A stretch of 64,000 bases of DNA from Pseudomonas wenzhouensis. Lineage in GTDB: Bacteria > Pseudomonadota > Gammaproteobacteria > Pseudomonadales > Pseudomonadaceae. The stretch covers positions 3,038,001 through 3,102,000 of the forward strand of contig NZ_CP072610.1 of assembly GCF_021029445.1 (NCBI RefSeq), written 5' to 3'. A program made the translations under genes and the position numbers. Shown here in pieces: positions 1 through 64,000 of the stretch (the stretch's first letter is position 1; the number at the start of each line of letters is the position of its first letter). The notes under the pieces were generated by a model. It ran no database searches, had not been told where the DNA came from, and worked only from the letters and a program-made list of their open reading frames with translations.

Positions 1-824
1 CCATGCACGATGTTCTTCAGCGCACCCTTGCCAGGTGCAGTGAGAACGACGCGATCGACGCCCGGGCAGGCCAGGTGCTGGCCCAGACCCTCGGCGTCAC
101 GCCATACACCGGTGTTGTCCACCAGCAGTGCGTTCTTGATGCCGTACTGGGTGTAGTCGACTTCCTTCGGGTCCTTGGCGTAGATCACCTGAATCAGGTT
201 GCCGTTGGCCGTAAGGGTGTTGTTCTCTTCATCGATGGTGATGGTGCCGTTGAACTTGCCATGCACCGAGTCACGACGCAGCAGGCTGGCACGCTTGACC
301 AGATCATTGCTGGCGCCCTTGCGCACGACGATGGCACGCAGACGCAGGCCGTCACCGCCACCGGTCTTCTCGATCAGGATGCGCGCCAGCAGGCGGCCGA
401 TACGGCCGAAACCGTAGAGCACCACGTCAGTGCCTTCACGGCCTGCACCGTTCTGCTTGCCGACTACATCGGCCAGCTCGTCCTTGACGAACTGCTCGAC
501 AGCGCGACCAGCACCTTCGGCCTTGAACTTGGCAACCAGCTTGCCCAGGTCCACGGAGGCGGCGCCCAGCTTGAGCTCGCTCATGGCCTTGAGCATGGGG
601 AAGGTGTCGTGCACCGACAGCTCGGTTTCTTCAGCCAGGCGGTGACGGGCGAAACGGTGAGCCTTGAGGATGTCGATGACCGAACGGTTGATCAGGCCGC
701 GGCCGTAGATCGAGGTCACCACATTGTTGTTGCGATAGAGCTGACCAATCAGCGGAATCATCGCTTCCGCGAGAGCTTCACGATCTATCCATTCACCGAG
801 ACACTGGTCGGGCTTCTGAGTCAC
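1..824 (-). CDS. gap: Glyceraldehyde-3-phosphate dehydrogenase, long Pseudomonas type (partial, 3' end off window)
   Basis: NAD(P)-dependent GAPDH interconverting glyceraldehyde-3-phosphate and 1,3-bisphosphoglycerate in the cytosol. The visible N-terminal ~275 residues include an extension of roughly 120 residues (LGEWIDREALAEAMIPLIGQ...) before the nucleotide-binding start VVLYGFGRIGRLLARIL; this extension is typical of the PA3001-type enzyme. The catalytic Cys half lies beyond the window edge. I chose the GTG start at 824 because a GGAAGG Shine-Dalgarno lies 8 nt upstream; an in-frame ATG at 842 has no such site. It is divergent from mfd, as in P. aeruginosa. Family assignment is confident; cofactor preference and physiological direction cannot be read here. 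Confidence 0.9.
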   Translation of the reverse strand, partial: MTQKPDQCLGEWIDREALAEAMIPLIGQLYRNNNVVTSIYGRGLINRSVIDILKAHRFARHRLAEETELSVHDTFPMLKAMSELKLGAASVDLGKLVAKFKAEGAGRAVEQFVKDELADVVGKQNGAGREGTDVVLYGFGRIGRLLARILIEKTGGGDGLRLRAIVVRKGASNDLVKRASLLRRDSVHGKFNGTITIDEENNTLTANGNLIQVIYAKDPKEVDYTQYGIKNALLVDNTGVWRDAEGLGQHLACPGVDRVVLTAPGKGALKNIVH

Positions 825-973
825 GGGCAGTACCTTCCACATGTAGGGGCTGAAAAAAGGGGCTACATTATGACGGCGTGCGCTCGTGGGAGCAATGCGC
901 GCCTGTCGTGACTGACATTGACCAGCAAGCCCCGCTACAATTCCCGGCCCTTCGTAATGATCGTGAGCCGCCC

Positions 974-3900
974 GTGTCCGTACTGCGTCTTCCGTCTCTG
1001 CCGGCCAGCGCCGGCAAACAGCAATGGGGCAATCTGCCCGGCGCCGCCCTCTCTCTGGCGATAGCCGAAGCGGCCAGCAATGCCGGGCGCTTCACCCTGG
1101 TATTGACCGAGGGCAGCCAGAGCGCCGAGCGCCTGCAGGAAGAACTGGCCTTCTTCGCCCCGGACCTGCCGGTGCTGCATTTCCCCGACTGGGAAACCCT
1201 GCCCTACGACGTCTTCTCGCCCCACCAGGACATCATCTCCCAGCGTATCGCCGCGCTGTACCGGCTACCGCAACTGAGCCGCGGCATTCTCGTAGTGCCG
1301 ATCGCGACTGCCCTACACCGCCTGGCGCCGAAGCGCTTCCTGCTGGGTAGCAGCCTGGTGCTGGACGTGGGCCAGAAACTGGATGTGGAGCAGATGCGCA
1401 CGCGTCTGGAGGCCGCCGGCTACCGCTGCGTCGATACAGTGTACGAACATGGCGAGTTCGCCGTGCGCGGCGCGCTGATCGACCTCTTCCCCATGGGCAG
1501 CGAGGTGCCCTACCGCATCGATCTGTTCGACGACGAGATCGAGACCCTGCGCACCTTCGACCCGGAAAACCAGCGCTCGGTGGACAAGGTCGAGTCGATC
1601 CGCCTGTTGCCGGCGCGTGAGTTTCCACTGGAGAAAAAAGCTGTCACCGATTTCCGCGGGCGCTTTCGCGAACGTTTCGACGTCGATTTTCGCCGCTGCC
1701 CGATCTATCAGGACCTGTCCTCGGGCATCACCCCAGCCGGCATCGAGTACTACCTGCCGCTGTTCTTCGAGGAAACCGGCACCCTGTTCGACTACCTGCC
1801 GGGCGACACCCAGGTGTTCTCCCTGCCCGGCATCGAGAAGGCCGCCGAGCAGTTCTGGCAGGATGCGCGCAACCGCTACGAGGACCGCCGGGTCGACCCC
1901 GAGCGCCCGCTGCTGCCACCTGCAGACATTTTCCTGCCGGTGGAGGACTGCTTCGCCCGCCTGAAGAGCTGGCCGCGCGTGGTGGTCAACCAGGACGACA
2001 TCGAAGCCGGTGTCGGCCAGACCCGCTTCGACGCGCGCGCCCTACCCGACCTGGCAATTCAGGCCAAGGCCGGCGAGCCGCTGGCGGCGCTGCGTCGCTT
2101 CATCGAGGAATACCAGGGCCGCGTGCTGTTCTGCGCGGAATCCGCCGGTCGCCGCGAAGTGCTGCTGGAACTGCTCGCCCGCCTCAAGCTCAAGCCGAAG
2201 GAAGTCGACGGCTGGCCGGCGTTCGTCGAAAGCGGCGAACGCCTGAATATCTGCGTCGCGCCTCTGGATGAAGGCCTGCTGCTCGACCAACTGGCGCTGA
2301 TCCCGGAGAACCCGCTGTTCGGCCAGCGCGTGATGCAGCGTCGTCGTCGCGAGAAAGGCCGCGAAGGCGGCGACAACGTGATCAAGAACCTCACCGAACT
2401 GCGCGAAGGCGCGCCGGTGGTGCATATCGATCACGGCGTCGGCCGCTACCTGGGCCTGGTGACCATGGAGTTCGACGGCCAGGCCGCTGAATTTCTCGCC
2501 TTGCAGTACGCCGACGAGGCCAAGCTCTATGTGCCGGTAGCCAGCCTGCACCTGATCGCCCGCTACAGCGGCAGCGACGACGCCCTGGCCCCACTGCACC
2601 GCCTCGGCTCGGAAGTCTGGCAAAAGGCCAAGCGCAAGGCCGCCGAGCAGGTGCGCGACGTCGCCGCCGAACTGCTCGACATCTACGCCCGCCGCGCCGC
2701 CCGCGAAGGCTTCGCCTTCCAGGACCCGGCCGTCGACTACGCCACCTTCAGCGCCGGCTTCCCCTTCGAGGAAACCCCGGATCAGCAGGCCGCCATCGAC
2801 GCCGTGCGCAGCGACATGCTCGCCGGCAAGCCCATGGATCGCCTGGTCTGTGGCGACGTCGGCTTCGGCAAGACCGAGGTGGCCATGCGCGCTGCCTTCA
2901 TCGCCGTGCACAGCGGCAAGCAGGTGGCGGTGCTGGTGCCCACCACCCTGCTCGCCCAGCAGCACTACAACAGCTTCCGCGACCGCTTCGCCGACTGGCC
3001 GGTGAAGGTCGAGGTGATGAGCCGCTTCAAGAGCGCCAAGGAAGTCGAAGGCGCCGTGCAGCAACTGGCTGAAGGCAAGGTGGATATCGTCATCGGCACG
3101 CACAAGCTGCTGCAGGAGGATGTGAAATTCCACAACCTGGGCCTGGTGATCATCGACGAGGAACACCGTTTCGGCGTGCGCCAGAAGGAGCAGCTCAAGG
3201 CGCTGCGCAGCGAAGTCGACATCCTCACCCTCACCGCCACGCCGATCCCGCGCACCCTGAACATGGCCGTGGCCGGCATGCGTGACCTGTCGATCATCGC
3301 CACGCCGCCGGCGCGACGCCTGTCGGTTCGCACCTTCGTCATGGAAGAGAACAAGCCGACCATCAAGGAAGCGCTGCTGCGCGAACTGCTGCGCGGCGGC
3401 CAGGTGTACTACCTGCACAACGATGTGAAGACCATCGATAAATGCGCCGCCGACCTGGCCGAACTGGTGCCCGAGGCGCGCATCGGCATTGGCCACGGGC
3501 AGATGCGCGAGCGCGATCTCGAACAGGTGATGAGCGACTTCTACCACAAGCGCTTCAACGTGCTGGTAGCCTCGACCATCATCGAAACCGGCATCGACGT
3601 ACCCAGCGCCAACACCATCATCATCGAGCGCGCCGACAAGTTCGGCCTGGCCCAGCTGCACCAACTGCGCGGCCGTGTCGGTCGTAGCCACCACCAGGCC
3701 TACGCCTACCTGCTCACACCGCCGCGCAAGAGCATGACCGAGGATGCGCAGAAGCGCCTGGAAGCCATCGCCGGCGCGCAGGATCTCGGCGCCGGCTTCA
3801 TTCTCGCCACGCACGATCTGGAAATCCGTGGCGCCGGCGAACTGCTCGGCGACGGCCAGAGCGGGCAAATCCAGGCCGTCGGCTTCACCCTGTACATGGA

Positions 3901-4411
3901 AATGCTCGAGCGCGCGGTCAAGGCCATCCAGAAAGGCGAACAGCCCAACCTCGACCAGCCACTGGGCGGCGGCCCGGAAATCAACCTGCGCGTGCCGGCG
4001 CTGATCCCCGAGGACTACCTGCCCGACGTGCATGCTCGTCTGATTCTCTATAAGCGCATCGCCAACGCCAGCGACGAGGATGGCCTGAAGGAGCTACAGG
4101 TGGAGTTGATCGACCGCTTCGGCTTGCTGCCGGAGCCAACCAAGAACCTGATGCGCCTGACCCTGCTCAAACTGCAGGCCGACAAGCTGGGCATCAGCAA
4201 GGTCGACGCCGGCCCGCAGGGCGGGCGCATCGAGTTCGCCGCAGAGACCTGCGTCGACCCGCTGACCCTGATCAAGCTGATCCAGGCCCAGCCGAAACGC
4301 TACAAGTTCGAAGGCGCCACTGTCTTCAAGATCCAGGTACCGATGGAGCGCGCGGAAGAACGCTTCAACACCCTGGAAGCCCTGTTCGAGCGCCTCGCGC
4401 CCACCACCTGA
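974..4411 (+). CDS. mfd: Transcription-repair coupling factor Mfd
   Basis: ATP-dependent DNA translocase that displaces RNA polymerase stalled at lesions and recruits UvrA. The 1145-residue product shows the UvrB-homology N-terminus (FPDWETLPYDVFSPHQDIISQR region), the RNAP-interacting domain (VVHIDHGVGRYLGL), then RecG-like helicase domains with Walker A GDVGFGKTEVAMR, the DEEHRFGVRQKEQ box, TATPIPRTL and the QLRGRVGRS motif. I start at GTG 974, giving the family N-terminus VSVLRLPSLPASAGK; the frame stays open back to an ATG at 878 but that extension (RSWEQCAPVV...) is not family-like and the length without it matches the usual ~1148 residues. An 11-nt gap separates it from the CsiV-like gene, suggesting co-transcription. 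Confidence 0.96.
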   Translation: MSVLRLPSLPASAGKQQWGNLPGAALSLAIAEAASNAGRFTLVLTEGSQSAERLQEELAFFAPDLPVLHFPDWETLPYDVFSPHQDIISQRIAALYRLPQLSRGILVVPIATALHRLAPKRFLLGSSLVLDVGQKLDVEQMRTRLEAAGYRCVDTVYEHGEFAVRGALIDLFPMGSEVPYRIDLFDDEIETLRTFDPENQRSVDKVESIRLLPAREFPLEKKAVTDFRGRFRERFDVDFRRCPIYQDLSSGITPAGIEYYLPLFFEETGTLFDYLPGDTQVFSLPGIEKAAEQFWQDARNRYEDRRVDPERPLLPPADIFLPVEDCFARLKSWPRVVVNQDDIEAGVGQTRFDARALPDLAIQAKAGEPLAALRRFIEEYQGRVLFCAESAGRREVLLELLARLKLKPKEVDGWPAFVESGERLNICVAPLDEGLLLDQLALIPENPLFGQRVMQRRRREKGREGGDNVIKNLTELREGAPVVHIDHGVGRYLGLVTMEFDGQAAEFLALQYADEAKLYVPVASLHLIARYSGSDDALAPLHRLGSEVWQKAKRKAAEQVRDVAAELLDIYARRAAREGFAFQDPAVDYATFSAGFPFEETPDQQAAIDAVRSDMLAGKPMDRLVCGDVGFGKTEVAMRAAFIAVHSGKQVAVLVPTTLLAQQHYNSFRDRFADWPVKVEVMSRFKSAKEVEGAVQQLAEGKVDIVIGTHKLLQEDVKFHNLGLVIIDEEHRFGVRQKEQLKALRSEVDILTLTATPIPRTLNMAVAGMRDLSIIATPPARRLSVRTFVMEENKPTIKEALLRELLRGGQVYYLHNDVKTIDKCAADLAELVPEARIGIGHGQMRERDLEQVMSDFYHKRFNVLVASTIIETGIDVPSANTIIIERADKFGLAQLHQLRGRVGRSHHQAYAYLLTPPRKSMTEDAQKRLEAIAGAQDLGAGFILATHDLEIRGAGELLGDGQSGQIQAVGFTLYMEMLERAVKAIQKGEQPNLDQPLGGGPEINLRVPALIPEDYLPDVHARLILYKRIANASDEDGLKELQVELIDRFGLLPEPTKNLMRLTLLKLQADKLGISKVDAGPQGGRIEFAAETCVDPLTLIKLIQAQPKRYKFEGATVFKIQVPMERAEERFNTLEALFERLAPTT

Positions 4412-4422
4412 AGGACTCTCCC

Positions 4423-4947
4423 ATGACGCGCCCACTGCACCTGATTGCCCTGCTGCTCTGCCTGCTCGCACCGAGCGCCTTCGCCGAACGCCTGTACCAG
4501 GTCGAACTGCTGGTATTCCGCCAGGCCGGGGATGCGGTCATCGCACCGAAAATCGCGCCGGACGACTGGGCCGGCACCGCCCTGCCAATCGCCGGCAGCG
4601 AACGCCCCACCAGTCTCGATAATGAAGCCGCCAAACTCAATCCGGGCAACGGCTATCAGGTGCTGCTGCACAAGGCCTGGAGCCAGACACTGAGCAGCAC
4701 GCCAAGCCGCGTCGCGGTCAGCAGTGGCGAGGCGCACCTGGGCCACTATCCGGTCGAAGGCACCCTCGCCTTCACCCAGGATCGCTTTGCCGATCTGGAT
4801 CTGGAACTGTGGATCAATCGCTTCAGCGCTGACGGTCTGCTGGAAAGCAGCGAGCACATGAAAGTCGCCCAGCGCCTGAAGGACAACAGCCTGACCTATC
4901 TGGATCATGGCAGCCTGGGCGCACTGGTACGCATCAGCCCGCTTTGA
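4423..4947 (+). CDS. CsiV-family exported protein
   Basis: A 174-residue protein with a clear signal peptide (LIALLLCLLAPSAFA followed by E) and the N-terminal YQVELLVFRQ pattern of the CsiV family (Pfam PF10972, peptidoglycan-associated proteins described in Shewanella). It is the PA3003 equivalent immediately after mfd, 11 nt downstream with a GGA-type ribosome site, and is convergent with nagZ. In Pseudomonas its role is unproven. The sequence shows no catalytic motif, so periplasmic binding or a structural role is the inference. Confidence 0.75.
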   Translation: MTRPLHLIALLLCLLAPSAFAERLYQVELLVFRQAGDAVIAPKIAPDDWAGTALPIAGSERPTSLDNEAAKLNPGNGYQVLLHKAWSQTLSSTPSRVAVSSGEAHLGHYPVEGTLAFTQDRFADLDLELWINRFSADGLLESSEHMKVAQRLKDNSLTYLDHGSLGALVRISPL

Positions 4948-4970
4948 GCGAGCCGCTTACGCTTATTGCC

Positions 4971-5969
4971 TCAGTCAATCAGTTGTGCAGCCCTGAGCGC
5001 CGCAACAGCCGCCGACCAGCGCGGTACCTGGCGGTAATCGGTGCAGGCATGCACACGCCCACGCATGCGCTGCAGGCGCTCAGCTGGCCTGACCTGCAGG
5101 CGCTGCAGTGCGCTGAGGGCCAGTTCGGCTGAGCCCCGGTCGTTGCATACCAGGCCCATGTCACAGCCGGCTGCGAGGGCCGCCTCGATACGCTTGCCGG
5201 CATCGCCGACCACATGCGCTCCAGTCATGGACAGGTCATCGCTGAAGATCACGCCGTCGAAACCCAACTCACCGCGCAGGATGTCCTGCAGCCAGCGACG
5301 GGAGAAGCCCGCTGGCTGCTCATCGACCTGCGGATAGATGACATGCGCCGGCATCACCGCATCGAGCGTGCTCGCCAGGTGCTTGAATGGCTGCATGTCG
5401 CAGGCACGAATCTCATCGAGACTGCGCTCGTCAACCGGGATTGCAACGTGGGAATCGGCCTCGGCCCAACCATGCCCGGGGAAGTGCTTACCGGTCGCCG
5501 CCATACCCGCCTGATGCATGCCACGAATGAACGCGGCAGCCAGCGTGGTGGCCCGCTGCGGATCCCCCTCGAAGGCGCGGCTGCCAACCACCGCACTGCG
5601 CTGGTGGTCAAGATCCAGCACCGGGGCGAAACTCAGATCCAGCCCAACCGCCAGCACCTCGGTCGCCATCAGCCAGCCGCACTGCTCGGCCAGCGCTTCG
5701 GCGTTGTGGTTATCGGCAATCGCACGCATCGCCGGCAGCCGCAGAAAACCCTGACGCAGCCGCTGAACCCGGCCGCCCTCCTGATCCACCGCCAGCAGCA
5801 GATCCGGGCGCACGGCGCGAATGCTCTGGCACAGCTCGCGCACCTGGGGCGACGATTCGATGTTGCGGGCAAAAATGATCAGACCGCCCACTTCGGGCTG
5901 GCGCAGCATCTGGCGATCCTCGGCAGTCAGCCAGGTACCGGCGATGTCCATCATCAAAGAGCCTTGCAT
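4971..5969 (-). CDS. nagZ: Beta-N-acetylglucosaminidase NagZ
   Basis: Cytosolic GH3 hydrolase removing GlcNAc from GlcNAc-anhydroMurNAc peptides during peptidoglycan recycling; in Pseudomonas its product feeds the AmpR/AmpC signal. The sequence has the GH3 landmarks: AVDQEGGRVQRLR, GKHFPGHGWAEADSH (mobile-loop His and Asp) and VIFSDDLSM with the nucleophile Asp. The 332-residue length fits the family. The start at 5969 (MQGSLMMDIAG) matches known NagZ N-termini and has AAGGAA upstream; a longer frame to 6017 runs into the preceding gene. It lies 11 nt after the YkuD gene on the same strand, so the two are probably co-transcribed. The S-methyl-5'-thioinosine phosphorylase gene (PA3004) that I recall between mfd/PA3003 and nagZ in P. 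aeruginosa is absent here. Confidence 0.96.
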   Translation of the reverse strand: MQGSLMMDIAGTWLTAEDRQMLRQPEVGGLIIFARNIESSPQVRELCQSIRAVRPDLLLAVDQEGGRVQRLRQGFLRLPAMRAIADNHNAEALAEQCGWLMATEVLAVGLDLSFAPVLDLDHQRSAVVGSRAFEGDPQRATTLAAAFIRGMHQAGMAATGKHFPGHGWAEADSHVAIPVDERSLDEIRACDMQPFKHLASTLDAVMPAHVIYPQVDEQPAGFSRRWLQDILRGELGFDGVIFSDDLSMTGAHVVGDAGKRIEAALAAGCDMGLVCNDRGSAELALSALQRLQVRPAERLQRMRGRVHACTDYRQVPRWSAAVAALRAAQLID

Positions 5970-5980
5970 GAAGCTATTCC

Positions 5981-6508
5981 TTATTTGAAATCCTGGTTTG
6001 CCGCCCACTGCGAACACGGCGCCTCATCGATGCGCACCTTGCAGTGATGCGGGACGCGGTCGAAGAGCATCAGCATGTCCGCGTTACGCAAACGGATGCA
6101 GCCATGGGACAACGGCTCGCCCATGGGTTCCGTATCCGGCGTGCCATGCAGATAGATGTAGCGGCGGAAGGTATCGACCTCACCCATACGGTTGCGCCCG
6201 GGCTCGAGACCGCTTAGCCAGAGAATGCGGGTGAGAATCCAGTCGCGGCCTGGAAACTGCTCATGCAACTGCGGCGACCAGACCTCGCCCGTCCAGCGAC
6301 GGCCGCGCAGCACCGCAGCCACAGGCAAACCGGCGCCAATCCTCGCGCGCACCTGATGCAGCCCACGCGGCGTACAGCCCGAGCCGTTACGCTCACCGGG
6401 GCCATTGAGTGCAGTGGAAACGGGCAGACGCAACTTCAGTTGCCCGCCAGTGAAACCGTAGAGCGCCTGATCGGCGATGGAGATATGCAGGAGATCGAGT
6501 TCGGCCAT
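5981..6508 (-). CDS. YkuD-fold L,D-transpeptidase/L,D-carboxypeptidase without signal peptide
   Basis: A 175-residue protein with the YkuD catalytic signature YLHGTPDTEP...SHGCIRLRNAD, including the nucleophile Cys and its His. The N-terminus (MAELDLLHISIADQALYGF) has no signal sequence or membrane segment, so the protein is predicted to be cytosolic, unlike classical periplasmic L,D-transpeptidases. It lies directly upstream of nagZ, a peptidoglycan-recycling gene, with an 11-nt gap. ElsL of Acinetobacter is a known cytosolic YkuD protein acting as an L,D-carboxypeptidase in recycling; by analogy this enzyme may trim the terminal D-Ala of recycled tetrapeptides. That activity is inference; the fold assignment is firm. 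Confidence 0.85.
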   Translation of the reverse strand: MAELDLLHISIADQALYGFTGGQLKLRLPVSTALNGPGERNGSGCTPRGLHQVRARIGAGLPVAAVLRGRRWTGEVWSPQLHEQFPGRDWILTRILWLSGLEPGRNRMGEVDTFRRYIYLHGTPDTEPMGEPLSHGCIRLRNADMLMLFDRVPHHCKVRIDEAPCSQWAANQDFK

Positions 6509-6557
6509 GGGCCGCTAGCTTAGCCGAAGGCTGCACCCAAGCCCACCGGCTGATCGC

Positions 6558-7265
6558 TCAGACCTTGGGTGCCGTGCCTGGCGTCTTGCTGCGCGGCTTG
6601 AGTTGCGCAGTGGCCAGCGCCGGGTCGTTGACCCCGGTTTCCGAACGCATACCGGCTGCCAGGAACGGCACCATCATGCGCATCACCTGCTCGATCGAGG
6701 TGTTGACGCCGAAATCCGTCTCCGCCATGGCGCGCAAGGCCTTGATCCCGGACATGCTGAAGGCTGCCGCCCCCAGCATGAAGTGCACGCGCCAGAACAG
6801 TTCCAGCGGCGGAATGCGCGGCGCCGCCTCATGCACCAGCAGCATGTAGCGGCGGAACACCTTGCCGTAAACTTCTTCCAGGTATTTACGCAGATGCCCC
6901 TGGCTCTGACTGAACGCCAGACCGAGCAGACGCATGAAGATCGACAGGTCATTGCCACTGCGAGGCTTCACCGCCAGCGCCTGCTCGACCAGCAACTCCA
7001 GCAACTCCTCCAGCGAGAACTGCGTGTCGGACTTGGCCTGACGACGATCCAGTTCTTTCTCAAGGCTGGCGCAAAATGGCCCGAGAAAACGCGAGAAGAC
7101 AGCCTGAATCAGCGCCTTCTTCGAACCGAAGTGGTAATTGACGGCTGCCAGATTGACCCCAGCCTTGCTGGTAATCAGACGCAGCGAGGTCTCTGCGAAG
7201 CCTTTTTCCGCGAACAGCTGTTCCGCAGCATCGAGAATGCGTTCAACGGTTTCCGACTGAGCCAT
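6558..7265 (-). CDS. psrA: TetR-family regulator PsrA
   Basis: A 235-residue TetR-type transcription factor. The N-terminal helix-turn-helix ([22 protein letters not shown]...[21 protein letters not shown]) is almost textbook PsrA, the Pseudomonas sensor of long-chain fatty acyl signals controlling fadBA, rpoS and its own gene. The C-terminal ~150 residues form the ligand and dimer domain. It is divergent from lexA, as in P. aeruginosa (PA3006/PA3007). Two palindromes resembling the known PsrA operator lie just upstream (7280-7306), consistent with autoregulation. The fadBA operon, a classical target, lies 5.3 kb away in this window. Confidence 0.93.
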
Positions 7266-7279
7266 GAGTTCTCACCTGA

Positions 7280-7306
7280 CAAACACTCGTTTGAAACATA
7301 CGTTTC
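7280..7306. promoter_or_regulatory. Two abutting PsrA-like operators upstream of psrA
   Basis: CAAAC-ACTC-GTTTG at 7280-7293 abuts GAAAC-ATAC-GTTTC at 7293-7306; they share the base G7293. Both fit the published PsrA consensus [G/C]AAAC-N2-4-GTTT[G/C]. They lie 15-41 nt before the psrA start codon, where binding would block the gene's own transcription. Confidence 0.75.
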
Positions 7307-7449
7307 AGCCTGCTTGATTGTCAAGCCGCATGAGCCGTCTTTTGGCTGGCCGGTCACAGCTAACAGCAAGCAAAGACGCCGATTACCCGCAACAGGTAAC
7401 ACAGCAAACGGCATAGGCTTGAAAAATGGTCGTTGCCAAGCACTCTTTA

Positions 7450-7484
7450 CTGTATATAATTCCAGTCACTGTATAAAAAGACAG
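7450..7484. promoter_or_regulatory. Two LexA (SOS) boxes upstream of lexA
   Basis: CTGTATATAATTCCAG at 7450-7465 and CTGTATAAAAAGACAG at 7469-7484 both fit CTG-N10-CAG, separated by 3 nt. The second ends 9 nt before the lexA ATG. Tandem boxes at lexA are typical of gammaproteobacteria and imply tight SOS autoregulation of lexA-sulA. Confidence 0.93.
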
Positions 7485-7493
7485 AGCCCAGCC

Positions 7494-8108
7494 ATGCTGA
7501 AACTGACGCCACGCCAAGCCGAGATTCTCGCTTTCATCAAACGCTGCCTGGAAGACAACGGCTACCCTCCCACCCGTGCGGAAATCGCTCAGGAACTGGG
7601 GTTCAAGTCACCCAACGCCGCAGAAGAACACCTCAAGGCCCTCGCCCGCAAGGGTGCCATCGAGATGACGCCAGGCGCTTCGCGCGGCATCCGCATTCCC
7701 GGCTTCGAAACTGGCGCAGCAAACGAGGACGAAGGCCTGCCGGTGATTGGCCGCGTCGCAGCCGGCGCGCCGATTCTCGCCCAGCAACACGTCGAGGAAT
7801 CCTGCCAGATCAACCCCGCCTTCTTTCAACCCAAAGCCGACTATCTGTTGCGCGTACGCGGCATGAGCATGAAGGACATCGGTATTTTCGATGGTGATCT
7901 GCTCGCCGTACACACCACCCGCGAAGCACGCAACGGCCAGATCGTCGTCGCCCGTATCGATGACGAAGTGACGGTCAAACGTTTCAAACGCGAGGGCAAC
8001 AAGGTCTGGCTGATTGCCGAAAATCCCGAGTTTGCCCCGATCGAAGTGGACCTGGAACACCAGGATCTGATCATCGAAGGTTTGAGTGTCGGTGTAATCC
8101 GCCGCTGA
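7494..8108 (+). CDS. lexA: SOS repressor LexA
   Basis: A 204-residue repressor/autoprotease of the SOS regulon. The N-terminal winged helix [28 protein letters not shown] is followed by the cleavage site AAGAP (Ala-Gly), the catalytic Ser in GMSMKDIGI and the catalytic Lys in [11 protein letters not shown]. The open frame extends far upstream, but the start at 7494 gives the universal LexA N-terminus and sits just after the two LexA boxes. It is followed 9 nt later by sulA, forming the Pseudomonas lexA-sulA operon. Confidence 0.98.
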
Positions 8109-8117
8109 GGAAACGCC

Positions 8118-8591
8118 ATGCACATGCAGCAGTCGTTCGAGCGCCCACAACTCCCACTTTTCGACGCGTTCCTTGGCCGAACGCCTGAAGAGCCGCTGCT
8201 AGCCACAAATGATATCCCGCGTGGCGAGGATGATCAGACGTTCAGTGAACTGGCTCTGCGTGGTGCCGCCGGCCACTGCCTGCACCTGCTGGCGCCGATT
8301 CTGCGTGAGCTGAGCCAGAATCAGGATGCACGCTGGCTGACCCTGGTGGCGCCACCCGCCAGCCTCACACAAAGCTGGCTACGCGATGCCGGCCTGAATC
8401 GTGAACGCATCCTACTGCTGCAGCCGCGACAAGGGCAAAGCGCTCTGGAGCTGGCTGAGGAGGCACTCAAACTGGGCCGCAGCCATACTGTGGTCAGTTG
8501 GCTGCATCCGGTCGAGCACAGCACGCGCCAACGCCTGGCGCACGCCGCCAATCTCGGCAGCGCGCAAAGCCTGAATATCAGCCTGGGCTAA
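8118..8591 (+). CDS. sulA: SOS cell-division inhibitor SulA
   Basis: A 157-residue homologue of SulA, which binds FtsZ and blocks septation during DNA damage. Recognisable segments are FSELALRGAAGHCLHLLAPILRELS, WLTLVAPP and the RILLLQPRQG...HTVVSWLHP RecA-like core. It is placed directly after lexA (9-nt gap), so it should be induced through the LexA boxes at 7450-7484. A strong intrinsic terminator follows at 8611. An alternative in-frame ATG two codons in (8124) is equally possible. Confidence 0.92.
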   Translation: MHMQQSFERPQLPLFDAFLGRTPEEPLLATNDIPRGEDDQTFSELALRGAAGHCLHLLAPILRELSQNQDARWLTLVAPPASLTQSWLRDAGLNRERILLLQPRQGQSALELAEEALKLGRSHTVVSWLHPVEHSTRQRLAHAANLGSAQSLNISLG

Positions 8592-8610
8592 AGGTGCATT
8601 CTCGCAAATA

Positions 8611-8639
8611 AAAACGGGGCTCCACTGGAGCCCCGTTTT
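8611..8639. terminator. Bidirectional intrinsic terminator between sulA and the small convergent gene
   Basis: AAAACGGGGCTCC-ACT-GGAGCCCCGTTTT is a perfect stem with A-tract and T-tract on both sides. It can terminate lexA-sulA rightward and the 8659-8895 gene leftward. Confidence 0.93.
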
Positions 8640-8658
8640 GCTTTGTGCCGTAGCAACG

Positions 8659-8895
8659 TCAGTGCAGGACGCGCGGCCCTTCTTCCTCGCTGCTGAAATC
8701 ACCTTCAGCCATGCGACCGGCCATCTGCACGCCGACATTGAGCATGGCCTTGGCCACTTCAATATGCTGGCCCTGCAGGAACGCCTTGGCATCGGCGGAG
8801 AAATCCAGAGTCACCAGTGCCTCTTCATCCTCTGCACGGCGCAGGGCAATACGCCCATCGGGCAGTTCGACGATTTCCAGAAAGGATGTAGGCAT
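8659..8895 (-). CDS. Small conserved acidic Pseudomonas protein (PA3009-like)
   Basis: A 78-residue acidic protein beginning MPTSFLEIVELPDGRIALRR, with a beta-rich start and a helical middle (FLQGQHIEVAKAMLNVGVQMAG). The position between sulA and the PA3010-like gene is conserved in Pseudomonas. No known catalytic motif, signal peptide or membrane segment is visible, so it is probably cytosolic. Function unknown. Codon use and conserved placement support a real gene. Confidence 0.8.
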   Translation of the reverse strand: MPTSFLEIVELPDGRIALRRAEDEEALVTLDFSADAKAFLQGQHIEVAKAMLNVGVQMAGRMAEGDFSSEEEGPRVLH

Positions 8896-8975
8896 GGCTC
8901 AGTCTCTGTGCAAAAACACGACATTGTAACAGTCCGCTGAGGTCATCCCCAGCCCACTGGTCCAGTTAAACCCAA

Positions 8976-9494
8976 TCAGCACTCGCTGAGCCCTTCACGG
9001 AAGCGCAATACCAGGGCCTTGAGCTGCTGGCGCCAGGCATCGATATCATCGAGGCTCAACTCGACTGGCTCCTCGCCAACACTGACGGCCGTGATCAAGG
9101 GCATGGATGGGTCGACCTTGGCCTTGCGCTCCTCACGCGGCGGCTGGAACAGCGCAGCATAGGCGGCCAGCAACTCGGCCAGCCAGGTCTCACGCTGCTG
9201 CGCCAACTCGACCAGTTCAGCCAGCTCAGGGCTGGGCGAACCCTCGAGTACCGCCTGCTGCACGAAGGCCTCGACACGCGAAGGCGCGGCATCGCTCATG
9301 CGGTAGTAGCCAGCGATCTCGTGACACAACCCGAGCAGGCCGCCGTACAGGTGAAACAGTGCGGCCTCGCGCTCGGCCTGCACCAGCGCCTGAACATTGA
9401 ACGCGGAGGACGCCTCGGCCTTGCGCCAGTTATCCAGGGCAATACCGGCGAAGAAAATCTTCTGATTGGTACGGGTGTAGATTTCTTTGGCCAT
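8976..9494 (-). CDS. Conserved protein of the PA3010 type (DUF6586-like)
   Basis: A 172-residue, largely helical cytosolic protein (MAKEIYTRTNQKIFFAGIALDNW). The start at 9494 has a strong GGAGG site 8 nt upstream; a 10-residue longer frame lacks one. A Glu/Arg-rich C-terminus (DDIDAWRQQLKALVLRFREG) suggests a helical-bundle protein. No catalytic motif is seen. Its place between the PA3009-like gene and topA is conserved. The DUF assignment is from memory; the function is unknown. Confidence 0.82.
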   Translation of the reverse strand: MAKEIYTRTNQKIFFAGIALDNWRKAEASSAFNVQALVQAEREAALFHLYGGLLGLCHEIAGYYRMSDAAPSRVEAFVQQAVLEGSPSPELAELVELAQQRETWLAELLAAYAALFQPPREERKAKVDPSMPLITAVSVGEEPVELSLDDIDAWRQQLKALVLRFREGLSEC

Positions 9495-9575
9495 TACGGC
9501 GACCTCCACAGCAGACCGGGTCATGATACGCGCGTCGCACCAAAGTCAGACGCGCTTCTCGTCAGAGCGCAGAGA

Positions 9576-12182
9576 TCAGCGCTTGTCTTCGACCTTCCAC
9601 TTGCCGCCATCGTAGAACGCGCGCCAGCCGGTCGGCTTGCCATCGACCTCGGACTGCACGTACTGCTCCTTGGTCTTGCGGCTGTAGCGAATCACGGCCG
9701 GACGCCCATCCGGATCCTTCTGCGGGGCATCGCAGAGGAAGTGGTACTTGGGATCGATCTCATGCTTGTGCGGGACGATTTCCAGTACCAGCGGCGCACG
9801 CGTCTCACGGTTCTTAGGGAACTGGCTGGCAGCGAGGAACAGGCCCGATGCGCCGTCGCGCAGCACGTAGGTGTCGTCCACCTTCTCGCATCTGAGTTCG
9901 GGCATCTCCACCTTGTCCATCTTCGGCGGCGCCGCTTCACCGTTCTTGAGCAACTTGCGGGTGTTCTTGCAACTGGCATTGGTGCAACCGAAGAACTTGC
10001 CGAAACGGCCGGTCTTGAGCTGCATCTGGCTGCCGCACTTGTCGCACTCCAGGCTCGGCCCCTCATAGCCCTTGATGCGGTACTGGCCCTGCTCGATCTC
10101 GTAGCCGGTGCAATCGGGGTTATTGCCACAGATGTGCAACTTGCGGGTTTCATCCAGCAGGTAGGCATCCATGGCGGTAGCGCAGATCGGGCAGCGATGC
10201 TTGCCGAGCAGTACCAGAGACTCGGACTCACCCTCGTCATCGGCGGCGATCTCATCGCCCGGCACCAGGTTGATGGTGGCTTTGCAGCGCTCCTTCGGCG
10301 GCAGCGCATAGCCGGAACAGCCGAGGAACACGCCAGTGGAGGCGGTGCGGATCATCATCGGCCGACCGCAGTCACGGCAGGGAATGTCGGTCAGGGTCGG
10401 CTGGTTGGCGCGCATGCCGCCCTCGCCTGCTTCGGCGGCCTCAAGCTTCTTCTTGAAGTCACCGTAGAACTCATCGAGCAGGTGCTTCCACTCACGCTCG
10501 CCCTGGGCCACATCATCGAGATGCTCTTCCATGGTGGCGGTGAAGCTGTAGTCCATCAGGTTGGCGAAGCTCTCGTCGAGACGCTCGGTGACGATGTCGC
10601 CCATCTTCTCGGCATAGAAACGACGGTTGTGCACCGTGACGTAGCCGCGATCCTGGATGGTGGAAATGATCGCCGCGTAGGTGGATGGGCGACCGATACC
10701 GCGCTTTTCCAGTTCCTTGACCAGGCTGGCTTCGGAGTAGCGCGCCGGCGGCTTGGTGAAGTGCTGGCTGGGATCGAGCTGGATCAGCTTGAGGCCCTCG
10801 CCCTCTTTCATTTCCGGCAGGACATCGTCCTCGCCTGGCTTGCTCTGCTGTGGCAGCACGCGGGTGTAACCGTCGAACTTGAGGATACGCCCCTTGGCAC
10901 GCAGCTCGAACGAGCCGGCGGCGACAGTCACGCTGGTGGACAGGTATTCGGCCGGCGGCATCTGGCAGGCGACGAACTGGCGCCAGATCAGGTCATACAG
11001 GCGCTCGGCGTCACGTTCCATGCCGGACAGCTGGGTCGGACGCAGGTTGACGTCGGACGGACGAATCGCTTCGTGCGCCTCCTGCGCGCCTTCCTTGCTC
11101 GAATACTGATTCGGCTTGCCCGGCAGGTACTGGTCGCCGTACTCACTGCCGATGAAGCCACGCACCATCTCCACCGCGTCGTTGGACAGGTTGGTCGAGT
11201 CGGTACGCATATAGGTGATGTAGCCGGCCTCGTAGAGACGCTGGGCCATCATCATGGTTTTCTTCACGCCGAAGCCCAGGCGGTTGCTCGCGGCCTGCTG
11301 CAGGGTGGAGGTGATGAAAGGCGCCGAAGGCTTGCTGCTGGTCGGACGGTCTTCGCGCTTGACCACGCTGTAGCTGGACGCCTTGAGCTTCTCCAGCGCG
11401 GCCATGGCCTGTGCTTCGTTGACCGGCTTGAAGGCAGCACCGCCTTCGCGCACCACCTCGAAGCGCACCTTGGCGTTCTTCGCGGTGCCGAGATCGGCGT
11501 GCACTTCCCAGTATTCTTCCGGAACGAAGGCGCGGATTTCTTTCTCGCGCGCCACCACCAGCTTCACCGCCACCGACTGCACGCGACCGGCAGACAGCCC
11601 ACGGGCAATCTTGGCCCACAGCAGCGGCGAGACCATGTAGCCCACCACGCGGTCGAGGAAGCGCCGCGCCTGCTGGGCGTTGACGCGGTTGATATCCAGC
11701 TCGCCCGGCCTGGAGAAGGCTTCCTGAATCGCCTTCTTGGTGATCTCGTTGAACACCACGCGCTTGTAGCGGCTATCATCGCCACCGATGGATTCGCGCA
11801 GGTGCCAGGCGATGGCTTCCCCCTCGCGATCCAAGTCGGTTGCGAGATAGATGGTGTCAGCATCCTTGGCCAGGCGGCGCAGTTCTTCGATCACCTTTTC
11901 CTTGCCGGGCAGGATCTCGTACTTGGCTTTCCAGCCGTGCTCGGGATCGACACCCATGCGCGCGAATAGCTGACGCTTGGCCTTTTCCTTGGGCGACAGT
12001 GCAGGCGCCTCGGCAGCGGCCTTGCCGCGTTTGGCCGGTTCCTTGCTGGCACTTGCCGAGCCGCTGGTAGGCAGGTCACGGATGTGGCCGATGCTCGACT
12101 TCACCACGTACTGGCTGCCCAGGTACTTGTTGATGGTCTTGGCCTTGGCCGGGGATTCCACGATGACCAGCGATTTGCCCAT
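9576..12182 (-). CDS. topA: DNA topoisomerase I
   Basis: An 868-residue type IA topoisomerase relaxing negative supercoils. The Toprim domain starts at residue 1 ([19 protein letters not shown]) with its acidic triad in [15 protein letters not shown] (~116-129). The catalytic tyrosine is Tyr324 in [11 protein letters not shown]. The C-terminus carries at least three Cys4-type zinc ribbons ([19 protein letters not shown]...[17 protein letters not shown]...CTNASC) followed by basic tails. A low-complexity Ala/Lys linker at ~40-70 interrupts the Toprim domain, as in other Pseudomonas TopA. The whole reverse strand is open in another frame, which is only a codon-bias shadow. Confidence 0.98.
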
Positions 12183-12289
12183 GGATCAGAGAATTCCTAA
12201 AAATTGCGAAATATAAAAGGCGGGAAGCCTTGAGGCCCCGCTATATATAGTGGTGACCAAGCGAAGGTCAAGCGCAGGGGGCTGCGCAG

Positions 12290-12532
12290 TCAGGCGTGCG
12301 AACCGCCGATAGGGCTGACTTCGGCCTGAATCAAAGCAAAGCGCGGAACGCGCTTGCCGTCCACCTCGACCTCTTCGCAGAACATGCCGAGTGGCCGCAC
12401 CCACAAGCCAAACTCGCCGTACAACGCCTGGTAGACCACCACCTCTTCCTCATTCTCGGAATGGCGTGCCACACCGAATACACGGTACTGCGGGCCTTTG
12501 TAGTGACGATAGAGTCCTGGCTGCAACTGCAT
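12290..12532 (-). CDS. DUF1653 small protein
   Basis: An 80-residue protein of the DUF1653 family, with the signature LQPGLYRHYKGPQYRVFGVARHSE and the later VYQALYGEFGLWVRP segment. The start at 12532 gives the family N-terminus. It is a compact beta-rich cytosolic domain of unknown biochemical role. It lies between topA and the fadBA operon, separated from fadA by an intrinsic terminator at 12566-12591. Confidence 0.88.
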   Translation of the reverse strand: MQLQPGLYRHYKGPQYRVFGVARHSENEEEVVVYQALYGEFGLWVRPLGMFCEEVEVDGKRVPRFALIQAEVSPIGGSHA

Positions 12533-12565
12533 GAGCGGTTCCCGATATAAAAAGCCGTAAAAAGC

Positions 12566-12591
12566 AAAACCGGGGCACTGGGCCCCGGTTT
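12566..12591 (-). terminator. Intrinsic terminator after fadBA
   Basis: An inverted repeat CCGGGGC-ACTG-GGCCCCGG is flanked by AAAA and TTT, 15 nt past the fadA stop codon on the minus strand. It ends the fadBA transcript before the DUF1653 gene. Confidence 0.88.
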
Positions 12592-12605
12592 CTATCCGCT
12601 GACGC

Positions 12606-13811
<1,206 letters not shown>

Positions 13812-15959
13812 TTAACCGAAGAACTTCTGGCCCTTGGCGGCCATCTCGCGAAGTTTTGCGGTCGGGTGGTACAGGGCGCCCAGCTCGGCATACTTGTCGG
13901 CCAGGGCGACGAATTCAGCCACACCGATGGAGTCGATGTAGCGCAGCGCACCGCCACGGAAGGGAGGGAAGCCGATACCGTAGATCAGGCCCATGTCGGC
14001 CTCGGCTGCGGTGTCGACGATGCCGTCTTCCAGGCAACGAACGGTTTCCATGCACAGCGGGATCATCATGAAGTTGATGATGTCCTCGTCGGTGACTTCG
14101 CGCTCTTCGACCACGATGGACTTGAGCAGCTCGTAAGCCGCCGGGTCGGAGACCTTCTTCGGCTTGCCGCGCTTGTCGGTTTCGTAGGCGTAGAAGCCTT
14201 TGCCATTCTTCTGGCCCAGGCGGTTGGCTTCGTACATCACGTCGACGGCGGTCTTGCCTTCGACAGCCATGCGATCCGGGAAGCCTTCGGCCATCACGTC
14301 ACGGCCGTGGTGGCCGGTGTCGATGCCGACCACGTCGGACAGATAAGCCGGGCCCATGGGCCAGCCGAACTTCTCCATCACCTTGTCGATACGCACGAAG
14401 TCGACGCCGAAGCCCAGCAGCTTGGAGAAGCCGCCGAAGTACGGGAACAGCACGCGGTTGACCAAAAAGCCCGGGCAGTCGTTGACCACGATCGGGTTCT
14501 TGCCCATTTTCTTGGCGTAGGCAACGGTGGTGGCCACGGCCACTTCGCTGGACTTCTCGCCACGGATGACTTCCACCAGCGGCATCATGTGCACCGGGTT
14601 GAAGAAGTGCATGCCGACGAAGTTTTCCGGACGCTTGAGCGCCTGGGCCAGCAGGGAGATGGAGATGGTCGAGGTGTTGGAGGCCAGGATGGCGTCTTCA
14701 CGCACGGCAGCTTCCACTTCGGCCAGCACGATCTGCTTGACCTTGGGGTTCTCGACCACGGCTTCGACGACGATGTCAACGTTGCCGAAATCACCGTAGG
14801 ACATGGTCGGACGGATGGCGTTGAGCGCCTCGGCCATCTTCGCTGGGGTCATGCGGCCTTTCTCGACGCGCTTGCCAAGCAGCTTGGACGCCTCGTTCAG
14901 GCCCATCTGGATACCCTCTTCACGGATATCCTTCATCAGGATCGGGGTGCCCTTGGAGGCCGACTGGTAGGCGATACCACCACCCATGATGCCGGCGCCG
15001 AGCACGGCAGCCAGTTTCACGTCACGGGCGATTTCGTCGTGGTGCTTGGCCTTCTTCTTCAGTTCCTGATCGTTGAGGAACAGGCCGATCAGGCTCTCGG
15101 CAACCGAGGTCTTGGCCAACTTGACGAAGCCGGCGGCCTCGACTTCCAGCGCCTTGTCGCGGCCGAAGTTGGCGGCTTTCTGAATGGTCTTGATCGCCTC
15201 GACCGGCGCCGGGTAGTTCGGGCCGGCCTGGCCAGCGACGAAGCCCTTGGCGGTCTCGAAGCACATCATCTGCTCGATGGCGTTGAGCTTGAGCTTTTCC
15301 AGCTTGGGCTGACGCTTGGCCTTGTAGTCCAGCTCGCCGGAGATGGCGCGCTTGACCAGATCCAGAGCAGCATCCTTGAGTTTGTCCGGAGCGACCACGG
15401 CATCGACGGCGCCCACTTTCAGCGCGTCTTCGGCACGGTTTTCCTTGCCGGAGGCGATCCACTCGACAGCGTTATCGGTACCGATCACACGCGGCAGACG
15501 CACGGTACCGCCGAAGCCCGGGTAGATGCCCAGCTTGACTTCCGGCAGACCGATCTTGGCGCTGGCGCTCATGACGCGGTAGTCGGCAGCCAGGCACATC
15601 TCGAAACCGCCACCCAGGGCGATGCCGTTGATGGCAACGACGGTCGGCACGGCGAGGTCTTCGAAATCACTGAAGATCTTGTTGGCTTCCAGGTTGCCAG
15701 CCACCAGTTCTGCGTCGGGCAGCTTGAAGTTGTCGACGAACTCGGTGATATCGGCGCCGACGATGAACACGTCCTTGCCACTGGTGACAATCACGCCCTT
15801 GATCGAACCGTCAGCCTTGATCGCGTCGACGGAGGCGCGCAGCTCGTTGAGGGTAAGACGGTTGAATTTGTTGACGGACTCACCCTTGAGGTCGAAATTC
15901 AATTCGACGATGCCGCTCTCAAGAGCCTTAACCGTGATGGCTTTACCTTCGTAAATCAT
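13812..15959 (-). CDS. fadB: Fatty acid oxidation complex alpha subunit FadB
   Basis: A 715-residue multifunctional enzyme: N-terminal enoyl-CoA hydratase/isomerase ([20 protein letters not shown] and [10 protein letters not shown], residues ~1-190) and C-terminal 3-hydroxyacyl-CoA dehydrogenase (Rossmann [15 protein letters not shown], then STISISLLA and [17 protein letters not shown]). It forms the alpha2-beta2 complex with FadA. The start [14 protein letters not shown] at 15959 matches the family; the open frame extends 50 codons further but that stretch is non-homologous. A GGAG site precedes the start. The operon is a known PsrA target in P. aeruginosa, and psrA is in this window. Confidence 0.97.
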
Positions 15960-16425
15960 CAACTGATCTCCACGGTATGGAAGCTGAACAGTACACATCG
16001 GAGCCAACCGGCAAGCCAGCTCACAGCATAGCCGCGAGCATAACTCCAATCGGTACGACACACCCACCGACGCGATATTCGGGCTGTAGTGGCGCGCCTG
16101 ACAAGGCAAACGCTCAATTCATACGCCCGTTTGATTTGGGTGTGCACACCTTCAGGGAAAAGCCTGCACTTGTCAATTGGCCTGTTTTCGTCGATTTCGC
16201 GACCCTTTCTGCAAGGCGGGTCATTCCTGGCCTCCAGCCCTCCGCAATAAAGCGCGTCAATACCACACCATTGCGCATGCAGCACAGCCTGCCGGCAAAC
16301 GACCCAAGCGCCTAGTCAAATAACCAGCCTAGCGGTACAGTCGTCTCACTTTCGGCTGGCACTGGGCCATGCGAAAGCATTACAACAACAAATCGAGCCC
16401 CACGACGGGCCACACGGAGTCGCCA
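15960..16425. promoter_or_regulatory. Divergent promoter region between fadBA and the exported-protein gene
   Basis: 466 bp without a credible gene. It must carry the fadBA promoter (leftward) and the promoter of the gene at 16426 (rightward). A pair of half-sites CAAAC (16107-16111) and GTTTG (16129-16133) is present, but the 17-nt spacer is longer than the 2-4 nt of a standard PsrA operator, so I call it only a weak candidate. No hairpin, tRNA or riboswitch-like structure was recognised. Confidence 0.4.
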
Positions 16426-17247
16426 ATGTCGAGCCGCCGTTCGCTTGCATTTCCTCTGAGCACCCTGCTGCTGTTTCTTCTCGTATCGCTCTCTTCCGTC
16501 AAGCTCAGCGCCGCCCCGGCCGAGGATCTGCTGCGCCTGCACCAGTTGCGCCTGGCAACGCAGAAGAGCCTGGGCGATTTCTATATGTACAACGGCATGG
16601 AAGGCGACCAGCGCTATGCGCGGATGATTGGTGAGTCCCTGCAGGAAGGCCAGGCGCATCTTGATGGTCTTGGCGCAATGCCCGGCGAAGCGAGCAAGGC
16701 CCTGCATGCGCAACTGCAGACCAACTGGCAAGGCTATCGCAACAGCTTACTGGCGCTGATGGACGCCATGCGCAGCCAGGGTTACACCGACCTGCAACCG
16801 ATCGCCGACCTGGCCGAGAGCAACCAGCGCATCATGGCCATCAGTCAGGAGCTATATCAGAAAATCCAGCAGGAGAGCGCGTTCAGCGTCCCGCAACTGA
16901 CGCAGAAGAGCCGTGAGCAGAGCCTGCTCATGCAGACCATCGCCCTGGACTATGCCTCTCGCAGCGCTTCGGTCGGCGCCAGCTTCTTCGGGGGCGGCGA
17001 AGAGCGCGCCATCGACGAGCTGGCCGGTGAATTTGCCAGCCAACTGGACAGCCTCAGCAGCTCCCAACAGAACACACCGGAAATCAGTGCGGCGCTGAAC
17101 GCCATCGGCACCAAATGGCGCTATATCGAGAAATCCCTGCGTAATTACAACGAGAACACCGTACCGTTCCTGATCAGCAAATATTCCGACAGCATCATTG
17201 AAGGCTTGGAAGGCGTTGCTGCCCAGTACGCGGCCAGCCAGTTCTGA
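16426..17247 (+). CDS. Exported helical protein (PA3016-like), PilJ-type N-domain-like
   Basis: A 273-residue protein with a signal sequence (SLAFPLSTLLLFLLVSLSSVKLSAAPAED) and an otherwise all-helical body rich in Gln, Glu and Leu. The pattern LRLATQKSLGDFYMY...SNQRIMAISQELYQKIQ...SREQSLLMQTIALDYASRS resembles the sensory helical bundles of type IV pili chemotaxis transducer N-domains. No signalling domain follows. I start at ATG 16426, with GGAG upstream; a frame open to 16369 would bury the signal peptide. Conserved next to fadBA and the universal stress gene; function unknown. Confidence 0.75.
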   Translation: MSSRRSLAFPLSTLLLFLLVSLSSVKLSAAPAEDLLRLHQLRLATQKSLGDFYMYNGMEGDQRYARMIGESLQEGQAHLDGLGAMPGEASKALHAQLQTNWQGYRNSLLALMDAMRSQGYTDLQPIADLAESNQRIMAISQELYQKIQQESAFSVPQLTQKSREQSLLMQTIALDYASRSASVGASFFGGGEERAIDELAGEFASQLDSLSSSQQNTPEISAALNAIGTKWRYIEKSLRNYNENTVPFLISKYSDSIIEGLEGVAAQYAASQF

Positions 17248-17381
17248 TATCGCCTGAGCTTGGCCACTGTCCGGTATTCGCACCGGGCCTTTCCTGGCCT
17301 GTTAATGACCTGTCGCCCTCGCCCACAGAATGGGGCCATACTTGAGGCAGAGCCATTTGCCCCCTTCAGGAGAAACTCACC

Positions 17382-17822
17382 ATGCCCTACCAGCATATTC
17401 TGGTCGCCGTCGACCTGACCGAGGAATGCGACCCTGTCGTGGTTCGCGCACAGAAGCTGGCTCAGGCCAGTGGCGCCAAGATGTCCCTGGTGCATATCGT
17501 CGAACCGATGGCCATGGCTTTCGGTGGTGACGTGCCGATGGACCTGTCGATGCTGCAGCAACAGCAATTCGAGCAGGCCCGTGAGCGCCTGGACAGTTTC
17601 ACTGGCAAATACCCGGAACTCACCGCCGACCAGCGTCATCTGGCTTACGGCCAGCCGCGCCAGGAAATCCACCGCCTGGCCGAGGAGCAGGGTTGCGATC
17701 TGATCGTGGTCGGCAGCCATGGTCGCCATGGTCTGGCGCTGCTGCTGGGCTCCACTGCCAATGACGTGCTGCACGGTGCGCCCTGCGATGTGCTCGCAGT
17801 ACGCCTGAAGAAAGGCGCTTAA
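17382..17822 (+). CDS. Universal stress protein (UspA family)
   Basis: A 146-residue single Usp domain. It starts HILVAVDLTEECDPVV and ends with the nucleotide-binding motif VVGSHGRHGLALLLGSTANDVL, fitting G-2x-G-9x-G[S/T], so ATP binding is likely. It is cytosolic, probably dimeric. An AGGAG site sits upstream of the ATG. It corresponds to PA3017 by position. The specific stress it serves cannot be inferred from sequence. Confidence 0.93.
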   Translation: MPYQHILVAVDLTEECDPVVVRAQKLAQASGAKMSLVHIVEPMAMAFGGDVPMDLSMLQQQQFEQARERLDSFTGKYPELTADQRHLAYGQPRQEIHRLAEEQGCDLIVVGSHGRHGLALLLGSTANDVLHGAPCDVLAVRLKKGA

Positions 17823-17885
17823 AAGCCAAACGCACCGGACAGGGCACGGCCAGCCTGGCGGCTCCGTGGGCAGGTCGCCGTTGCC

Positions 17886-18572
17886 TTACTCGAAGGAATC
17901 GCCCGCGCTCATGACTTGCGGGCGAATCTTCTGCAGCTGGGTCTCCAGCGATACCGTCATGCTCGACGACATCGAAAAGAAGGTAAGAAAGGCCTTGAGA
18001 TTGGAGTCGCCTTCACAGGTATCGTGAATGCGCTGCCAGAACGCCTGATTGACCAGTTTCAATTGTTGAAACAGGCGCACCAGTCCCTTCAGCTCCCAAT
18101 CGGCCAGACGCCCCTCGCGCATGTTGAAATACTGCCGCGTGAGGTACAGCGATACGGCACGCAGGATGAACTCCTGATTATTGGCGAAAGGCAGATGTTG
18201 CTGCGCCATAGGTTTCAGGCGTGCCAGCACCGGGCAGGCGCTGGTAGCCATGATCACCCCGAGTAGCGCACGCAGCCCTTCCTCCAGACCGACGTGCTTG
18301 GTGTACTCACGCTCTGGCGTGCGCACCCAGACGCTGGCTTTCTTGAACGCCGGCAGGCCACGAAAGTCCTCGATCACCCGATGCAGATCCACAGCAGCCG
18401 GACAATGGCTGAACTGCTCGCGGCTCAACGGACAATTGCTGCATTGCTGATGCCCGAGGCGCGTCCAGGCCGGAGCCTGTTGCGCCTGCGCGGAGTCATA
18501 TTCGCGATTCAGCTCGATCCGGTAGCTGAACTGATGATTGTCGTCGAGAGTAATGCGGTACTCGATGGCCAT
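17886..18572 (-). CDS. Conserved cysteine-bearing protein (PA3018-like, DUF6901-like)
   Basis: A 228-residue cytosolic protein. The N-terminal ~70 residues form a beta-rich module with four cysteines/histidines (GHQQCSNCPLSREQFSHCP) that could bind a metal; the rest is helical (ALLGVIMATSACPVLARLKP...MREGRLADWELKGLVRLFQQL). No catalytic motif is known to me. It lies 18 nt after uup on the same strand, so co-transcription with uup is likely. The DUF name is recalled, not checked. Confidence 0.75.
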   Translation of the reverse strand: MAIEYRITLDDNHQFSYRIELNREYDSAQAQQAPAWTRLGHQQCSNCPLSREQFSHCPAAVDLHRVIEDFRGLPAFKKASVWVRTPEREYTKHVGLEEGLRALLGVIMATSACPVLARLKPMAQQHLPFANNQEFILRAVSLYLTRQYFNMREGRLADWELKGLVRLFQQLKLVNQAFWQRIHDTCEGDSNLKAFLTFFSMSSSMTVSLETQLQKIRPQVMSAGDSFE

Positions 18573-18590
18573 TGCCCGTTCGTTCCTTCG

Positions 18591-20516
18591 TCAGTCTTCC
18601 AGCTCTGCCCAGCGCTCGAGCAACGCGTCCATTTCCTTCTGCAAGCGCTCGAGACGCGCCAATACTTCCGTGGTGACCTGCACCGGCTGCTGATAGAAGG
18701 CAGGATCGGACACCTGCTCCTGTACCGCAGCCATTTCCTGCTCCAGCGCATCGATTCGTCCGGGAATCGCTTCCAGCTCACGCTGCAGCTTGTAGCTTAG
18801 TTTCTTCTTCGCAGGCTCTGCGCTCTCCTGAACGGGAGCCACTACGGCCGGGGCCGGCACTTCGACGATGGCCGTGGCCAGCTCGGCCTTGCCGGATTTG
18901 CTCTCACCCACGCCGAGCAGGCGCGGCGAGCCGCCCTGGCGCAGCCAGTCCTGATAACCGCCGACATACTCGCGCACCTTGCCGTCACCCTCGAAGACCA
19001 GCGTGCTGGTGACCACGTTGTCGAGGAAGGCACGGTCGTGGCTGACCATCAGCACGGTGCCAGGGAAACTGAGCAGCACCTCTTCGAGCAATTCCAGGGT
19101 TTCTACGTCCAGATCGTTGGTCGGTTCGTCGAGCACCAGCAGGTTGGCCGGCTTACTGAACAATTTGGCGAGCAATAGTCGTGCCCGCTCTCCGCCGGAC
19201 AGCGCCTTGAGCGGTGTACGCGCACGCTGCGGGCTGAACAGGAAATCGCCCAGATAGCTCAGCACATGGCGATTCTGGCCATCGATAGTGATGAAATCGC
19301 GGCCTTCGGCGACGTTGTCGATCACTGTCTTTTCCGGCTCGAGCTGGTGACGTAATTGGTCGAAATACGCCACTTCCAGTTTGGTGCCCACCTCGATGCT
19401 GCCGCTGGTGGGCTGCAGGTCGCCGAGCAACAGCTTGAGCAACGTGGTCTTGCCGGTACCGTTGGCGCCAAGCAGGCCGATGCGGTCACCACGCTGCAGG
19501 ACCATGGAGAAGTCCTTGACCAGGAAGGGGCCACCGGCGTGAGCGAAGCTGACGTTCTCCGCCACCATCACCTGCTTGCCGGACTTGTCTGCGGTTTCCA
19601 GGGCAATGGTCGCCTTGCCCTGGCGTTCACGGCGCTCGGCACGTTCGGCGCGCATGGCCTTGAGCGCGCGTACGCGCCCTTCGTTACGGGTGCGACGGGC
19701 CTTGATGCCCTGGCGAATCCACACTTCTTCCTGGGCCAGACGCTTGTCGAACAAGGCGTTGGCAGTTTCCTCGGCAGCCAGTTGCTGCTCCTTGTGCACC
19801 AGGAAGCTGGCGTAGTCGCCGTTCCAATCGATCAGGCCGCCGCGGTCCAGTTCAAGGATGCGCGTAGCCAGGTTCTGCAGGAAGGAGCGGTCGTGGGTGA
19901 TGAACAGCACGGCGCCACCAAAGTCCTTCAGCGCCTCTTCCAGCCAGGCGATGGCACCGATGTCAAGGTGGTTGGTGGGCTCATCGAGCAGCAGCAAATC
20001 CGGCTCGGAAACCAGCGCCTGAGCCAGCAGCACGCGGCGGCGCCAGCCACCGGAGAGTTCGGCCAGGGTCTTGTCGGCCGGCAACTGCAGGCGACTGAGG
20101 GTGCTGTCGACCAGTTGCTGCAGGCGCCAGCCGTCTTTGGCTTCCAGCTCCTGCTGCACATGCATCAGTTGTTCGAGGTCGTCATCGCCGTGGATGTTCT
20201 GCGCCAGATGGTGATAGCGCGCCAGCAACTCACCGACGCCTGCCAGGCCCTCGGCCACCACGTCGAATACCGTCCGCTCGTCGGCGCGCGGCAGTTCCTG
20301 CGGCAACTCGCCGATCTTCAGCCCCGGCGCACGCCAGATTTCGCCGTCATCGGCCATCTGCTCGCCCTTGACCAGCTTGAGCATGCTCGATTTACCGGTG
20401 CCATTACGGCCGATGATGCACACCCGCTCACCCCGTGCGATCTGCCAGGACACTCCATCGAGCAGGGGCATGGCGCCATAGGCGAGGGAAACATCGGCAA
20501 ACTTGAGCAGGGTCAT
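18591..20516 (-). CDS. uup: ABC-F family ATPase Uup
   Basis: A 641-residue soluble tandem ABC ATPase. First cassette: Walker A GRNGTGKSSML, signature LSGGWRRRV, Walker B LLLLDEPTNHLD; second: GANGTGKTTLL, LSGGERARLL, LVLDEPTNDLD. A linker separates them and a C-terminal coiled-coil (~560-641, KKLSYKLQRELEAIPGRIDALEQEMA) marks the Uup subgroup. No membrane segments: it acts on ribosomes or nucleic acid (replication fork/precise excision phenotypes in E. coli). The start at 20516 (MTLLKFADVSLAYG) has GGAG upstream; longer frames are not conserved. Divergent from slt. Confidence 0.95.
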   Translation of the reverse strand: MTLLKFADVSLAYGAMPLLDGVSWQIARGERVCIIGRNGTGKSSMLKLVKGEQMADDGEIWRAPGLKIGELPQELPRADERTVFDVVAEGLAGVGELLARYHHLAQNIHGDDDLEQLMHVQQELEAKDGWRLQQLVDSTLSRLQLPADKTLAELSGGWRRRVLLAQALVSEPDLLLLDEPTNHLDIGAIAWLEEALKDFGGAVLFITHDRSFLQNLATRILELDRGGLIDWNGDYASFLVHKEQQLAAEETANALFDKRLAQEEVWIRQGIKARRTRNEGRVRALKAMRAERAERRERQGKATIALETADKSGKQVMVAENVSFAHAGGPFLVKDFSMVLQRGDRIGLLGANGTGKTTLLKLLLGDLQPTSGSIEVGTKLEVAYFDQLRHQLEPEKTVIDNVAEGRDFITIDGQNRHVLSYLGDFLFSPQRARTPLKALSGGERARLLLAKLFSKPANLLVLDEPTNDLDVETLELLEEVLLSFPGTVLMVSHDRAFLDNVVTSTLVFEGDGKVREYVGGYQDWLRQGGSPRLLGVGESKSGKAELATAIVEVPAPAVVAPVQESAEPAKKKLSYKLQRELEAIPGRIDALEQEMAAVQEQVSDPAFYQQPVQVTTEVLARLERLQKEMDALLERWAELED

Positions 20517-20751
20517 GGGCATCTCCGGAAACAGGCGGCGCATTCTACCCGAGATGCAAGCCGGCTGTTGCCGTTTCCGCCGAGGCAGCAGGTGCAGCGC
20601 CAATACGCCCATCGGCGCAGGCAGGCGCATTTTTGCCGCATGTGTCCATCTGCTCCGACGGCATTCACCGCGCCCTTGTGAAAGGCTAAGCTAGAGGTAT
20701 GCAACGACACGGATAGTGTTGCCCCTTACCTCTGCTTCTCCTGGAAATGCC

Positions 20752-22680
20752 ATGCGCAGTCGCTTTCTCTCTGTAGTTTCCTGCCTGATTCTTACCGCCA
20801 CCGGTATCACCAGTGTCGAAGCCGCCAGCCTCGCCCAGCAGCGCCAGTACTACGATGAGGCCAAGCGTGCCCTGGCCAAGGGCGATAGCGGCCCTTACCG
20901 CCAGTACGCCAGCGCCCTGCGCGACTATCCGCTGACTCCACATCTGGCCTACGACGAGTTGACCAACCGTCTCAAGTCGGCCAGCAACGCCGAAATCGAA
21001 AAGTTTCTTGCCGAGCATGGCGACCTGCCCCAGGCCAGCTGGATGAAACTGCGCTGGCTGCGCTGGCTGGCCGAGCGTGGCGAGTGGAAACCCTTTCTCG
21101 ACCATTACGACCCGGCGCTCAACTTCACCGAACTGGACTGCCTGTATGGTCAGTATCAGATGAGTCAGGGCCTGACCGCCGAAGGCAACGCCACTGCCGA
21201 AAAGCTCTGGCTGGTTGGCAAGTCCCAGCCCAATGCCTGTGATCCGTTGTTCGAACGCTGGGCCGCCAATGGCCAGCTCACCGAGCAGCGCCGCTGGCAA
21301 CGCACCAAGCTGGCGGTGGAAAGCGGCAACTACGGCCTGGCCAACTTCCTGATCAAGGGCATGCCGACGCTCGGTGAACGCGGCAAGCTGATGGTCGAAG
21401 TGGCGCAGAAGCCGCAACTGCTGAAAAACACCGCCCGCTTCGCACCCGCCGACGCGGCCATGAGCGACGTGGTCGGCCTCGGCCTGCGTCGTTTGGCCCG
21501 GCAGAACCCGGAAGATGCCCTGGCCCTGCTCGACGGCTATGCCCAGCGCATGAAGTTCTCTGCCGACGAACAGGTCGCCATTGCCCGCCAGATCGGCCTG
21601 CGCCTGGCGCAGCGCTTCGACCTGCGCGGCTTGCAGGTCATGGCCAAGTATGACCCGCAGTTGCGTGACAACACCGTCAGCGAGTGGCGTGCGCGTCTGT
21701 TGCTGCGCCATGGTCGCTGGGAAGAGGCTTATCAACTGACCCAGAACATGCCTGCCGACCTGGCCAGCAGCAACCGCTGGCGCTACTGGAATGCACGCAG
21801 CTTGCAACTGGCGCAACCCAACAGTCAGCAGCCGGCGGTGCTGTTCCAGGCGCTGGCCAAGGAGCGAGACTTCTACGGCTTCATGGCGGCTGACAAGGTC
21901 AATGCGCCTTATGCACTGAATAACCAGCCACTGGCCCTCGATTCCAAGGTGGTGCAAAAAGTCCGTAATACCGCCGGCATCAAGCGCGCCATGGAGTTTC
22001 ATGCGCGCGGCCAGATCGTCGACGGGCGTCGCGAGTGGTATCACGTCAGCCGCCTGTTCAGCCGTGACGAACTGGTCGCCCAGGCGCGCCTGGCTTACGA
22101 AATGGAGTGGTACTTCCCGGCCATCCGCACCATCAGCCAGGCCCAGTATTGGGACGACCTGGAAGTGCGCTTCCCCATGGCCCACCGCAACGAGCTGGTG
22201 CGCGAAGCCAAGCGCCGAGACCTGCACTCGAGCTGGGTATTCGCCATCACCCGCCAGGAAAGCGCCTTCATGGCCGACGCACGCTCGCATGCCGGCGCCA
22301 TGGGCCTGATGCAGCTGATGCCGGCCACCGCCAAGGAAACCGCACGCAAGTTCGGTATCCCGCTGGCGTCGCCACAGCAGGCGCTCAACCCGGACACCAA
22401 CATCCAGCTGGGCGCCGCCTACCTGAGCCAGGTGTACGGCCAGTTCAACGGCAACCGCGTGCTCGCCTCGGCCGCCTATAACGCCGGCCCCGGTCGTGTG
22501 CGCCAGTGGCTGCGCGGCGCCAATCACCTGAGTTACGACGTCTGGGTGGAAAACATTCCCTTCGACGAAACCCGCCAGTACGTGCAGAACGTACTGTCCT
22601 ACTCGGTGATCTACGGCCAGAAGCTGGGCGCCCCCCATCCGCTGGTGGCGTGGAACGAGCGTTTCTTCGACGACCAGTAA
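20752..22680 (+). CDS. slt: Soluble lytic murein transglycosylase Slt
   Basis: A 642-residue periplasmic enzyme cleaving peptidoglycan glycan strands to 1,6-anhydro products, the feedstock later handled by NagZ. It has a signal peptide (FLSVVSCLILTATGITSVEA), a long alpha-superhelical U-domain of HEAT-like helices, and a C-terminal goose-lysozyme-like domain with catalytic Glu503 in ITRQESAFMADARSHAGAMG, LMQLMPATA and YNAGPGRV. Start chosen at ATG 20752 to expose the signal peptide. A strong terminator follows at 22686. Confidence 0.96.
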   Translation: MRSRFLSVVSCLILTATGITSVEAASLAQQRQYYDEAKRALAKGDSGPYRQYASALRDYPLTPHLAYDELTNRLKSASNAEIEKFLAEHGDLPQASWMKLRWLRWLAERGEWKPFLDHYDPALNFTELDCLYGQYQMSQGLTAEGNATAEKLWLVGKSQPNACDPLFERWAANGQLTEQRRWQRTKLAVESGNYGLANFLIKGMPTLGERGKLMVEVAQKPQLLKNTARFAPADAAMSDVVGLGLRRLARQNPEDALALLDGYAQRMKFSADEQVAIARQIGLRLAQRFDLRGLQVMAKYDPQLRDNTVSEWRARLLLRHGRWEEAYQLTQNMPADLASSNRWRYWNARSLQLAQPNSQQPAVLFQALAKERDFYGFMAADKVNAPYALNNQPLALDSKVVQKVRNTAGIKRAMEFHARGQIVDGRREWYHVSRLFSRDELVAQARLAYEMEWYFPAIRTISQAQYWDDLEVRFPMAHRNELVREAKRRDLHSSWVFAITRQESAFMADARSHAGAMGLMQLMPATAKETARKFGIPLASPQQALNPDTNIQLGAAYLSQVYGQFNGNRVLASAAYNAGPGRVRQWLRGANHLSYDVWVENIPFDETRQYVQNVLSYSVIYGQKLGAPHPLVAWNERFFDDQ

Positions 22681-22685
22681 AACGA

Positions 22686-22718
22686 AAGCCCCGATCAGAC
22701 AGCGTCTGATCGGGGCTT
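22686..22718 (+). terminator. Intrinsic terminator after slt
   Basis: AAGCCCCGATCAGAC and GTCTGATCGGGGCTT form a 15-bp perfect stem with a short loop, starting 6 nt after the slt stop codon. The left flank is A-rich, so it may also stop the convergent MOSC gene. Confidence 0.92.
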
Positions 22719-22736
22719 GCCATGAAACCCGCCCCG

Positions 22737-23543
22737 CTATTCCAGCACTTCCACCGTCATGCCCAGCTGCAACTCACCGACACCACGCGGCAACAGGTTC
22801 TGCCCGAAGAACACGTCACCCTCGCGTTCACGATAGGTCTTGAGCGTGGCCAGCGGCTCGCGCTCGGCGTTGCGCTCGCCGGTCTGTGGGTCGATGGTGG
22901 TGAGGATGCAGCGCGAGCAGCCCTTGGCCACCTCGAACTCCACGTCACCGATGCGAATGCGCTTCCAGCTGTCTTCGGCGTAGGGCTCGGTGCCGGTGAC
23001 GACCAGATTGGGGCGGAAACGCAGCATTGAGAGCGGCTGGCCAACACGCTGAGACAGGTCGTCCAGCGAGGCCTGGCTGATCAGCAACAACGGGAAACCA
23101 TCGGCGAAGGCCACGCGATCCCCCGGCTGGGCATAGGCGGTATCGACCTGGCGGGTACGCCCTTCCGGCACCTGCACCAAGCGACAGGGCTTGCCGAGCA
23201 GAGCGCTGAGCCATTCAGCTGCTTCATCACCGGCATCCGGTACGCGCAGGGTGTCGCGCCAGACGATGACGCCACGCAGGTTTTGCTCGGGGTCAGGCAG
23301 CGCCACGGACAGATCGTCACGCCCAGGCGCGCTGAGGGTCAGGCCACTACGCGCATCGTACAGCGCGCTCAACTGGCTCATCTGCGGCAACAGGCGCTGG
23401 GTGATGAAGCGGCCGCTGTCGGCATCGACCAGCATCCAGCGCCTGTCGCCCTGCAGGCCGAGGCCATCGACGGCGCTGCGCTGCAGAATCTCGCCACGGC
23501 CAGACTTGAGCGGATAACGGTACAGCCCCGAGAGACTCGGCAT
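22737..23543 (-). CDS. MOSC-domain protein (YcbX/mARC-like)
   Basis: A 268-residue protein with an N-terminal MOSC beta-barrel domain (LSGLYRYPLKSGRGE, LQGDRRWMLVD) and a C-terminal MOSC domain with the molybdenum-liganding Cys in AKGCSRCILTTIDPQTGER. This family includes YcbX and mARC enzymes that reduce N-hydroxylated compounds using molybdenum cofactor. It lacks the C-terminal 2Fe-2S ferredoxin domain found in E. coli YcbX (which is ~100 residues longer), so it needs a separate electron donor. Substrate not inferable. Monocistronic by context. Confidence 0.9.
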   Translation of the reverse strand: MPSLSGLYRYPLKSGRGEILQRSAVDGLGLQGDRRWMLVDADSGRFITQRLLPQMSQLSALYDARSGLTLSAPGRDDLSVALPDPEQNLRGVIVWRDTLRVPDAGDEAAEWLSALLGKPCRLVQVPEGRTRQVDTAYAQPGDRVAFADGFPLLLISQASLDDLSQRVGQPLSMLRFRPNLVVTGTEPYAEDSWKRIRIGDVEFEVAKGCSRCILTTIDPQTGERNAEREPLATLKTYREREGDVFFGQNLLPRGVGELQLGMTVEVLE

Positions 23544-23617
23544 GGGTCAGCTTCCTGTCGGCAAAATGCCGTTATACGAGCTGATGGCGATGCTCACAAG
23601 CACTCGGGATGACGGGT

Positions 23618-24550
23618 TTAGCTGGGTTCGTCCAGAGCCAGACGCTGGCGCACCACATCAACCAGCTTGTCCGGCTGAAACTTGGAGAGAAAGTTGTCGC
23701 AACCGACTTTCTTCACCATGGCCTCGTTGAAGCTGCCTGACAGCGAGGTATGCAGGACGACGTGGAGATCCTTGAGGCGCGGGTCGTTGCGAATCTCGCT
23801 GGTCAGGCGATAACCGTCCATCTCGGGCATTTCGGCATCGGTGAAGATCATCAACAGCTTGTCGGTCATCACCTCGCCGGTATCAGCCCAGCTTTTCAGC
23901 AGGTTGAGTGCCTTCAGGCCGTCACTGGCCATATGCAGACGAATACCCAGTTGCGAGAGGGTGTCGCGTAATTGAGTCAACGCCACGTTGGAGTCGTCCA
24001 CCAGCAGCACTTCACGGCCGCGCGCCTTCTCCAGCAATGGATCGGCGAGTTTTTCCTCGGAGACCTTGGTGCTCATCGGCACGATCTCGGCCAGGACTTT
24101 TTCCACATCGATGACCTCGACGATCTGGTCATCGACCTTGGTGATCGCGGTCAGATAATGCTGACGCCCGGCGCCACCGGGTGGTGGCTGGATCGACTCC
24201 CAGTTGAGGTTGAGGATGCGGTCGACGCTGCCGACCAGAAAGGCCTGCACGGAGCGGTTGTACTCGGTGACGATGATGGTGCTGCGCTCATCCGGCACCA
24301 GCGGACGCATGCCGATGGCCTGGGACAGATCGATCACTGGCAGAGTCTGGCCACGCAGGTTGACCACACCGCAGACGAAGCGGTGACGCTGCGGCATCAG
24401 CGTCAGCTTGGGCATCTGCAGCACTTCCTGCACCTTGAACACGTTGATGGCGAACAACTGCCGGCCGACCAGGCGGAACATGAGAATTTCCAGGCGGTTC
24501 TCGCCGACCAGTTGCGTACGTTGATCTACTGAATCGAGGATGCTGGCCAT
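23618..24550 (-). CDS. cheV: Chemotaxis adaptor CheV (CheW-REC fusion)
   Basis: A 310-residue protein: CheW-like coupling domain at ~15-165 (ILMFRLVGRQLFAINVFKVQEVL, VCGVVNLRGQTLPVIDLSQAIG) and a C-terminal receiver at ~180-305 with acidic pair VLLVDDSNVA, the phospho-acceptor Asp in FTDAEMPEMDGY, HTSLSG and Lys in FLSKF. It couples chemoreceptors to CheA and can be phosphorylated for adaptation. Start at 24550 (MASILDSVD) gives correct spacing to GGAG; an adjoining ATG at 24553 is possible. No other chemotaxis operon is nearby; the receptor remnant at 47.5 kb is unlinked. Confidence 0.93.
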   Translation of the reverse strand: MASILDSVDQRTQLVGENRLEILMFRLVGRQLFAINVFKVQEVLQMPKLTLMPQRHRFVCGVVNLRGQTLPVIDLSQAIGMRPLVPDERSTIIVTEYNRSVQAFLVGSVDRILNLNWESIQPPPGGAGRQHYLTAITKVDDQIVEVIDVEKVLAEIVPMSTKVSEEKLADPLLEKARGREVLLVDDSNVALTQLRDTLSQLGIRLHMASDGLKALNLLKSWADTGEVMTDKLLMIFTDAEMPEMDGYRLTSEIRNDPRLKDLHVVLHTSLSGSFNEAMVKKVGCDNFLSKFQPDKLVDVVRQRLALDEPS

Positions 24551-24700
24551 CATGTACTCCAGGGTGTATGTGTTGAGTCTAGGCCATCTATGGGAAGTGC
24601 CAGCGCTCGTTGTACGGTGTTGCAAAACGTCAGACAGACTTGGTTCTGCCTGCTCTATCGGCACAGGGTGGGCAAACTGAAGCCTGCCACTATCGCGCCA

Positions 24701-25618
24701 TCATGCATCAGCCCCATGCCCCTGGCCAGCGAGCAAGGGCGAGTGCGCCGGCAGATGCAGGCGCAAGCAAGCCGGCTCGGCGCAAAAACGCAGGCGCGTG
24801 CTTGCCATGGGTTCGCCGTCGAGATTCAGATCCAGCCCCTCCAACGCCTCGACTTCCAGCCAGGGCAGCCGTGCAGTGATGGCCACGCTCTGCAAACCCA
24901 GCATACCGCCAGACAACAGCGTGCCCAAGGTGCCCACCACATCCTGCGCGGCGGGCACGATACAGACATCGAGCAAGCCATCATTAATGACGGCATTCGG
25001 ACACAGCACATGCCCGCCCCCGGCCTGGCGGCCATTGCCAATGCCAAGGGCAAGAAATTCGCCCTGCCACTCGAAGCCAGGCCCATGAAAATGACCGGCT
25101 GCCGCGCGCACTTCGGCAAAGCGGCTGAGCCCGGTCAGCAGATAGGCGGCGCCACCGAGGACTTTCTTGAGGTCTTCCGACGTATTGGCCGTGACGCTGG
25201 AACCAAAACCTCCCGTCGCCATATTGAGGAAAGCACGCTCGCCGGCCATGCCGATATCCACCGCCTGCGCTTGCGTCTCGAGCAATGCCAGTGCGGCAGC
25301 CGGCGTCAGCGGCACACCTGCCGCGTGCGCAAAGTCATTGGCCGTCCCCAGCGGCAGCAGTGCCAGGCTGGCGTCGCTGCGGGCCTTGACCATGGCCTCA
25401 ACCACATCGCGCAGGGTGCCATCGCCGCCGCCGGCGATCAGCGTCGGATAACCGGCTGCCAGCCCCTCATGCACCAGCCGTTCGGCATCACCGCCCTCCC
25501 AGGTCAAGCGCACGGCCAGCTCCCAGCCGTGCTCGCGCAGGCGGTTCACGGCGGCCCTCACATCAGCGTTCGGCGCCTGCTTGCCATGCAGTATCAGCCA
25601 GGCTTTGCGTTCGCGCAT
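24701..25618 (-). CDS. yegS: YegS-like lipid kinase
   Basis: A 305-residue diacylglycerol-kinase-fold protein. The nucleotide-binding motif LIAGGGDGTLRDVVEA and the later LPLGTANDFAHA are diagnostic, with C-terminal GDGEPM-like segment seen as NLDGEPMASTRLRF. The family phosphorylates lipids such as phosphatidylglycerol using ATP and divalent metal; the substrate here is inferred. Start at 25618 (MRERKAWLILHGKQ) matches family N-termini; the frame is open into an AT-rich promoter region upstream but that would add a non-homologous leader. PA3023 equivalent. Confidence 0.92.
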   Translation of the reverse strand: MRERKAWLILHGKQAPNADVRAAVNRLREHGWELAVRLTWEGGDAERLVHEGLAAGYPTLIAGGGDGTLRDVVEAMVKARSDASLALLPLGTANDFAHAAGVPLTPAAALALLETQAQAVDIGMAGERAFLNMATGGFGSSVTANTSEDLKKVLGGAAYLLTGLSRFAEVRAAAGHFHGPGFEWQGEFLALGIGNGRQAGGGHVLCPNAVINDGLLDVCIVPAAQDVVGTLGTLLSGGMLGLQSVAITARLPWLEVEALEGLDLNLDGEPMASTRLRFCAEPACLRLHLPAHSPLLAGQGHGADA

Positions 25619-25659
25619 TGCAGTGCTCCTTGAAACGAACCCGAGAAAGCCTAGTGCGT

Positions 25660-25735
25660 GGCCCTCGCAAAAATTAATCAAATAAATAGATATTAAATTC
25701 AAAAATATTGCGCTTTTAAATCGATCAAACCACAT
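25660..25735. promoter_or_regulatory. AT-rich divergent promoter island
   Basis: A stretch of ~75 bp that is overwhelmingly A/T (TTAATCAAATAAATAGATA, TTAAATTCAAAAATATT) lies between the lipid kinase and pirin genes, which point away from each other. In this high-GC genome it probably supplies promoter UP elements or bending; an H-NS-like (MvaT) site is another possibility. Confidence 0.55.
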
Positions 25736-25795
25736 GGATCATGCGCGCATCGATGCTGCACGGGACTGAGCCCCTGCACGACAGGAGAATTGACC

Positions 25796-26494
25796 ATGAT
25801 CGATGTACGTCCGTTCGAACAACTCGGCAGTGCCCACCACGGCTGGCTCAACGCGCGCCATCACTTTTCCTTCGCCGAATACTACGACGCCGAGCGGATG
25901 AACTGGGGCCGCCTGCGCGTCTGGAACGACGACGAGATCGCCCCGCACTCGGGCTTCCCGCCGCACCCGCACCGCGACATGGAGATCATCACCTACGTTC
26001 GCGAAGGTGCCATCAGCCATGAGGACAACCTGGGCAACAAAGGCCGTACCGAGGCCGGCGACGTGCAGGTAATGAGCGCCGGTACCGGCATCGCCCACAG
26101 CGAGTACAACCTGGAGGATGAAACCACCAAGATCTTCCAGATCTGGATTCAGCCGAACCAGGCCGGCCTGCCACCCTCCTGGGGCGCCAAACCGTTCCCC
26201 AAAGGGGATCGCGCCGGGGCTTTCGTCACCCTGGCCAGTGGTTACGAGGAGGATGTCGACGCCCTGCGCATCCGCACCGATGCACGGCTGGTGGCTGCCA
26301 CCGTCAAGGCCGGACAGAGCGCCGAATACAGCCTGCAACCGAGGCGCAAGGCCTATCTGGTCGGCGCCACAGGTGCCTTCACGGTCAATGGCGTAGCGGC
26401 CAAGGCCCGTGATGGCGTGGCCATTGCCGATGAAGCGCTGATCCGCATCGAGGCAACAGAAGACAGCGAGATCGTGCTGGTAGACGTCGCCTGA
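25796..26494 (+). CDS. Pirin-family bicupin
   Basis: A 232-residue bicupin of the pirin/YhaK/YhhW type. The N-terminal cupin carries the metal-binding residues in PPHPHRDMEIITYV and SAGTGIAHSEYN (three His and a Glu), and the second cupin (residues ~140-232) lacks them. Bacterial relatives include a quercetin 2,3-dioxygenase (YhhW) and redox regulators; the substrate is unknown here. Start at ATG 25796 follows AGGAG by 8 nt. Its divergent partner is the lipid kinase gene. Confidence 0.92.
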   Translation: MIDVRPFEQLGSAHHGWLNARHHFSFAEYYDAERMNWGRLRVWNDDEIAPHSGFPPHPHRDMEIITYVREGAISHEDNLGNKGRTEAGDVQVMSAGTGIAHSEYNLEDETTKIFQIWIQPNQAGLPPSWGAKPFPKGDRAGAFVTLASGYEEDVDALRIRTDARLVAATVKAGQSAEYSLQPRRKAYLVGATGAFTVNGVAAKARDGVAIADEALIRIEATEDSEIVLVDVA

Positions 26495-26507
26495 TGCACA
26501 AACCAAT

Positions 26508-26527
26508 CGCCCTCCACTTGGAGGGCG
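26508..26527 (+). terminator. Probable terminator after the pirin gene
   Basis: CGCCCTCC-ACTT-GGAGGGCG forms an 8-bp perfect stem 13 nt after the pirin stop codon. The following tract (GCCTGTTTCTG) is only moderately U-rich. Confidence 0.6.
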
Positions 26528-26544
26528 GCCTGTTTCTGTATGAA

Positions 26545-26603
26545 GTAGCCCGGATGAAATCCGGGAAATCTGGATAAGCCGCCCCGGAGTTCATCCGGGC
26601 TAC
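26545..26603. repeat. REP pair GTAGCCCGGATG...CATCCGGGCTAC
   Basis: An inverted pair: GTAGCCCGGATGAAATCCGG on the left and its mirror ending CATCCGGGCTAC on the right. Each arm holds an internal CCGGAT..ATCCGG hairpin. The same unit recurs at 28418-28478, 55639-55746 and singly at 35436-35456. It lies between two convergent genes, the usual REPIN setting. Confidence 0.8.
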
Positions 26604-26614
26604 AAATTGACACC

Positions 26615-28174
26615 CTACGCCGGATAACCGGTGATCTTGCGAATGCGCTGGTACAGCGGCTTGAGCTGGCGGTACATGCGCTGATAGACCTGCGCGTAGA
26701 GCTGCTGATACACGCGCTGGGCCTCCGGGTTGGGCTGGAACACCTGGCCGACACGGGTCATGGCGGCGATGGCGCTCGGGTAATCCGGGTGTAAGCCCAG
26801 ACCCACCGCGCAATTGATCGCCGCCCCCAGCCCGCTGGTTTCGTAGAGGTGCGGTCGCTCAGCCGGCAAGCCGAAGATATCGGCCGTCAGTTGCATTGCC
26901 GCATCGCTTTGTGACCCGCCACCGGAAACACGTAGGCGCTCAATGCGCGTACCGGAGCGTTTTTCGATGCGTTCCTTGCCCTGACGCAACGCATACGCCA
27001 GGCCTTCGAGAATCGCCCGATACAGATGCGCGCGGGTGTGCACGTCGCCAAAACCGATGATCGAGCCCTTGGCCTCCAGGCCCGGCTCACGGATGCCCGG
27101 CGTCCAGTACGGCTGCAGCATCAGCCCCATGGAGCCGGGCGGCACGGCGTTGACCAGCTCGTCGAACAGCGCCTCGGGCGCTACACCCAGCGCCTCGGCA
27201 CGCTGCATCTCGCGCAGGCCGAACTCGCGCTTGAACCAGCTGACCATCCAGAAACCGCGGTAGATCATCACTTCGGTATTGAAGTGATCCGGCAGCGCCG
27301 CCGGGTACGGCGGAATCAGCGGGATGGTTTCCAGGTAACGGCTGCGCGTGGTGTTGATGGTCGCGGTGGTGCCGTACGAGAGGCACGCCGTACCGGGCTC
27401 CAGCGCACCAGAACCAAGCACTTCGCAGGCTTTGTCAGCCCCGGCGGCAATCAGCGGCAGGCCCTCTGGAATACCGGTATGGCGGCTGGCGGCGGACGTG
27501 ATGCTACCCAGACGCTCACCCGGCTTGAACAGCTCTGGCAACTGCTCGGGGCGCACCTTCAGCGCCTGCCATTTCCAGTCGCCCGGCGCCGCCCAGCGCA
27601 GGCGCTTGTAGTCGAACGGCAGGTAGGCCACGCAACTGCTGGTGGAATCGACGAAGCGGCCACACAGACGGTGGGTGAGAAACCCCGAGAGCAACAGCAC
27701 CTTGTGCGTGCGTGCCGCAATGTCCGGTTGGTGCTGGGCAACCCAGTTGACCTCGGCCTGACCACGGAAGTGATCGACCGCCTCTTCGGCGCGCACCAGC
27801 TTGAACAGCCAGCCCCACAGGCCCTTGATCCGTCCCTGCACCTCGGCGCGGCGCTGGTCGAGCCAGAGCATCGCCGGGCGCAGCGGCGCGCCCAGCTCGT
27901 CGACATGGATGATGCTGCCGCGCTGGGTGGTGACGGCGACGCCCTTGATCAGGCTGCGGTCGATATCAACCTGCTGCCACAGCAGACGGCAGGCTTCGCC
28001 GAGGCTGGCCCAGTAATATTCCGGGTCCTGCTCGGCCCAGCCCGGCTGGCTGGAGAAATACGGGTCCAGCTCCACCTTGCCCTTGGCCAGCAGGTTGCCC
28101 TGAGTATCGAACAGCAGCGCCCGCACGCTCTGGGTGCCGTTGTCGATGCTCAGCAGGTAGCTTGGTTCGTTCAA
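26615..28174 (-). CDS. FGGY-family carbohydrate kinase (PA3024-like)
   Basis: A 519-residue FGGY kinase (xylulokinase/glycerol-kinase superfamily). Visible landmarks are the phosphate-1 region LLSIDNGTQSVRALLFD, AVTTQRGSIIHVD, WLDQRR, the adenosine-binding GADKACEVLGSG...CLSYGTTATINTT and RLRVSGGGSQSDAAMQLTADIF. I prefer the TTG start at 28174 (AAGGA seven nt upstream); an ATG at 28210 has no ribosome site and would begin inside repeat DNA. Downstream in the direction of transcription of the GlpD-like and FAD-oxidase genes, but separated from them by 352 bp of repeat-rich DNA. Substrate unknown; a glycerol- or ketose-like polyol is plausible. Confidence 0.88.
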   Translation of the reverse strand: MNEPSYLLSIDNGTQSVRALLFDTQGNLLAKGKVELDPYFSSQPGWAEQDPEYYWASLGEACRLLWQQVDIDRSLIKGVAVTTQRGSIIHVDELGAPLRPAMLWLDQRRAEVQGRIKGLWGWLFKLVRAEEAVDHFRGQAEVNWVAQHQPDIAARTHKVLLLSGFLTHRLCGRFVDSTSSCVAYLPFDYKRLRWAAPGDWKWQALKVRPEQLPELFKPGERLGSITSAASRHTGIPEGLPLIAAGADKACEVLGSGALEPGTACLSYGTTATINTTRSRYLETIPLIPPYPAALPDHFNTEVMIYRGFWMVSWFKREFGLREMQRAEALGVAPEALFDELVNAVPPGSMGLMLQPYWTPGIREPGLEAKGSIIGFGDVHTRAHLYRAILEGLAYALRQGKERIEKRSGTRIERLRVSGGGSQSDAAMQLTADIFGLPAERPHLYETSGLGAAINCAVGLGLHPDYPSAIAAMTRVGQVFQPNPEAQRVYQQLYAQVYQRMYRQLKPLYQRIRKITGYPA

Positions 28175-28526
28175 GGTTTTGTCCTTTTCGTTATGTCTCC
28201 CCTCTCCCATTTATGGGGCGTAAGCGGAAATAGCGAAGCACTGCTTCGCCCGCTGAAGCGCCCTGAGCTCTGCGAAGGGCTGGGGCGCAGAGCGGGAGCC
28301 GGGGGAGAGGGTGGTTCGTCTTATGCCAAGCGGCCTGCGGATAAACGTTTTCCCTCTCCCCAACCCTCTCCCGCAAGCGGGAGAGGAACCTAATCGGAGT
28401 TGCCGCAATCTAGCTACGTAGCCCGGATGACATCCGGGAGCTGCATCGTCGTTCATCCCCGGATTGCATCCGGGCTACAACCGGGTGGCAGCGGATTGCC
28501 GGTGCGCACGGCGCACCCTACGTACA
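28175..28526. repeat. Repeat-rich spacer between GlpD-like and kinase genes, with REP pair at 28418-28478
   Basis: No gene is supported. The 28190-28400 part holds short GC hairpins such as CCTCTCCCGCAAGCGGGAGAGG (split arms CCTCTCCCG/CGGGAGAGG) of a type scattered in Pseudomonas intergenic DNA. At 28418-28478 a second REP pair reads GTAGCCCGGATGACATCCGG and ends GGATTGCATCCGGGCTAC, the same family as at 26545. The repeats interrupt what would otherwise be a tight three-gene operon. Confidence 0.65.
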
Positions 28527-30110
28527 TCATTCGCTGTCATCCGGCAGGCTGTAACAACGCTGCCACAGTGCCAGATAATCCGTCTCCTCCTGCTGCCAGC
28601 GCGCATCGCTCCAGCCCATGCGCGGCTGGCATAGCACGCGGATACGCGACAGCTCGGCGCGGCCGCCTTCGGCCAGCAGCAGACCCAGGCGGGTGCGGCG
28701 CAGCAGCAGGTCGTCCAAGTGCAGCACCAGCTCGCCTTCGGCGGCCCAGGCCAGTTCGGCCCACAAGGTGTCAGTGCCCGCGACACAATCAGCGCCGATG
28801 TCATCGATCAAGCGCAGTACCTCATCCAACTGACGACCATGACGCCCAGCCAGACGACGCTGCTGCGCAGGGCTCAATGCCGGCATCGGTGTCGGCTTAC
28901 TGGAAGCGAAGACCGCGCCGCCCTGATCGTCCACCGGCTTGCCGACGAACCCGGCACAGGCACGCAGCACCTCCAGCGCCAGCAGACGAAAGGTGGTCAG
29001 CTTGCCGCCGGCCAGGGTCACGCTGCCCGGCTCGACCCACAGTGCATGCTCACGCTTCTCATCAGAGGGTTTCAGAGCGCTGCCACCATCGCTCACCACC
29101 GGACGCACGCCGGCCCAGGTCGACAGCACATCGGCGCGGCTCACCTGCGCAGTAGGAAACTGCTGAGCACAGGCGGCCAGCAAATAGTCGACCTCCTCGG
29201 CGCTGATGGCGGCTTCATGATCGAGCTCGTCAGCATGATCGAGATCGGTGGTGCCGATCACCGTCGCGCCCTCCCAGGGGAAGACGAACACCGGCCTACC
29301 ATCGGCGGCATGCATAAAACTGAAGGCATGCGCCACCGGCAGACGCCAGCTCGGCAGCAGCAGGTGACTGCCACGCAGCGGACGGATACGGCCATTGCCG
29401 GGCTGGCGCAGACGATCGGCCCAGGCTCCGGTGGCCTGGGCCACGGCGCGACTACGCAGGCGGTATTGCTCGCCCGTTTCCACATCCTCGGCGAGCACAC
29501 CGACCACCTGCCCCGCCTCACGCAACAACTCCACCACGCGCATGCCATTGAGCGCCTCGCCGCCATCGGCGCGTGCTTCGCCCAGCACGCGCTGCACCAG
29601 ACGGGCATCGTCGGTCACTGCATCGAAGAAGCGCGTGCCACCGAGCAGGCCATCCTCGCGAATACCGGGAGCCAGGTAACGCAGTTGCTGCAGCGGGTAG
29701 AACAGATGATTACGTTTGCCGGCCAGGGCGTCGTACAGGCTGAGCAGGCCACCGAATACCTTCGGCCCGGGAAAACCGCCGCGGTAATGCGGCATGACGA
29801 AGCTCAACGGCTCCACCAACCCCGGTGCCTCGCCGAGGAGGCGCTGACGCTCGCGCACCGAATCGCGGGTCAGCCCCAGTTGGCCCTTGGCAACGTAGCG
29901 CAGGCCGCCATGCACCATCTTCGACGAGCGGCTGGAGGTGCCCCAGGCGAAGTCGCGTTGCTCCAGCAACAGGCAGCGCCAACCACGCCGCGCCGCCTCA
30001 CGCAGGATGCCGGCGCCGCAGATGCCGCCGCCAATCACCAGCAGATCCCAATCGCGCGCGGCCAGTTCAGGCAGCGCGCGCGTGCGCCAGGTGGCGTTCC
30101 AGGGCTCCAT
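28527..30110 (-). CDS. GlpD-like FAD-dependent glycerol-3-phosphate dehydrogenase (PA3025-like)
   Basis: A 527-residue flavoprotein of the GlpD family, oxidising glycerol-3-phosphate (or a related compound) to a ketone and passing electrons to quinone. The FAD-binding GxGxxG is LLVIGGGICGAGILREAA near the N-terminus; further motifs are SSKMVHGGLRY, GSHLLLPSW, TVIGTTDLDH and SVTLAGGKLTTFR. A C-terminal helical DAO_C domain is present (~385-527). The ATG at 30110 follows the upstream oxidase stop by 2 nt with AGGA suitably spaced, implying translational coupling. It is a paralogue type distinct from the main glpD of the glp regulon by context. Confidence 0.9.
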   Translation of the reverse strand: MEPWNATWRTRALPELAARDWDLLVIGGGICGAGILREAARRGWRCLLLEQRDFAWGTSSRSSKMVHGGLRYVAKGQLGLTRDSVRERQRLLGEAPGLVEPLSFVMPHYRGGFPGPKVFGGLLSLYDALAGKRNHLFYPLQQLRYLAPGIREDGLLGGTRFFDAVTDDARLVQRVLGEARADGGEALNGMRVVELLREAGQVVGVLAEDVETGEQYRLRSRAVAQATGAWADRLRQPGNGRIRPLRGSHLLLPSWRLPVAHAFSFMHAADGRPVFVFPWEGATVIGTTDLDHADELDHEAAISAEEVDYLLAACAQQFPTAQVSRADVLSTWAGVRPVVSDGGSALKPSDEKREHALWVEPGSVTLAGGKLTTFRLLALEVLRACAGFVGKPVDDQGGAVFASSKPTPMPALSPAQQRRLAGRHGRQLDEVLRLIDDIGADCVAGTDTLWAELAWAAEGELVLHLDDLLLRRTRLGLLLAEGGRAELSRIRVLCQPRMGWSDARWQQEETDYLALWQRCYSLPDDSE

Positions 30111-30112
30111 GC

Positions 30113-31708
30113 TCAATCCTGCAGCAACACGCCAGGCGCCAGGCGCTGGTCGGGGTCGAAATGCGTGGCCAGGCTGCGCAGCGTGGCCATACCCAGTTCG
30201 CCCTTCTCTGCTGCCAGATAAGGGGCGTGGTCACGACCGACGCCGTGCTGGTGGCTGATGGTGCCGCGATTCTCGGCGATGGTGCGGCTGGCCGATGCTT
30301 TCAAGCGCTGCCAGCGCGCCATGGCCTCGGCGTAGTCGGTACCGGGGCGGAACACGTAGGTGGTGTAGATGCTCGAACCTTCACCGTAGACATGCGACAG
30401 ATGGGTGAACACGTGCACCCGCTCGCCGTCACTGGTCAGCTCGTCACGCAGGCTGGCCTCAACCTTGTTCAGCAGGTTGTCGACATTCGACCAGTCGGTG
30501 GCGGTTTCCAGGGTATCCACCAGGTAGCCGCGCTCCCACAGGCCATGACGCAGGTAAGGGAAGCGAAAGCGGTTCTGCTCCCACTTCTTGCCCAGCAGGG
30601 TGCCGGTGAACACGCCGCCAAAGCCTTTCAGCAGGCGCCGCGCCTGTTTCAGCGAGGCGGCGTTCTGCACCCGGCTGCCGGTGACGCCGAAGGTCAGCAT
30701 GCATTTCTCGTCACGGGCGCCGCGCAGAGCCAGGTATTTCTCCAGCAAGGCGATCTGCTGCGGGTGGCCGGCCAAGGCCAGTTGGGTGCGGGTTTCGATG
30801 GCATTGGACAGGCGCAGCATGGAGAGCGGCACGCGTGCCTGAGCCAGGCTGCGAATGGCACTCAGCGCCTGCTGCCAGTTGGGCAGGAACACCGCGTAAA
30901 AACGCTCCTGCTCGGCCAGGCGACTGATGCGCACGCGCACCTCGGAGATCACCCCGAAGCGCCCTTCCGAGCCCATCACCAGCTCGCGCAGATCGGGGCC
31001 GGCGGCCGACGCCGGGAAGGTGGGAATCTCCAGAGTACCGGCAAAGGTTTCCAGCTTGCCGCCGGCGAACAGTTGCTCGATGCGCCCGTAGCGCAGCGAT
31101 TGCTGGCCGCTGGAACGGCTTGCGACCCAGCCGCCGAGGGTCGACAGCTCCCAGGACTGCGGAAAGTGGCCCAGCGTGTAGCCACGGGCGCGCAGCTGGC
31201 TTTCCACCTGCGGGCCATTGGCGCCGGGGGCGAAGGTGGCGATCAGGCTGTCCTCGTCGATATCCAGCAGGCGCGTCATGCGCTCCAGCGACAGGGTCAG
31301 CACCGGGCGCTGGCCGGCCTGCGGGTTGATGTGGCCAGCCACCGAGGTGCCGCCACCGTAGGGAATCAGGGCCACGTCATGCTGTTGCGCCCAGGCCAGC
31401 AGCTCGCGGATCTGCTCGGCACTTTCCGGGCAGGCGACGCCATCGGGAAACAGACCGAACTCGCCGGAGCGCATCGCCAGCCAGTCCGGCAGGCTCTGGC
31501 CACGGGCATGGCGCACGCGCACCTCGGCATCAACGCAGATCAGCGGGTTTGGGGCCAGACGCGAGGCCGGCACACGCGCCAGCGCGTCCTGCAGGCTGGC
31601 GTCGGCCAGGCGCTGCCCCGGCCCGATCAGCTCGGCGAGAAAGGCCTCGCCATGGGCCGGCAGTTCCACTTCGGTCGCCTCGTCTCCCCATCCGTTCCAG
31701 CGTCGCAT
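30113..31708 (-). CDS. FAD-binding oxidase, alkylglycerone-phosphate-synthase-like (PA3026-like)
   Basis: A 531-residue VAO/PCMH flavoprotein. The FAD domain shows LIPYGGGTSVAGHINP, ATFAPGANGPQVES, STLGGWVASRSSGQQSLRYG and MGSEGRFGVISE; the C-terminal half ends RGTISHQHGVGRDHAPYLAAEKG. These motifs, including the His-rich tail segment, are characteristic of alkyl-DHAP synthase (AGPS), which swaps an acyl for an alkyl chain on DHAP. The start MRRWNGWGDE at 31708 is family-like; ATG 31720 is an alternative. It is followed by the GlpD-like gene with a 2-nt gap and is divergent from the AraC gene. Confidence 0.88.
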   Translation of the reverse strand: MRRWNGWGDEATEVELPAHGEAFLAELIGPGQRLADASLQDALARVPASRLAPNPLICVDAEVRVRHARGQSLPDWLAMRSGEFGLFPDGVACPESAEQIRELLAWAQQHDVALIPYGGGTSVAGHINPQAGQRPVLTLSLERMTRLLDIDEDSLIATFAPGANGPQVESQLRARGYTLGHFPQSWELSTLGGWVASRSSGQQSLRYGRIEQLFAGGKLETFAGTLEIPTFPASAAGPDLRELVMGSEGRFGVISEVRVRISRLAEQERFYAVFLPNWQQALSAIRSLAQARVPLSMLRLSNAIETRTQLALAGHPQQIALLEKYLALRGARDEKCMLTFGVTGSRVQNAASLKQARRLLKGFGGVFTGTLLGKKWEQNRFRFPYLRHGLWERGYLVDTLETATDWSNVDNLLNKVEASLRDELTSDGERVHVFTHLSHVYGEGSSIYTTYVFRPGTDYAEAMARWQRLKASASRTIAENRGTISHQHGVGRDHAPYLAAEKGELGMATLRSLATHFDPDQRLAPGVLLQD

Positions 31709-31833
31709 CGCATCCCCCATTCCGATCAGTACTTATGGCTGCCTATACTAGCCAGCCGCCGATCTCCGTCACTGTCGAATCGGGACAAGCGTTATCGCCA
31801 ATCAAGACAGGCATCGCAGAACAAGAAGAATCC

Positions 31834-32868
31834 ATGGAAAACCTCGGCTATACCTCGGTTCCCGCCCTGCTCAAGTACCTGCGCCAGGCCGAACAGCTCG
31901 GCCTGGACATCGACCGTGCCCTGGCCGCTGCCGGGATTGCCGCGCAGGACCTGGCCGATAATGGCAAGCGCATGCCCAGCGAGGTGCATGAGCGTCTGCT
32001 GGCGCATCTGATCGAGGTGTCTGGCGACCCTTTGTTCGGTCTGCACTCGGCGCGTTTCGTCCAGCCCGGCTCGTGGAGCGTACTCGGCTACATCGCCATG
32101 AACTGCGCCACCCTGGGTGAGGCCATGGGCCGCATCGTGCCTTACGAGAAACTGGTGGGCGACATGGGCACCAGCCGTATCGAAGCCGCCGAGGATCACG
32201 TGCGGCTGATCTGGAGCTGCCGTCATCAGGCACCGGACGTGCGCCGCCATATGGTCGAGAACGTGCTCGCCTCCTGGCTGCTGTACGCCCGCTGGATCGC
32301 CGACTCCGAACATTCGCCGCGCGAAGTCTGGTTCGAGCACGCGCAACCGGCCGCCACCGAACTGGCCGAATACCAGCAACTGTTCGGCTGCCCGGTGCGG
32401 TTCGAACAGCCCTGCAACGCCCTGCTGGTGCCGCTGGACTACCTCGGCGTGCCGCTGCGCCAGGCCGACGCCAACCTGCTGCGCACGCTGGAAGAACACG
32501 CCCTGACCCTGATGGCCGGGCTGGACGACAACGAGCCACTACCGCGCCGAGTGAAGAATGCCCTGCGCCTGCTGCTCAAGGACGGCCTGCCGCGCAAGGA
32601 ACGGGTGGCGGAAAAGTTCGACATGACCGTGCGCACCCTGCAACGACACCTGCAGCAGGCCGGCACCAGCTACCAGCAAATTCTCGACGAGCTGCGCCAG
32701 GAGCTAGCCGAGCATTACCTGCTGCGCAGCGACCTGGCGATCCAGGACATCGCCAGCTACCTGGGTTTCACCGAGTCACGCTCGTTCCACCGCAGTTTCA
32801 AGGGCTGGACCGGGCAGACGCCGGGCGAGTTTCGCGAGAGCCGGCGCCGGGACAACGCGCTGGGCTAG
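31834..32868 (+). CDS. AraC-family transcriptional regulator (PA3027-like)
   Basis: A 344-residue regulator with an N-terminal OruR/ArgR-type (Arabinose_bd) ligand domain (LLKYLRQAEQLGLDIDRALAAAGI, ISCRHQAPDVRR region) and a C-terminal double helix-turn-helix (RKERVAEKFDMTVRTLQRHLQ and IQDIASYLGFTESRSFHRSFKGWTGQTPGEFR). It is divergent from the FAD-oxidase/GlpD-like genes and probably controls them. Its stop codon shares the tetranucleotide CTAG with the stop of the convergent hvfX gene. Start at ATG 31834; the frame is open upstream without a better start. Confidence 0.93.
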   Translation: MENLGYTSVPALLKYLRQAEQLGLDIDRALAAAGIAAQDLADNGKRMPSEVHERLLAHLIEVSGDPLFGLHSARFVQPGSWSVLGYIAMNCATLGEAMGRIVPYEKLVGDMGTSRIEAAEDHVRLIWSCRHQAPDVRRHMVENVLASWLLYARWIADSEHSPREVWFEHAQPAATELAEYQQLFGCPVRFEQPCNALLVPLDYLGVPLRQADANLLRTLEEHALTLMAGLDDNEPLPRRVKNALRLLLKDGLPRKERVAEKFDMTVRTLQRHLQQAGTSYQQILDELRQELAEHYLLRSDLAIQDIASYLGFTESRSFHRSFKGWTGQTPGEFRESRRRDNALG

Positions 32869-33464
32869 CGCGATGGTCGGAAACGCCGCGCCAGCCAGTA
32901 ATCCAGGCTCAACCAGCGCCCTGCCCCGCTGAAGAACAACGCCACCAGCATCACCAGGTAGGTAGCGGCGAACTCGATGCCATTGTTCAACACCACAAAC
33001 TTGCCGCTGCCGGTCAGCCAGTCGTAATTGCCGTGCTCACGCAGAATTGCCCGCGCCCGTTCGAGCTTCTCCGCCGCCGCCAGCACGCGCTCATTGGCAA
33101 AGGGCGCGGATGGGTCGGCAATCGCCTGCCAGCCGTAGGGCCAGTGCACGGCGAAGATCGCCACCAGCATGGTGACGATCAGCGGGATGCTGATCCAGCG
33201 CACGGCAAATCCGAACAGCAGCAGGATGGCGCCACCGGCCTCGGTCAGCGCCGCCGCCCAGGCCAGCAGCTCGGAAAACGGTAGGCCGAGCCCCCAATCC
33301 GGATTGCCGAACCAGGCGGCCGTGGCGTCGATGTCCTTGAGCTTCTGCATGCCGGCCATCCAGAACACCGGCACCAGATACAGGCGCAGCAACAGCGGGC
33401 CGAGAAAATCCAGGCGCCGGCTAGCCTCCAGTGCATCCTGGAAGCGATTGAGCAAAGTGATCAT
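32865..33464 (-). CDS. hvfX: HvfX-type DoxX membrane protein of the RiPP operon
   Basis: A 199-residue DoxX-family integral membrane protein with about four transmembrane helices (LLLRLYLVPVFWMAGMQKL, ELLAWAAALTEAGGAILLLFGF, IPLIVTMLVAIFAVHW, FAATYLVMLVALFF) and a periplasmic loop at ~110-155. It is the last gene of the hvfABCX operon, 5 nt after hvfC. DoxX proteins of this context are annotated as helpers of copper-binding RiPP maturation or handling; their chemistry is not settled. The stop codon overlaps that of the convergent AraC gene within CTAG. It could also be a redox partner feeding the MNIO enzyme, which is inference. Confidence 0.9.
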   Translation of the reverse strand: MITLLNRFQDALEASRRLDFLGPLLLRLYLVPVFWMAGMQKLKDIDATAAWFGNPDWGLGLPFSELLAWAAALTEAGGAILLLFGFAVRWISIPLIVTMLVAIFAVHWPYGWQAIADPSAPFANERVLAAAEKLERARAILREHGNYDWLTGSGKFVVLNNGIEFAATYLVMLVALFFSGAGRWLSLDYWLARRFRPSR

Positions 33465-33469
33465 GGCGG

Positions 33470-34180
33470 TCAGTCCTCGGAAAACGGAAACCAGATATCG
33501 CGCGCCTGCCAGTCATCCAGCAGCGCGCGGGCGTTAGCGAAATAATTGCGATCAGCGGCCAGGCCATGGGCCGTGGCCAACTCCAGCTGCGCCTGCACAG
33601 CTGGCTCGCCAGCCTGCAGGCGCAACGCCAGTTGATAGGCGAATGGCGCCAACTGCATGAAGCGCACCTGATCCTGACGATCACGCCAGACCAGCAGGCA
33701 GGTCGGCTCGGCCGGTGGCTGCGTCGGGCAATGATCGGCACCGATCCTCTGCACCGGCCAGCAATAGGCCAGCGGCCAGGCCAGTGGCGACCAGCCTTGC
33801 GCGGGCAACTGCGCGTCGCTGACATCCAGCGCCAGCTCGACCCACTCGTAGTGCGCCAGCTCCAGCATGAACGCTGGGTCGTCAGGCTCGGCGCGATAAC
33901 CCTGCTGCAGCCAGGCAATGAACTCCTGGCTGATCTCCAGAAAGTACGGTGTGCTCGCCCGATGCTCGGCGAAGAAGGCGCGCAGCAGCCGCTGCCAGCG
34001 CTCGGCTCCGAGAACCCCGCGCAGCACCGGAAAGGCGCCGCCGACCAGGCTGGCGACGTTGTTGAAGAACAGCTCCTCGTAGATCGCCATGCGCTCGCCG
34101 CTAATGCCCGGCAACGGCGGCTGCGCCTCGGGCCGGCGAATACGCGCGGCAAAATCGCGCTGCGATTGCACGCCTTTCAT
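33470..34180 (-). CDS. hvfC: HvfC-type DUF2063 RiPP maturation partner
   Basis: A 236-residue DUF2063 protein. N-terminal residues ~1-95 (DFAARIRRP, AIYEELFFNNVASLVGGAFPVLRGVLG, FLEISQEFIAWLQ) form the helical domain once labelled putative DNA-binding; the remainder is a beta-rich domain (HYEWVELALDVSD...LLVWRDRQDQVRFMQL). In the oxazolin/bufferin systems this protein binds the precursor leader and the DUF692 enzyme rather than DNA. Its ATG overlaps the hvfB stop (ATGA), indicating translational coupling and likely 1:1 partnership. Start fixed by that overlap; a longer open frame would extend into hvfB. Confidence 0.93.
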   Translation of the reverse strand: MKGVQSQRDFAARIRRPEAQPPLPGISGERMAIYEELFFNNVASLVGGAFPVLRGVLGAERWQRLLRAFFAEHRASTPYFLEISQEFIAWLQQGYRAEPDDPAFMLELAHYEWVELALDVSDAQLPAQGWSPLAWPLAYCWPVQRIGADHCPTQPPAEPTCLLVWRDRQDQVRFMQLAPFAYQLALRLQAGEPAVQAQLELATAHGLAADRNYFANARALLDDWQARDIWFPFSED

Positions 34181-35019
34181 GTGCCGTATCTGCTCAGCGG
34201 TTGCGCAGCCTGCTGCAGGCTGCGGATATGCGCCAGCTCGGCATACAGCTCGGTCAGCGGCGGGAAGTTGAAGTCGCGCTCCAGCAGCGTCGGGCGTACG
34301 CCATGCTGCGCATAAGCGCTGCTCAGCAGTGCCCACACCGGGTCGATCACCGGCGCGCCGTGGGTGTCGATCTTCAGGTCTACCGCCTGGTCGTAATGCC
34401 CGGCGACGTGCAGATAGGCGATGCGCTCGCTCGGCATCGCGGCGATGTAGGCCTCAGCATCGAAGCCGAAGTTCAGGCTGTTGACGTAGACGTTGTTGAC
34501 GTCGAGCAGCAGCTGGCAGTCGGCACGCTCCAGCACCGCGCGAACGAAGTCTGCCTCGTCCAGCTCGCCGGGCAGGCGCGCATAGGCCGAGACGTTCTCG
34601 ATGATCAGCGGCCGCTCCAGCACGTCCTGAACGACGCGCACGCGCTCGGCGATGCGCAGCACCGACTCTTCGGAAAACGGCAGCGGCATCAGGTCATACA
34701 GTTGCCCCTCGTCGGCACAGGCCGACAGGTGCTCGCTGTAGGCCAGCACACCATGCTCGTCGAGAAAGCCCTTGATGGCGTGCAACAACTCCAGATTCAG
34801 CGGCGCGAAGCCGCCAAGATTGAGGGACAGACCATGGCACAGCAACGGCCGACGCTCACTCAGAGCACGCAGTTGCTTGCCCAACCGGCCACCGACACCG
34901 ATCCAGTTCTCCAGCGCCACTTCGAGAAAGTCGGCGCCGCTGGCCTCATCGCCGATCAGCTCAGCGAGCAGTCCGCGACGCAGGCCGAGACCGGCGCCGG
35001 TGAGGTTTACGAGGTGCAT
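34177..35019 (-). CDS. hvfB: HvfB-type DUF692 multinuclear non-heme iron oxidative (MNIO) RiPP enzyme
   Basis: A 280-residue TIM-barrel DUF692 enzyme. Metal-ligand-bearing segments visible in order are HGLSLNLGG, YSEHLSACAD, PLIIENVSAY, LLLDVNNVYVN, LHVAGHYD and DTHGAPV, the standard His/Asp/Glu set for two or three iron ions. MNIO enzymes oxidatively convert precursor cysteines to oxazolone/thioamide or 5-thiooxazole groups that bind copper. It follows the precursor gene by 20 nt and overlaps hvfC. Start at 35019 (MHLVNLTGAGLGLRRG) matches the family; a longer frame to 35079 would run into the precursor stop. Confidence 0.95.
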   Translation of the reverse strand: MHLVNLTGAGLGLRRGLLAELIGDEASGADFLEVALENWIGVGGRLGKQLRALSERRPLLCHGLSLNLGGFAPLNLELLHAIKGFLDEHGVLAYSEHLSACADEGQLYDLMPLPFSEESVLRIAERVRVVQDVLERPLIIENVSAYARLPGELDEADFVRAVLERADCQLLLDVNNVYVNSLNFGFDAEAYIAAMPSERIAYLHVAGHYDQAVDLKIDTHGAPVIDPVWALLSSAYAQHGVRPTLLERDFNFPPLTELYAELAHIRSLQQAAQPLSRYGT

Positions 35020-35039
35020 GATCCGCCCTACCCTCGCCC

Positions 35040-35333
35040 TTACTCGCTCTTCTCGCCGCCGCACTTGCCTTCGCCGCATTTACCCTCGGCATCGGCCTTC
35101 TTCTCGGCACCACACTTGCCCTCGCCGCACTTACCTTCCTTGTCGGCTTTCATCTCGCCACCGCATTTTCCTTCGCCACAAGAACCTTCCTGAGCCTTTT
35201 CGGCAGCAGCCAGGCTGTAGCCGCTGGCCAGTTCCTGCGCAGCGAAGGGGTTGCTCGCGGCATGGGCAGTGAACGCCATGGAAGTCAGCAGCGCAGCGCC
35301 CAGGGTGGCAGTCAGGGTATTGAGTTGTTTCAT
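35040..35333 (-). CDS. hvfA: HvfA/bufferin-type RiPP precursor with six EG[SK]CG motifs
   Basis: A 97-residue precursor. Residues 1-26 are a Sec signal peptide (LTATLGAALLTSMAFTAHA, then A-S-N), unusual for RiPPs but typical of this family. Residues ~27-48 (NPFAAQELASGYSLAAAEKAQ) form a leader/spacer. The core, residues 49-97, is three 17-residue repeats, each starting with two adjoining motifs (EGSCG EGKCG; EGKCG EGKCG; EGKCG EGKCG), with cysteines at 52, 57, 69, 74, 86 and 91. EGKCG is the motif modified by DUF692 enzymes. The start has GGAG 8 nt upstream. It is the first gene of a four-gene operon and presumably yields a periplasmic copper-binding peptide; metal identity is inference. Confidence 0.93.
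   Translation of the reverse strand: MKQLNTLTATLGAALLTSMAFTAHAASNPFAAQELASGYSLAAAEKAQEGSCGEGKCGGEMKADKEGKCGEGKCGAEKKADAEGKCGEGKCGGEKSE
35043..35189 (-). repeat. In-frame 51-nt tandem repeats coding the RiPP core
   Basis: Codons 49-65, 66-82 and 83-97 of hvfA are three successive 51-nt units (the last shortened to 45 nt), alike at both protein and DNA level. Each codes two EGxCG motifs followed by a Lys/Glu/Ala spacer. Unit number could vary between strains by slippage or unequal recombination. Confidence 0.88.
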
Positions 35334-35383
35334 GGCATATCTCCATCAGTTTCGAATACGACGCCAGGTTGGCGCCCTCGCAG

Positions 35384-35414
35384 CAATTGACGAGGCAGAG
35401 ATGCGGGCGTTACA
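35384..35414 (-). promoter_or_regulatory. Candidate ECF-sigma promoter of hvfABCX
   Basis: On the minus strand TGTAAC (35414-35409), a 16-nt spacer and CGTC (35392-35389) form a typical ECF-type -35/-10 pair, about 55 nt before the hvfA start codon. It resembles the GTAAC-N16-CGAA sites known for Caulobacter SigF, whose regulon includes related DUF692 clusters. An ECF sigma gene lies 2.6 kb upstream. No transcript data are available, so this is a prediction. Confidence 0.5.
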
Positions 35415-35435
35415 GCGGGCGAAAAAAGTTTTTCG

Positions 35436-35456
35436 CAGCCCGGATGAAATCCGGGA
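35436..35456. repeat. Single REP unit upstream of hvfA
   Basis: CAGCCCGGATGAAATCCGGG is one arm of the REP family seen as pairs at 26545, 28418 and 55639. It sits ~105 bp upstream of hvfA, just before the candidate promoter. Confidence 0.65.
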
Positions 35457-35577
35457 GCGCTTTGCCCGCTACTAGTCGCGGCTACGACTGCATGGATGCA
35501 GGAGGTAGAGCGAAGCAGGATGCCAGAGCCGAAAGCCCCTCCCACAGGCACAGGAACATTCACCGCACCGTGGGAGG

Positions 35578-35746
35578 CGCTGAAGGGCACCTCTAGAAAC
35601 TACCTGCGTTGCCATCGCTGCGTTAAAAACAGGCTCAGAATGCTCATTTACAACACGTAAACCCGAATGCGGGCCCAGCGCCTTCTTCGCCTGTTTGTGC
35701 CTTGCGCTGACTGCCTCGCCTACGTTTTTAGAGGCGCCCTTCAGCG
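35578..35746. mobile_element. MITE-like 169-bp inverted-repeat element
   Basis: The outer ends CGCTGAAGGGCACCTCTAGA (35578-) and, on the other strand, CGCTGAAGGGCGCCTCTAAA (from 35746 inward) are near-perfect terminal inverted repeats. The similarity continues imperfectly inward to GTTAAAAACAGGC / CACAAACAGGC, giving arms of about 57 nt around a 54-nt centre. No coding capacity. The structure fits a miniature inverted-repeat element mobilised by a transposase elsewhere. It lies in the regulatory spacer of the RiPP operon. Confidence 0.65.
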
Positions 35747-35768
35747 GCGAGTCTTTCGATAACCATTA

Positions 35769-35808
35769 GCCCGAACAGCCAGCGCAAACGGTGGATGAAA
35801 AAAGCGTC
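35769..35808. repeat. Left copy of 40-bp direct repeat flanking the IS/PIN-like island
   Basis: Starts GCCCGAACAGCCAGCGCAAA and runs to GAAAAAAGCGTC. It matches 37593-37632 at 37 of 40 positions. The last part with the next 7 nt forms a perfect hairpin GGTGGATGA/TCATCCACC at 35790-35815, a common Pseudomonas intergenic repeat type. Confidence 0.75.
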
Positions 35809-36077
35809 ATCCACCCTATGCGCTGCAGCTCGGTATCGACCGTTGATGTCGACACGTTCCCTCGCGTGCCTTGCACCTTTCCAGTGCCTTTGTGTATACG
35901 TATCCAGTAGTAATGAAAGCGTGAAGTTTGAAGGTCAAGCGAATACGCGCTGGCGCATGCTTCACGCTCTAAGTCATTGAAAGGTTTAAATTTCCCTGAG
36001 TTTAAAGCTGTCATTTTTCGGAGTTATACCGCCTTCCATACTATTGGATTAGCACGGAAGACTATCTAATCACTGCT

Positions 36078-36368
36078 ATGTTTGAGGAAGAATTTGGGCA
36101 TCTGACTATGAACTCTCATTTGGTAACGCAGCGGCCAACTATCTATGCTGACATGAACGTTTTTCGGTACGTCGCTTGTGGTGATATTTCCTTTGTCGAT
36201 CCGGAACGTTTCATTTGGGTTTATTCGCACGTCCACCTCGATGAGATATGTCGAAACGGTAATACCGATGCTCTAGACGGCATGAGAGCGCTGAAAGCCG
36301 TTGAAGTTTGTGATGTCCTGAATGAGCATTTCCAGTCTGCAGGGGACATTAGGGAAGGTCTGAAGTAG
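36078..36368 (+). pseudogene. 5' fragment of a PIN-like/unknown gene truncated by IS insertion
   Basis: An open frame of 96 codons. The first ~91 codons (ADMNVFRYVACGDISFVDPE, YSHVHLDEICRNGNTDALDG) look like the N-terminus of a PIN-like nuclease family protein with the early Asp (YADMNVF). The frame then enters the left end of the IS at 36352, and the final residues R-E-G-L-K and the TAG stop come from IS DNA. The remainder is not found beyond the IS. Base composition is clearly more A/T-rich than the surrounding core genes, which supports acquisition by transfer. PIN assignment is tentative. Confidence 0.6.
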
Positions 36369-37545
36369 CCCTGTATTTCCGGTCAACTTCAGCCCTCGCT
36401 GCTTTTGAAAGCGGGCCGTCGATCAAAATCGACCAGGTAACCCGCTCAGTTCTCCGTTTTTGGCCGCCGCGAGCACCTCGCAGCAGCCATTTTCCGCATT
36501 ACAGGCGTACCTCTCCTGCGGTAGTCAGCAAATGTCGGCGCGCCATCCATAGGTTCGACAGCGCGAACAGCGTCACCAGTTGAGCGGTGTTCTTGGCCAG
36601 GCCACGGAAGCGCACCTTCACGCAACCGAACTGGCGCTTGATCACTCGAAACGGGTGCTCGACCTTCGCTCGCACTTGTGCCTTGGCCTTCTCGATCTTG
36701 CGCTTGGCTTTGTACAGGGCGCTGCGTTTATCGAGCTTCTTGTAGGTGCTGCGGCGTGCTGCGACCTGCCAGATCACTTCGCGGCCAGCATGTTCGGGGC
36801 GCTTTTCGACGCCGGTGTAGCCGGCATCGGCGCAGACGACGTTCTCGTCACCGTGCAGCAGTTTGTCGACCTGGGTGATATCCGCCACGTTGGCTGCCGT
36901 GCCTACCACGCTGTGTACCAGCCCCGACTCATCATCCACGCCGATGTGCGCCTTCATGCCGAAGTAGTACTGATTGCCCTTCTTGGTCTGGTGCATCTCC
37001 GGGTCCCGCTTGCCGTCCTTGTTCTTGGTCGAGCTCGGTGCGTTGATCAGCGTGGCGTCGACGATCGTGCCTTGCCGCAGAAAGAGACCGCGGTCGCCCA
37101 GGTAGCCATTGATGACGGCCAAGATTCCTGCCGCCAGCTCGTGTTTTTCCAGCAACCGCCGGAAGTTGAGAATGGTTGTTTCGTCAGGGATGCGCTCCAG
37201 GCTCAAGCCCGCAAACTGGCGCAGAATGGTGGTCTCATAAAGCGCCTCTTCCATCGCCGGGTCGCTGTAGCCGAACCAGTTCTGCATCAGATGGACACGC
37301 AGCATCGCTATCAGCGGATAGGCTGGCCGGCCACCGTCACCCTTGGGGTAGTGAGGCTCGATCAGCGCAATCAAGCCCTTCCATGGCACCACCCGATCCA
37401 TCTCGATCAGGAACAGCTCCTTGCGGGTCTGCTTGCGCTTACCTGCGTACTCGGCGTCGGCGAAGGTCATCTGCTTCATCGGGATACTCGGGCAACGGAA
37501 TCGGCGTATTTCACCAGAAACGGGGAGTCTTCTTCAGGGTTTCCC
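36352..37545. mobile_element. IS5-family insertion sequence (~1194 bp)
   Basis: The ends read GGGAAGGTCTGAAGTAG (36352-) and, on the other strand from 37545, GGGAAACCCTGAAGAAG: 13 of 17 matching positions. One transposase gene fills the element on the minus strand. Flanking tetranucleotides are TTAG/CTAA rather than a direct YTAR duplication, so no clean target duplication is visible. Confidence 0.85.
36499..37479 (-). CDS. IS5-family transposase
   Basis: A 326-residue DDE transposase, apparently full length. The N-terminal DUF772-type helical domain (TFADAEYAGKRKQTRKELFL, YPLIAMLRVHLMQNWFGYSD, LRQFAGLSLERIPDETTILNF) precedes the catalytic core with first Asp in GTIVDATLINAPSSTK, second Asp in VVCADAGYTGVEKR and Glu in RAKVEHPFRVIKRQFG. 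No frameshift or stop, so it may be active. It points leftward, same direction as the RiPP operon 1.2 kb downstream. Confidence 0.95.
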   Translation of the reverse strand: MKQMTFADAEYAGKRKQTRKELFLIEMDRVVPWKGLIALIEPHYPKGDGGRPAYPLIAMLRVHLMQNWFGYSDPAMEEALYETTILRQFAGLSLERIPDETTILNFRRLLEKHELAAGILAVINGYLGDRGLFLRQGTIVDATLINAPSSTKNKDGKRDPEMHQTKKGNQYYFGMKAHIGVDDESGLVHSVVGTAANVADITQVDKLLHGDENVVCADAGYTGVEKRPEHAGREVIWQVAARRSTYKKLDKRSALYKAKRKIEKAKAQVRAKVEHPFRVIKRQFGCVKVRFRGLAKNTAQLVTLFALSNLWMARRHLLTTAGEVRL

Positions 37546-37592
37546 TAACAATGCAGGAAAAGAGGACAGATTTATTTATGGCACAGCAAGCA

Positions 37593-37632
37593 ACCCGAAC
37601 AACCACCGCAAACGGTGGATGAAAAAAGCGTC
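37593..37632. repeat. Right copy of 40-bp direct repeat flanking the island
   Basis: Starts ACCCGAACAACCACCGCAAA and ends GAAAAAAGCGTC. Partner of 35769-35808. The two copies bracket 1.8 kb containing the truncated gene and the IS, so homologous recombination between them could insert or delete that island. Confidence 0.75.
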
Positions 37633-37696
37633 GGCTACGCGCCCCGATCCACCCTACGCCTGAGAACGCAACCAAGCCGTCCAGCAAGCACACGGC

Positions 37697-37930
37697 TCAC
37701 CCCTGATTACGCCGATCCTGCGCCAGGCGCTCGGCCAGGGCGTCGAGTTCGGGTAACTCCTCATCCGGCATCTGCCGGATCACCGCCTGGGTCAGTTTCA
37801 TCTGGCGGATAAAACGCCGGCAGTTGCCGCACATGGCTAGGTGCGCGCGTACGGCCAGGCGCTGGCGCAGGGTCAGTTGGCCGTCGAGATAATCGCTGGA
37901 ATGAGCGACCAATTCCTTGCAGGTCAGCAT
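37697..37930 (-). CDS. zf-HC2 anti-sigma factor (short, soluble)
   Basis: A 77-residue zinc-finger anti-sigma (ZAS-like) protein: early Cys-Lys (LTCKELVAHSSDYLDG) and the H-x3-C-x2-C motif in RAHLAMCGNCRRF. There is no transmembrane helix after the finger, so it should act in the cytosol, possibly sensing redox or metal directly through its thiolates. Its start overlaps the sigma factor's end by 7 nt, the usual sigma/anti-sigma coupling. It lies upstream of the hvf operon and in the same orientation. Confidence 0.92.
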   Translation of the reverse strand: MLTCKELVAHSSDYLDGQLTLRQRLAVRAHLAMCGNCRRFIRQMKLTQAVIRQMPDEELPELDALAERLAQDRRNQG

Positions 37931-38526
37931 TGGCCTGTCTCCTCGAAATGTTCCAGGGTGGCAAAGACTTTCAGGCGTGCCCGGTGCAGCAGCACACGGG
38001 CATTGGAGAGCGAGATGTCGAGAAGATTACAGATCGCCTCCAACTCCAGGCCCTGACGCTCGCGCAGTACCAGCACGCTGGCCTGCAACTCGGACAGGCT
38101 GGCCAGGGTGTGCTCCAGGCACTCGCGCAATTCGTCTTCGGTGAGCAGGGCTTCGGGGCTGTCCTGATGCCAGGCATGTGGCGCCAGCAGCCAGTGGCCG
38201 TCATCGGAGAAACGCTCTTCGCCTACCGTGCCATGGGGCGCGGCCAGGTCGTCGAGCAGTACCTCGCGACGGTTGTGCTTGAGACGGGTCTTGGCGGTGT
38301 TGGCGGTGATGGTCAGCAGCCAGGTCTTGAGGCTGGCGCGGCCTTGAAAACCTGCCAGGTTGCGCACCACGGCGAACCAGGCATCCTGCACCACCTCATC
38401 GGCATGGCGGCTGCCGACGATGGCGTAGGCCACCGCCCGCATCGCACCCTGATAACGAGCCACCAGCTCGCGGTAGGCCTTTTGCTCGCCGGCGAGCAGG
38501 CGGCCCAAGAGATCGGAATCGGACAT
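37924..38526 (-). CDS. ECF-type RNA polymerase sigma factor
   Basis: A 200-residue sigma factor with region 2 (LLAGEQKAYRELVARYQGAMRAVAY, EVVQDAWFAVVRNLAGFQG, LKTWLLTITANTAKTR) and region 4 (LASLSELQASVLVLRERQGLELEAICNLLDISLSNARVLLHRARLKV). The start MSDSDLLGRLL at 38526 is preferred over an upstream ATG at 38544. Coupled to the zf-HC2 anti-sigma gene. Neighbour of a FabH-like gene, an arrangement I recall from P. aeruginosa PA3285/PA3286. Its likely regulon includes the RiPP operon downstream; that link is inference. Confidence 0.93.
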   Translation of the reverse strand: MSDSDLLGRLLAGEQKAYRELVARYQGAMRAVAYAIVGSRHADEVVQDAWFAVVRNLAGFQGRASLKTWLLTITANTAKTRLKHNRREVLLDDLAAPHGTVGEERFSDDGHWLLAPHAWHQDSPEALLTEDELRECLEHTLASLSELQASVLVLRERQGLELEAICNLLDISLSNARVLLHRARLKVFATLEHFEETGQC

Positions 38527-38597
38527 GGAACTCCCGTAGGTCAAGCCTGCGCACGAAGCCGAACGCCCCGTGCATGTCAGGCATTCCTACAGAGAGT

Positions 38598-39725
38598 TCA
38601 ACGCTTGCGCAAAATTACACTGCCGATCGAATAACCGGCACCAAAGGAGCTTAGAACACCCAGGCTGCCCGCCGGCAGATCGTCCTGGTTCTTGTGCAGG
38701 GCGATCACCGAGCCGGCCGAGCTGGTGTTGGCGTAGGTGTCGAGAATCACCGGCGCCTCGTGCGGCTCGGCGTCGCGCCCCAGCAGCTTGCGCGCGATCA
38801 GCAGGTTCATATTGAGGTTGGCCTGGTGTAGCCAGAAGCGCTTCACATCTGCGACGTTGAGCTGGTTTTCCGCCAGGTGTGCGGCGATCAGCTCAGCGAC
38901 CATCGGGCAAACGTCCTTGAACACCTTGCGGCCCTCCTGCACGAACAGTTTGTCGCGCGCGCCCACGCCCTCTTCCGCCGCGCGGTTGAGGAAGCCGAAG
39001 TTGTTGCGGATGTTGTTGGAGAACTGAGTCAGCAGCTTGGTGCCGACCACGTCGAACTGGTGCTTAGAGGTGGCCTGGTCGGCACGCTCGATGATCACGG
39101 CGGTGGCGGCATCACCGAAGATGAAGTGGCTGTCGCGGTCACGGAAGTTGAGATGGCCGGTGCAGATTTCCGGGTTGACCATCAGGATGGCGCGGGCCTG
39201 GCCGGTCTGGATTGCGGTGGTCGCGGCCTGGATGCCGAAGGTGGCCGACGAGCAGGCGACGTTCATGTCGTAGCCCCAGCCCTGAATGCCCAGCGCAGCC
39301 TGCACTTCGATGGCCACCGCCGGGTAGGCGCGCTGCAGATTCGAGCAAGCGACGATCACCCCGTCGATATCGGCAACGGTCTTGCCGGCCCTCTCCAGCG
39401 CCTGCTTGGCAGCGCCCACAGCCATCTCGCAGAGGATGCCCCACTGCTCGTTATCACGTTCGGGAATGCGCGGCACCATGCGCTGCGGGTCGAGAATGCC
39501 GTCCTTGTCGATGACGAAGCGGCTCTTGATGCCCGACGCCTTTTCGATGAAGGCCGTGCTCGATTCGCTCAGCGCCTCGACCTCGCCACGGGCGATGGCC
39601 TCGGCGTTGTCGGCGTTGAACTGCTGCACGTAGGCATTGAAGGACGCCACCAGCTCGTCGTTGGAAATGCTGTTGGCCGGGGTGTACAGGCCGGTACCAC
39701 TGATCACGACGTTATGCACGGTCAT
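38598..39725 (-). CDS. Beta-ketoacyl-ACP synthase III-like enzyme (PA3286-like)
   Basis: A 375-residue thiolase-fold condensing enzyme. The catalytic triad is visible: Cys158 in [10 protein letters not shown], His in [11 protein letters not shown] and Asn in [12 protein letters not shown]. It is longer than E. coli FabH (317), with extra N-terminal residues (~35-60). The P. aeruginosa PA3286 enzyme condenses octanoyl-CoA from beta-oxidation with malonyl-ACP, shunting degradation products back to synthesis; this is the likely role. It lies 71 nt upstream of the ECF sigma gene on the same strand. Confidence 0.9.
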
Positions 39726-39956
39726 TCCTCTTCTTGGCCGCTGGCGGCCTCAGGCAGTAGGCCGGCGACAATGGCACCGGCCGAAAATCGGGGGACTAGG
39801 GCCAAGCTCTGACGATGGTTGGCTCCGGGCCCCTGAGTGTGCCACAGGGCAAAGGGGTTCGTCCTCAGCCCTCACGAGTGTCTATATGGACAGAACATGA
39901 CCCGATATAGCCGTTTGGTCTAAAGTCTTATCTCGATCTACCTACCTGGAGCTTGA

Positions 39957-41567
39957 ATGAACCTTTCTCTGCTCAGCCGCTATGCATTTTTTGCGTTCTG
40001 CGTGCTGTTCACCCTGGCCAGCCTGCCCTTCCTCGCTCATGAATGGATATGGCCGTTCACCCTGCTCGGCGGCGTGCTCAGCCTGATCGGTATCGGCGAT
40101 CTGTTGCAGACCCGCCATGCGGTGCGCCGCAACTACCCGATCCTGGGCAATATCCGCTATCTGGTCGAAGGCATCCGCCCGGAGATTCGCCAGTACCTGC
40201 TCGAAGGCGATGCCGAACAGCTGCCCTTCTCCCGCGCCCAGCGCTCGCTGGTCTACGCCCGCGCCAAGAACGAAGGTTCGGACAAACCCTTCGGCACTCT
40301 GAGCGACGTGTACCAGAACGGCTTCGAGTTCATCAGCCACTCGATGCGCCCGGCGCCGCTCACCGATCCGTGCAGTTTTCGCGTGGAGATCGGCGGGCCG
40401 CAATGCAGTCAGCCGTATTCGGCCTCCCTGTTCAACATCTCGGCGATGAGCTTTGGCTCGCTTAGCGCCAATGCGATTCGCGCCCTCAACGAGGGGGCGA
40501 AGCTCGGCGAGTTCTACCATGACACCGGCGAGGGCAGCATCAGCCCCTACCATCGGGAGCACGGTGGCGATCTGGTGTGGGAACTGGGCAGCGGCTACTT
40601 CGGCTGCCGCGCCTCGGACGGCCGCTTCGACCCCGAGCGTTTCGCCGCGCAGGCAGCCAGCCCGCAGGTGAAGATGATCGAGATCAAGCTCAGCCAGGGC
40701 GCCAAGCCGGGCCACGGCGGCATCCTGCCCAAGCACAAGGTCACCGAGGAAATCGCCAACACCCGTGGCGTGCCCATGGGCGAGGACTGCATCTCGCCGT
40801 CACGCCATAGCGCCTTCTCCACGCCGACCGAGCTGCTGCAGTTCATCGCCCAGTTGCGTGAGCTTTCAGGCGGCAAGCCGGTGGGGTTCAAGTTCTGCCT
40901 GGGTCACCCCTGGGAGTTCATGGGTATCGTCAAGGCCATGCTGGAGACTGGCATCCTGCCCGACTTCATAGTCGTTGATGGCAAGGAAGGCGGTACCGGC
41001 GCGGCGCCGCTGGAGTTCACCGATCACCTCGGCGTGCCGCTGCGCGAAGGGCTGCTGTTCGTGCACAACACCCTGGTCGGCAGCAACCTGCGCGACAAGA
41101 TCAAACTCGGCGCCAGCGGCAAGATCGTCAGTGCCTTCGATATCGCCCGCGTGCTGGCCATCGGCGCCGACTGGGCCAATTCGGCGCGCGGCTTCATGTT
41201 CGCCATCGGCTGCATCCAGTCGCAGTCGTGCCACACCAACAAGTGCCCGACCGGTGTGGCGACCCAGGACCCACTGCGCCAGCGCGCACTGGTGGTCGAG
41301 GACAAGGCCCAGCGCGTCTATAACTTCCACCGCAACACGCTCAAGGCGCTGGCCGAGATGCTCGCCGCCGCCGGCCTCGACCATCCTTCACAGATCGATG
41401 CCAAGCATCTGGTGCAGCGCCTGTCAGCGACCGAGATCAAGCTGTTCGCCCAACAGCACGTATTCCTCGCGCCGGGTGAATTGCTCAGCGGCGAGATCGG
41501 CGGTGAGTTCTACCAGCGCATGTGGCGCATGGCCCGCGCCGACAGTTTCGAGCCGGCACCGGCCTGA
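39957..41567 (+). CDS. FMN-binding glutamate-synthase-family protein
   Basis: A 536-residue protein: two N-terminal membrane helices (AFFAFCVLFTLASLPFLA and WPFTLLGGVLSLIGIGDLL) followed by the FMN-binding Glu_synthase barrel (ISAMSFGSLSANAIRALNEG, DTGEGSISPYH, LSQGAKPGHGGILPKHK, VDGKEGGTGAAP). The Cys cluster C-I-Q-S-Q-S-C-H-T-N-K-C may hold a 3Fe-4S centre as in GltB. It lacks the glutaminase and C-terminal domains of GltB, so it is not a complete glutamate synthase; substrate and electron partner are unknown. GGAG precedes the ATG. Confidence 0.88.
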   Translation: MNLSLLSRYAFFAFCVLFTLASLPFLAHEWIWPFTLLGGVLSLIGIGDLLQTRHAVRRNYPILGNIRYLVEGIRPEIRQYLLEGDAEQLPFSRAQRSLVYARAKNEGSDKPFGTLSDVYQNGFEFISHSMRPAPLTDPCSFRVEIGGPQCSQPYSASLFNISAMSFGSLSANAIRALNEGAKLGEFYHDTGEGSISPYHREHGGDLVWELGSGYFGCRASDGRFDPERFAAQAASPQVKMIEIKLSQGAKPGHGGILPKHKVTEEIANTRGVPMGEDCISPSRHSAFSTPTELLQFIAQLRELSGGKPVGFKFCLGHPWEFMGIVKAMLETGILPDFIVVDGKEGGTGAAPLEFTDHLGVPLREGLLFVHNTLVGSNLRDKIKLGASGKIVSAFDIARVLAIGADWANSARGFMFAIGCIQSQSCHTNKCPTGVATQDPLRQRALVVEDKAQRVYNFHRNTLKALAEMLAAAGLDHPSQIDAKHLVQRLSATEIKLFAQQHVFLAPGELLSGEIGGEFYQRMWRMARADSFEPAPA

Positions 41568-41614
41568 CGGGGCACTGACACAGGTTGCCGGTGCTGACCC
41601 GCGCAGCGCGTGGA

Positions 41615-42040
41615 TCAGGGCGTATCGGGGCGAATGTCGAAGCCGCCCTTGTTCTGGCTGACGATGCGCAGGTACTGGGTTTCCCCGGCTTTTACCGGCA
41701 CCGCGACTTCACGCAGCAGGCGGCCCATACCGCAGAGGGTGTCGTCCATGCGATCCGGGGTGATGCCGACGACGCGCGTGCCAGGCGGCACCTGGAAGGT
41801 CGCGACCTCGCCGACACCGATGCGCGCAGCGACCTTGCGATCCACCTCGATGGCCACGTAGCAACCGCCGCCCATCATGCCGAAGTCGCGGTTGACCACG
41901 ATCTGCGCACCATTGGCCGGCGCCTGCTGAAACGCCAGCAGGCGATCATCCGGCACGGGTTTGACGTGTTCGGGATCCCCGCGATACGACGAGCAAGCCG
42001 TCAGCAGCAGCAACGGTAGTGCGATAAGAAGCGAGCGCAT
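41615..42040 (-). CDS. Small lipoprotein
   Basis: A 141-residue lipoprotein with signal peptide and lipobox LLLLTAC, then S-S-Y (no Asp at +2, so outer-membrane sorting expected). The mature part has two conserved-looking cysteines (GGGCYVAIE and DTLCGMGR) and a beta-sandwich pattern resembling DUF2846-type lipoproteins. GGAGGG sits upstream of the ATG at 42040. Function unknown. Confidence 0.78.
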   Translation of the reverse strand: MRSLLIALPLLLLTACSSYRGDPEHVKPVPDDRLLAFQQAPANGAQIVVNRDFGMMGGGCYVAIEVDRKVAARIGVGEVATFQVPPGTRVVGITPDRMDDTLCGMGRLLREVAVPVKAGETQYLRIVSQNKGGFDIRPDTP

Positions 42041-42156
42041 GAAGCCCTCCATGGGTAAATGAGTGCCGCCTGAGTATTGGTGCAGGAAAGCCGGCGGGCA
42101 AGACAAACCCGCCTGCATCAGCCCTGAGCCGAGCGCTCGGCCAGGGCACACGCGCC

Positions 42157-42594
42157 TCAGCCCTGCAGGCGTTTGATCAGTCGCGCCTGCAGCGCCTCCA
42201 ACTCGACCGGGTCGGCCTTGCTGGCGGCGTGAATGCCCAGCCCCTCGCCCTCGAAACGCGGGATCACGTGCATGTGGATATGAAACACTGTCTGCCCGGC
42301 AGGCGCGCCGTTGAACTGCGCAACCTGCACGCCAGCCGGCTGCAGTTCGTCGACCACGGCCTGGGCGACCTTCTTCACCACGGCCATGACCTTGGCCAGG
42401 CTGGCATCGTCGATCTCGAGAATGTTGCGCGCAGCAGCACGCTTGGGAATGACCAGGCTATGCCCCCTGGACTGCGGGAACAGATCGAGGAAGGCCAATA
42501 CATCGTCGTCTTCGTACAGCTTGTAGCAGGGCAGATCGCCGCGAATGATCTGGGCGAAGATGTTCTGGGAATCGTAAGTACCATGCAGGCTCAT
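42157..42594 (-). CDS. HIT-family nucleotide hydrolase/transferase
   Basis: A 145-residue histidine-triad protein. The H-phi-H-phi-H-phi-phi motif is VFHIHMHVIPRF, with upstream N-terminal YDSQNIFAQIIRGDLPCYKLYED and HSLVIPKRAA typical of the HinT/HIT group. These enzymes cleave AMP from phosphoramidates or dinucleoside polyphosphates in the cytosol. Start MSLHGTYDSQN at 42594; the frame continues upstream without homology. Confidence 0.92.
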   Translation of the reverse strand: MSLHGTYDSQNIFAQIIRGDLPCYKLYEDDDVLAFLDLFPQSRGHSLVIPKRAAARNILEIDDASLAKVMAVVKKVAQAVVDELQPAGVQVAQFNGAPAGQTVFHIHMHVIPRFEGEGLGIHAASKADPVELEALQARLIKRLQG

Positions 42595-42770
42595 GCCGAT
42601 GGGCTCCGTGCCGGGTGGAAGAAAACTCGCACCATACCGCCTCGCTCGCACACAGGGAACCAGGCAGGATTGTCCAAGTCGATGACTATTAGCAGTGGCA
42701 TCGATTTCCCGAGCGCAGTCCACTCGTGCTCTGATTGCCACTTCTTCGGCCCATTCGACCAGGAATCGCC

Positions 42771-43472
42771 ATGACCGACATCCGCTCCTTCCCCATTATC
42801 CACAAATGGCCCGCCCAGCATCCCGAGCGTCTGCAGCTGTATTCGCTGCCCACGCCCAATGGCGTCAAGGTGTCGATCATGCTGGAAGAAACCGGCCTGC
42901 CCTATGAGGCGCACCTGGTCAGTTTCGAGCGTAACGAGCAGTTCAGCCCCGAGTTTCTCTCGCTGACGCCGAACAACAAGATTCCCGCCATCCTCGACCC
43001 GAACGGGCCGGGCGGCCAGCCGCTGGCGTTGTTCGAGTCCGGGGCGATTCTGCTCTATCTGGCGGAGAAGACCGGCCAGCTATTGGCGCAGGATGCCGCT
43101 GCCCGCTACGAGACCCTTCAATGGCTGATGTGGCAGATGGGCGGAGTCGGGCCGATGTTTGGTCAGCTCGGCTTCTTCCATAAATTCGCGGGAGCCGAGT
43201 ACGAGGACAAACGCCCGCGCGACCGCTACGTCGCCGAATCCGCACGGTTGCTCGGCGTGCTCGATCAACGCCTGCAGGGGCGTGACTGGATCATGGGTGA
43301 GTACAGCATCGCCGATATTGCCGTGCTGCCCTGGATTCGCTGCCTGGTGGACTTCTACAAGGCCGGTGAGCTGGTGCAATTCGAACGCTTCGGCAACGTA
43401 CGCCGCGTACTCGATGCCTTCCTCGCGCGGCCGGCAGTGCAGCGCGGCCTGAACATTCCCGCACGCGACTGA
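42771..43472 (+). CDS. Nu-class glutathione S-transferase (YghU/YfcG-like)
   Basis: A 233-residue GST. The N-terminal thioredoxin-fold domain has TPNGVKVSIMLEETGLPYE and the cis-Pro/ESGAILLYLAEKTG glutathione-binding segment; the C-terminal helical domain runs from ~100 (WLMWQMGGVGPMFGQLGFFHKF). The TPNG-KV motif marks the nu class, whose E. coli members reduce organic peroxides/disulfides with two glutathiones. AGGAA precedes the ATG at 42771. Monocistronic. Confidence 0.93.
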   Translation: MTDIRSFPIIHKWPAQHPERLQLYSLPTPNGVKVSIMLEETGLPYEAHLVSFERNEQFSPEFLSLTPNNKIPAILDPNGPGGQPLALFESGAILLYLAEKTGQLLAQDAAARYETLQWLMWQMGGVGPMFGQLGFFHKFAGAEYEDKRPRDRYVAESARLLGVLDQRLQGRDWIMGEYSIADIAVLPWIRCLVDFYKAGELVQFERFGNVRRVLDAFLARPAVQRGLNIPARD

Positions 43473-43547
43473 TTCACCCAGATAACGCCTTCGCCCGAGG
43501 CGCCGGAGGCCTATAATTCGGCGCCCGCTCGTCCATTCAGGTTTACC

Positions 43548-44747
43548 ATGAGTCCTCCTTCCTCCAACCCTGCGGCCGCGTTGTCGCCGGGCGCGATCCT
43601 TCTCATTCAACTCGCCCTGGCCCTCGGCGGCTTCGCCATCGGCACCGGCGAGTTCGCCATCATGGGCCTGATGCCCAACGTCGCCGCCGATCTTGGCGTC
43701 AGCGAGCCGCAGGTCGGCCACGTGATCAGCGCCTATGCCCTCGGCGTGGTGGTCGGTGCACCGCTGCTGGCCCTGCTCGGTGCGCGCCTGCCCAGGCGCA
43801 TCCTGCTGCTGTTGCTGATGGGCTGCTTCGCCCTCGGCAACTTCGCCAGCGCCCTGGCGCCGAGTTACGAGCCGCTGCTGATCTTCCGTTTCATCGCCGG
43901 TCTGCCGCACGGCGCCTACTTCGGCATCGCCATGCTGGTGGCCGCCTCCATGGCGCCGCCGCACAAGCGCGCCAAGGCGGTGAGCCGGGTGCTGGCCGGT
44001 CTGACCGTGGCCATTTTGATCGGCAACCCGCTGGCCACCTGGCTCGGCCAGTTCATGAGCTGGCGCTACGCCTTTGCCCTGGTCGGCATCATCGCCATCA
44101 GCACCATCGCCATGGTGGCGATCTTCCTCCCGGCTGACCCCAACGAGCAGCGCAGCAGCCCCTTGGGCGAGCTGCGCGCCTTCAACCGTGCACCGATCTG
44201 GCTGGCGCTGGGCATCGGCGCCATCGGCTTTGCCGGGATGTTCTGCGTGTTCAGCTACATGGCACCGACCCTGCTCCACGTCACCCAGGTCGGCCCCGGC
44301 TGGATTCCGCTGGCCATGGGCGTGTTCGGCGCCGGCTGCATCGTCGGCAACAGCGCTGGCGGCTGGCTGTTCGACCGCCTGCGCCTGCGCGCCGTGGCCT
44401 GGATTCTGGCCTGGAGCACGCTGGTGCTGCTGGTCTTCCCGTTCGCCGCGCACAGCCTGTGGACCATCCTGCCAGCGATCTTCGCCCTCGGCACGATGAT
44501 CGCCCTCGGCCCGGCGCTGCAGACTCACCTGATGGACGTTGCCACTGGCGCGCAGACGCTCGCTGCCGCCTCCAACCACGCCGCGTTCAACGTCGCCAAC
44601 GCGCTCGGCCCCTGGCTCGGCGGCCTGGCCATCAGCGCCGGTATGGGCTGGACGGTGACCGGGTACATCGGCGCTGCCACAGCCATCGGCGGCCTGATTT
44701 TGTTTGTCTGGGCGTGGCAGGTGCAGCAGAAAAACGCAGCGATCTGA
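43548..44747 (+). CDS. MFS transporter, DHA1/AraJ-like
   Basis: A 399-residue inner membrane transporter with about 12 transmembrane helices. The first helix motif GGFAIGTGEFAIMGLMPNVAADLGVSE is typical of the AraJ/chloramphenicol-efflux DHA1 group, as is the motif-A loop LGARLPRRILL and motif C-like segment in helix 5. Proton-driven drug or metabolite export is probable; substrate unknown. Lies 75 nt after the GST gene on the same strand with its own probable promoter. Confidence 0.9.
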   Translation: MSPPSSNPAAALSPGAILLIQLALALGGFAIGTGEFAIMGLMPNVAADLGVSEPQVGHVISAYALGVVVGAPLLALLGARLPRRILLLLLMGCFALGNFASALAPSYEPLLIFRFIAGLPHGAYFGIAMLVAASMAPPHKRAKAVSRVLAGLTVAILIGNPLATWLGQFMSWRYAFALVGIIAISTIAMVAIFLPADPNEQRSSPLGELRAFNRAPIWLALGIGAIGFAGMFCVFSYMAPTLLHVTQVGPGWIPLAMGVFGAGCIVGNSAGGWLFDRLRLRAVAWILAWSTLVLLVFPFAAHSLWTILPAIFALGTMIALGPALQTHLMDVATGAQTLAAASNHAAFNVANALGPWLGGLAISAGMGWTVTGYIGAATAIGGLILFVWAWQVQQKNAAI

Positions 44748-44812
44748 ACAGGTGCGTGAGGTGTCTCGGGCAAGGTATCTTCTACCTCCCGAGCCACCAA
44801 CGAACCCGCCCG

Positions 44813-45370
44813 ATGATTGTTCAGCGTTTACGCGTCGCCCTGATCGCCACCACTCTATTCAGCGCTATGACCGTCCAGGCACAGGTAGAGGTCGAAGCCA
44901 ATGCCGGCCTGCTGGCCGTGAAGATTTCCGAAGAAATCGTGCCGGGCGATTACGAAAAACTACTGCAGGGCTTGCGCGCCAACCCGGGCCAGCACAAGCG
45001 CAAGGTCGCCTTGCTCGACAGCATCGGCGGCAGCGCGCCGGAGGCCATCCGCATGGGTCGCCTGCTGCGCGAAACCGGCTTCGAGGTGCTGGTGCCCTCC
45101 GGTGGCCTATGCCAGGGCAGTTGCATCTACCTGCTGGCTGCCGGCAAAAAGCGCACCATCAACGGCCATGTCGCCCTGCGCCGCCCGCCCTTCCCGGCCG
45201 GAGACTCGGCATTGGCGCAGGCCGCCCATGGCCGCCAACCGTTCAGCCCGGCCACGTACTTTCGCGACATGGGCGTCGACGTGCGCCTGGCCGAAGCGAT
45301 CTACCAGGCCCCGCCCGGTCGTTTGCATCTGCTGAGCAAAGAGGATCTGGCGCGCTATCGCCTGCGCTAA
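44813..45370 (+). CDS. Exported ClpP/crotonase-like protein (COG3904-like)
   Basis: A 185-residue protein with a signal peptide (VALIATTLFSAMTVQAQ) and a ClpP-like fold pattern: LLDSIGGSAPEAIRMGRLLRETG and VPSGGLCQGSCIYLLAAGKKR. In ClpP/SppA-type proteases this second position carries the nucleophile Ser with neighbouring Ala or Met; here it is QGSCIYLL, so Ser may still serve. Predicted periplasmic. Enzymatic activity is unproven; a disulfide between the two nearby Cys is possible. A terminator follows at 45387. Confidence 0.75.
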   Translation: MIVQRLRVALIATTLFSAMTVQAQVEVEANAGLLAVKISEEIVPGDYEKLLQGLRANPGQHKRKVALLDSIGGSAPEAIRMGRLLRETGFEVLVPSGGLCQGSCIYLLAAGKKRTINGHVALRRPPFPAGDSALAQAAHGRQPFSPATYFRDMGVDVRLAEAIYQAPPGRLHLLSKEDLARYRLR

Positions 45371-45386
45371 GGTCACCGCCAAGAAA

Positions 45387-45420
45387 AACGCCGCAGGCCC
45401 TGCAAGGCTTGCGGCGTTCT
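45387..45420. terminator. Intrinsic terminator between convergent genes
   Basis: AACGCCGCA and TGCGGCGTT pair as a 9-bp stem, with A-tract to the left and T-containing tail to the right. It serves the ClpP-like gene and probably the convergent CitMHS gene. Confidence 0.85.
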
Positions 45421-45444
45421 GGTTTGCCCGTGAGGCATGGGTGG

Positions 45445-46758
45445 CTAGAACAGCCCCAGCCCCCAGGCTGCGCCGAACAGCACCAGGGAGAAGCCCCACA
45501 TCCACCACAGCGAGTAACGGATGTGCCGGCCCAGATCCAGCCCGGCCAGGCCCAGCGCCAGCCACAGCGCGGGCGAGAACGGGCTGATAAAGGTGCCGAT
45601 GATATTGCCGATCATCAGCGCGTAGACCACGCTGGCCGGCTCGACGCCTTGCGCGCCGACCACTTCCAGGGTTACCGGCAGCAGGCCGAAGTAATAGGCG
45701 TCGGTGCTCAGCAACAGCTCCATCGGCAAGCCGAACAGGCCCAGCACGATATGCATCTGCCCGACCATCGGCTCAGGCAGTACTTGCGCCAGATCCTGGG
45801 CGATGGCGGTGAGCATGCCGGTGCCGGCGAAGATGCCGAGCATCGAACCCGCCGCCAGGATGATCATGCCCATGCTCAAGGCCGCGGGTGCGTGCGCCGA
45901 GATGCGCTGCATCTGCACCTTGCCACCGGGGTAGTTGATCAGCAGCGCCAGGCATAGGCCGATCATGAAGATATAGCCGGCCGGCAATACGCCCGAGAAC
46001 AGCGACACCAATACGGTCAGGAACAACCCGGCATTGACCCAGAGCAGGCGCGGGCGCTCCAGTTCTAGCTCCTCGGCGCTCGGCGCGTGCAGGGTGCTGA
46101 CGGTTTCTACCAGTACGCCTTCATCATCACCTGCCTTGCCAGCGGCGATACGGCGCTGCTCACGCCAGCCCAGCAAGACTGCCAGGGCGATCAACAACAC
46201 CACGCCGAGGCCCTGAATGATGATCAACGGACGCCAGAGCTCGGTGACTTCGATACCGGTCACCGCCGCAGCGCGGCCCAGCGGGCCGGCCCAGGGCAGC
46301 ATATTGAAGATGCCCGCCCCCAGCGCCAGCAGCAGAAGCATCAGGTAAGGGCTCATGCGCAGTTGCTTGTACAGCGGCAGCAATGCAGGAATGGTCAGCA
46401 GGAAGGTGGTGGCGCCGGCACCGTCGAGGTGCGCCAGCATGCCGATGATGGCCGTGGCCACGGTCACAGCAATGACATTGCCACGGGTCAGACGCACCAT
46501 GCCATTGATCAGCGGGCGGAACAGTCCGGTGTCCTGCAGCACGCCGAAAAAGGTGATGGCAAACACGAACATGGTGGCGATGGCCGTCACACGGCCGATG
46601 CCATCGGTGAAGAAACCGGAAATCGCCTCGGGGCCAAAACCTGCGGCCAAGGCGCCCAGCAGTGGTACCACGATCAACGGCAGAACGGGCGACATACGCC
46701 CGACGAGCAGCAGCACAACCAGGCAGCCGATGGTCAACAGACCGATTAGAGTCAACAA
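45445..46758 (-). CDS. CitMHS-family citrate-metal/H+ symporter (copy 1)
   Basis: A 437-residue inner membrane carrier with about 12 hydrophobic helices. It aligns by eye with the second transporter at 62425 along its length: MLAHLDGAGATTFLLTIPALLPLY here versus VSLDGDGSTTYMICVGAMLPLY there, and ELLLSTDAYYFGLLPV versus FFMSNDAFYYGILPV. These are CitM/CitH-type motifs for complexed citrate uptake. Substrate (Mg, Ca or other metal-citrate) not determined. No two-component system adjoins it. Confidence 0.9.
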   Translation of the reverse strand: MLTLIGLLTIGCLVVLLLVGRMSPVLPLIVVPLLGALAAGFGPEAISGFFTDGIGRVTAIATMFVFAITFFGVLQDTGLFRPLINGMVRLTRGNVIAVTVATAIIGMLAHLDGAGATTFLLTIPALLPLYKQLRMSPYLMLLLLALGAGIFNMLPWAGPLGRAAAVTGIEVTELWRPLIIIQGLGVVLLIALAVLLGWREQRRIAAGKAGDDEGVLVETVSTLHAPSAEELELERPRLLWVNAGLFLTVLVSLFSGVLPAGYIFMIGLCLALLINYPGGKVQMQRISAHAPAALSMGMIILAAGSMLGIFAGTGMLTAIAQDLAQVLPEPMVGQMHIVLGLFGLPMELLLSTDAYYFGLLPVTLEVVGAQGVEPASVVYALMIGNIIGTFISPFSPALWLALGLAGLDLGRHIRYSLWWMWGFSLVLFGAAWGLGLF

Positions 46759-46903
46759 ACCGCTTTCTCCTCTTTTTCTTGTCAGGCACGCGAAAGGCGC
46801 GTGCGGAGGCTAAGAGGCGAACCTTTCAGTAACCTTTAGGCGTTGACCACCGGGCTGGGGTAAATGTCAGGGGATATTACGTGCGCGCAAGCAGGAGGCT
46901 GGC

Positions 46904-47431
46904 CTACCCCTTGAACGCCTTGACCCGTTCCAGCCAGGCTGGATCGAGCCGCGTCTGTTCGATGTCCAGCCCCTGCTGCTGCATTGCCTCGCGATGGCTG
47001 TCGATCTCACGCACCATCTGACTCAACTCGCTGGAGTTGCCATCGAGCTGGTGCATCTGGGTCACCCCCAGGTGATAGAAGCGCAGCAGCTTCATCGCGC
47101 TTTCATCGCCCTGCTCCACACCCGCCTTGACGTGATGCATGACATTGGTGACACGCATCAGGCTGCGTTTGAGACGCCAGCCATACACGGCAGGCGCCAT
47201 GAACGGCCGCGACCAGAGTTGCTGGCGTACCAGGGCGATGGTCAGGCCCAGGCCGACGAGTACCCCGAGCAGGTTCCATGTGAAGTTATCGCCGCCTGGC
47301 GTGCCGAATACCTGTGTGCTGGCGGTGGCGCAGAGCATTGCCAACGCCAAGAAAATCAGGGCAATGATCAGCGTGCTGCGACGCGTCTGCTGACGGTAAA
47401 AGGACGGATCGATAGGCTGAATCTCGAACAT
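46904..47431 (-). CDS. DUF3087 membrane protein
   Basis: A 175-residue protein beginning MFEIQPIDPSFYRQQTRRST, the DUF3087 N-terminus, with two transmembrane helices (LIIALIFLALAMLCATAS and FTWNLLGVLVGLGLTIALV) and a cytosolic helical tail (MHHVKAGVEQGDESAMKLLRFYHLGVTQMH). Start at 47431; the frame is open further but adds a non-family leader. Role unknown; widespread in gammaproteobacteria. Confidence 0.88.
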   Translation of the reverse strand: MFEIQPIDPSFYRQQTRRSTLIIALIFLALAMLCATASTQVFGTPGGDNFTWNLLGVLVGLGLTIALVRQQLWSRPFMAPAVYGWRLKRSLMRVTNVMHHVKAGVEQGDESAMKLLRFYHLGVTQMHQLDGNSSELSQMVREIDSHREAMQQQGLDIEQTRLDPAWLERVKAFKG

Positions 47432-47538
47432 GCGCAAAGGCTTCCGATGATGGCAGGTGGTGGGGAAAGCCTTATAGGGCGCAAGGCCATACCTGTCCAT
47501 CGTCTTTATCGTTCACGACATTACCTCTGGAGTTAGAT

Positions 47539-47946
47539 ATGGAGGTGCAGAGCAGCCTGGGCCAGCTCACCGACAACTCGCAGCAACTGTTGGGAATGGC
47601 CCGTGACGTGACCGCACGCGCGCGTCTGACGCAAAGCGACCGCACAGTGCAGGTGGCCACCGCGATCAACGAGCTGGGCTCGATCGTCAACGAAATCGCC
47701 CGCAATGCCGAGAACGCCGCCATCGAGGCGGCGCGGGCTGGTGAACAGGGCCGAGGCTTCGCCGGGGTGGCCGATGAGGTACGTACCTTGCCCAGCCGCT
47801 TCGGCGCCTCCACCGAAGAAATCCAGCAAGTCATCGATCGTCTGCAAAACGAGTCACGCTCAGCCGTCGAGGCCATGGCCAAGGGCCAACGACAAAGCGC
47901 GCTGTCGATGCAACTGGACAATCTGGTCGGGCGATTCCGGCTGTAA
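47539..47946 (+). pseudogene. Internally deleted chemoreceptor (MCP) signalling remnant
   Basis: A 135-codon frame containing pieces of an MCP cytoplasmic hairpin. It begins near the coupling end (SSLGQLTDNSQQLLGMARDV), has the ATAINELGSIVNEIARNAE segment, then jumps directly to NAAIEAARAGEQGRGFAGVADEVRTL. In intact MCPs roughly 60 residues separate these parts, so an internal deletion is evident. No sensor domain, transmembrane helix or HAMP is present. The C-terminus ends LDNLVGRFRL, like real MCPs. GGAG precedes the ATG, so a short peptide could still be made. Confidence 0.8.
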
Positions 47947-47954
47947 CCGGGACG

Positions 47955-49424
47955 CTATTGCGACCTGGCAGAGCGCACCAACAGATCCTCGTCGATGCGC
48001 TGCAGCAGGTAGTCATAGAAGGGGTTGGACGTCGCCCGCTGCAGGCTGTCCAGCCCCACCACCAGCACGCCATGCTCGCCTCGCGGTGCCAGCGTACCCA
48101 GCGCCACGCCGTAGGTCTCACCCGCGGCCGGATCACTGCCATACAGCGGATCGTCAGGCGGGAACGGCAAGGCGACATGCGACAGCGAAAACAGCTGGCT
48201 CGGGTACTCCACGCCCAGCGATACACGCTGTATCTGCTGGCTGCCGGCGGGGATGCGGCGGGCTTCGACCGCACGGCCCTGCTCAGCCGCCACAACGACC
48301 ACGGTCAGATCGTAGTCACGCTTGGCCGGGGGTAATAGCTGTTCCAGCAAGCCGCTCATGTCGGCGCGCAACAACGAGCCGGCCGCCTGCGAACGATTGA
48401 TGTCGAAGATCACCAGCTCACTGCCATTGGCCGGCAAACGCTGGAACAGATTGCGTACCACGGCCGGCGTGCTCACCGTATTGTCGGCCAGCGACTGAAA
48501 GGCCAGCACCGGCGGCAGTCGGGACAAGCGGCCATCGGCCTCGGCGGCATCGAAAGCATTCTGCACCTCGCGCGTCAGCTCGTAGGTCTGCCGCGCCGCG
48601 TGTACCGGAAAGGAGTTGTACTTGAACGGATTGAACTCCGGCAGCACGCTCATCCACGCCGATTTGGCGAAGGCCGGTAAAACGGCTGGCAAGGCAGCCA
48701 AGCCTGCGTAACGCGCGTAGCTGGTGACACCGATCATCGGTGAAATCAGCACCAGGCGTTGCGGCATGGCCAGACGCTCGTCCTCCAGCGCCGCCAGGCT
48801 ATAGCGCAGCGCCAGCGCCCCACCATTGGAATAACCGATCAGATACAGCGGCCCGTCTGGCACCTGGCGCCGCGCTTCGCGCACAGCCAGACGGGTGGCG
48901 GCCAGCCATTGCTCCCAGTGCGCAGCGGTGAGCGCCGCCGGCACCGTGCCATGTCCAGGCATGCGCGGTACCACCGCGAGCAAGCCCTGCTCGCTCAGGT
49001 GCCGGGCGATATGGCGCAGGCTGTAGGGTGAGTCGGTGAGGCCGTGCAGCACCACCACCACGCCACGCGCCGTACCTGGCGGCTGCAGGATAAAGGAGCG
49101 GTTCCAGTCACGCGGCAGATTGCCGGGATAGACCGGGCTGTCGCTGGCGTAACGGCTATACGGCGCCGTACCCGAGGTCGTGACCGGCTCGATCAACTCA
49201 CCCTGCAGGCGCTTGAACAGGGCCGCCTCGGCAGCCACATAGGTCTGCCAATCGCCCTCGTCCAGCTCGCCAGTCTCCAGCTCCTGCGGCACCAGACGGT
49301 GCCAGGGCTCCAGCTCGGGCAACGCTGACAGCCCGGCGATGCGGATGCCCAGCAGGGCCGCCACGATCAGCAATAACACCACCAGCGTCCAGGCAATCAC
49401 ATCACGCATGCGCGGTAAACGCAT
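47955..49424 (-). CDS. Membrane-anchored alpha/beta hydrolase
   Basis: A 489-residue protein with one N-terminal transmembrane helix (VIAWTLVVLLLIVAALLGIRIAG) and a serine-hydrolase fold: oxyanion segment VVVLHGLTDSPYSLRHIA and nucleophile elbow LIGYSNGGALAL (G-Y-S-N-G). A lid or cap follows (~260-360). It is probably periplasm-facing with lipase/esterase activity; the substrate is unknown. Start at 49424 (MRLPRMRDVIAW) has GGGGAGG six nt upstream; the longer frame lacks one. It is convergent with the MCP remnant and divergent from the NTase-like gene. Confidence 0.88.
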   Translation of the reverse strand: MRLPRMRDVIAWTLVVLLLIVAALLGIRIAGLSALPELEPWHRLVPQELETGELDEGDWQTYVAAEAALFKRLQGELIEPVTTSGTAPYSRYASDSPVYPGNLPRDWNRSFILQPPGTARGVVVVLHGLTDSPYSLRHIARHLSEQGLLAVVPRMPGHGTVPAALTAAHWEQWLAATRLAVREARRQVPDGPLYLIGYSNGGALALRYSLAALEDERLAMPQRLVLISPMIGVTSYARYAGLAALPAVLPAFAKSAWMSVLPEFNPFKYNSFPVHAARQTYELTREVQNAFDAAEADGRLSRLPPVLAFQSLADNTVSTPAVVRNLFQRLPANGSELVIFDINRSQAAGSLLRADMSGLLEQLLPPAKRDYDLTVVVVAAEQGRAVEARRIPAGSQQIQRVSLGVEYPSQLFSLSHVALPFPPDDPLYGSDPAAGETYGVALGTLAPRGEHGVLVVGLDSLQRATSNPFYDYLLQRIDEDLLVRSARSQ

Positions 49425-49640
49425 CCAGCGCCTCCCCAAGGAAATCTCTGGCCGGGAAAACCGTCCCGGCGACCGGCTCGGGGGACTGTAGTGCAAAGCG
49501 ACGCCCCACCACCACTGGGTTGGCCTTTAAGGTCAGTATCAGTGCCATGCGATTCAGCAGGCTGCGTGATCTGGAAGCAGGCCAGAAGCGCTGGATGAAC
49601 TGAGCAGGCAAGCAACGGGCACCGCTGATAGGCTGCGCAC

Positions 49641-50195
49641 ATGAATCTCGCCGCTCAACTCCAGATACTCATTGCCAGCGACCCACAGCGTCTGCGCATC
49701 CTGCAGCAGGTGCGCGAGCTCGACCTGCCCGATTGCTGGGTGGCCGCTGGTTTCGTGCGCAGCGCAGTCTGGGATCACCTGCACCAACGCACACCATCCC
49801 CGCTGCCGGAAGATATCGACGTGATCTGGTTCGACCGCAGCCAAACCGCCCCCGCTCGCGACGCTGAACTGGAGACGATCCTGCGCCACAGAGACGAATC
49901 GCTGCAGTGGTCGGTGAAGAATCAAGCGCGCATGCATCTGCGCAATGGCGATGCGCCTTACGCCTCGGCTACCGAAGCGATGCGGCATTGGCCGGAAACC
50001 GCGACGGCGGTGGCCGTAAGGCTCGATGAACAAGACAGGCTGGAAGTCGCCGCGCCGCTCGGCCTTGAGGATCTGTTCGGCCTTATCGTGCGCCCGGCCG
50101 GGCGCTTTCAGAACGAGAAGAGTCAGATCTACCAACAGCGCCTGCATGACAAGAACTGGCTGGCCACCTGGCCAAAGTTGCAGGTGATTGCGTAG
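49641..50195 (+). CDS. Nucleotidyltransferase-like protein (COG3575 type)
   Basis: A 184-residue cytosolic protein: WVAAGFVRSAVWDHLHQ followed by LPEDIDVIWFDRSQ gives the GG/DxD-type core of a minimal nucleotidyltransferase fold with AGFVR in place of the classical GS motif. The later segment QARMHLRNGDAPYASATEAM is typical of the COG3575 family. Substrate unknown. Monocistronic; convergent with cyoE. Confidence 0.85.
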   Translation: MNLAAQLQILIASDPQRLRILQQVRELDLPDCWVAAGFVRSAVWDHLHQRTPSPLPEDIDVIWFDRSQTAPARDAELETILRHRDESLQWSVKNQARMHLRNGDAPYASATEAMRHWPETATAVAVRLDEQDRLEVAAPLGLEDLFGLIVRPAGRFQNEKSQIYQQRLHDKNWLATWPKLQVIA

Positions 50196-50238
50196 GGTAG
50201 ATCGGGCTTCAGTAGCGACAGACTGGCAGGTGTCAGCA

Positions 50239-50337
50239 AAGCTTCGCCCCGGGGCGGGGCTCCTACGGTCGATAAGGCGTGGTTCCGTGCGAGGCGCTTC
50301 AGCGGCGACAATCGAGGCTGAAGCCTCTCCCACAGAG
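50239..50337. repeat. REP-type repeats between the NTase-like gene and cyoE
   Basis: Two parts: GCTTCGCCCCGGGGCGGGGC followed by TCCTAC (50241-50266), and AGGCTGAAGCCTCTCCCACA (50315-50334). The same kinds recur at 55776-55862 and 35530-35580. They occupy the convergent intergenic gap. Confidence 0.65.
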
Positions 50338-50343
50338 CCAAGG

Positions 50344-51300
50344 TCAGATACCGGCGACCACCGCGCAGAAGCCCTGCGCGCTGCCGGCGAACTGGCTGCA
50401 CAGGTGATTGATGGAAGTCACCAATACCTGCTCGGGCGAGGAGATGAAATCCACCGACATCATCACGCTGAGCATGGTGATGGTGACGATGGAGAAGGTG
50501 AACAGCTTGCGCGCCCACACTCGATCATCGACGGCCTTGTAGCCCGATACGCCCATCCACAGCCAGTAGGCACCGCTCAGCGCGGCGACCACGAAGTAGC
50601 TGTAACCGGCGTAGCCGCTGAGCGTCAGCATCAGGGTCGCGACCACGAAGGCGGCGATGTACAGCACGATCTGCCGCTTGGCAGCCGAGATCCCCTTGAT
50701 GACGGGCAGCACCGGAATGTTCGCGGCCTGGTAGTCATTGAAACGGAAGATGGCGATGGCATAGGAATGCGGCATCTGCCACAGGCTGAAGATCAACAAC
50801 AGGATGGCCGCGCCAGCATCGAACTCGTTGCTCACCGCGCAGTAGCCGACCACGGGCGGCGCCGCCCCGGACAGGCTGCCGACCAGGGTGCCGTACACCG
50901 AGCCACGCTTGAGCCACAGGCTGTAGAGGCCGACATAGACCATGAAACCCATCAGCACCAGCATCACCGCCAGGGTGTTGGTGGCGGCGTACAGCAACGC
51001 CACCCCCGCTACCCCGAGCACGCAGGCATAGACGATGGCGTGCACAGGGGACACCAACCCCTGCGCCAGCACCCGGTTACGGGTGCGCTCCATCTTCTGG
51101 TCAATGTCCCTATCGATGTAGTTGTTGAACACGCAGCCTGAGGCGATCACCAGGGAAACCCCCAGCGCTGTCGCGAGGAACAGCGCCAGGTCGGCATCGC
51201 CACGCGAAGCCAGGAAGAAACCACCCGTCACGGAAATCAGATTGCCGAAGACGATGCCCGGCTTGGCGAGGTTAAGGTACTGCTTCAGGAGCGCCAGCAT
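50344..51300 (-). CDS. cyoE: Heme O synthase (protoheme IX farnesyltransferase) CyoE
   Basis: A 318-residue UbiA-superfamily membrane prenyltransferase that farnesylates heme b to heme o for the bo3 oxidase. The prenyl-diphosphate/metal motif is [19 protein letters not shown], with the second region [13 protein letters not shown]. Seven or more helices are visible. The start at 51300 shares its A with the cyoD stop (TGATG), so translation is coupled. Last gene of cyoABCDE. Confidence 0.96.
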
Positions 51301-51635
51301 CAGTTGATCATCATGTGATAGTGCATGCTCCACATGATCCAGACCGACAGGCCGACCACGAACGCGATGATCAACACGGTGAAGATCATCGAAACGACGT
51401 TCCAGCGGCCTTCCGCGTCGGTCTTCATGTGCAGGAAGTACACGAGGTGGACGAGCACCTGCGCCAGGCCGAACAGCACCACAGTGATCAGGGTTGCGCC
51501 ACGGCTCAGGCCCAGCACGTCAGGATGCATGACCAGCATGAAAGGGATCACGGTGAGGATCACCGACAGGATGAAACCAATCAGGTAATCCTTGAAGCCC
51601 ACAGCGTGAGCGGCGTGATTGTCTTGGTGAGCCAT
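51300..51635 (-). CDS. cyoD: Cytochrome bo3 ubiquinol oxidase subunit IV CyoD
   Basis: A 111-residue subunit with three transmembrane helices ([64 protein letters not shown]) preceded by a His-rich start. It assists assembly of the CuB site in CyoB. Start at 51635 overlaps the last base of cyoC, so translation is coupled. Confidence 0.95.
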
Positions 51636-52261
51636 TACAGCACCCCCATCAGGTAGACGACGGTAAACACGCAGATCCACACCACGTCGAGGAAGTGCCA
51701 GAACAGGCTGAGCAGCCCGACGCGGGTCTTGTTGGTGTCGGTCAGGCCACGGCTGCCAACCTGGAACATCAGCACCAGCATCCACAGCAAACCGGCACTG
51801 ACGTGCAGGCCGTGGGTGCCGACCAGGGTGAAGAACGCCGACCAGTAGGCGCTGACCTGAGGCCCGGCACCTTCATGGATCAGGTGGCGGAACTCGTACA
51901 GCTCGATGCTGATGAAGGCCGCACCGAACAGGAAGGTGATGCCCAGCCAGCGCAGCACCGCGCCCTTGTCGCCACGGTAGGTGGCGAGCATGGCCATGCC
52001 GTAGGTGATACTGGAGAACAGCAGCGCGAAGGTTTCCACCAGCACCAGATGCAGGCCCGGCCTGAGCATTTCCTTCGCGGTGGGGCCACCGGCGAAGGAG
52101 TTGCTCAGCACCGCGAAGGTGGCGAACACCGTGGCGAAGATCAGCAGGTCGGTCATCAGGTAAACCCAGAAGCCGAACAGCTTGATTCCACTGGTGTCGT
52201 GGTGGTGCTCATGGCCGTGGCCATGAGCGTCATGTGGAAAATGGGGTTCGTAAGCGGTCAT
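51635..52261 (-). CDS. cyoC: Cytochrome bo3 ubiquinol oxidase subunit III CyoC
   Basis: A 208-residue COX3-type subunit with five helices. The N-terminus is notably His-rich ([16 protein letters not shown]). Further family segments are [35 protein letters not shown] and [18 protein letters not shown]. The start at 52261 lies 2 nt from the cyoB stop. Confidence 0.95.
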
Positions 52262-52263
52262 GG

Positions 52264-54252
52264 TTAGGCCTGTACGACTGCGTTGGCTTTGGTTTGGTGG
52301 TGCGCCTGCTCGATCCGCGCGATCTCTTCGGGCTGCACGTAGTAGTCGATGTCTTCGTCGTAGGAACGCACGATGAAGCTGACCACAGCGCCGACCAGAC
52401 CGGCGATGGCGAGCCACCAGATGTGCCAGATCATGGCGAAGCCGAAGGCGATGACAAACGCCGAGACGATCAGGCCATTGCCGGTGTTCTTCGGCATGTG
52501 GATCGGCTCGTAGTGCTCCGGCGCTGGCATCAGCTCGACACCGTTCTTCTTCGCCTCATAGAAGGCGTCGATCTTGTCCGCCGTCGGGATGACCGCGAAG
52601 TTGTAGAACGGTGGCGGCGAGGACGTTGCCCACTCCAGGGTGCGGCCATCCCACGGGTCGCCGGTGACGTCGACGTTGTCCTTGCGCTTGATGTAGCTGG
52701 TGACGAACTGCACCACGGTGAAGACGATGCCGATACCGATCAGCACCGCACCGACCACGGCCACCTGCACCCATGGCACCCAGGCCGGGTTGTCGAAGTG
52801 GTTGAGGCGACGGGTCATGCCCATGAAGCCCAGCACGTACAGCGGCATGAAGGCGAAGTAGAAGCCCAGCAGCCAGCACCAGAAGGAGTAACGGCCGAAG
52901 CGGTCGAGCAGCTTGAAGCCGAAGGCTTTCGGGAACCAGTAGATGATGCCGGCCAGGTAGCCGAACACCGCACCGCCGATGATCACGTTGTGGAAGTGGG
53001 CGATCAAAAACAGGCTGTTGTGCAGCACGAAGTCCGCCGCCGGCACCGCCATCAACACGCCGGTCATGCCGCCGATGGAGAAGGTCACGAGGAAGCCCAG
53101 GGTCATCCAGGTCATGGCGTTCAGTTGCAGACGGCCACGGAAGATGGTGAACAGCCAGGTGAAGATCTTCACTCCGGTCGGGATCGCGATGATCGAGGTC
53201 ATGATGCCGAAGAAGGCGTTGACGCTGGCACCCGAGCCCATGGTGAAGAAGTGGTGCAACCACACCACGAACGACAGCACGCCGATGGCCGCGGTCGCCC
53301 ACACCATCGAGGCATAACCGAACAGGGTCTTGCGCGAGAAGGTCGCCACCACTTCGGAGAACACGCCGAACGCCGGCAGGATCAGGATGTACACCTCCGG
53401 GTGACCCCAGATCCAGAACAGGTTGACGTACATCATCGGGTTGCCACCCAGCTCACTGGTGAAGAAGTGGAAATCCAGATAACGGTCGAGCGACAGCATC
53501 GCCAAAGCAGCGGTCAGCGGAGGGAAGGCGCCACAGATCAGGGCACAGGTGATGAGGATGGTCCAGGTAAAGATCGGCATCTTCATCAGGCTCATGCCCG
53601 GTGCGCGCATCTTGAGAATGGTGGCGATGAAGTTGACCCCGGTCAGCGTCGTGCCCAAGCCTGATAGCTGCATGCTCCAGATGTAGTAATCCATCCCCAC
53701 GCCGGGACTGTACTGAATCCCTGACAGTGGCGGATAAGCCACCCAGCCGGTCTTGGCGAACTCGCCCAGGCCCAGCGACAGGTTGATCAGCAGCGCGCCG
53801 CCGACGAACAGCCAGAAGCTCAGCGAGTTCAGATAGGGGAAGGCCACGTCACGCGCGCCGATCTGCAGCGGCACGACGATGTTCATCAGGCCGGTGACCA
53901 AGGGCATGGCCACGAAGATCAGCATGATGATGCCGTGCGCGGTGAAGATCTGGTCGTAGTGCTCGGGCGGCAGGTAGCCCTGCCCGTCACCGTGGGCCAT
54001 CGCCAGGTGGGTACGCATCATGATGGCGTCGGCGAAGCCACGCACCAGCATGACCAGCGCAACGAGGATGTACATCACGCCGATTTTCTTGTGGTCCACC
54101 GAGGTGAGCCACTCGCGCCACAGATAGCCCCACTTCTTGAAGTAGGTCACCGCCGCGAACAGCCCCAGACCACCCAGCGCCACAATGGCGAGGGTGATCA
54201 TGATGATTGGCTCGTGGTACGGAATCGCGTCCAGAGTCAGTTTTCCAAACAT
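52264..54252 (-). CDS. cyoB: Cytochrome bo3 ubiquinol oxidase subunit I CyoB
   Basis: A 662-residue heme-copper oxidase subunit with ~15 transmembrane helices. The low-spin heme b His is in [11 protein letters not shown], the CuB ligand His and cross-linked Tyr region in [17 protein letters not shown], the His pair in VVWLHHFF and the heme o/heme b His pair in [12 protein letters not shown]. The proton-pumping D-channel Asp region (NxxxxD) is in LNSLSFW..., as for A1-type oxidases. Start at 54252 gives the conserved [15 protein letters not shown]. Confidence 0.97.
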
Positions 54253-54254
54253 AT

Positions 54255-55172
54255 TCACTCCTGCACCTCCGCTGCTTCGTGCATGGCCGTGCTGTGGGAA
54301 TCTTTCAGGGTCACGTACTGCCCGATCACCTTGTTGAACAGGTTCGCCTCGACCTGGCCGAAGTAACGGATCGGGTAGATCGGGTAACGGTGATGGACCA
54401 TCTCGCCTGGCTCGCCCACCTGCTTGAAGGCGGCGAAGTCCATGACCTCGGGCGACTGCTTGACCTTGTCGACCCACTGCGCGAAGCCTTCATCGCTGAC
54501 CGAGTGGGTGGTGAAGCGCATGGCCGAGAAGCCTTCGCCGCTGAAGTTGCCGGACTGGCCGAAGAACTCGCCCTGCTCGTTGGCGATCAGGTTGAGGTGG
54601 GTGCGCTGGCCGCCCATGGCGTAGATCATCCCGCCGAGTTGCGGGATCGACAGCGCGTTCATCACCGTGTCGGAGGTGATGTGGAAGGTCACCGGGGTCT
54701 TCTCCGGAATCACCAGCTCATTGACCACGGCAACGCCCTGGTCCGGGTAGATGAACAGCCATTTCCAGTCGAGCGAGACCACCTCGATGTTCAGCGCCGG
54801 CTTGTCTGATTCGATCGGGCGATAGGGGTCGAGCGAATGCGAGGTTTGCCAGATGATGACCGCCAGAACCGCGACGATGATCAGCGGAACGCCCCAGACG
54901 ACCAGTTCGATCTTGTGCGAATGTGCCCAGTCGGGCATGTAGGTGGCCTTCTCGTTCGACTCGCGATAACGCCAGCCAAACCAGAAGGTCATGACGATCA
55001 CGGGAATGACCACGATCAGCATGAGACCAATGGAGATCAGGATGAGGTTGCCCTGCTCGACACCGACCTGCCCTTTCGAGTTGAACAGTGCCCAGTCACA
55101 TCCACCGAGCGCCGAGAAGGCAATCGCCATCACCAGCCAGCGCACACAACGATGGTATTTCTCTTCTTTCAT
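54255..55172 (-). CDS. cyoA: Cytochrome bo3 ubiquinol oxidase subunit II CyoA
   Basis: A 305-residue lipoprotein subunit. A signal peptide with lipobox ALGGC is followed by two transmembrane helices ([21 protein letters not shown] and [21 protein letters not shown]) and a periplasmic cupredoxin domain ([30 protein letters not shown]-like [13 protein letters not shown]) without the CuA ligand set, as expected for a quinol oxidase. A C-terminal COX-arm helical part is present. First gene of the operon; regulated from the ~750-bp upstream region. Confidence 0.96.
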
Positions 55173-55638
55173 GTCACGACCTTCAACTGAGTGATGTCCC
55201 ACAGCCGGCTTCGCTCGCCGTGCGGCCCATCGAGTAAAAGGCCGGCAGCGGAAACTCTGAGCTTGAGCATCCATGCAAGCGAAGCGGTAGAACCGAGGGA
55301 TAGCGCGATGGTGAAGGCTATGACTGCGCCGCACAATTCATTAGCGGCCTACTTATGAGCGAACTTACAGCCTTGTTTCCAGATGTTTCAAAACATTTAA
55401 GCAATGATTTGAAACACTTTGCGACAAGAACCCGGCAAAGATTCGCAGGGGTGCGACAAATGATCACAGCCCCGTTTTAGAGCTATTTGTCAGCAAATTG
55501 ACAGGAATCAATGCAAGAAAAGATGCCCTCACCCTAATAGCACAACTGTCTTGACATTTAGGAGATTTCGAGTTTTCAAGATGCGCAAAAGCCGAGCGCA
55601 GAGCGGGGTCAAGGAGAGGCAGAGGACAGTTGGTTGTT
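55173..55638. promoter_or_regulatory. cyo upstream region with Anr-like box (55498-55511) and inverted repeat (55385-55415)
   Basis: No gene is supported here. TTGAC-AGGA-ATCAA at 55498-55511 differs by one base from the Anr/Fnr consensus TTGAT-N4-ATCAA. The inverted repeat GTTTCAAA (55385-55392) and TTTGAAAC (55408-55415) has a 15-nt spacer; a TetR- or LysR-type operator is possible. Anr repression of cyo under low oxygen is known in P. putida, so the box is a plausible site, 326 nt before the cyoA start. A promoter itself cannot be placed with confidence. Confidence 0.5.
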
Positions 55639-55746
55639 GTAGCCCGGATGCAATCCGGGGCAATCGAGCGTGGCCGCGATAGCTTCACCTAAACCACATA
55701 CAACCCGGAACGATTCGATATGTGCCCCGGATTGCATCCGGGCTAC
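55639..55746. repeat. REP pair with 12-bp outer arms
   Basis: GTAGCCCGGATGCAATCCGG on the left and its mirror ending GGATTGCATCCGGGCTAC on the right enclose ~65 bp of divergent sequence. Same family as the repeats at 26545 and 28418. Confidence 0.8.
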
Positions 55747-55775
55747 GCAACTGAAACCCCGGACATGCGACCATC

Positions 55776-55862
55776 CTGTGGGAGCCGCGCCCTCGCGGCG
55801 AATCGACCACAACCCCGGTCATCCAGGCGAGCGCTTCGCCCCGAGGCGGGGCTCCTACACAG
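55776..55862. repeat. REPIN of the CTGTGGGAGC...CTCCTACACAG type
   Basis: CTGTGGGAGCCGCGCCCTCG is followed, after a spacer, by GCTTCGCCCCGAGGCGGGGC and TCCTACACAG in inverted orientation, giving paired outer ends (CTGTG.GGAGC / GCTCC.ACACAG). It lies between the cyo upstream region and the DUF6436-like gene. Confidence 0.7.
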
Positions 55863-55928
55863 AGCGCTCGCCAAGACGGTCAAACATCCGGGTAAGCGAG
55901 GCGCCTGCGGGCAGATCAGCCTACTTCA

Positions 55929-56504
55929 CTACTTCCAGGCGCAATAACACCCCACCGCCAACCCGCTGGCCAGCGACACCTGACGCCCCTGAGTCAGCGC
56001 ATCGAGCACGGGCTCGACAAAGCTGTTGCTGGAGTTGCACACCAACCCCTCACTGTAAGGCCCGGCATAAGCCAGCTTGCCGTCGCGATCCCAGATCGCT
56101 AGGGCCGGGCTGGCCGGCAGCGATTCCATGCCCTCGATCCCCGGCAAGGGCTTCATCCGCCCGCGCAGGAACGGCGCGATCTCACCTGTGCTGCCCGGCC
56201 TCTGCACGCTGTAGAACACCACATCAGCATTGCGATGCAGGCCGATCAGATAGCGCAGGTGCGCGTCGGTTTCCGCGTTGCAGGGGCAGTTCGGATCCCA
56301 GAAATGCACCACACGAATCGGGCCAGGGCCAGCCAGTTCAGGCGGCAGCTTCAACTCGCCCTGACCGAAGATCACCGTCTGCTCGGCATAGGGCCGCAGA
56401 TACGCCGCGCCGCTGAGCCACCAGATCAGCACCACCAGGCCAAGCGCCAACACGCAGAAGCCCACCACCAAGTGCTTGAAGCTCAGGCGTTGCAGCAGGT
56501 TCAT
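55929..56504 (-). CDS. Membrane-anchored thioredoxin-like protein (DUF6436-like) with CPC motif
   Basis: A 191-residue protein with one N-terminal transmembrane helix (LVVGFCVLALGLVVLIWWLSG) and a thioredoxin-type periplasmic domain: RVVHFWDPNCPCNAETDAHLRYL carries C-P-C where thioredoxins have C-x-x-C. Extra cysteines at EGLVCNSSNSF and the terminus VGCYCAWK. A thiol-redox or metal-handling role is plausible but unproven. Its start overlaps the stop of the upstream small membrane protein gene by 4 nt. Confidence 0.78.
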   Translation of the reverse strand: MNLLQRLSFKHLVVGFCVLALGLVVLIWWLSGAAYLRPYAEQTVIFGQGELKLPPELAGPGPIRVVHFWDPNCPCNAETDAHLRYLIGLHRNADVVFYSVQRPGSTGEIAPFLRGRMKPLPGIEGMESLPASPALAIWDRDGKLAYAGPYSEGLVCNSSNSFVEPVLDALTQGRQVSLASGLAVGCYCAWK

Positions 56505-56764
56505 GGCTGATGGCCGAACTTGCGCAGGAACTGCTTCTCCATCTCCTGGCAACTTTCCTCGGTGAAACTGCGCTCGGTGGCCTGCGCGCTCTTCCAGCAG
56601 GCCTCGATGGCCGCGCGCTCGCCAGCTTCGATCTCGGCGTCCTGCGGGCGGGTCATGATGTAGATCAGCCCGGCGAAAATCAGCACGACAAAGGCCAGGC
56701 CGGTCAGAAACAGGCCCAGGCAGCCTCGGCGCCCCAGCCCAGAGTTTTCTTCACTTGCGCTCAT
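56501..56764 (-). CDS. Small single-pass membrane protein
   Basis: An 87-residue protein: short cytosolic head (SASEENSGLGRRGCLG), one transmembrane helix (LFLTGLAFVVLIFAGLIYIM) and a charged, two-Cys periplasmic tail (AIEACWKSAQATERSFTEESCQEMEKQF). Overlaps the thioredoxin-like gene by 4 nt (ATGA), so the two are translationally coupled and may act together. No named family recognised. Confidence 0.72.
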   Translation of the reverse strand: MSASEENSGLGRRGCLGLFLTGLAFVVLIFAGLIYIMTRPQDAEIEAGERAAIEACWKSAQATERSFTEESCQEMEKQFLRKFGHQP

Positions 56765-56825
56765 TTATCTCGGTTTCCGCATTCATCAGTGGGGCTCGCC
56801 CCAGTACCGGGGCGAGCGCCGATCA

Positions 56826-59800
56826 TCAACCTTCAACCAGCGTCCACTGCTTGCTCAGGCGTTTGTCCGATACCGCCATCTTCGTGCCCAGTTGCTGGGC
56901 GAACAGCGACACGCGGTACTCCTCCAGCATCCAGCGATACAGCGTGAGTTGCGGGTCACGCTTGCCTTCCTGGGCATGTTTGGCAGTGCGCGTCTTGTAC
57001 TGTTCCCAGTAGCCTGTGAGCTCGCCCGTCCACACGCGGTCGCGCTGCACCTGAGCGCCCACCTTGTCCAGGCGCTGCTCGATGGCCTTGAGGTAACGCG
57101 GGATTTCCTTGAGCCACTCGCCCGGCGTTTCGCGCACGAAGCCGGCATAGACCAGATTGGCCAGTTGCAGCTTGATGTCGTTGAGCGCCATGGCCTGGGC
57201 CAGGTCGATCTTGCCCTTGAAGCGCTTCTGCAGGCCATGGTTGAGCTTGAGGATTTCCAGCACCTGGCGGGCGATGCGCTCGGCATGCGCCGTCCAGTCG
57301 CCGCGCTTGCGCTCGGCCAGTTGCGCCAGGGCCGCGCCGTCGCGTGGCAGCGTGGCTTCGCCTTCGAGGATGCAGGCATCCAGGCTGGCCAGCAGAATGT
57401 CCTCGACCAACACCTCGATACGGCCAATGTCGCGATACAGCAGGCCCAGCTCGGTCAGCCCCGGCAGCTTGCCGCGCAGGAACTTGGCCTGCTCGGCCAG
57501 TTGCTGTAACAGCAGGCGTTGCAGAGCACGGCGATGCTGGAACTCGGCCTCGGCCTGGGTCGGGAAGCGCCCTTCCTTGACCACACCGGCCTCCTCCACC
57601 AGCGCCGGATAGACCGTCATCGACAGCCCGGCGATCTTCTGCTGAGTCTTTTCCGCCACCTGGGCGAAGGCCTTGGCCTCCACCGCTTTCGGCTTGTCGC
57701 TCTGCTGCGGGATGGCTAGTGCGGCCTGGCTGGCCTCGGCGAAACGTGCGGTCAGCTCGGCGAGGTCGCGGCCTTCACCGAGGAACTTGCCGCGCGCATC
57801 CACCACCTCGATGTTCATCTTCAGGTGGTTTTCGATGCCTTCAGCCGCTTCCGCCCAGGCCTCGTCGGATACCCGTGCGCCGGTCATGCGTAGCAGCTCA
57901 TGCCCCAGCGCCTGCGGCAGCGAGCCCTGGCCGAACACCAGCTTGTCCAGCGCTGCGCCGACGAAATCCGGCACTGGTACAAAGTTCTTGCGCAGCGCCT
58001 TGGGCAGGCCACGTACCAGGGCAATGCACTTGGCCTCCAGCAGCCCCGGCACCAACCATTCCAGGCGCTCGGGCTGCAGTTGCGGCAACAGCGGCGCCGG
58101 CACGCGCAAGGTCACGCCGTCACGCGGGTGGTTGGGCTCGAAGTGATAGCTCAGCGGCAATTGCAGCTCGCCGATGCGCAGGGTGTCCGGGTACTGCGCG
58201 GCGGTGACCTCCTTGGCATCGCGGGCCAGGGCATCTTCCTCGCGCATGATCAGAAGCTGCGCGTCGGCGGCGCTGCCCTTCTTGTACCAGCTCTCGAAAC
58301 TGGCGGCCTGGTAGATGTCCTGCGGGATGCGCGCATCGTAATAGCCGAACAGGGTTTCCTCGTCGGCGAGAATGTCGCGGCGGCGCGACTTGGCCTCCAG
58401 CTCGTCGAGGCGTTCGAGCAACTGGCGGTTGGCGGTCAGGCAGCGCACGCGGCTGTTGATCTCGCCACGCACCAGGCCCTCGCGAATGAACATCTCGCGC
58501 GCCACCGGCGGGTCGATGGGGCCGTAATGCACCGGGCGGCGGCCGACGATGATCATGCCGTACAGGGTGACCTGCTCGTACGCCACCACCTGGCCGCGCT
58601 TCTTCTCCCAGTGCGGTTCCAGATGGTTCTTCTTCACCAGATGCGCCGCCAGCGGCTCGATCCAGTCCGGCTCGATCTTCGCCACCATGCGGGCGAACAG
58701 CTTGGTGGTTTCCACCAGCTCGGCGGCCATGATCCAGTTGGGCTTCTTGCGCCCGATCACGCTCGACGGGTGAATCCAGAAACGCCGCTGGCGCGCGCCG
58801 AGGTAGTCGCCCTCCTCGGTCTTCTGGCCGATCTGGCTGAGCAGGCCGGCGAGAATCGCCTTGTGCACGGCGGCGTAGTTCTTCGCCCGCACCGCTGCCT
58901 CACTGGCCTCGGCCTGCTGACGGGCGATGGCGTTGACGCGGGTATCCTTGGTAGGGACAACCGATTCTTTGTAGGAGCCCGCTTGCGGGCGATCCGCCTG
59001 ACCATCATCGCCCGCAAGCGGGCTCCTACGGGAAGCATTGCCGCTCAACTGCAGTTCACGGGCGATCAACACCAATTGCCGGTGCGCATCGCGCCATTCG
59101 CGCAGGCGCATGTAGTTGAGGAAGTTCTTCTTGCACCAGGTACGCAGCGGGTTGCTGCCCAGCTCCTGGCGCTTCTCCTCGAAGCCGCGCCACAGGTTGA
59201 TCAGCGCGGCGAAGTCCGAATCCACATCCTTCCACTGCGCATGGGCCTGGTCGGCAGCCTGCTGGCGATCCATCGGTCGTTCGCGCGGGTCCTGCACCGA
59301 CAGCGCGGCGGCGACAATGAGGATTTCCTCCAGGCTGCCCTGCTTGGCACCTTCCAGCACCATGCGCCCCAGGCGCGGGTCGATGGGCAGGCGCGCCAAT
59401 TGCCGACCGATGGGCGTGAGCTGGCTTTCGCGGTTGACCGCCGACAGCTCCTGCAACAGGTTGAAGCCGTCGCTGATGGCCTTGCCGTCTGGCGGCTCGA
59501 TAAAGGGAAAGTCCTCGATGCTGCCCAGGCGCAGGTGCAGCATCTGCAGGATTACCGCCGCGAGGTTGGTACGCAGAATCTCCGGGTCGGTGAATTCAGG
59601 GCGCCCGAGAAAATCCTCCTCGCTGTACAGACGAATGCAGATGCCCGGCTCGACCCGCCCGCAACGGCCCTTGCGCTGGTTGGCGCTGGCCTGCGACACC
59701 GGCTCGATGGGCAGGCGCTGCACCTTGGCGCGGTAGCTGTAGCGGCTGATCCTGGCCGTCCCCGAATCGATCACATAGCGGATGCCCGGCACGGTCAGCG

Positions 59801-60869
59801 AGGTCTCGGCGACGTTGGTGGCCAGCACGATCTTGCGCCCCGGCATGGGCGCAAAAATTTTCTGCTGCTCGGCCGGCGTCAGCCGCGCATACAGCGGCAG
59901 CACCTCGGTAAAACGCAGATTGGCCTTGCGCAGCACCTCGGCGGCCTCGCGAATCTCGCGCTCGCCGGGCAGGAACACCAGCACGTCGCCAGGACGCTGG
60001 CCCACGCTGCGCTCGTGCTCGGCGATCTCGTCCAGCGCAGCGAGAATGCCCTGGTCGATGGACAGGTCATCGAGCAGACGCTCGCCCTCCTCGTCCACCT
60101 CGGCCGCCAGCGGGCGATACCAGGTTTCCACCGGATAGGTGCGACCGGACACCTCGATGATCGGCGCGTCGTTGAAATGCTTGGAAAAGCGCTCCAGATC
60201 GATGGTCGCCGAGGTGATGATCAGCTTCAGATCCGGGCGGCGCGGCAGCAGGGTCTTCAGGTAGCCGAGCAGGAAGTCGATGTTGAGGCTGCGTTCGTGC
60301 GCCTCGTCGACGATGATGGTGTCGTATTTTTCCAGAAAGCGGTCGTGCTGGGTTTCGGCGAGCAGGATGCCGTCGGTCATCAGCTTGATCAGCGTGCCGT
60401 CCTTGCTCTGATCCTCGAACCGCACCTGATAGCCGACCAGCTCACCCAGCGGCGTGCCGATCTCTTCCGCCACCCGCGTCGCCACGCTACGCGCCGCCAA
60501 ACGGCGCGGCTGGGTATGACCGATCAGGCCATGCACGCCCCGACCGATCTCCAGGCAGATCTTCGGCAACTGCGTGGTCTTGCCCGAACCGGTCTCACCG
60601 GCGATCACCACCACCTGGCTCTTCTCCAGCGCGGCCTTGATCTCGTCACGCTTGGCGGCAATCGGCAGCGCATCGTCGTAACGCATCGCCGGGATGCTGC
60701 TGCGCCGCGCCGCCACCTTGTCGCTGGCCGCCTGGAAACGCGCCAACCACTGCGCCAGCTTGGCCTCGTCGGGGTGCTTCTGCAGCTCATGCAACTGCCG
60801 GCGCAAGCGATGGCGCTCGGCGATCATGACGTGGTCGAGTTTCTTCTGCAGCGTGGCGAGGTCAGTCAT
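56826..60869 (-). CDS. hrpA: DEAH-box ATP-dependent RNA helicase HrpA
   Basis: A 1347-residue helicase. Walker A GETGSGKTTQ at 91-100, DEAH at 188-191 (IIVDEAHERS), SATIDLERFS, and motifs V/VI (VLATNVAETSLTVPGIRYVID, QRKGRCGRVEPG) are followed by HA2, OB-fold and the long HrpA-specific DUF3418 C-terminus. In E. coli HrpA processes mRNA and rescues stalled ribosomes. Near residues 614-633 the frame reads through a perfect REP hairpin (58971-59029) without a stop, adding a Ser/Arg/Pro-rich insert between two helical segments. The large open frame on the other strand is a shadow. Confidence 0.96.
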   Translation of the reverse strand: MTDLATLQKKLDHVMIAERHRLRRQLHELQKHPDEAKLAQWLARFQAASDKVAARRSSIPAMRYDDALPIAAKRDEIKAALEKSQVVVIAGETGSGKTTQLPKICLEIGRGVHGLIGHTQPRRLAARSVATRVAEEIGTPLGELVGYQVRFEDQSKDGTLIKLMTDGILLAETQHDRFLEKYDTIIVDEAHERSLNIDFLLGYLKTLLPRRPDLKLIITSATIDLERFSKHFNDAPIIEVSGRTYPVETWYRPLAAEVDEEGERLLDDLSIDQGILAALDEIAEHERSVGQRPGDVLVFLPGEREIREAAEVLRKANLRFTEVLPLYARLTPAEQQKIFAPMPGRKIVLATNVAETSLTVPGIRYVIDSGTARISRYSYRAKVQRLPIEPVSQASANQRKGRCGRVEPGICIRLYSEEDFLGRPEFTDPEILRTNLAAVILQMLHLRLGSIEDFPFIEPPDGKAISDGFNLLQELSAVNRESQLTPIGRQLARLPIDPRLGRMVLEGAKQGSLEEILIVAAALSVQDPRERPMDRQQAADQAHAQWKDVDSDFAALINLWRGFEEKRQELGSNPLRTWCKKNFLNYMRLREWRDAHRQLVLIARELQLSGNASRRSPLAGDDGQADRPQAGSYKESVVPTKDTRVNAIARQQAEASEAAVRAKNYAAVHKAILAGLLSQIGQKTEEGDYLGARQRRFWIHPSSVIGRKKPNWIMAAELVETTKLFARMVAKIEPDWIEPLAAHLVKKNHLEPHWEKKRGQVVAYEQVTLYGMIIVGRRPVHYGPIDPPVAREMFIREGLVRGEINSRVRCLTANRQLLERLDELEAKSRRRDILADEETLFGYYDARIPQDIYQAASFESWYKKGSAADAQLLIMREEDALARDAKEVTAAQYPDTLRIGELQLPLSYHFEPNHPRDGVTLRVPAPLLPQLQPERLEWLVPGLLEAKCIALVRGLPKALRKNFVPVPDFVGAALDKLVFGQGSLPQALGHELLRMTGARVSDEAWAEAAEGIENHLKMNIEVVDARGKFLGEGRDLAELTARFAEASQAALAIPQQSDKPKAVEAKAFAQVAEKTQQKIAGLSMTVYPALVEEAGVVKEGRFPTQAEAEFQHRRALQRLLLQQLAEQAKFLRGKLPGLTELGLLYRDIGRIEVLVEDILLASLDACILEGEATLPRDGAALAQLAERKRGDWTAHAERIARQVLEILKLNHGLQKRFKGKIDLAQAMALNDIKLQLANLVYAGFVRETPGEWLKEIPRYLKAIEQRLDKVGAQVQRDRVWTGELTGYWEQYKTRTAKHAQEGKRDPQLTLYRWMLEEYRVSLFAQQLGTKMAVSDKRLSKQWTLVEG
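58971..59029. repeat. REPIN inside the hrpA coding sequence
   Basis: A 59-bp palindrome with two perfect 23-nt arms (58971-58993 and 59007-59029; left arm begins GTAGGAGCCCGCTTGCGGGC) around a 13-nt loop. This is a classical Pseudomonas REP sequence, normally extragenic. It is read in frame by hrpA. Confidence 0.92.
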
Positions 60870-61227
60870 CTGGATCGAGGCAATCAGGGCAAAGGCGGGA
60901 TTGTCGCAGATTACGGCTCATGGCGGGCAGGCCGTAACGCAGTGGAAGAGCGCGAGGTTAGGGCGTAATAGCACGGCGGTTTTCGGCCATAACCGGGCTG
61001 TTTCAGACCCGCTATTGAAACCTGAATGCGTCATCGGTGCGATTCGGTCAGTCTCCACGCTTGGGAGCGCCCACAGCATTTCCAGGGTTTGGGAGGAGCG
61101 AGACTATGTGCTTTTTCAGGTTTCACTTCCGGCGTCTGGCCGGGCAGCCTAATATCTCACGCAAGTCTTTCGTTTCGCTCACGGGGGCCGACTGAAGCCT
61201 GCCCTTAACCCAGACCTTAGGTGGCTC
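60870..61227. other. Intergenic region between hrpA and the diguanylate cyclase gene
   Basis: 358 bp separating divergent genes. It must contain both promoters. Short open frames (61026-61208 and 60694-61152) lack ribosome sites and conserved character. No strong hairpin or known operator was found. Confidence 0.4.
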
Positions 61228-62373
61228 ATGCCTCTTCCGCCTCCCTTGCCTGAGTCTCCCTCCAGCAGTTCGGTTGCCCTGCAGGTACGCACCGACCGGC
61301 TGCAACTGCTGTTTCGCCAGTCTTTCCTCGCCACATTTGGCAGTGTGGGGGGAGCAACGGTGTTGTCCTGGTTGCAGCATGATCTGGGCAACCGCGCCGT
61401 TATCGCCCCCTGGCTCATTGCCCTGTGCCTGGCCGGCATGGTTCGGCTCAGTCTGTTCTGGGCTTACCACCGCAGCGCCCCGCACAACCGCACGCCTGCC
61501 CGCTGGGAAGGCGTGTATTGGGTGACGCTGGTAATCACGTCCGCAATCTGGGGCATCGGCGCTTTTCTGCTGATGTCCCGCGACAGTCTGCTGTCACAGG
61601 TCATGACCCTGTTTTTTGCGATCGGCATGGCCGGCAGTGCCATTTCGGCCTATTCGGCTTATCGCTCCATGACCCTGGCCGCCGTGGGGCTGGTGCTGCT
61701 GCCCACAACGCTGTGGCTGCTCACCGAACCGGGCAACGAACAACGGCTGCTGGCCGTGACCACCCTGGCCTTTTCCATCTTCGTCATGCGCGCCACCCGC
61801 GAGCTGTCCGATGCACTGGGCTCTCTGCTGCGGCTGCGCCGCGAACTGGAGATCCAGCACCGCATCGCCAGCAACGCCGCGCGCACCGACGAGCTGACCG
61901 GGCTGAACAACCTGCGCGCCTTCAAGGAACAGGCCGATGCGATGTTCGCCTACACCCGCCGCCACGGTTTACTGCTCTGCGCGCTGATGCTCGACATCGA
62001 TCACTTCAAACAGATCAACGACACTCACGGTCATGCTGCGGGGGACCGGGTGCTGCACGCAGTGGCGACACGGCTGCAGGCAACCTTGCGCGAAACCGAC
62101 CTCTGCGGCCGACTGGGCGGCGAGGAGTTTGCAGTGCTGCTTGCCGGCACGGAGCGGCATGAAGCATTGGCGATCGCTGAAAAGCTGCGCCTGGCCATAC
62201 AGGCCATCGTGCTGCCGATCAACGACAGCACGTTGAATGTGACCATCAGCATCGGGGTTGCCGAAGCGGACACGGCCTGCCCCGACGCCACGGCCCTGCT
62301 GACTCAAGCCGATGCGGCCATGTACCAGGCAAAGTCCAATGGCCGTAATCAGGTGCACGGCGGCCTCGCCTGA
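61228..62373 (+). CDS. Membrane-bound diguanylate cyclase (GGDEF)
   Basis: A 381-residue protein: an N-terminal region of about six transmembrane helices (residues ~30-195; VIAPWLIALCLAGMVRLSLFW, YWVTLVITSAIWGIGAFLL, MTLFFAIGMAGSAISAY, MTLAAVGLVLLPTTLWLL) and a C-terminal GGDEF domain (~220-380) with an intact active site GRLGGEEFAVLLAG and ELTGLNNLRAFKEQ, plus DIDHFKQINDTHGHAAGD. It should make c-di-GMP; the RxxD inhibitory site is not evident before GGEEF (RETDLCGRLGGEEF carries R-E-T-D), so product feedback inhibition is possible. Monocistronic with terminator at 62379. Confidence 0.93.
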   Translation: MPLPPPLPESPSSSSVALQVRTDRLQLLFRQSFLATFGSVGGATVLSWLQHDLGNRAVIAPWLIALCLAGMVRLSLFWAYHRSAPHNRTPARWEGVYWVTLVITSAIWGIGAFLLMSRDSLLSQVMTLFFAIGMAGSAISAYSAYRSMTLAAVGLVLLPTTLWLLTEPGNEQRLLAVTTLAFSIFVMRATRELSDALGSLLRLRRELEIQHRIASNAARTDELTGLNNLRAFKEQADAMFAYTRRHGLLLCALMLDIDHFKQINDTHGHAAGDRVLHAVATRLQATLRETDLCGRLGGEEFAVLLAGTERHEALAIAEKLRLAIQAIVLPINDSTLNVTISIGVAEADTACPDATALLTQADAAMYQAKSNGRNQVHGGLA

Positions 62374-62378
62374 GCAGG

Positions 62379-62400
62379 AACGCCCGCATAGGCGGGCGTT
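62379..62400. terminator. Intrinsic terminator between diguanylate cyclase and CitMHS genes
   Basis: AACGCCCGC-ATA-GGCGGGCGTT is a 9-bp stem with 3- to 4-nt loop, 6 nt after the cyclase stop codon; the tail is only moderately T-rich (CGTGTT). It may stop both convergent genes. Confidence 0.8.
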
Positions 62401-62424
62401 CGTGTTCAGGCAGGCCGCGACCCG

Positions 62425-63729
62425 TCAGCGGCTGATCAGGGGGAACACGCCCAGCAGCAAGGCCGCCGCCAGGATGACCATGCACACCATCACCGCCCAT
62501 TTGAGGGTAAAGCGTTGCAGGTCGCCAAATTCGATCTTGGCCAGGCCGATCAGCAGGTAAGTCGAGGGCACCAGCGGGCTGAGCAGGTGCACCGGCTGGC
62601 CGACGATGGACGCGCGGGCCATTTCCACGGCGCTGATGCCGTAGCTGGAGGCGGCTTGGTTGAGCACCGGCAGGATGCCGTAGTAGAAGGCATCGTTGGA
62701 CATGAAGAAGGTGAACGGCATGCTCACCAGTGCGGTGATCACCGCCAGGTAAGGGCCGAGCGCGTCGGGGATGACCGCCAGCAGGCTCTTGGACATGGCC
62801 TCGACCATGCCGGTACCGCTGAGAATGCCGGTGAAGATACCGGCCGCGAAGATCAGCCCGACCACCGCCAGGACGTTGCCGGCATGGGCGGCGATGCGCT
62901 CCTTCTGCTGCTGCAGGCAGGGGCAGTTGATGATCATGGCGATGCTGAAGGCGATCATGAACAGCACCGGCATTGGCAGCAGGCCGGCGATCAGGGCGGT
63001 CATCAGCACCACGGTGAGGATGGCGTTGATCCATAACAGCTTCGGCCGGCGCGCCTCGGGGAACTGCGACACGCTGATTTCTTCGCGGACGCTCTGGTCG
63101 TCTGGCAGGTGCAACACGCCCAGGCGTTTGCGCTCACGCAGACCGTAGAGATAGGCCACGCCAAACAGCGCAATGGCGCCGACGATCATGCCCGGAATCA
63201 TCGGCACGAAGACGTCCGACGGGTCGACGTGCAGGGCGCTGGCAGCGCGGGCAGTCGGGCCGCCCCAGGGGGTCATGTTCATGATGCCGCCGGCCATGAT
63301 GATCAGGCCGGCCATGATGGTCGGGCTCATCTTCAGGCGGCTGTACAGCGGCAGCATGGCGCCGACGCAGATCATGTAGGTGGTCGAACCGTCGCCATCG
63401 AGCGAGACGATCAGCGCCAGGGCCACGGTGCCGACCGCGACTTTCAGCGGGTCGCCCTTGACCAGCTTGAGGATCAGGCGCACGGGTGGATCGAACAGTC
63501 CCGAGTCGATCATGATGGCGAAGTAGAGGATGGCGAACATCAGCATCACGCCAGTGGGCGCGAGCTTGCCGATGCCTTCGAGCATCATCGGGCCGATCTG
63601 GGTGGCGAAGCCACCAATCAGAGCGAAGAGGATGGGGATGATGATCAGGGCTATCAGCGCCGACAGGCGTTTGCTCATGATCAGGTACATGAACGTCGAG
63701 ACCATGGCGAAGCCAAGGAATGTGAGCAT
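62425..63729 (-). CDS. CitMHS-family citrate-metal/H+ symporter (copy 2)
   Basis: A 434-residue inner membrane carrier of the CitM/CitH type with ~12 helices. Motifs include VSLDGDGSTTYMICVGAMLPLY, NMTPWGGPTARAASALHVDP, the cytosolic loop with SVREEISVSQFPEARRP and FFMSNDAFYYGILPVLNQAA. It resembles well-known citrate-Mg2+ symporters more than copy 1 at 45445. GGAG lies near its start codon. Uptake of metal-complexed citrate is the expected role. Its regulator is not in view. Confidence 0.92.
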   Translation of the reverse strand: MLTFLGFAMVSTFMYLIMSKRLSALIALIIIPILFALIGGFATQIGPMMLEGIGKLAPTGVMLMFAILYFAIMIDSGLFDPPVRLILKLVKGDPLKVAVGTVALALIVSLDGDGSTTYMICVGAMLPLYSRLKMSPTIMAGLIIMAGGIMNMTPWGGPTARAASALHVDPSDVFVPMIPGMIVGAIALFGVAYLYGLRERKRLGVLHLPDDQSVREEISVSQFPEARRPKLLWINAILTVVLMTALIAGLLPMPVLFMIAFSIAMIINCPCLQQQKERIAAHAGNVLAVVGLIFAAGIFTGILSGTGMVEAMSKSLLAVIPDALGPYLAVITALVSMPFTFFMSNDAFYYGILPVLNQAASSYGISAVEMARASIVGQPVHLLSPLVPSTYLLIGLAKIEFGDLQRFTLKWAVMVCMVILAAALLLGVFPLISR

Positions 63730-64000
63730 GGAGATTCTCCGGACGGAATTCGGCTGGGGGCTTGGAGAGGGTCAGCTAGGGTTGGGCAACGAACGGACGG
63801 AGAGAGGGAATGCAAGGCCTGTCAGAGACATGGATGTATACCGTTTTGTTCTTGTTGGTAATGGTCGGCCGCAGAGCGGTCACGACGCTGTGGCAGGTCT
63901 GCGCCTGCCGTGGGCAAGAACATAGGCGCAGAAGCTTTCTGGCAGCTTTCATTGCGAAGCTTGTCGCAAAATATTTCATGCTGCGGATTTACGCTCTGCG
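63730..64000. promoter_or_regulatory. Upstream region of CitMHS copy 2 (window edge)
   Basis: 271 bp with no supported gene. The short frame at 63776-63979 (minus) lacks a ribosome site and family resemblance. The CitMHS promoter, probably with a catabolite or two-component operator, should lie here. Confidence 0.4.

Follow-up and report, generated by a model that had tools for sequence, protein, structure and literature searches.

An HvfA-type peptide operon of Pseudomonas wenzhouensis and its probable control by a neighbouring ECF sigma factor and a zinc-binding anti-sigma factor

The window analysed here, a stretch of 64,000 nucleotides from Pseudomonas wenzhouensis, contains an ordinary HvfA-type (EGKCG, 'captophorin') hvfABCX operon, which is probably controlled by an ECF sigma factor encoded next to it. 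The operon as such is not new, since it belongs to a large family that NCBIfam has already named. What is new is the evidence that the neighbouring sigma factor, together with a zinc-binding inhibitor, probably switches the operon on.

The operon is encoded on the minus strand and consists of hvfA (35040..35333), coding for a 97-aa precursor, hvfB (34177..35019) for an MNIO (DUF692) enzyme of 280 aa, hvfC (33470..34180) for a DUF2063/NGO1945_C partner of 236 aa (profile match; 3dee), and hvfX (32865..33464) for a DoxX-family membrane protein of 199 aa. The profile searches proposed earlier with DUF692, DUF2063 and HvfA models gave scores above the cut-offs: HvfB reached 397.6 bits with PRK05409 (cut-off 360), HvfC 270 bits with NF050145 (142), HvfX 233.5 bits with NF050144 (80) and HvfA 73.2 bits with the HvfA-family domain NF050137 (19.5), the cut-offs for HvfB, HvfC and HvfX being those of NCBIfam. 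The sequence-only reading had described a complete one-strand operon with spacings of 20, -4 and 5 nt from hvfA through hvfB and hvfC to hvfX and a precursor with a signal peptide and six EG[SK]CG motifs; we found all four genes, the same spacings and exactly six motifs, and the N-terminus (residues 1 to about 25) looks like a signal peptide by eye. All six HvfA cysteines (6/6) lie inside these motifs, and 20,000 shuffled versions of the protein never contained two or more of them; the linker NPFAxQEL-SGY is conserved. The narrower HvfA equivalog NF050188 scored 61 bits, below its cut-off of 95, so HvfA is placed at the HvfA-family level only. The earlier suggestion that the precursor and its Pseudomonas setting may be uncharacterised was overstated, as the name 'HvfA family' is already attached to Pseudomonas relatives, and an orthologous cluster is present in a P. 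aeruginosa record. An identity as a bufferin was rejected from the score of the BufB model (251.4 bits; cut-off 310) and from HvfA, which contains no Pfam family and thus is no DUF2282 precursor; a methanobactin identity was likewise rejected (MbnB model TIGR04159, 43.9 bits; cut-off 325). A sequence search for DoxX relatives in the PDB gave no significant match.

Missing metal ligands in HvfB had been named as grounds for giving up the earlier reading; the ligands are in place and the structure model has the MNIO fold, and the reading therefore passed this test. Asp249 is conserved as well, Arg14, Arg15 and Phe250 are as in FonB, whose Arg15, Arg16, Asp249 and Phe250 all have counterparts in the window enzyme, and the active-site and specificity residues agree with those of both MbnB and FonB. 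The former label 'bufferin/oxazolin type' stands as far as membership in the HvfABC type is concerned, while the bufferin part fails with the BufB model and the oxazolin chemistry needs correction: because the structure of oxazolin from HvfABC has been revised to 5-thiooxazole (PMC13097082) and the FonB specificity residues are conserved in HvfB, 5-thiooxazole is the best-read chemistry, and the residues of HvfB predict such rings on HvfA. HvfC would hold HvfA, probably via the conserved linker, and HvfB, with an iron cluster and oxygen, would convert the EG[SK]CG cysteines to 5-thiooxazoles. Sec would export the modified peptide to the periplasm, and Cu(I) would be bound there by the thiols of the rings; HvfX would contribute a step in the membrane. 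EGKCG products do bind Cu(I) (PMC13097082), and copper buffering by the HvfA product is plausible.

An ECF sigma/anti-sigma pair is located 2.4 kb upstream of hvfA on the same strand. The sigma gene (37924..38544, 206 aa from the TTG at 38544; alternative ATG at 38526) overlaps by 7 nt with the gene for a 77-aa anti-sigma factor (37697..37930), and its constant upstream neighbour codes for a beta-ketoacyl-ACP synthase III (KASIII; PRK07515, 38598..39725, minus strand). An IS5-family element similar to ISPa16/ISPpu18 (36349..37548, minus strand, ends approximate) lies between the anti-sigma gene and hvfA; because its ends were ambiguous on inspection, we claim no target-site duplication. The sigma/anti-sigma pair, the IS5 element, the ECF-type promoter and the leader hairpin described below were absent from the sequence-only reading. 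The anti-sigma factor is a zf-HC2 protein scoring 63 bits with NF052368 (cut-off 50), and the residues C4, H30, C34 and C37 of its ZAS pattern (C4 / H30-x3-C34-x2-C37) are invariant across 30 proteins, a set from which L021 (split frame) and L160 (same place as L123) were omitted. With the H-x3-C-x2-C motif, the N-terminal cysteine and the adjoining ECF sigma gene it has the features of a ZAS anti-sigma factor, and we read it as a protein that would bind zinc, hold the sigma factor and release it on oxidation. RsrA identity in the equivalog sense was rejected (TIGR03988, 31.4 bits; cut-off 62.5). The KASIII-ECF-anti-sigma array abuts hvfA almost directly in 13 of the 17 loci in which the ECF sigma was found upstream on the DNA retrieved, and these 13 span Pseudomonas to Halopseudomonas; in the window, the IS5 element and other DNA part the two. 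The sigma factor is present in 54 of 94 other genomes of the genus, commonly without an hvf operon, and all 13 operon-free sigma loci examined (13/13) have the KASIII-ECF-anti-sigma array with no hvf genes nearby.

The link between both gene groups is an ECF-type promoter, TGTAAC-N16-CGTCAA (35387..35414, minus strand), which is located about 80 nt before hvfA and at the same place in the orthologues. The strict pattern was present in 17 of 23 hvfA orthologue rows and in 0 of 87 other hvfB loci, some of which offered less than 900 nt of upstream DNA. Among the rows, L083 duplicates L004, L086 duplicates L007 and L082 is the window itself, leaving 16 of 21 distinct orthologues with the strict pattern and five in which the second box is altered; in its CGTCTA form, this box matches the beginning of the Neisseria sigma-E -10 box. 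The genome contains the strict pattern once, as it does the control pattern, and with one mismatch allowed there were 5 places vs. 35 for the control. The form TGTAAC-N16-CGTCYA, which misses the window promoter (CGTCAA) and the hvf promoter of G068, occurred 27 times, in 24 of the 99 genomes searched, the backward control being higher in most genomes; two of these places (G077, G008) are hvfA promoters and the remaining 25 candidate sites only. Because the control outnumbers the matches, a wide regulon was rejected, and hvfA is the one target claimed. Upstream of the sigma gene, nearly all loci examined lack the pattern, L158 being the only exception, and the sigma gene thus shows no sign of autoregulation. 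No sigma-70-type sites were found in 35000-38800, a result of little weight because shuffles average only 1.0.

The order KASIII, ECF, zf-HC2, precursor, DUF692, DUF2063, DoxX recurs in P. aeruginosa (CP075839, L112), in a cluster which we take, from gene order, to be PA3285-PA3281. It has the same promoter as the window, but the anti-sigma gene is followed by hvfA without an insert, a 15-bp terminator-like hairpin lies between them, and the precursor contains five cysteines instead of six. The model RF01670 (Pseudomonas sRNA P17) scored 330.4 bits there, over the same anti-sigma gene, and 37.0 bits in the window, below its gathering score of 45. In one review, the PA3285-type sigma is among those without an anti-sigma factor. 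If the sigma/ZAS reading is true, this sigma gains one, the Rfam small-RNA family P17 likely contains a protein gene, and a one-promoter Pseudomonas system becomes available in which the inducing signal is directly testable. The chances seem evenly balanced that the PA3285-type sigma has an MseR-like ZAS anti-sigma, encoded by the P17 gene, and that the two form a switch, worked by oxidants or zinc, of a copper peptide with thiooxazole rings whose promoter and hairpin were kept despite insertions. For PA3281-PA3285, ECF293 and P17, we found no paper in the open-licence literature and listings that joins the sigma, the ZAS anti-sigma and the operon.

According to the proposed model, the anti-sigma factor would keep the ECF sigma inactive in the cytoplasm until oxidation or loss of zinc freed it to start transcription at the TGTAAC-N16-CGTCNA promoter of hvfA. 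Because this promoter stayed with hvfA when IS5 and other DNA came to separate the genes in this lineage, the control could work in trans. The best reading is a peptide with thiooxazole rings that would bind Cu(I) in the periplasm and be induced on release of the sigma factor, perhaps not by copper directly. Several observations count against this model: besides the many sigma loci without the operon, the pattern missing before the sigma gene, the equally frequent control pattern in the genome, the altered second boxes of five orthologues and the mexT effect described below, oxidants reportedly drew no response from meningococcal sigma-E (PMC2893595), and a prediction assigns PA3285 to PvdS (PMC8999054). 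In line with the copper buffering proposed in the sequence-only reading, the operon may instead be a copper-stress system proper, with excess copper as signal and target, and copper might then displace the zinc of the anti-sigma. This would agree with the Cu(I) binding mentioned above, with a ZAS zinc site that copper could attack, and with a P. aeruginosa DUF692 RiPP iModulon (genes unnamed) that reportedly went up with copper, hypochlorite and GlcNAc (PMC9023270). However, a Microbulbifer EGKCG-type cluster showed no copper response (PMC12538549), Haemophilus RpoE2 is linked to HOCl, and PA3282-PA3284 are raised by zinc shortage, and we consider copper as the signal somewhat doubtful.

Alternatively, the operon and product may be the same while the sigma pair belongs to KASIII or to other genes; a copper sensor, MexT or another sigma factor would then act on hvfA through the conserved site. 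The many Pseudomonas genomes with the pair and without the operon, the missing pattern before the sigma gene (except L158) and the lowered PA3282 and PA3283 levels in a mexT mutant (PMC12607905) fit this explanation, which we nevertheless regard as unlikely: the conserved hvfA site resembles an ECF promoter down to the Neisseria-like CGTCTA box, it precedes hvfA of sigma-linked orthologues only, and both gene groups are adjacent in 13 loci from Pseudomonas to Halopseudomonas.

In Haemophilus and Neisseria, ECF sigma factors control related operons. HvfABCX of H. influenzae, fontiphorin (FonABC) and gonophorin (NgoABC) share the EGKCG-repeat precursor, the MNIO enzyme and the DUF2063 partner with the window, the hvf and ngo clusters also the DoxX protein. 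The window operon differs by its host, by an HvfA below the narrow equivalog cut-off and by a possibly involved sigma pair whose lineage is not that of RpoE2. An ECF sigma, MseR, DoxX and the three-gene cluster stand together in the Neisseria rpoE operon (NMB2140-2145 / NGO1948-1943; PMC2893595), much as their counterparts do in the window, and MseR is a small ZAS protein with C4 and H-x3-C-x2-C like the window anti-sigma. The Neisseria sigma-E -10 begins with CGTCTA, whereas the -35 box and spacer of the window differ; Neisseria has sigma and anti-sigma in a single autoregulated operon behind the cluster, whereas the window has them in front and hvfA with its own promoter. The Caulobacter bufferins (Buf1, Buf2) also combine MNIO, DUF2063 and DoxX proteins with an exported cysteine peptide, and Buf1 clusters contain sigma genes too, with NrsF as anti-sigma (PMC12452194); the window has a ZAS protein instead, no DUF2282, and a BufB score below the cut-off (251 vs. 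310).

Between promoter and hvfA, in the presumed 5' UTR, a hairpin (35360..35376, minus strand) covaries between species. The alignment comprised 19 of 22 loci, omitting L006, L115 and L116, whose leaders are identical to those of L005, L002 and L003; in L005, L014 and L016 the pairing of the hairpin is offset by one position, and these three were scored as broken in the covariation count. An Rfam search found no family at this position. That the inverted repeat is a DNA operator is quite improbable. Its position, close to the point at which transcription presumably starts, would suit a repressor, but its letters vary across species with pairing preserved, as expected of an RNA hairpin and not of a fixed operator. 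An AraC-family ORF on the plus strand (end at 32868) converges on hvfX with a 4-nt overlap and scores 672.7 bits with the GliR model; among the loci searched, it occurs in the window, L002, L003, L115 and L116 only, all near relatives, and because of this confinement GliR is not tied to hvf and was rejected as its regulator.

The four hvf genes proposed by the sequence-only reading were recovered at the same positions (window 32865–35333), all on the minus strand and separated by 20, −4, and 5 nt. The precursor HvfA comprises 97 amino acids, starting with a signal-peptide-like segment that we judged by eye to be a putative Sec signal peptide, followed by NPFAAQELASGYSLA and three pairs of EG[SK]CG motifs, which contain all six of its cysteines. 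Two such motifs were reached in none of 20,000 shuffles of the protein. HvfB (the DUF692 or MNIO enzyme), HvfC (its DUF2063 partner), and HvfX (a DoxX protein) each exceeded the cut-off of an NCBIfam equivalog, and HvfA exceeded that of the HvfA-family domain, while its 61 bits with the narrower HvfA equivalog remained below the cut-off of 95. The MNIO match is the only one in the whole genome (4.45 Mb in one contig, completeness 100), and the closest named relatives of HvfB among the matches listed come from P. chengduensis (97%), P. composti (96%), and Pseudomonas sp. 8Z (96%). For HvfA, 3,203 of 3,991 candidates were relatives at E ≤ 0.001, and several Pseudomonas proteins among the 120 relatives listed already bear the name "HvfA family". 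The gene of an AraC-family regulator (window 31834–32868, plus strand), which matches GliR with 672.7 bits, converges on hvfX and overlaps it by 4 nt.

A survey of the MNIO landscape described EGKCG clusters as consisting mostly of four core genes and reported sigma factor/NrsF genes with Buf1, not Buf2 (PMC12452194), and DUF692/DUF2063/DoxX clusters of Pseudomonas were noted earlier as Pep1 and Pep5 (PMC8719888). Because of these earlier clusters and because sigma control of such clusters is already known from Neisseria and Haemophilus, the hvf operon itself belongs to a known type. Our additions are the assignment of a sigma factor, a ZAS protein, and a promoter in Pseudomonas, an overlap with the Rfam family P17, and a leader hairpin.

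The initial reading had missed a sigma/anti-sigma gene pair located 2.4 kb upstream of hvfA on the same strand. Behind a beta-ketoacyl-ACP synthase III (KASIII) gene, it consists of the genes for an ECF sigma factor (window 37924–38544, minus strand) and a zf-HC2 protein of 77 amino acids as candidate anti-sigma factor (37697–37930, minus strand), which share a 7-nt overlap. The order KASIII–ECF–anti-sigma–hvf is unbroken in 12 related loci (L007–L011, L013–L018, and L021), with 95–595 nt between the anti-sigma gene and hvfA, and the same array in P. aeruginosa record CP075839, where zf-HC2 is annotated, brings the total to 13. HvfX was not detected beside hvfABC in four sigma-linked loci of the Halopseudomonas type (L016, L017, L018, and L021). 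The anti-sigma frame of L021 from Halopseudomonas pachastrellae (6381–6649, plus strand) is split, by either a genuine change or a sequencing error.

A wide gap separates the anti-sigma gene from hvfA in four loci, namely the window (2.4 kb, 35334–37696), L003 (3.5 kb, 3200–6686), L115 (3.9 kb, 7420–11339), and L116 (4.5 kb, 5305–9775). In L003 it contains TIR-TPR-SEC-C, in L115 NERD-SEC-C, in L116 genes including one for DUF3916, and in the window an IS5 element. Each near relative carries different DNA here, marking the stretch as a small insertion hotspot with cargo that is defence-like in look. The IS5 element is about 92% identical to plasmid-borne ISPa16/ISPpu18 copies, and a short ORF without a Pfam match (window 36078–36368, plus strand) enters its left end, probably representing the severed front part of a gene. 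The sigma gene is absent from the fetched flanks of L004, L005, L006, and L012, and the L002 DNA reaches no more than 2.7 kb beyond hvfA on the upstream side; the sigma gene lies elsewhere in each of these five genomes. Across the genus, it was found in 59 of 99 genomes, only 5 of which contain a close HvfB (>450 bits), and 13 inspected sigma loci from genomes without a close HvfB show KASIII–ECF–anti-sigma without hvf.

About 80 nt ahead of hvfA, the window contains the pattern TGTAAC-N16-CGTCAA. In 18 loci anchored on this promoter, TGTAA of the first box is invariant and followed by C in 17, while the second box retains G in 17 and T, C, and the final A in all 18, at constant spacing. The strict pattern occurs within 900 nt of hvfB in 17 of 23 orthologue rows, and the other six rows (five distinct) have an altered second box. 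It was present in none of 87 other hvfB loci, some of which offered a shorter upstream stretch, and the 2.37 million strand-bases of hvfB loci searched yielded just one additional match. Since a stricter form and its control each matched once in the whole genome, rarity by itself proves little, and the case for the promoter rests on its conserved position. The sigma-E promoter of Neisseria was described with CGTCTAAH as −10 box, GTMAGBWTT as −35 box, and a spacer of 12–13 nt, the latter two being unlike TGTAAC and N16 of the window (PMC2893595).

A short predicted hairpin recurs at one site in 19 leaders, within the stretch that runs from the −10 box to the start codon. Of its cells, 83.3% are paired, compared to 39–58% after shifting by 1–3 columns, and five of six pairs show changes on both sides. 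The covariation score was reached by 0 of 500 shuffles and the number of doubly changed pairs by 28 of 500, and RNAalifold recovered five of these pairs at a weak energy of −2.35 kcal/mol. An Rfam scan listed no family at this site. Because the aligned rows are related, the evidence for the hairpin is good without being final.

Regarding the inducing signal, PA3282–PA3284 were reported to increase 4.1–5.0-fold in a znuA mutant of PAO1, with no Zur site listed (PMC4542158), which is in line with zinc loss from a ZAS protein. A DUF692 RiPP iModulon of P. aeruginosa, possibly comprising these genes, was reported to respond positively to hypochlorite, copper, and GlcNAc (PMC9023270). RpoE2 of H. 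influenzae, held by the 67-aa HrsE, was linked to HOCl in work that also addressed RpoE2 control of the DoxX/DUF2063 cluster (PMC7907618). Against an oxidant signal, no response of meningococcal sigma-E to oxidants was reported (PMC2893595). Also counted on the opposing side were the lowered levels of PA3282 and PA3283 upon mexT loss (PMC12607905), the predicted control of PA3285 by PvdS (PMC8999054), the lack of a copper response reported for a Microbulbifer cluster (PMC12538549), and the wide occurrence of the sigma factor without hvf.

The 30 aligned anti-sigma proteins retain L2, C4, V8, L15, D16, R28, H30, C34, C37, R38, R39, F40, and P55, and by sequence C4 plus H30-x3-C34-x2-C37 is the ZAS pattern. 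The nearest PDB sequence is the anti-sigma factor RsiW, as a weak match (E 0.0044). From the gene order in CP075839 and the numbering of OprO and OprP, which we take to be PA3280 and PA3279, we infer that the sigma factor of this record is PA3285. A review places PA3285 (ECF293, "only certain members") among the sigma factors without an anti-sigma factor (PMC8999054). In the ZAS protein MseR of N. meningitidis, Cys34 was reported as required, and Cys4 and Cys37 to a lesser extent (PMC2893595).

The Rfam family RF01670 (Pseudomonas sRNA P17) overlies the anti-sigma gene. In L112, the CP075839 locus, it matches 7111–7392 (minus strand) with 330.4 bits, on the same strand as the zf-HC2 gene annotated at 7163–7402, and the match ends 3′ in a 15-bp terminator-like hairpin. 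The gathering score was reached in four of seven loci tested, and the window (37675–37920, minus strand) scored 37 against a gathering score of 45. Substitutions relative to the window, summed over 29 proteins, amount to 446, 285, and 776 at codon positions 1, 2, and 3, and the reading frame is open. This skew together with the open frame marks the conservation as protein-type. RF01670 may represent a protein-coding gene and its terminator that were catalogued as an sRNA, and the same DNA may also give rise to a distinct RNA. The P. aeruginosa record itself (CP075839.1, pPALO11) is labelled as a plasmid. It contains the hvf cluster with the sigma, anti-sigma, and KASIII genes, as well as oprP and another porin gene; its gene order looks chromosomal, and an IS1595-like element lies nearby.
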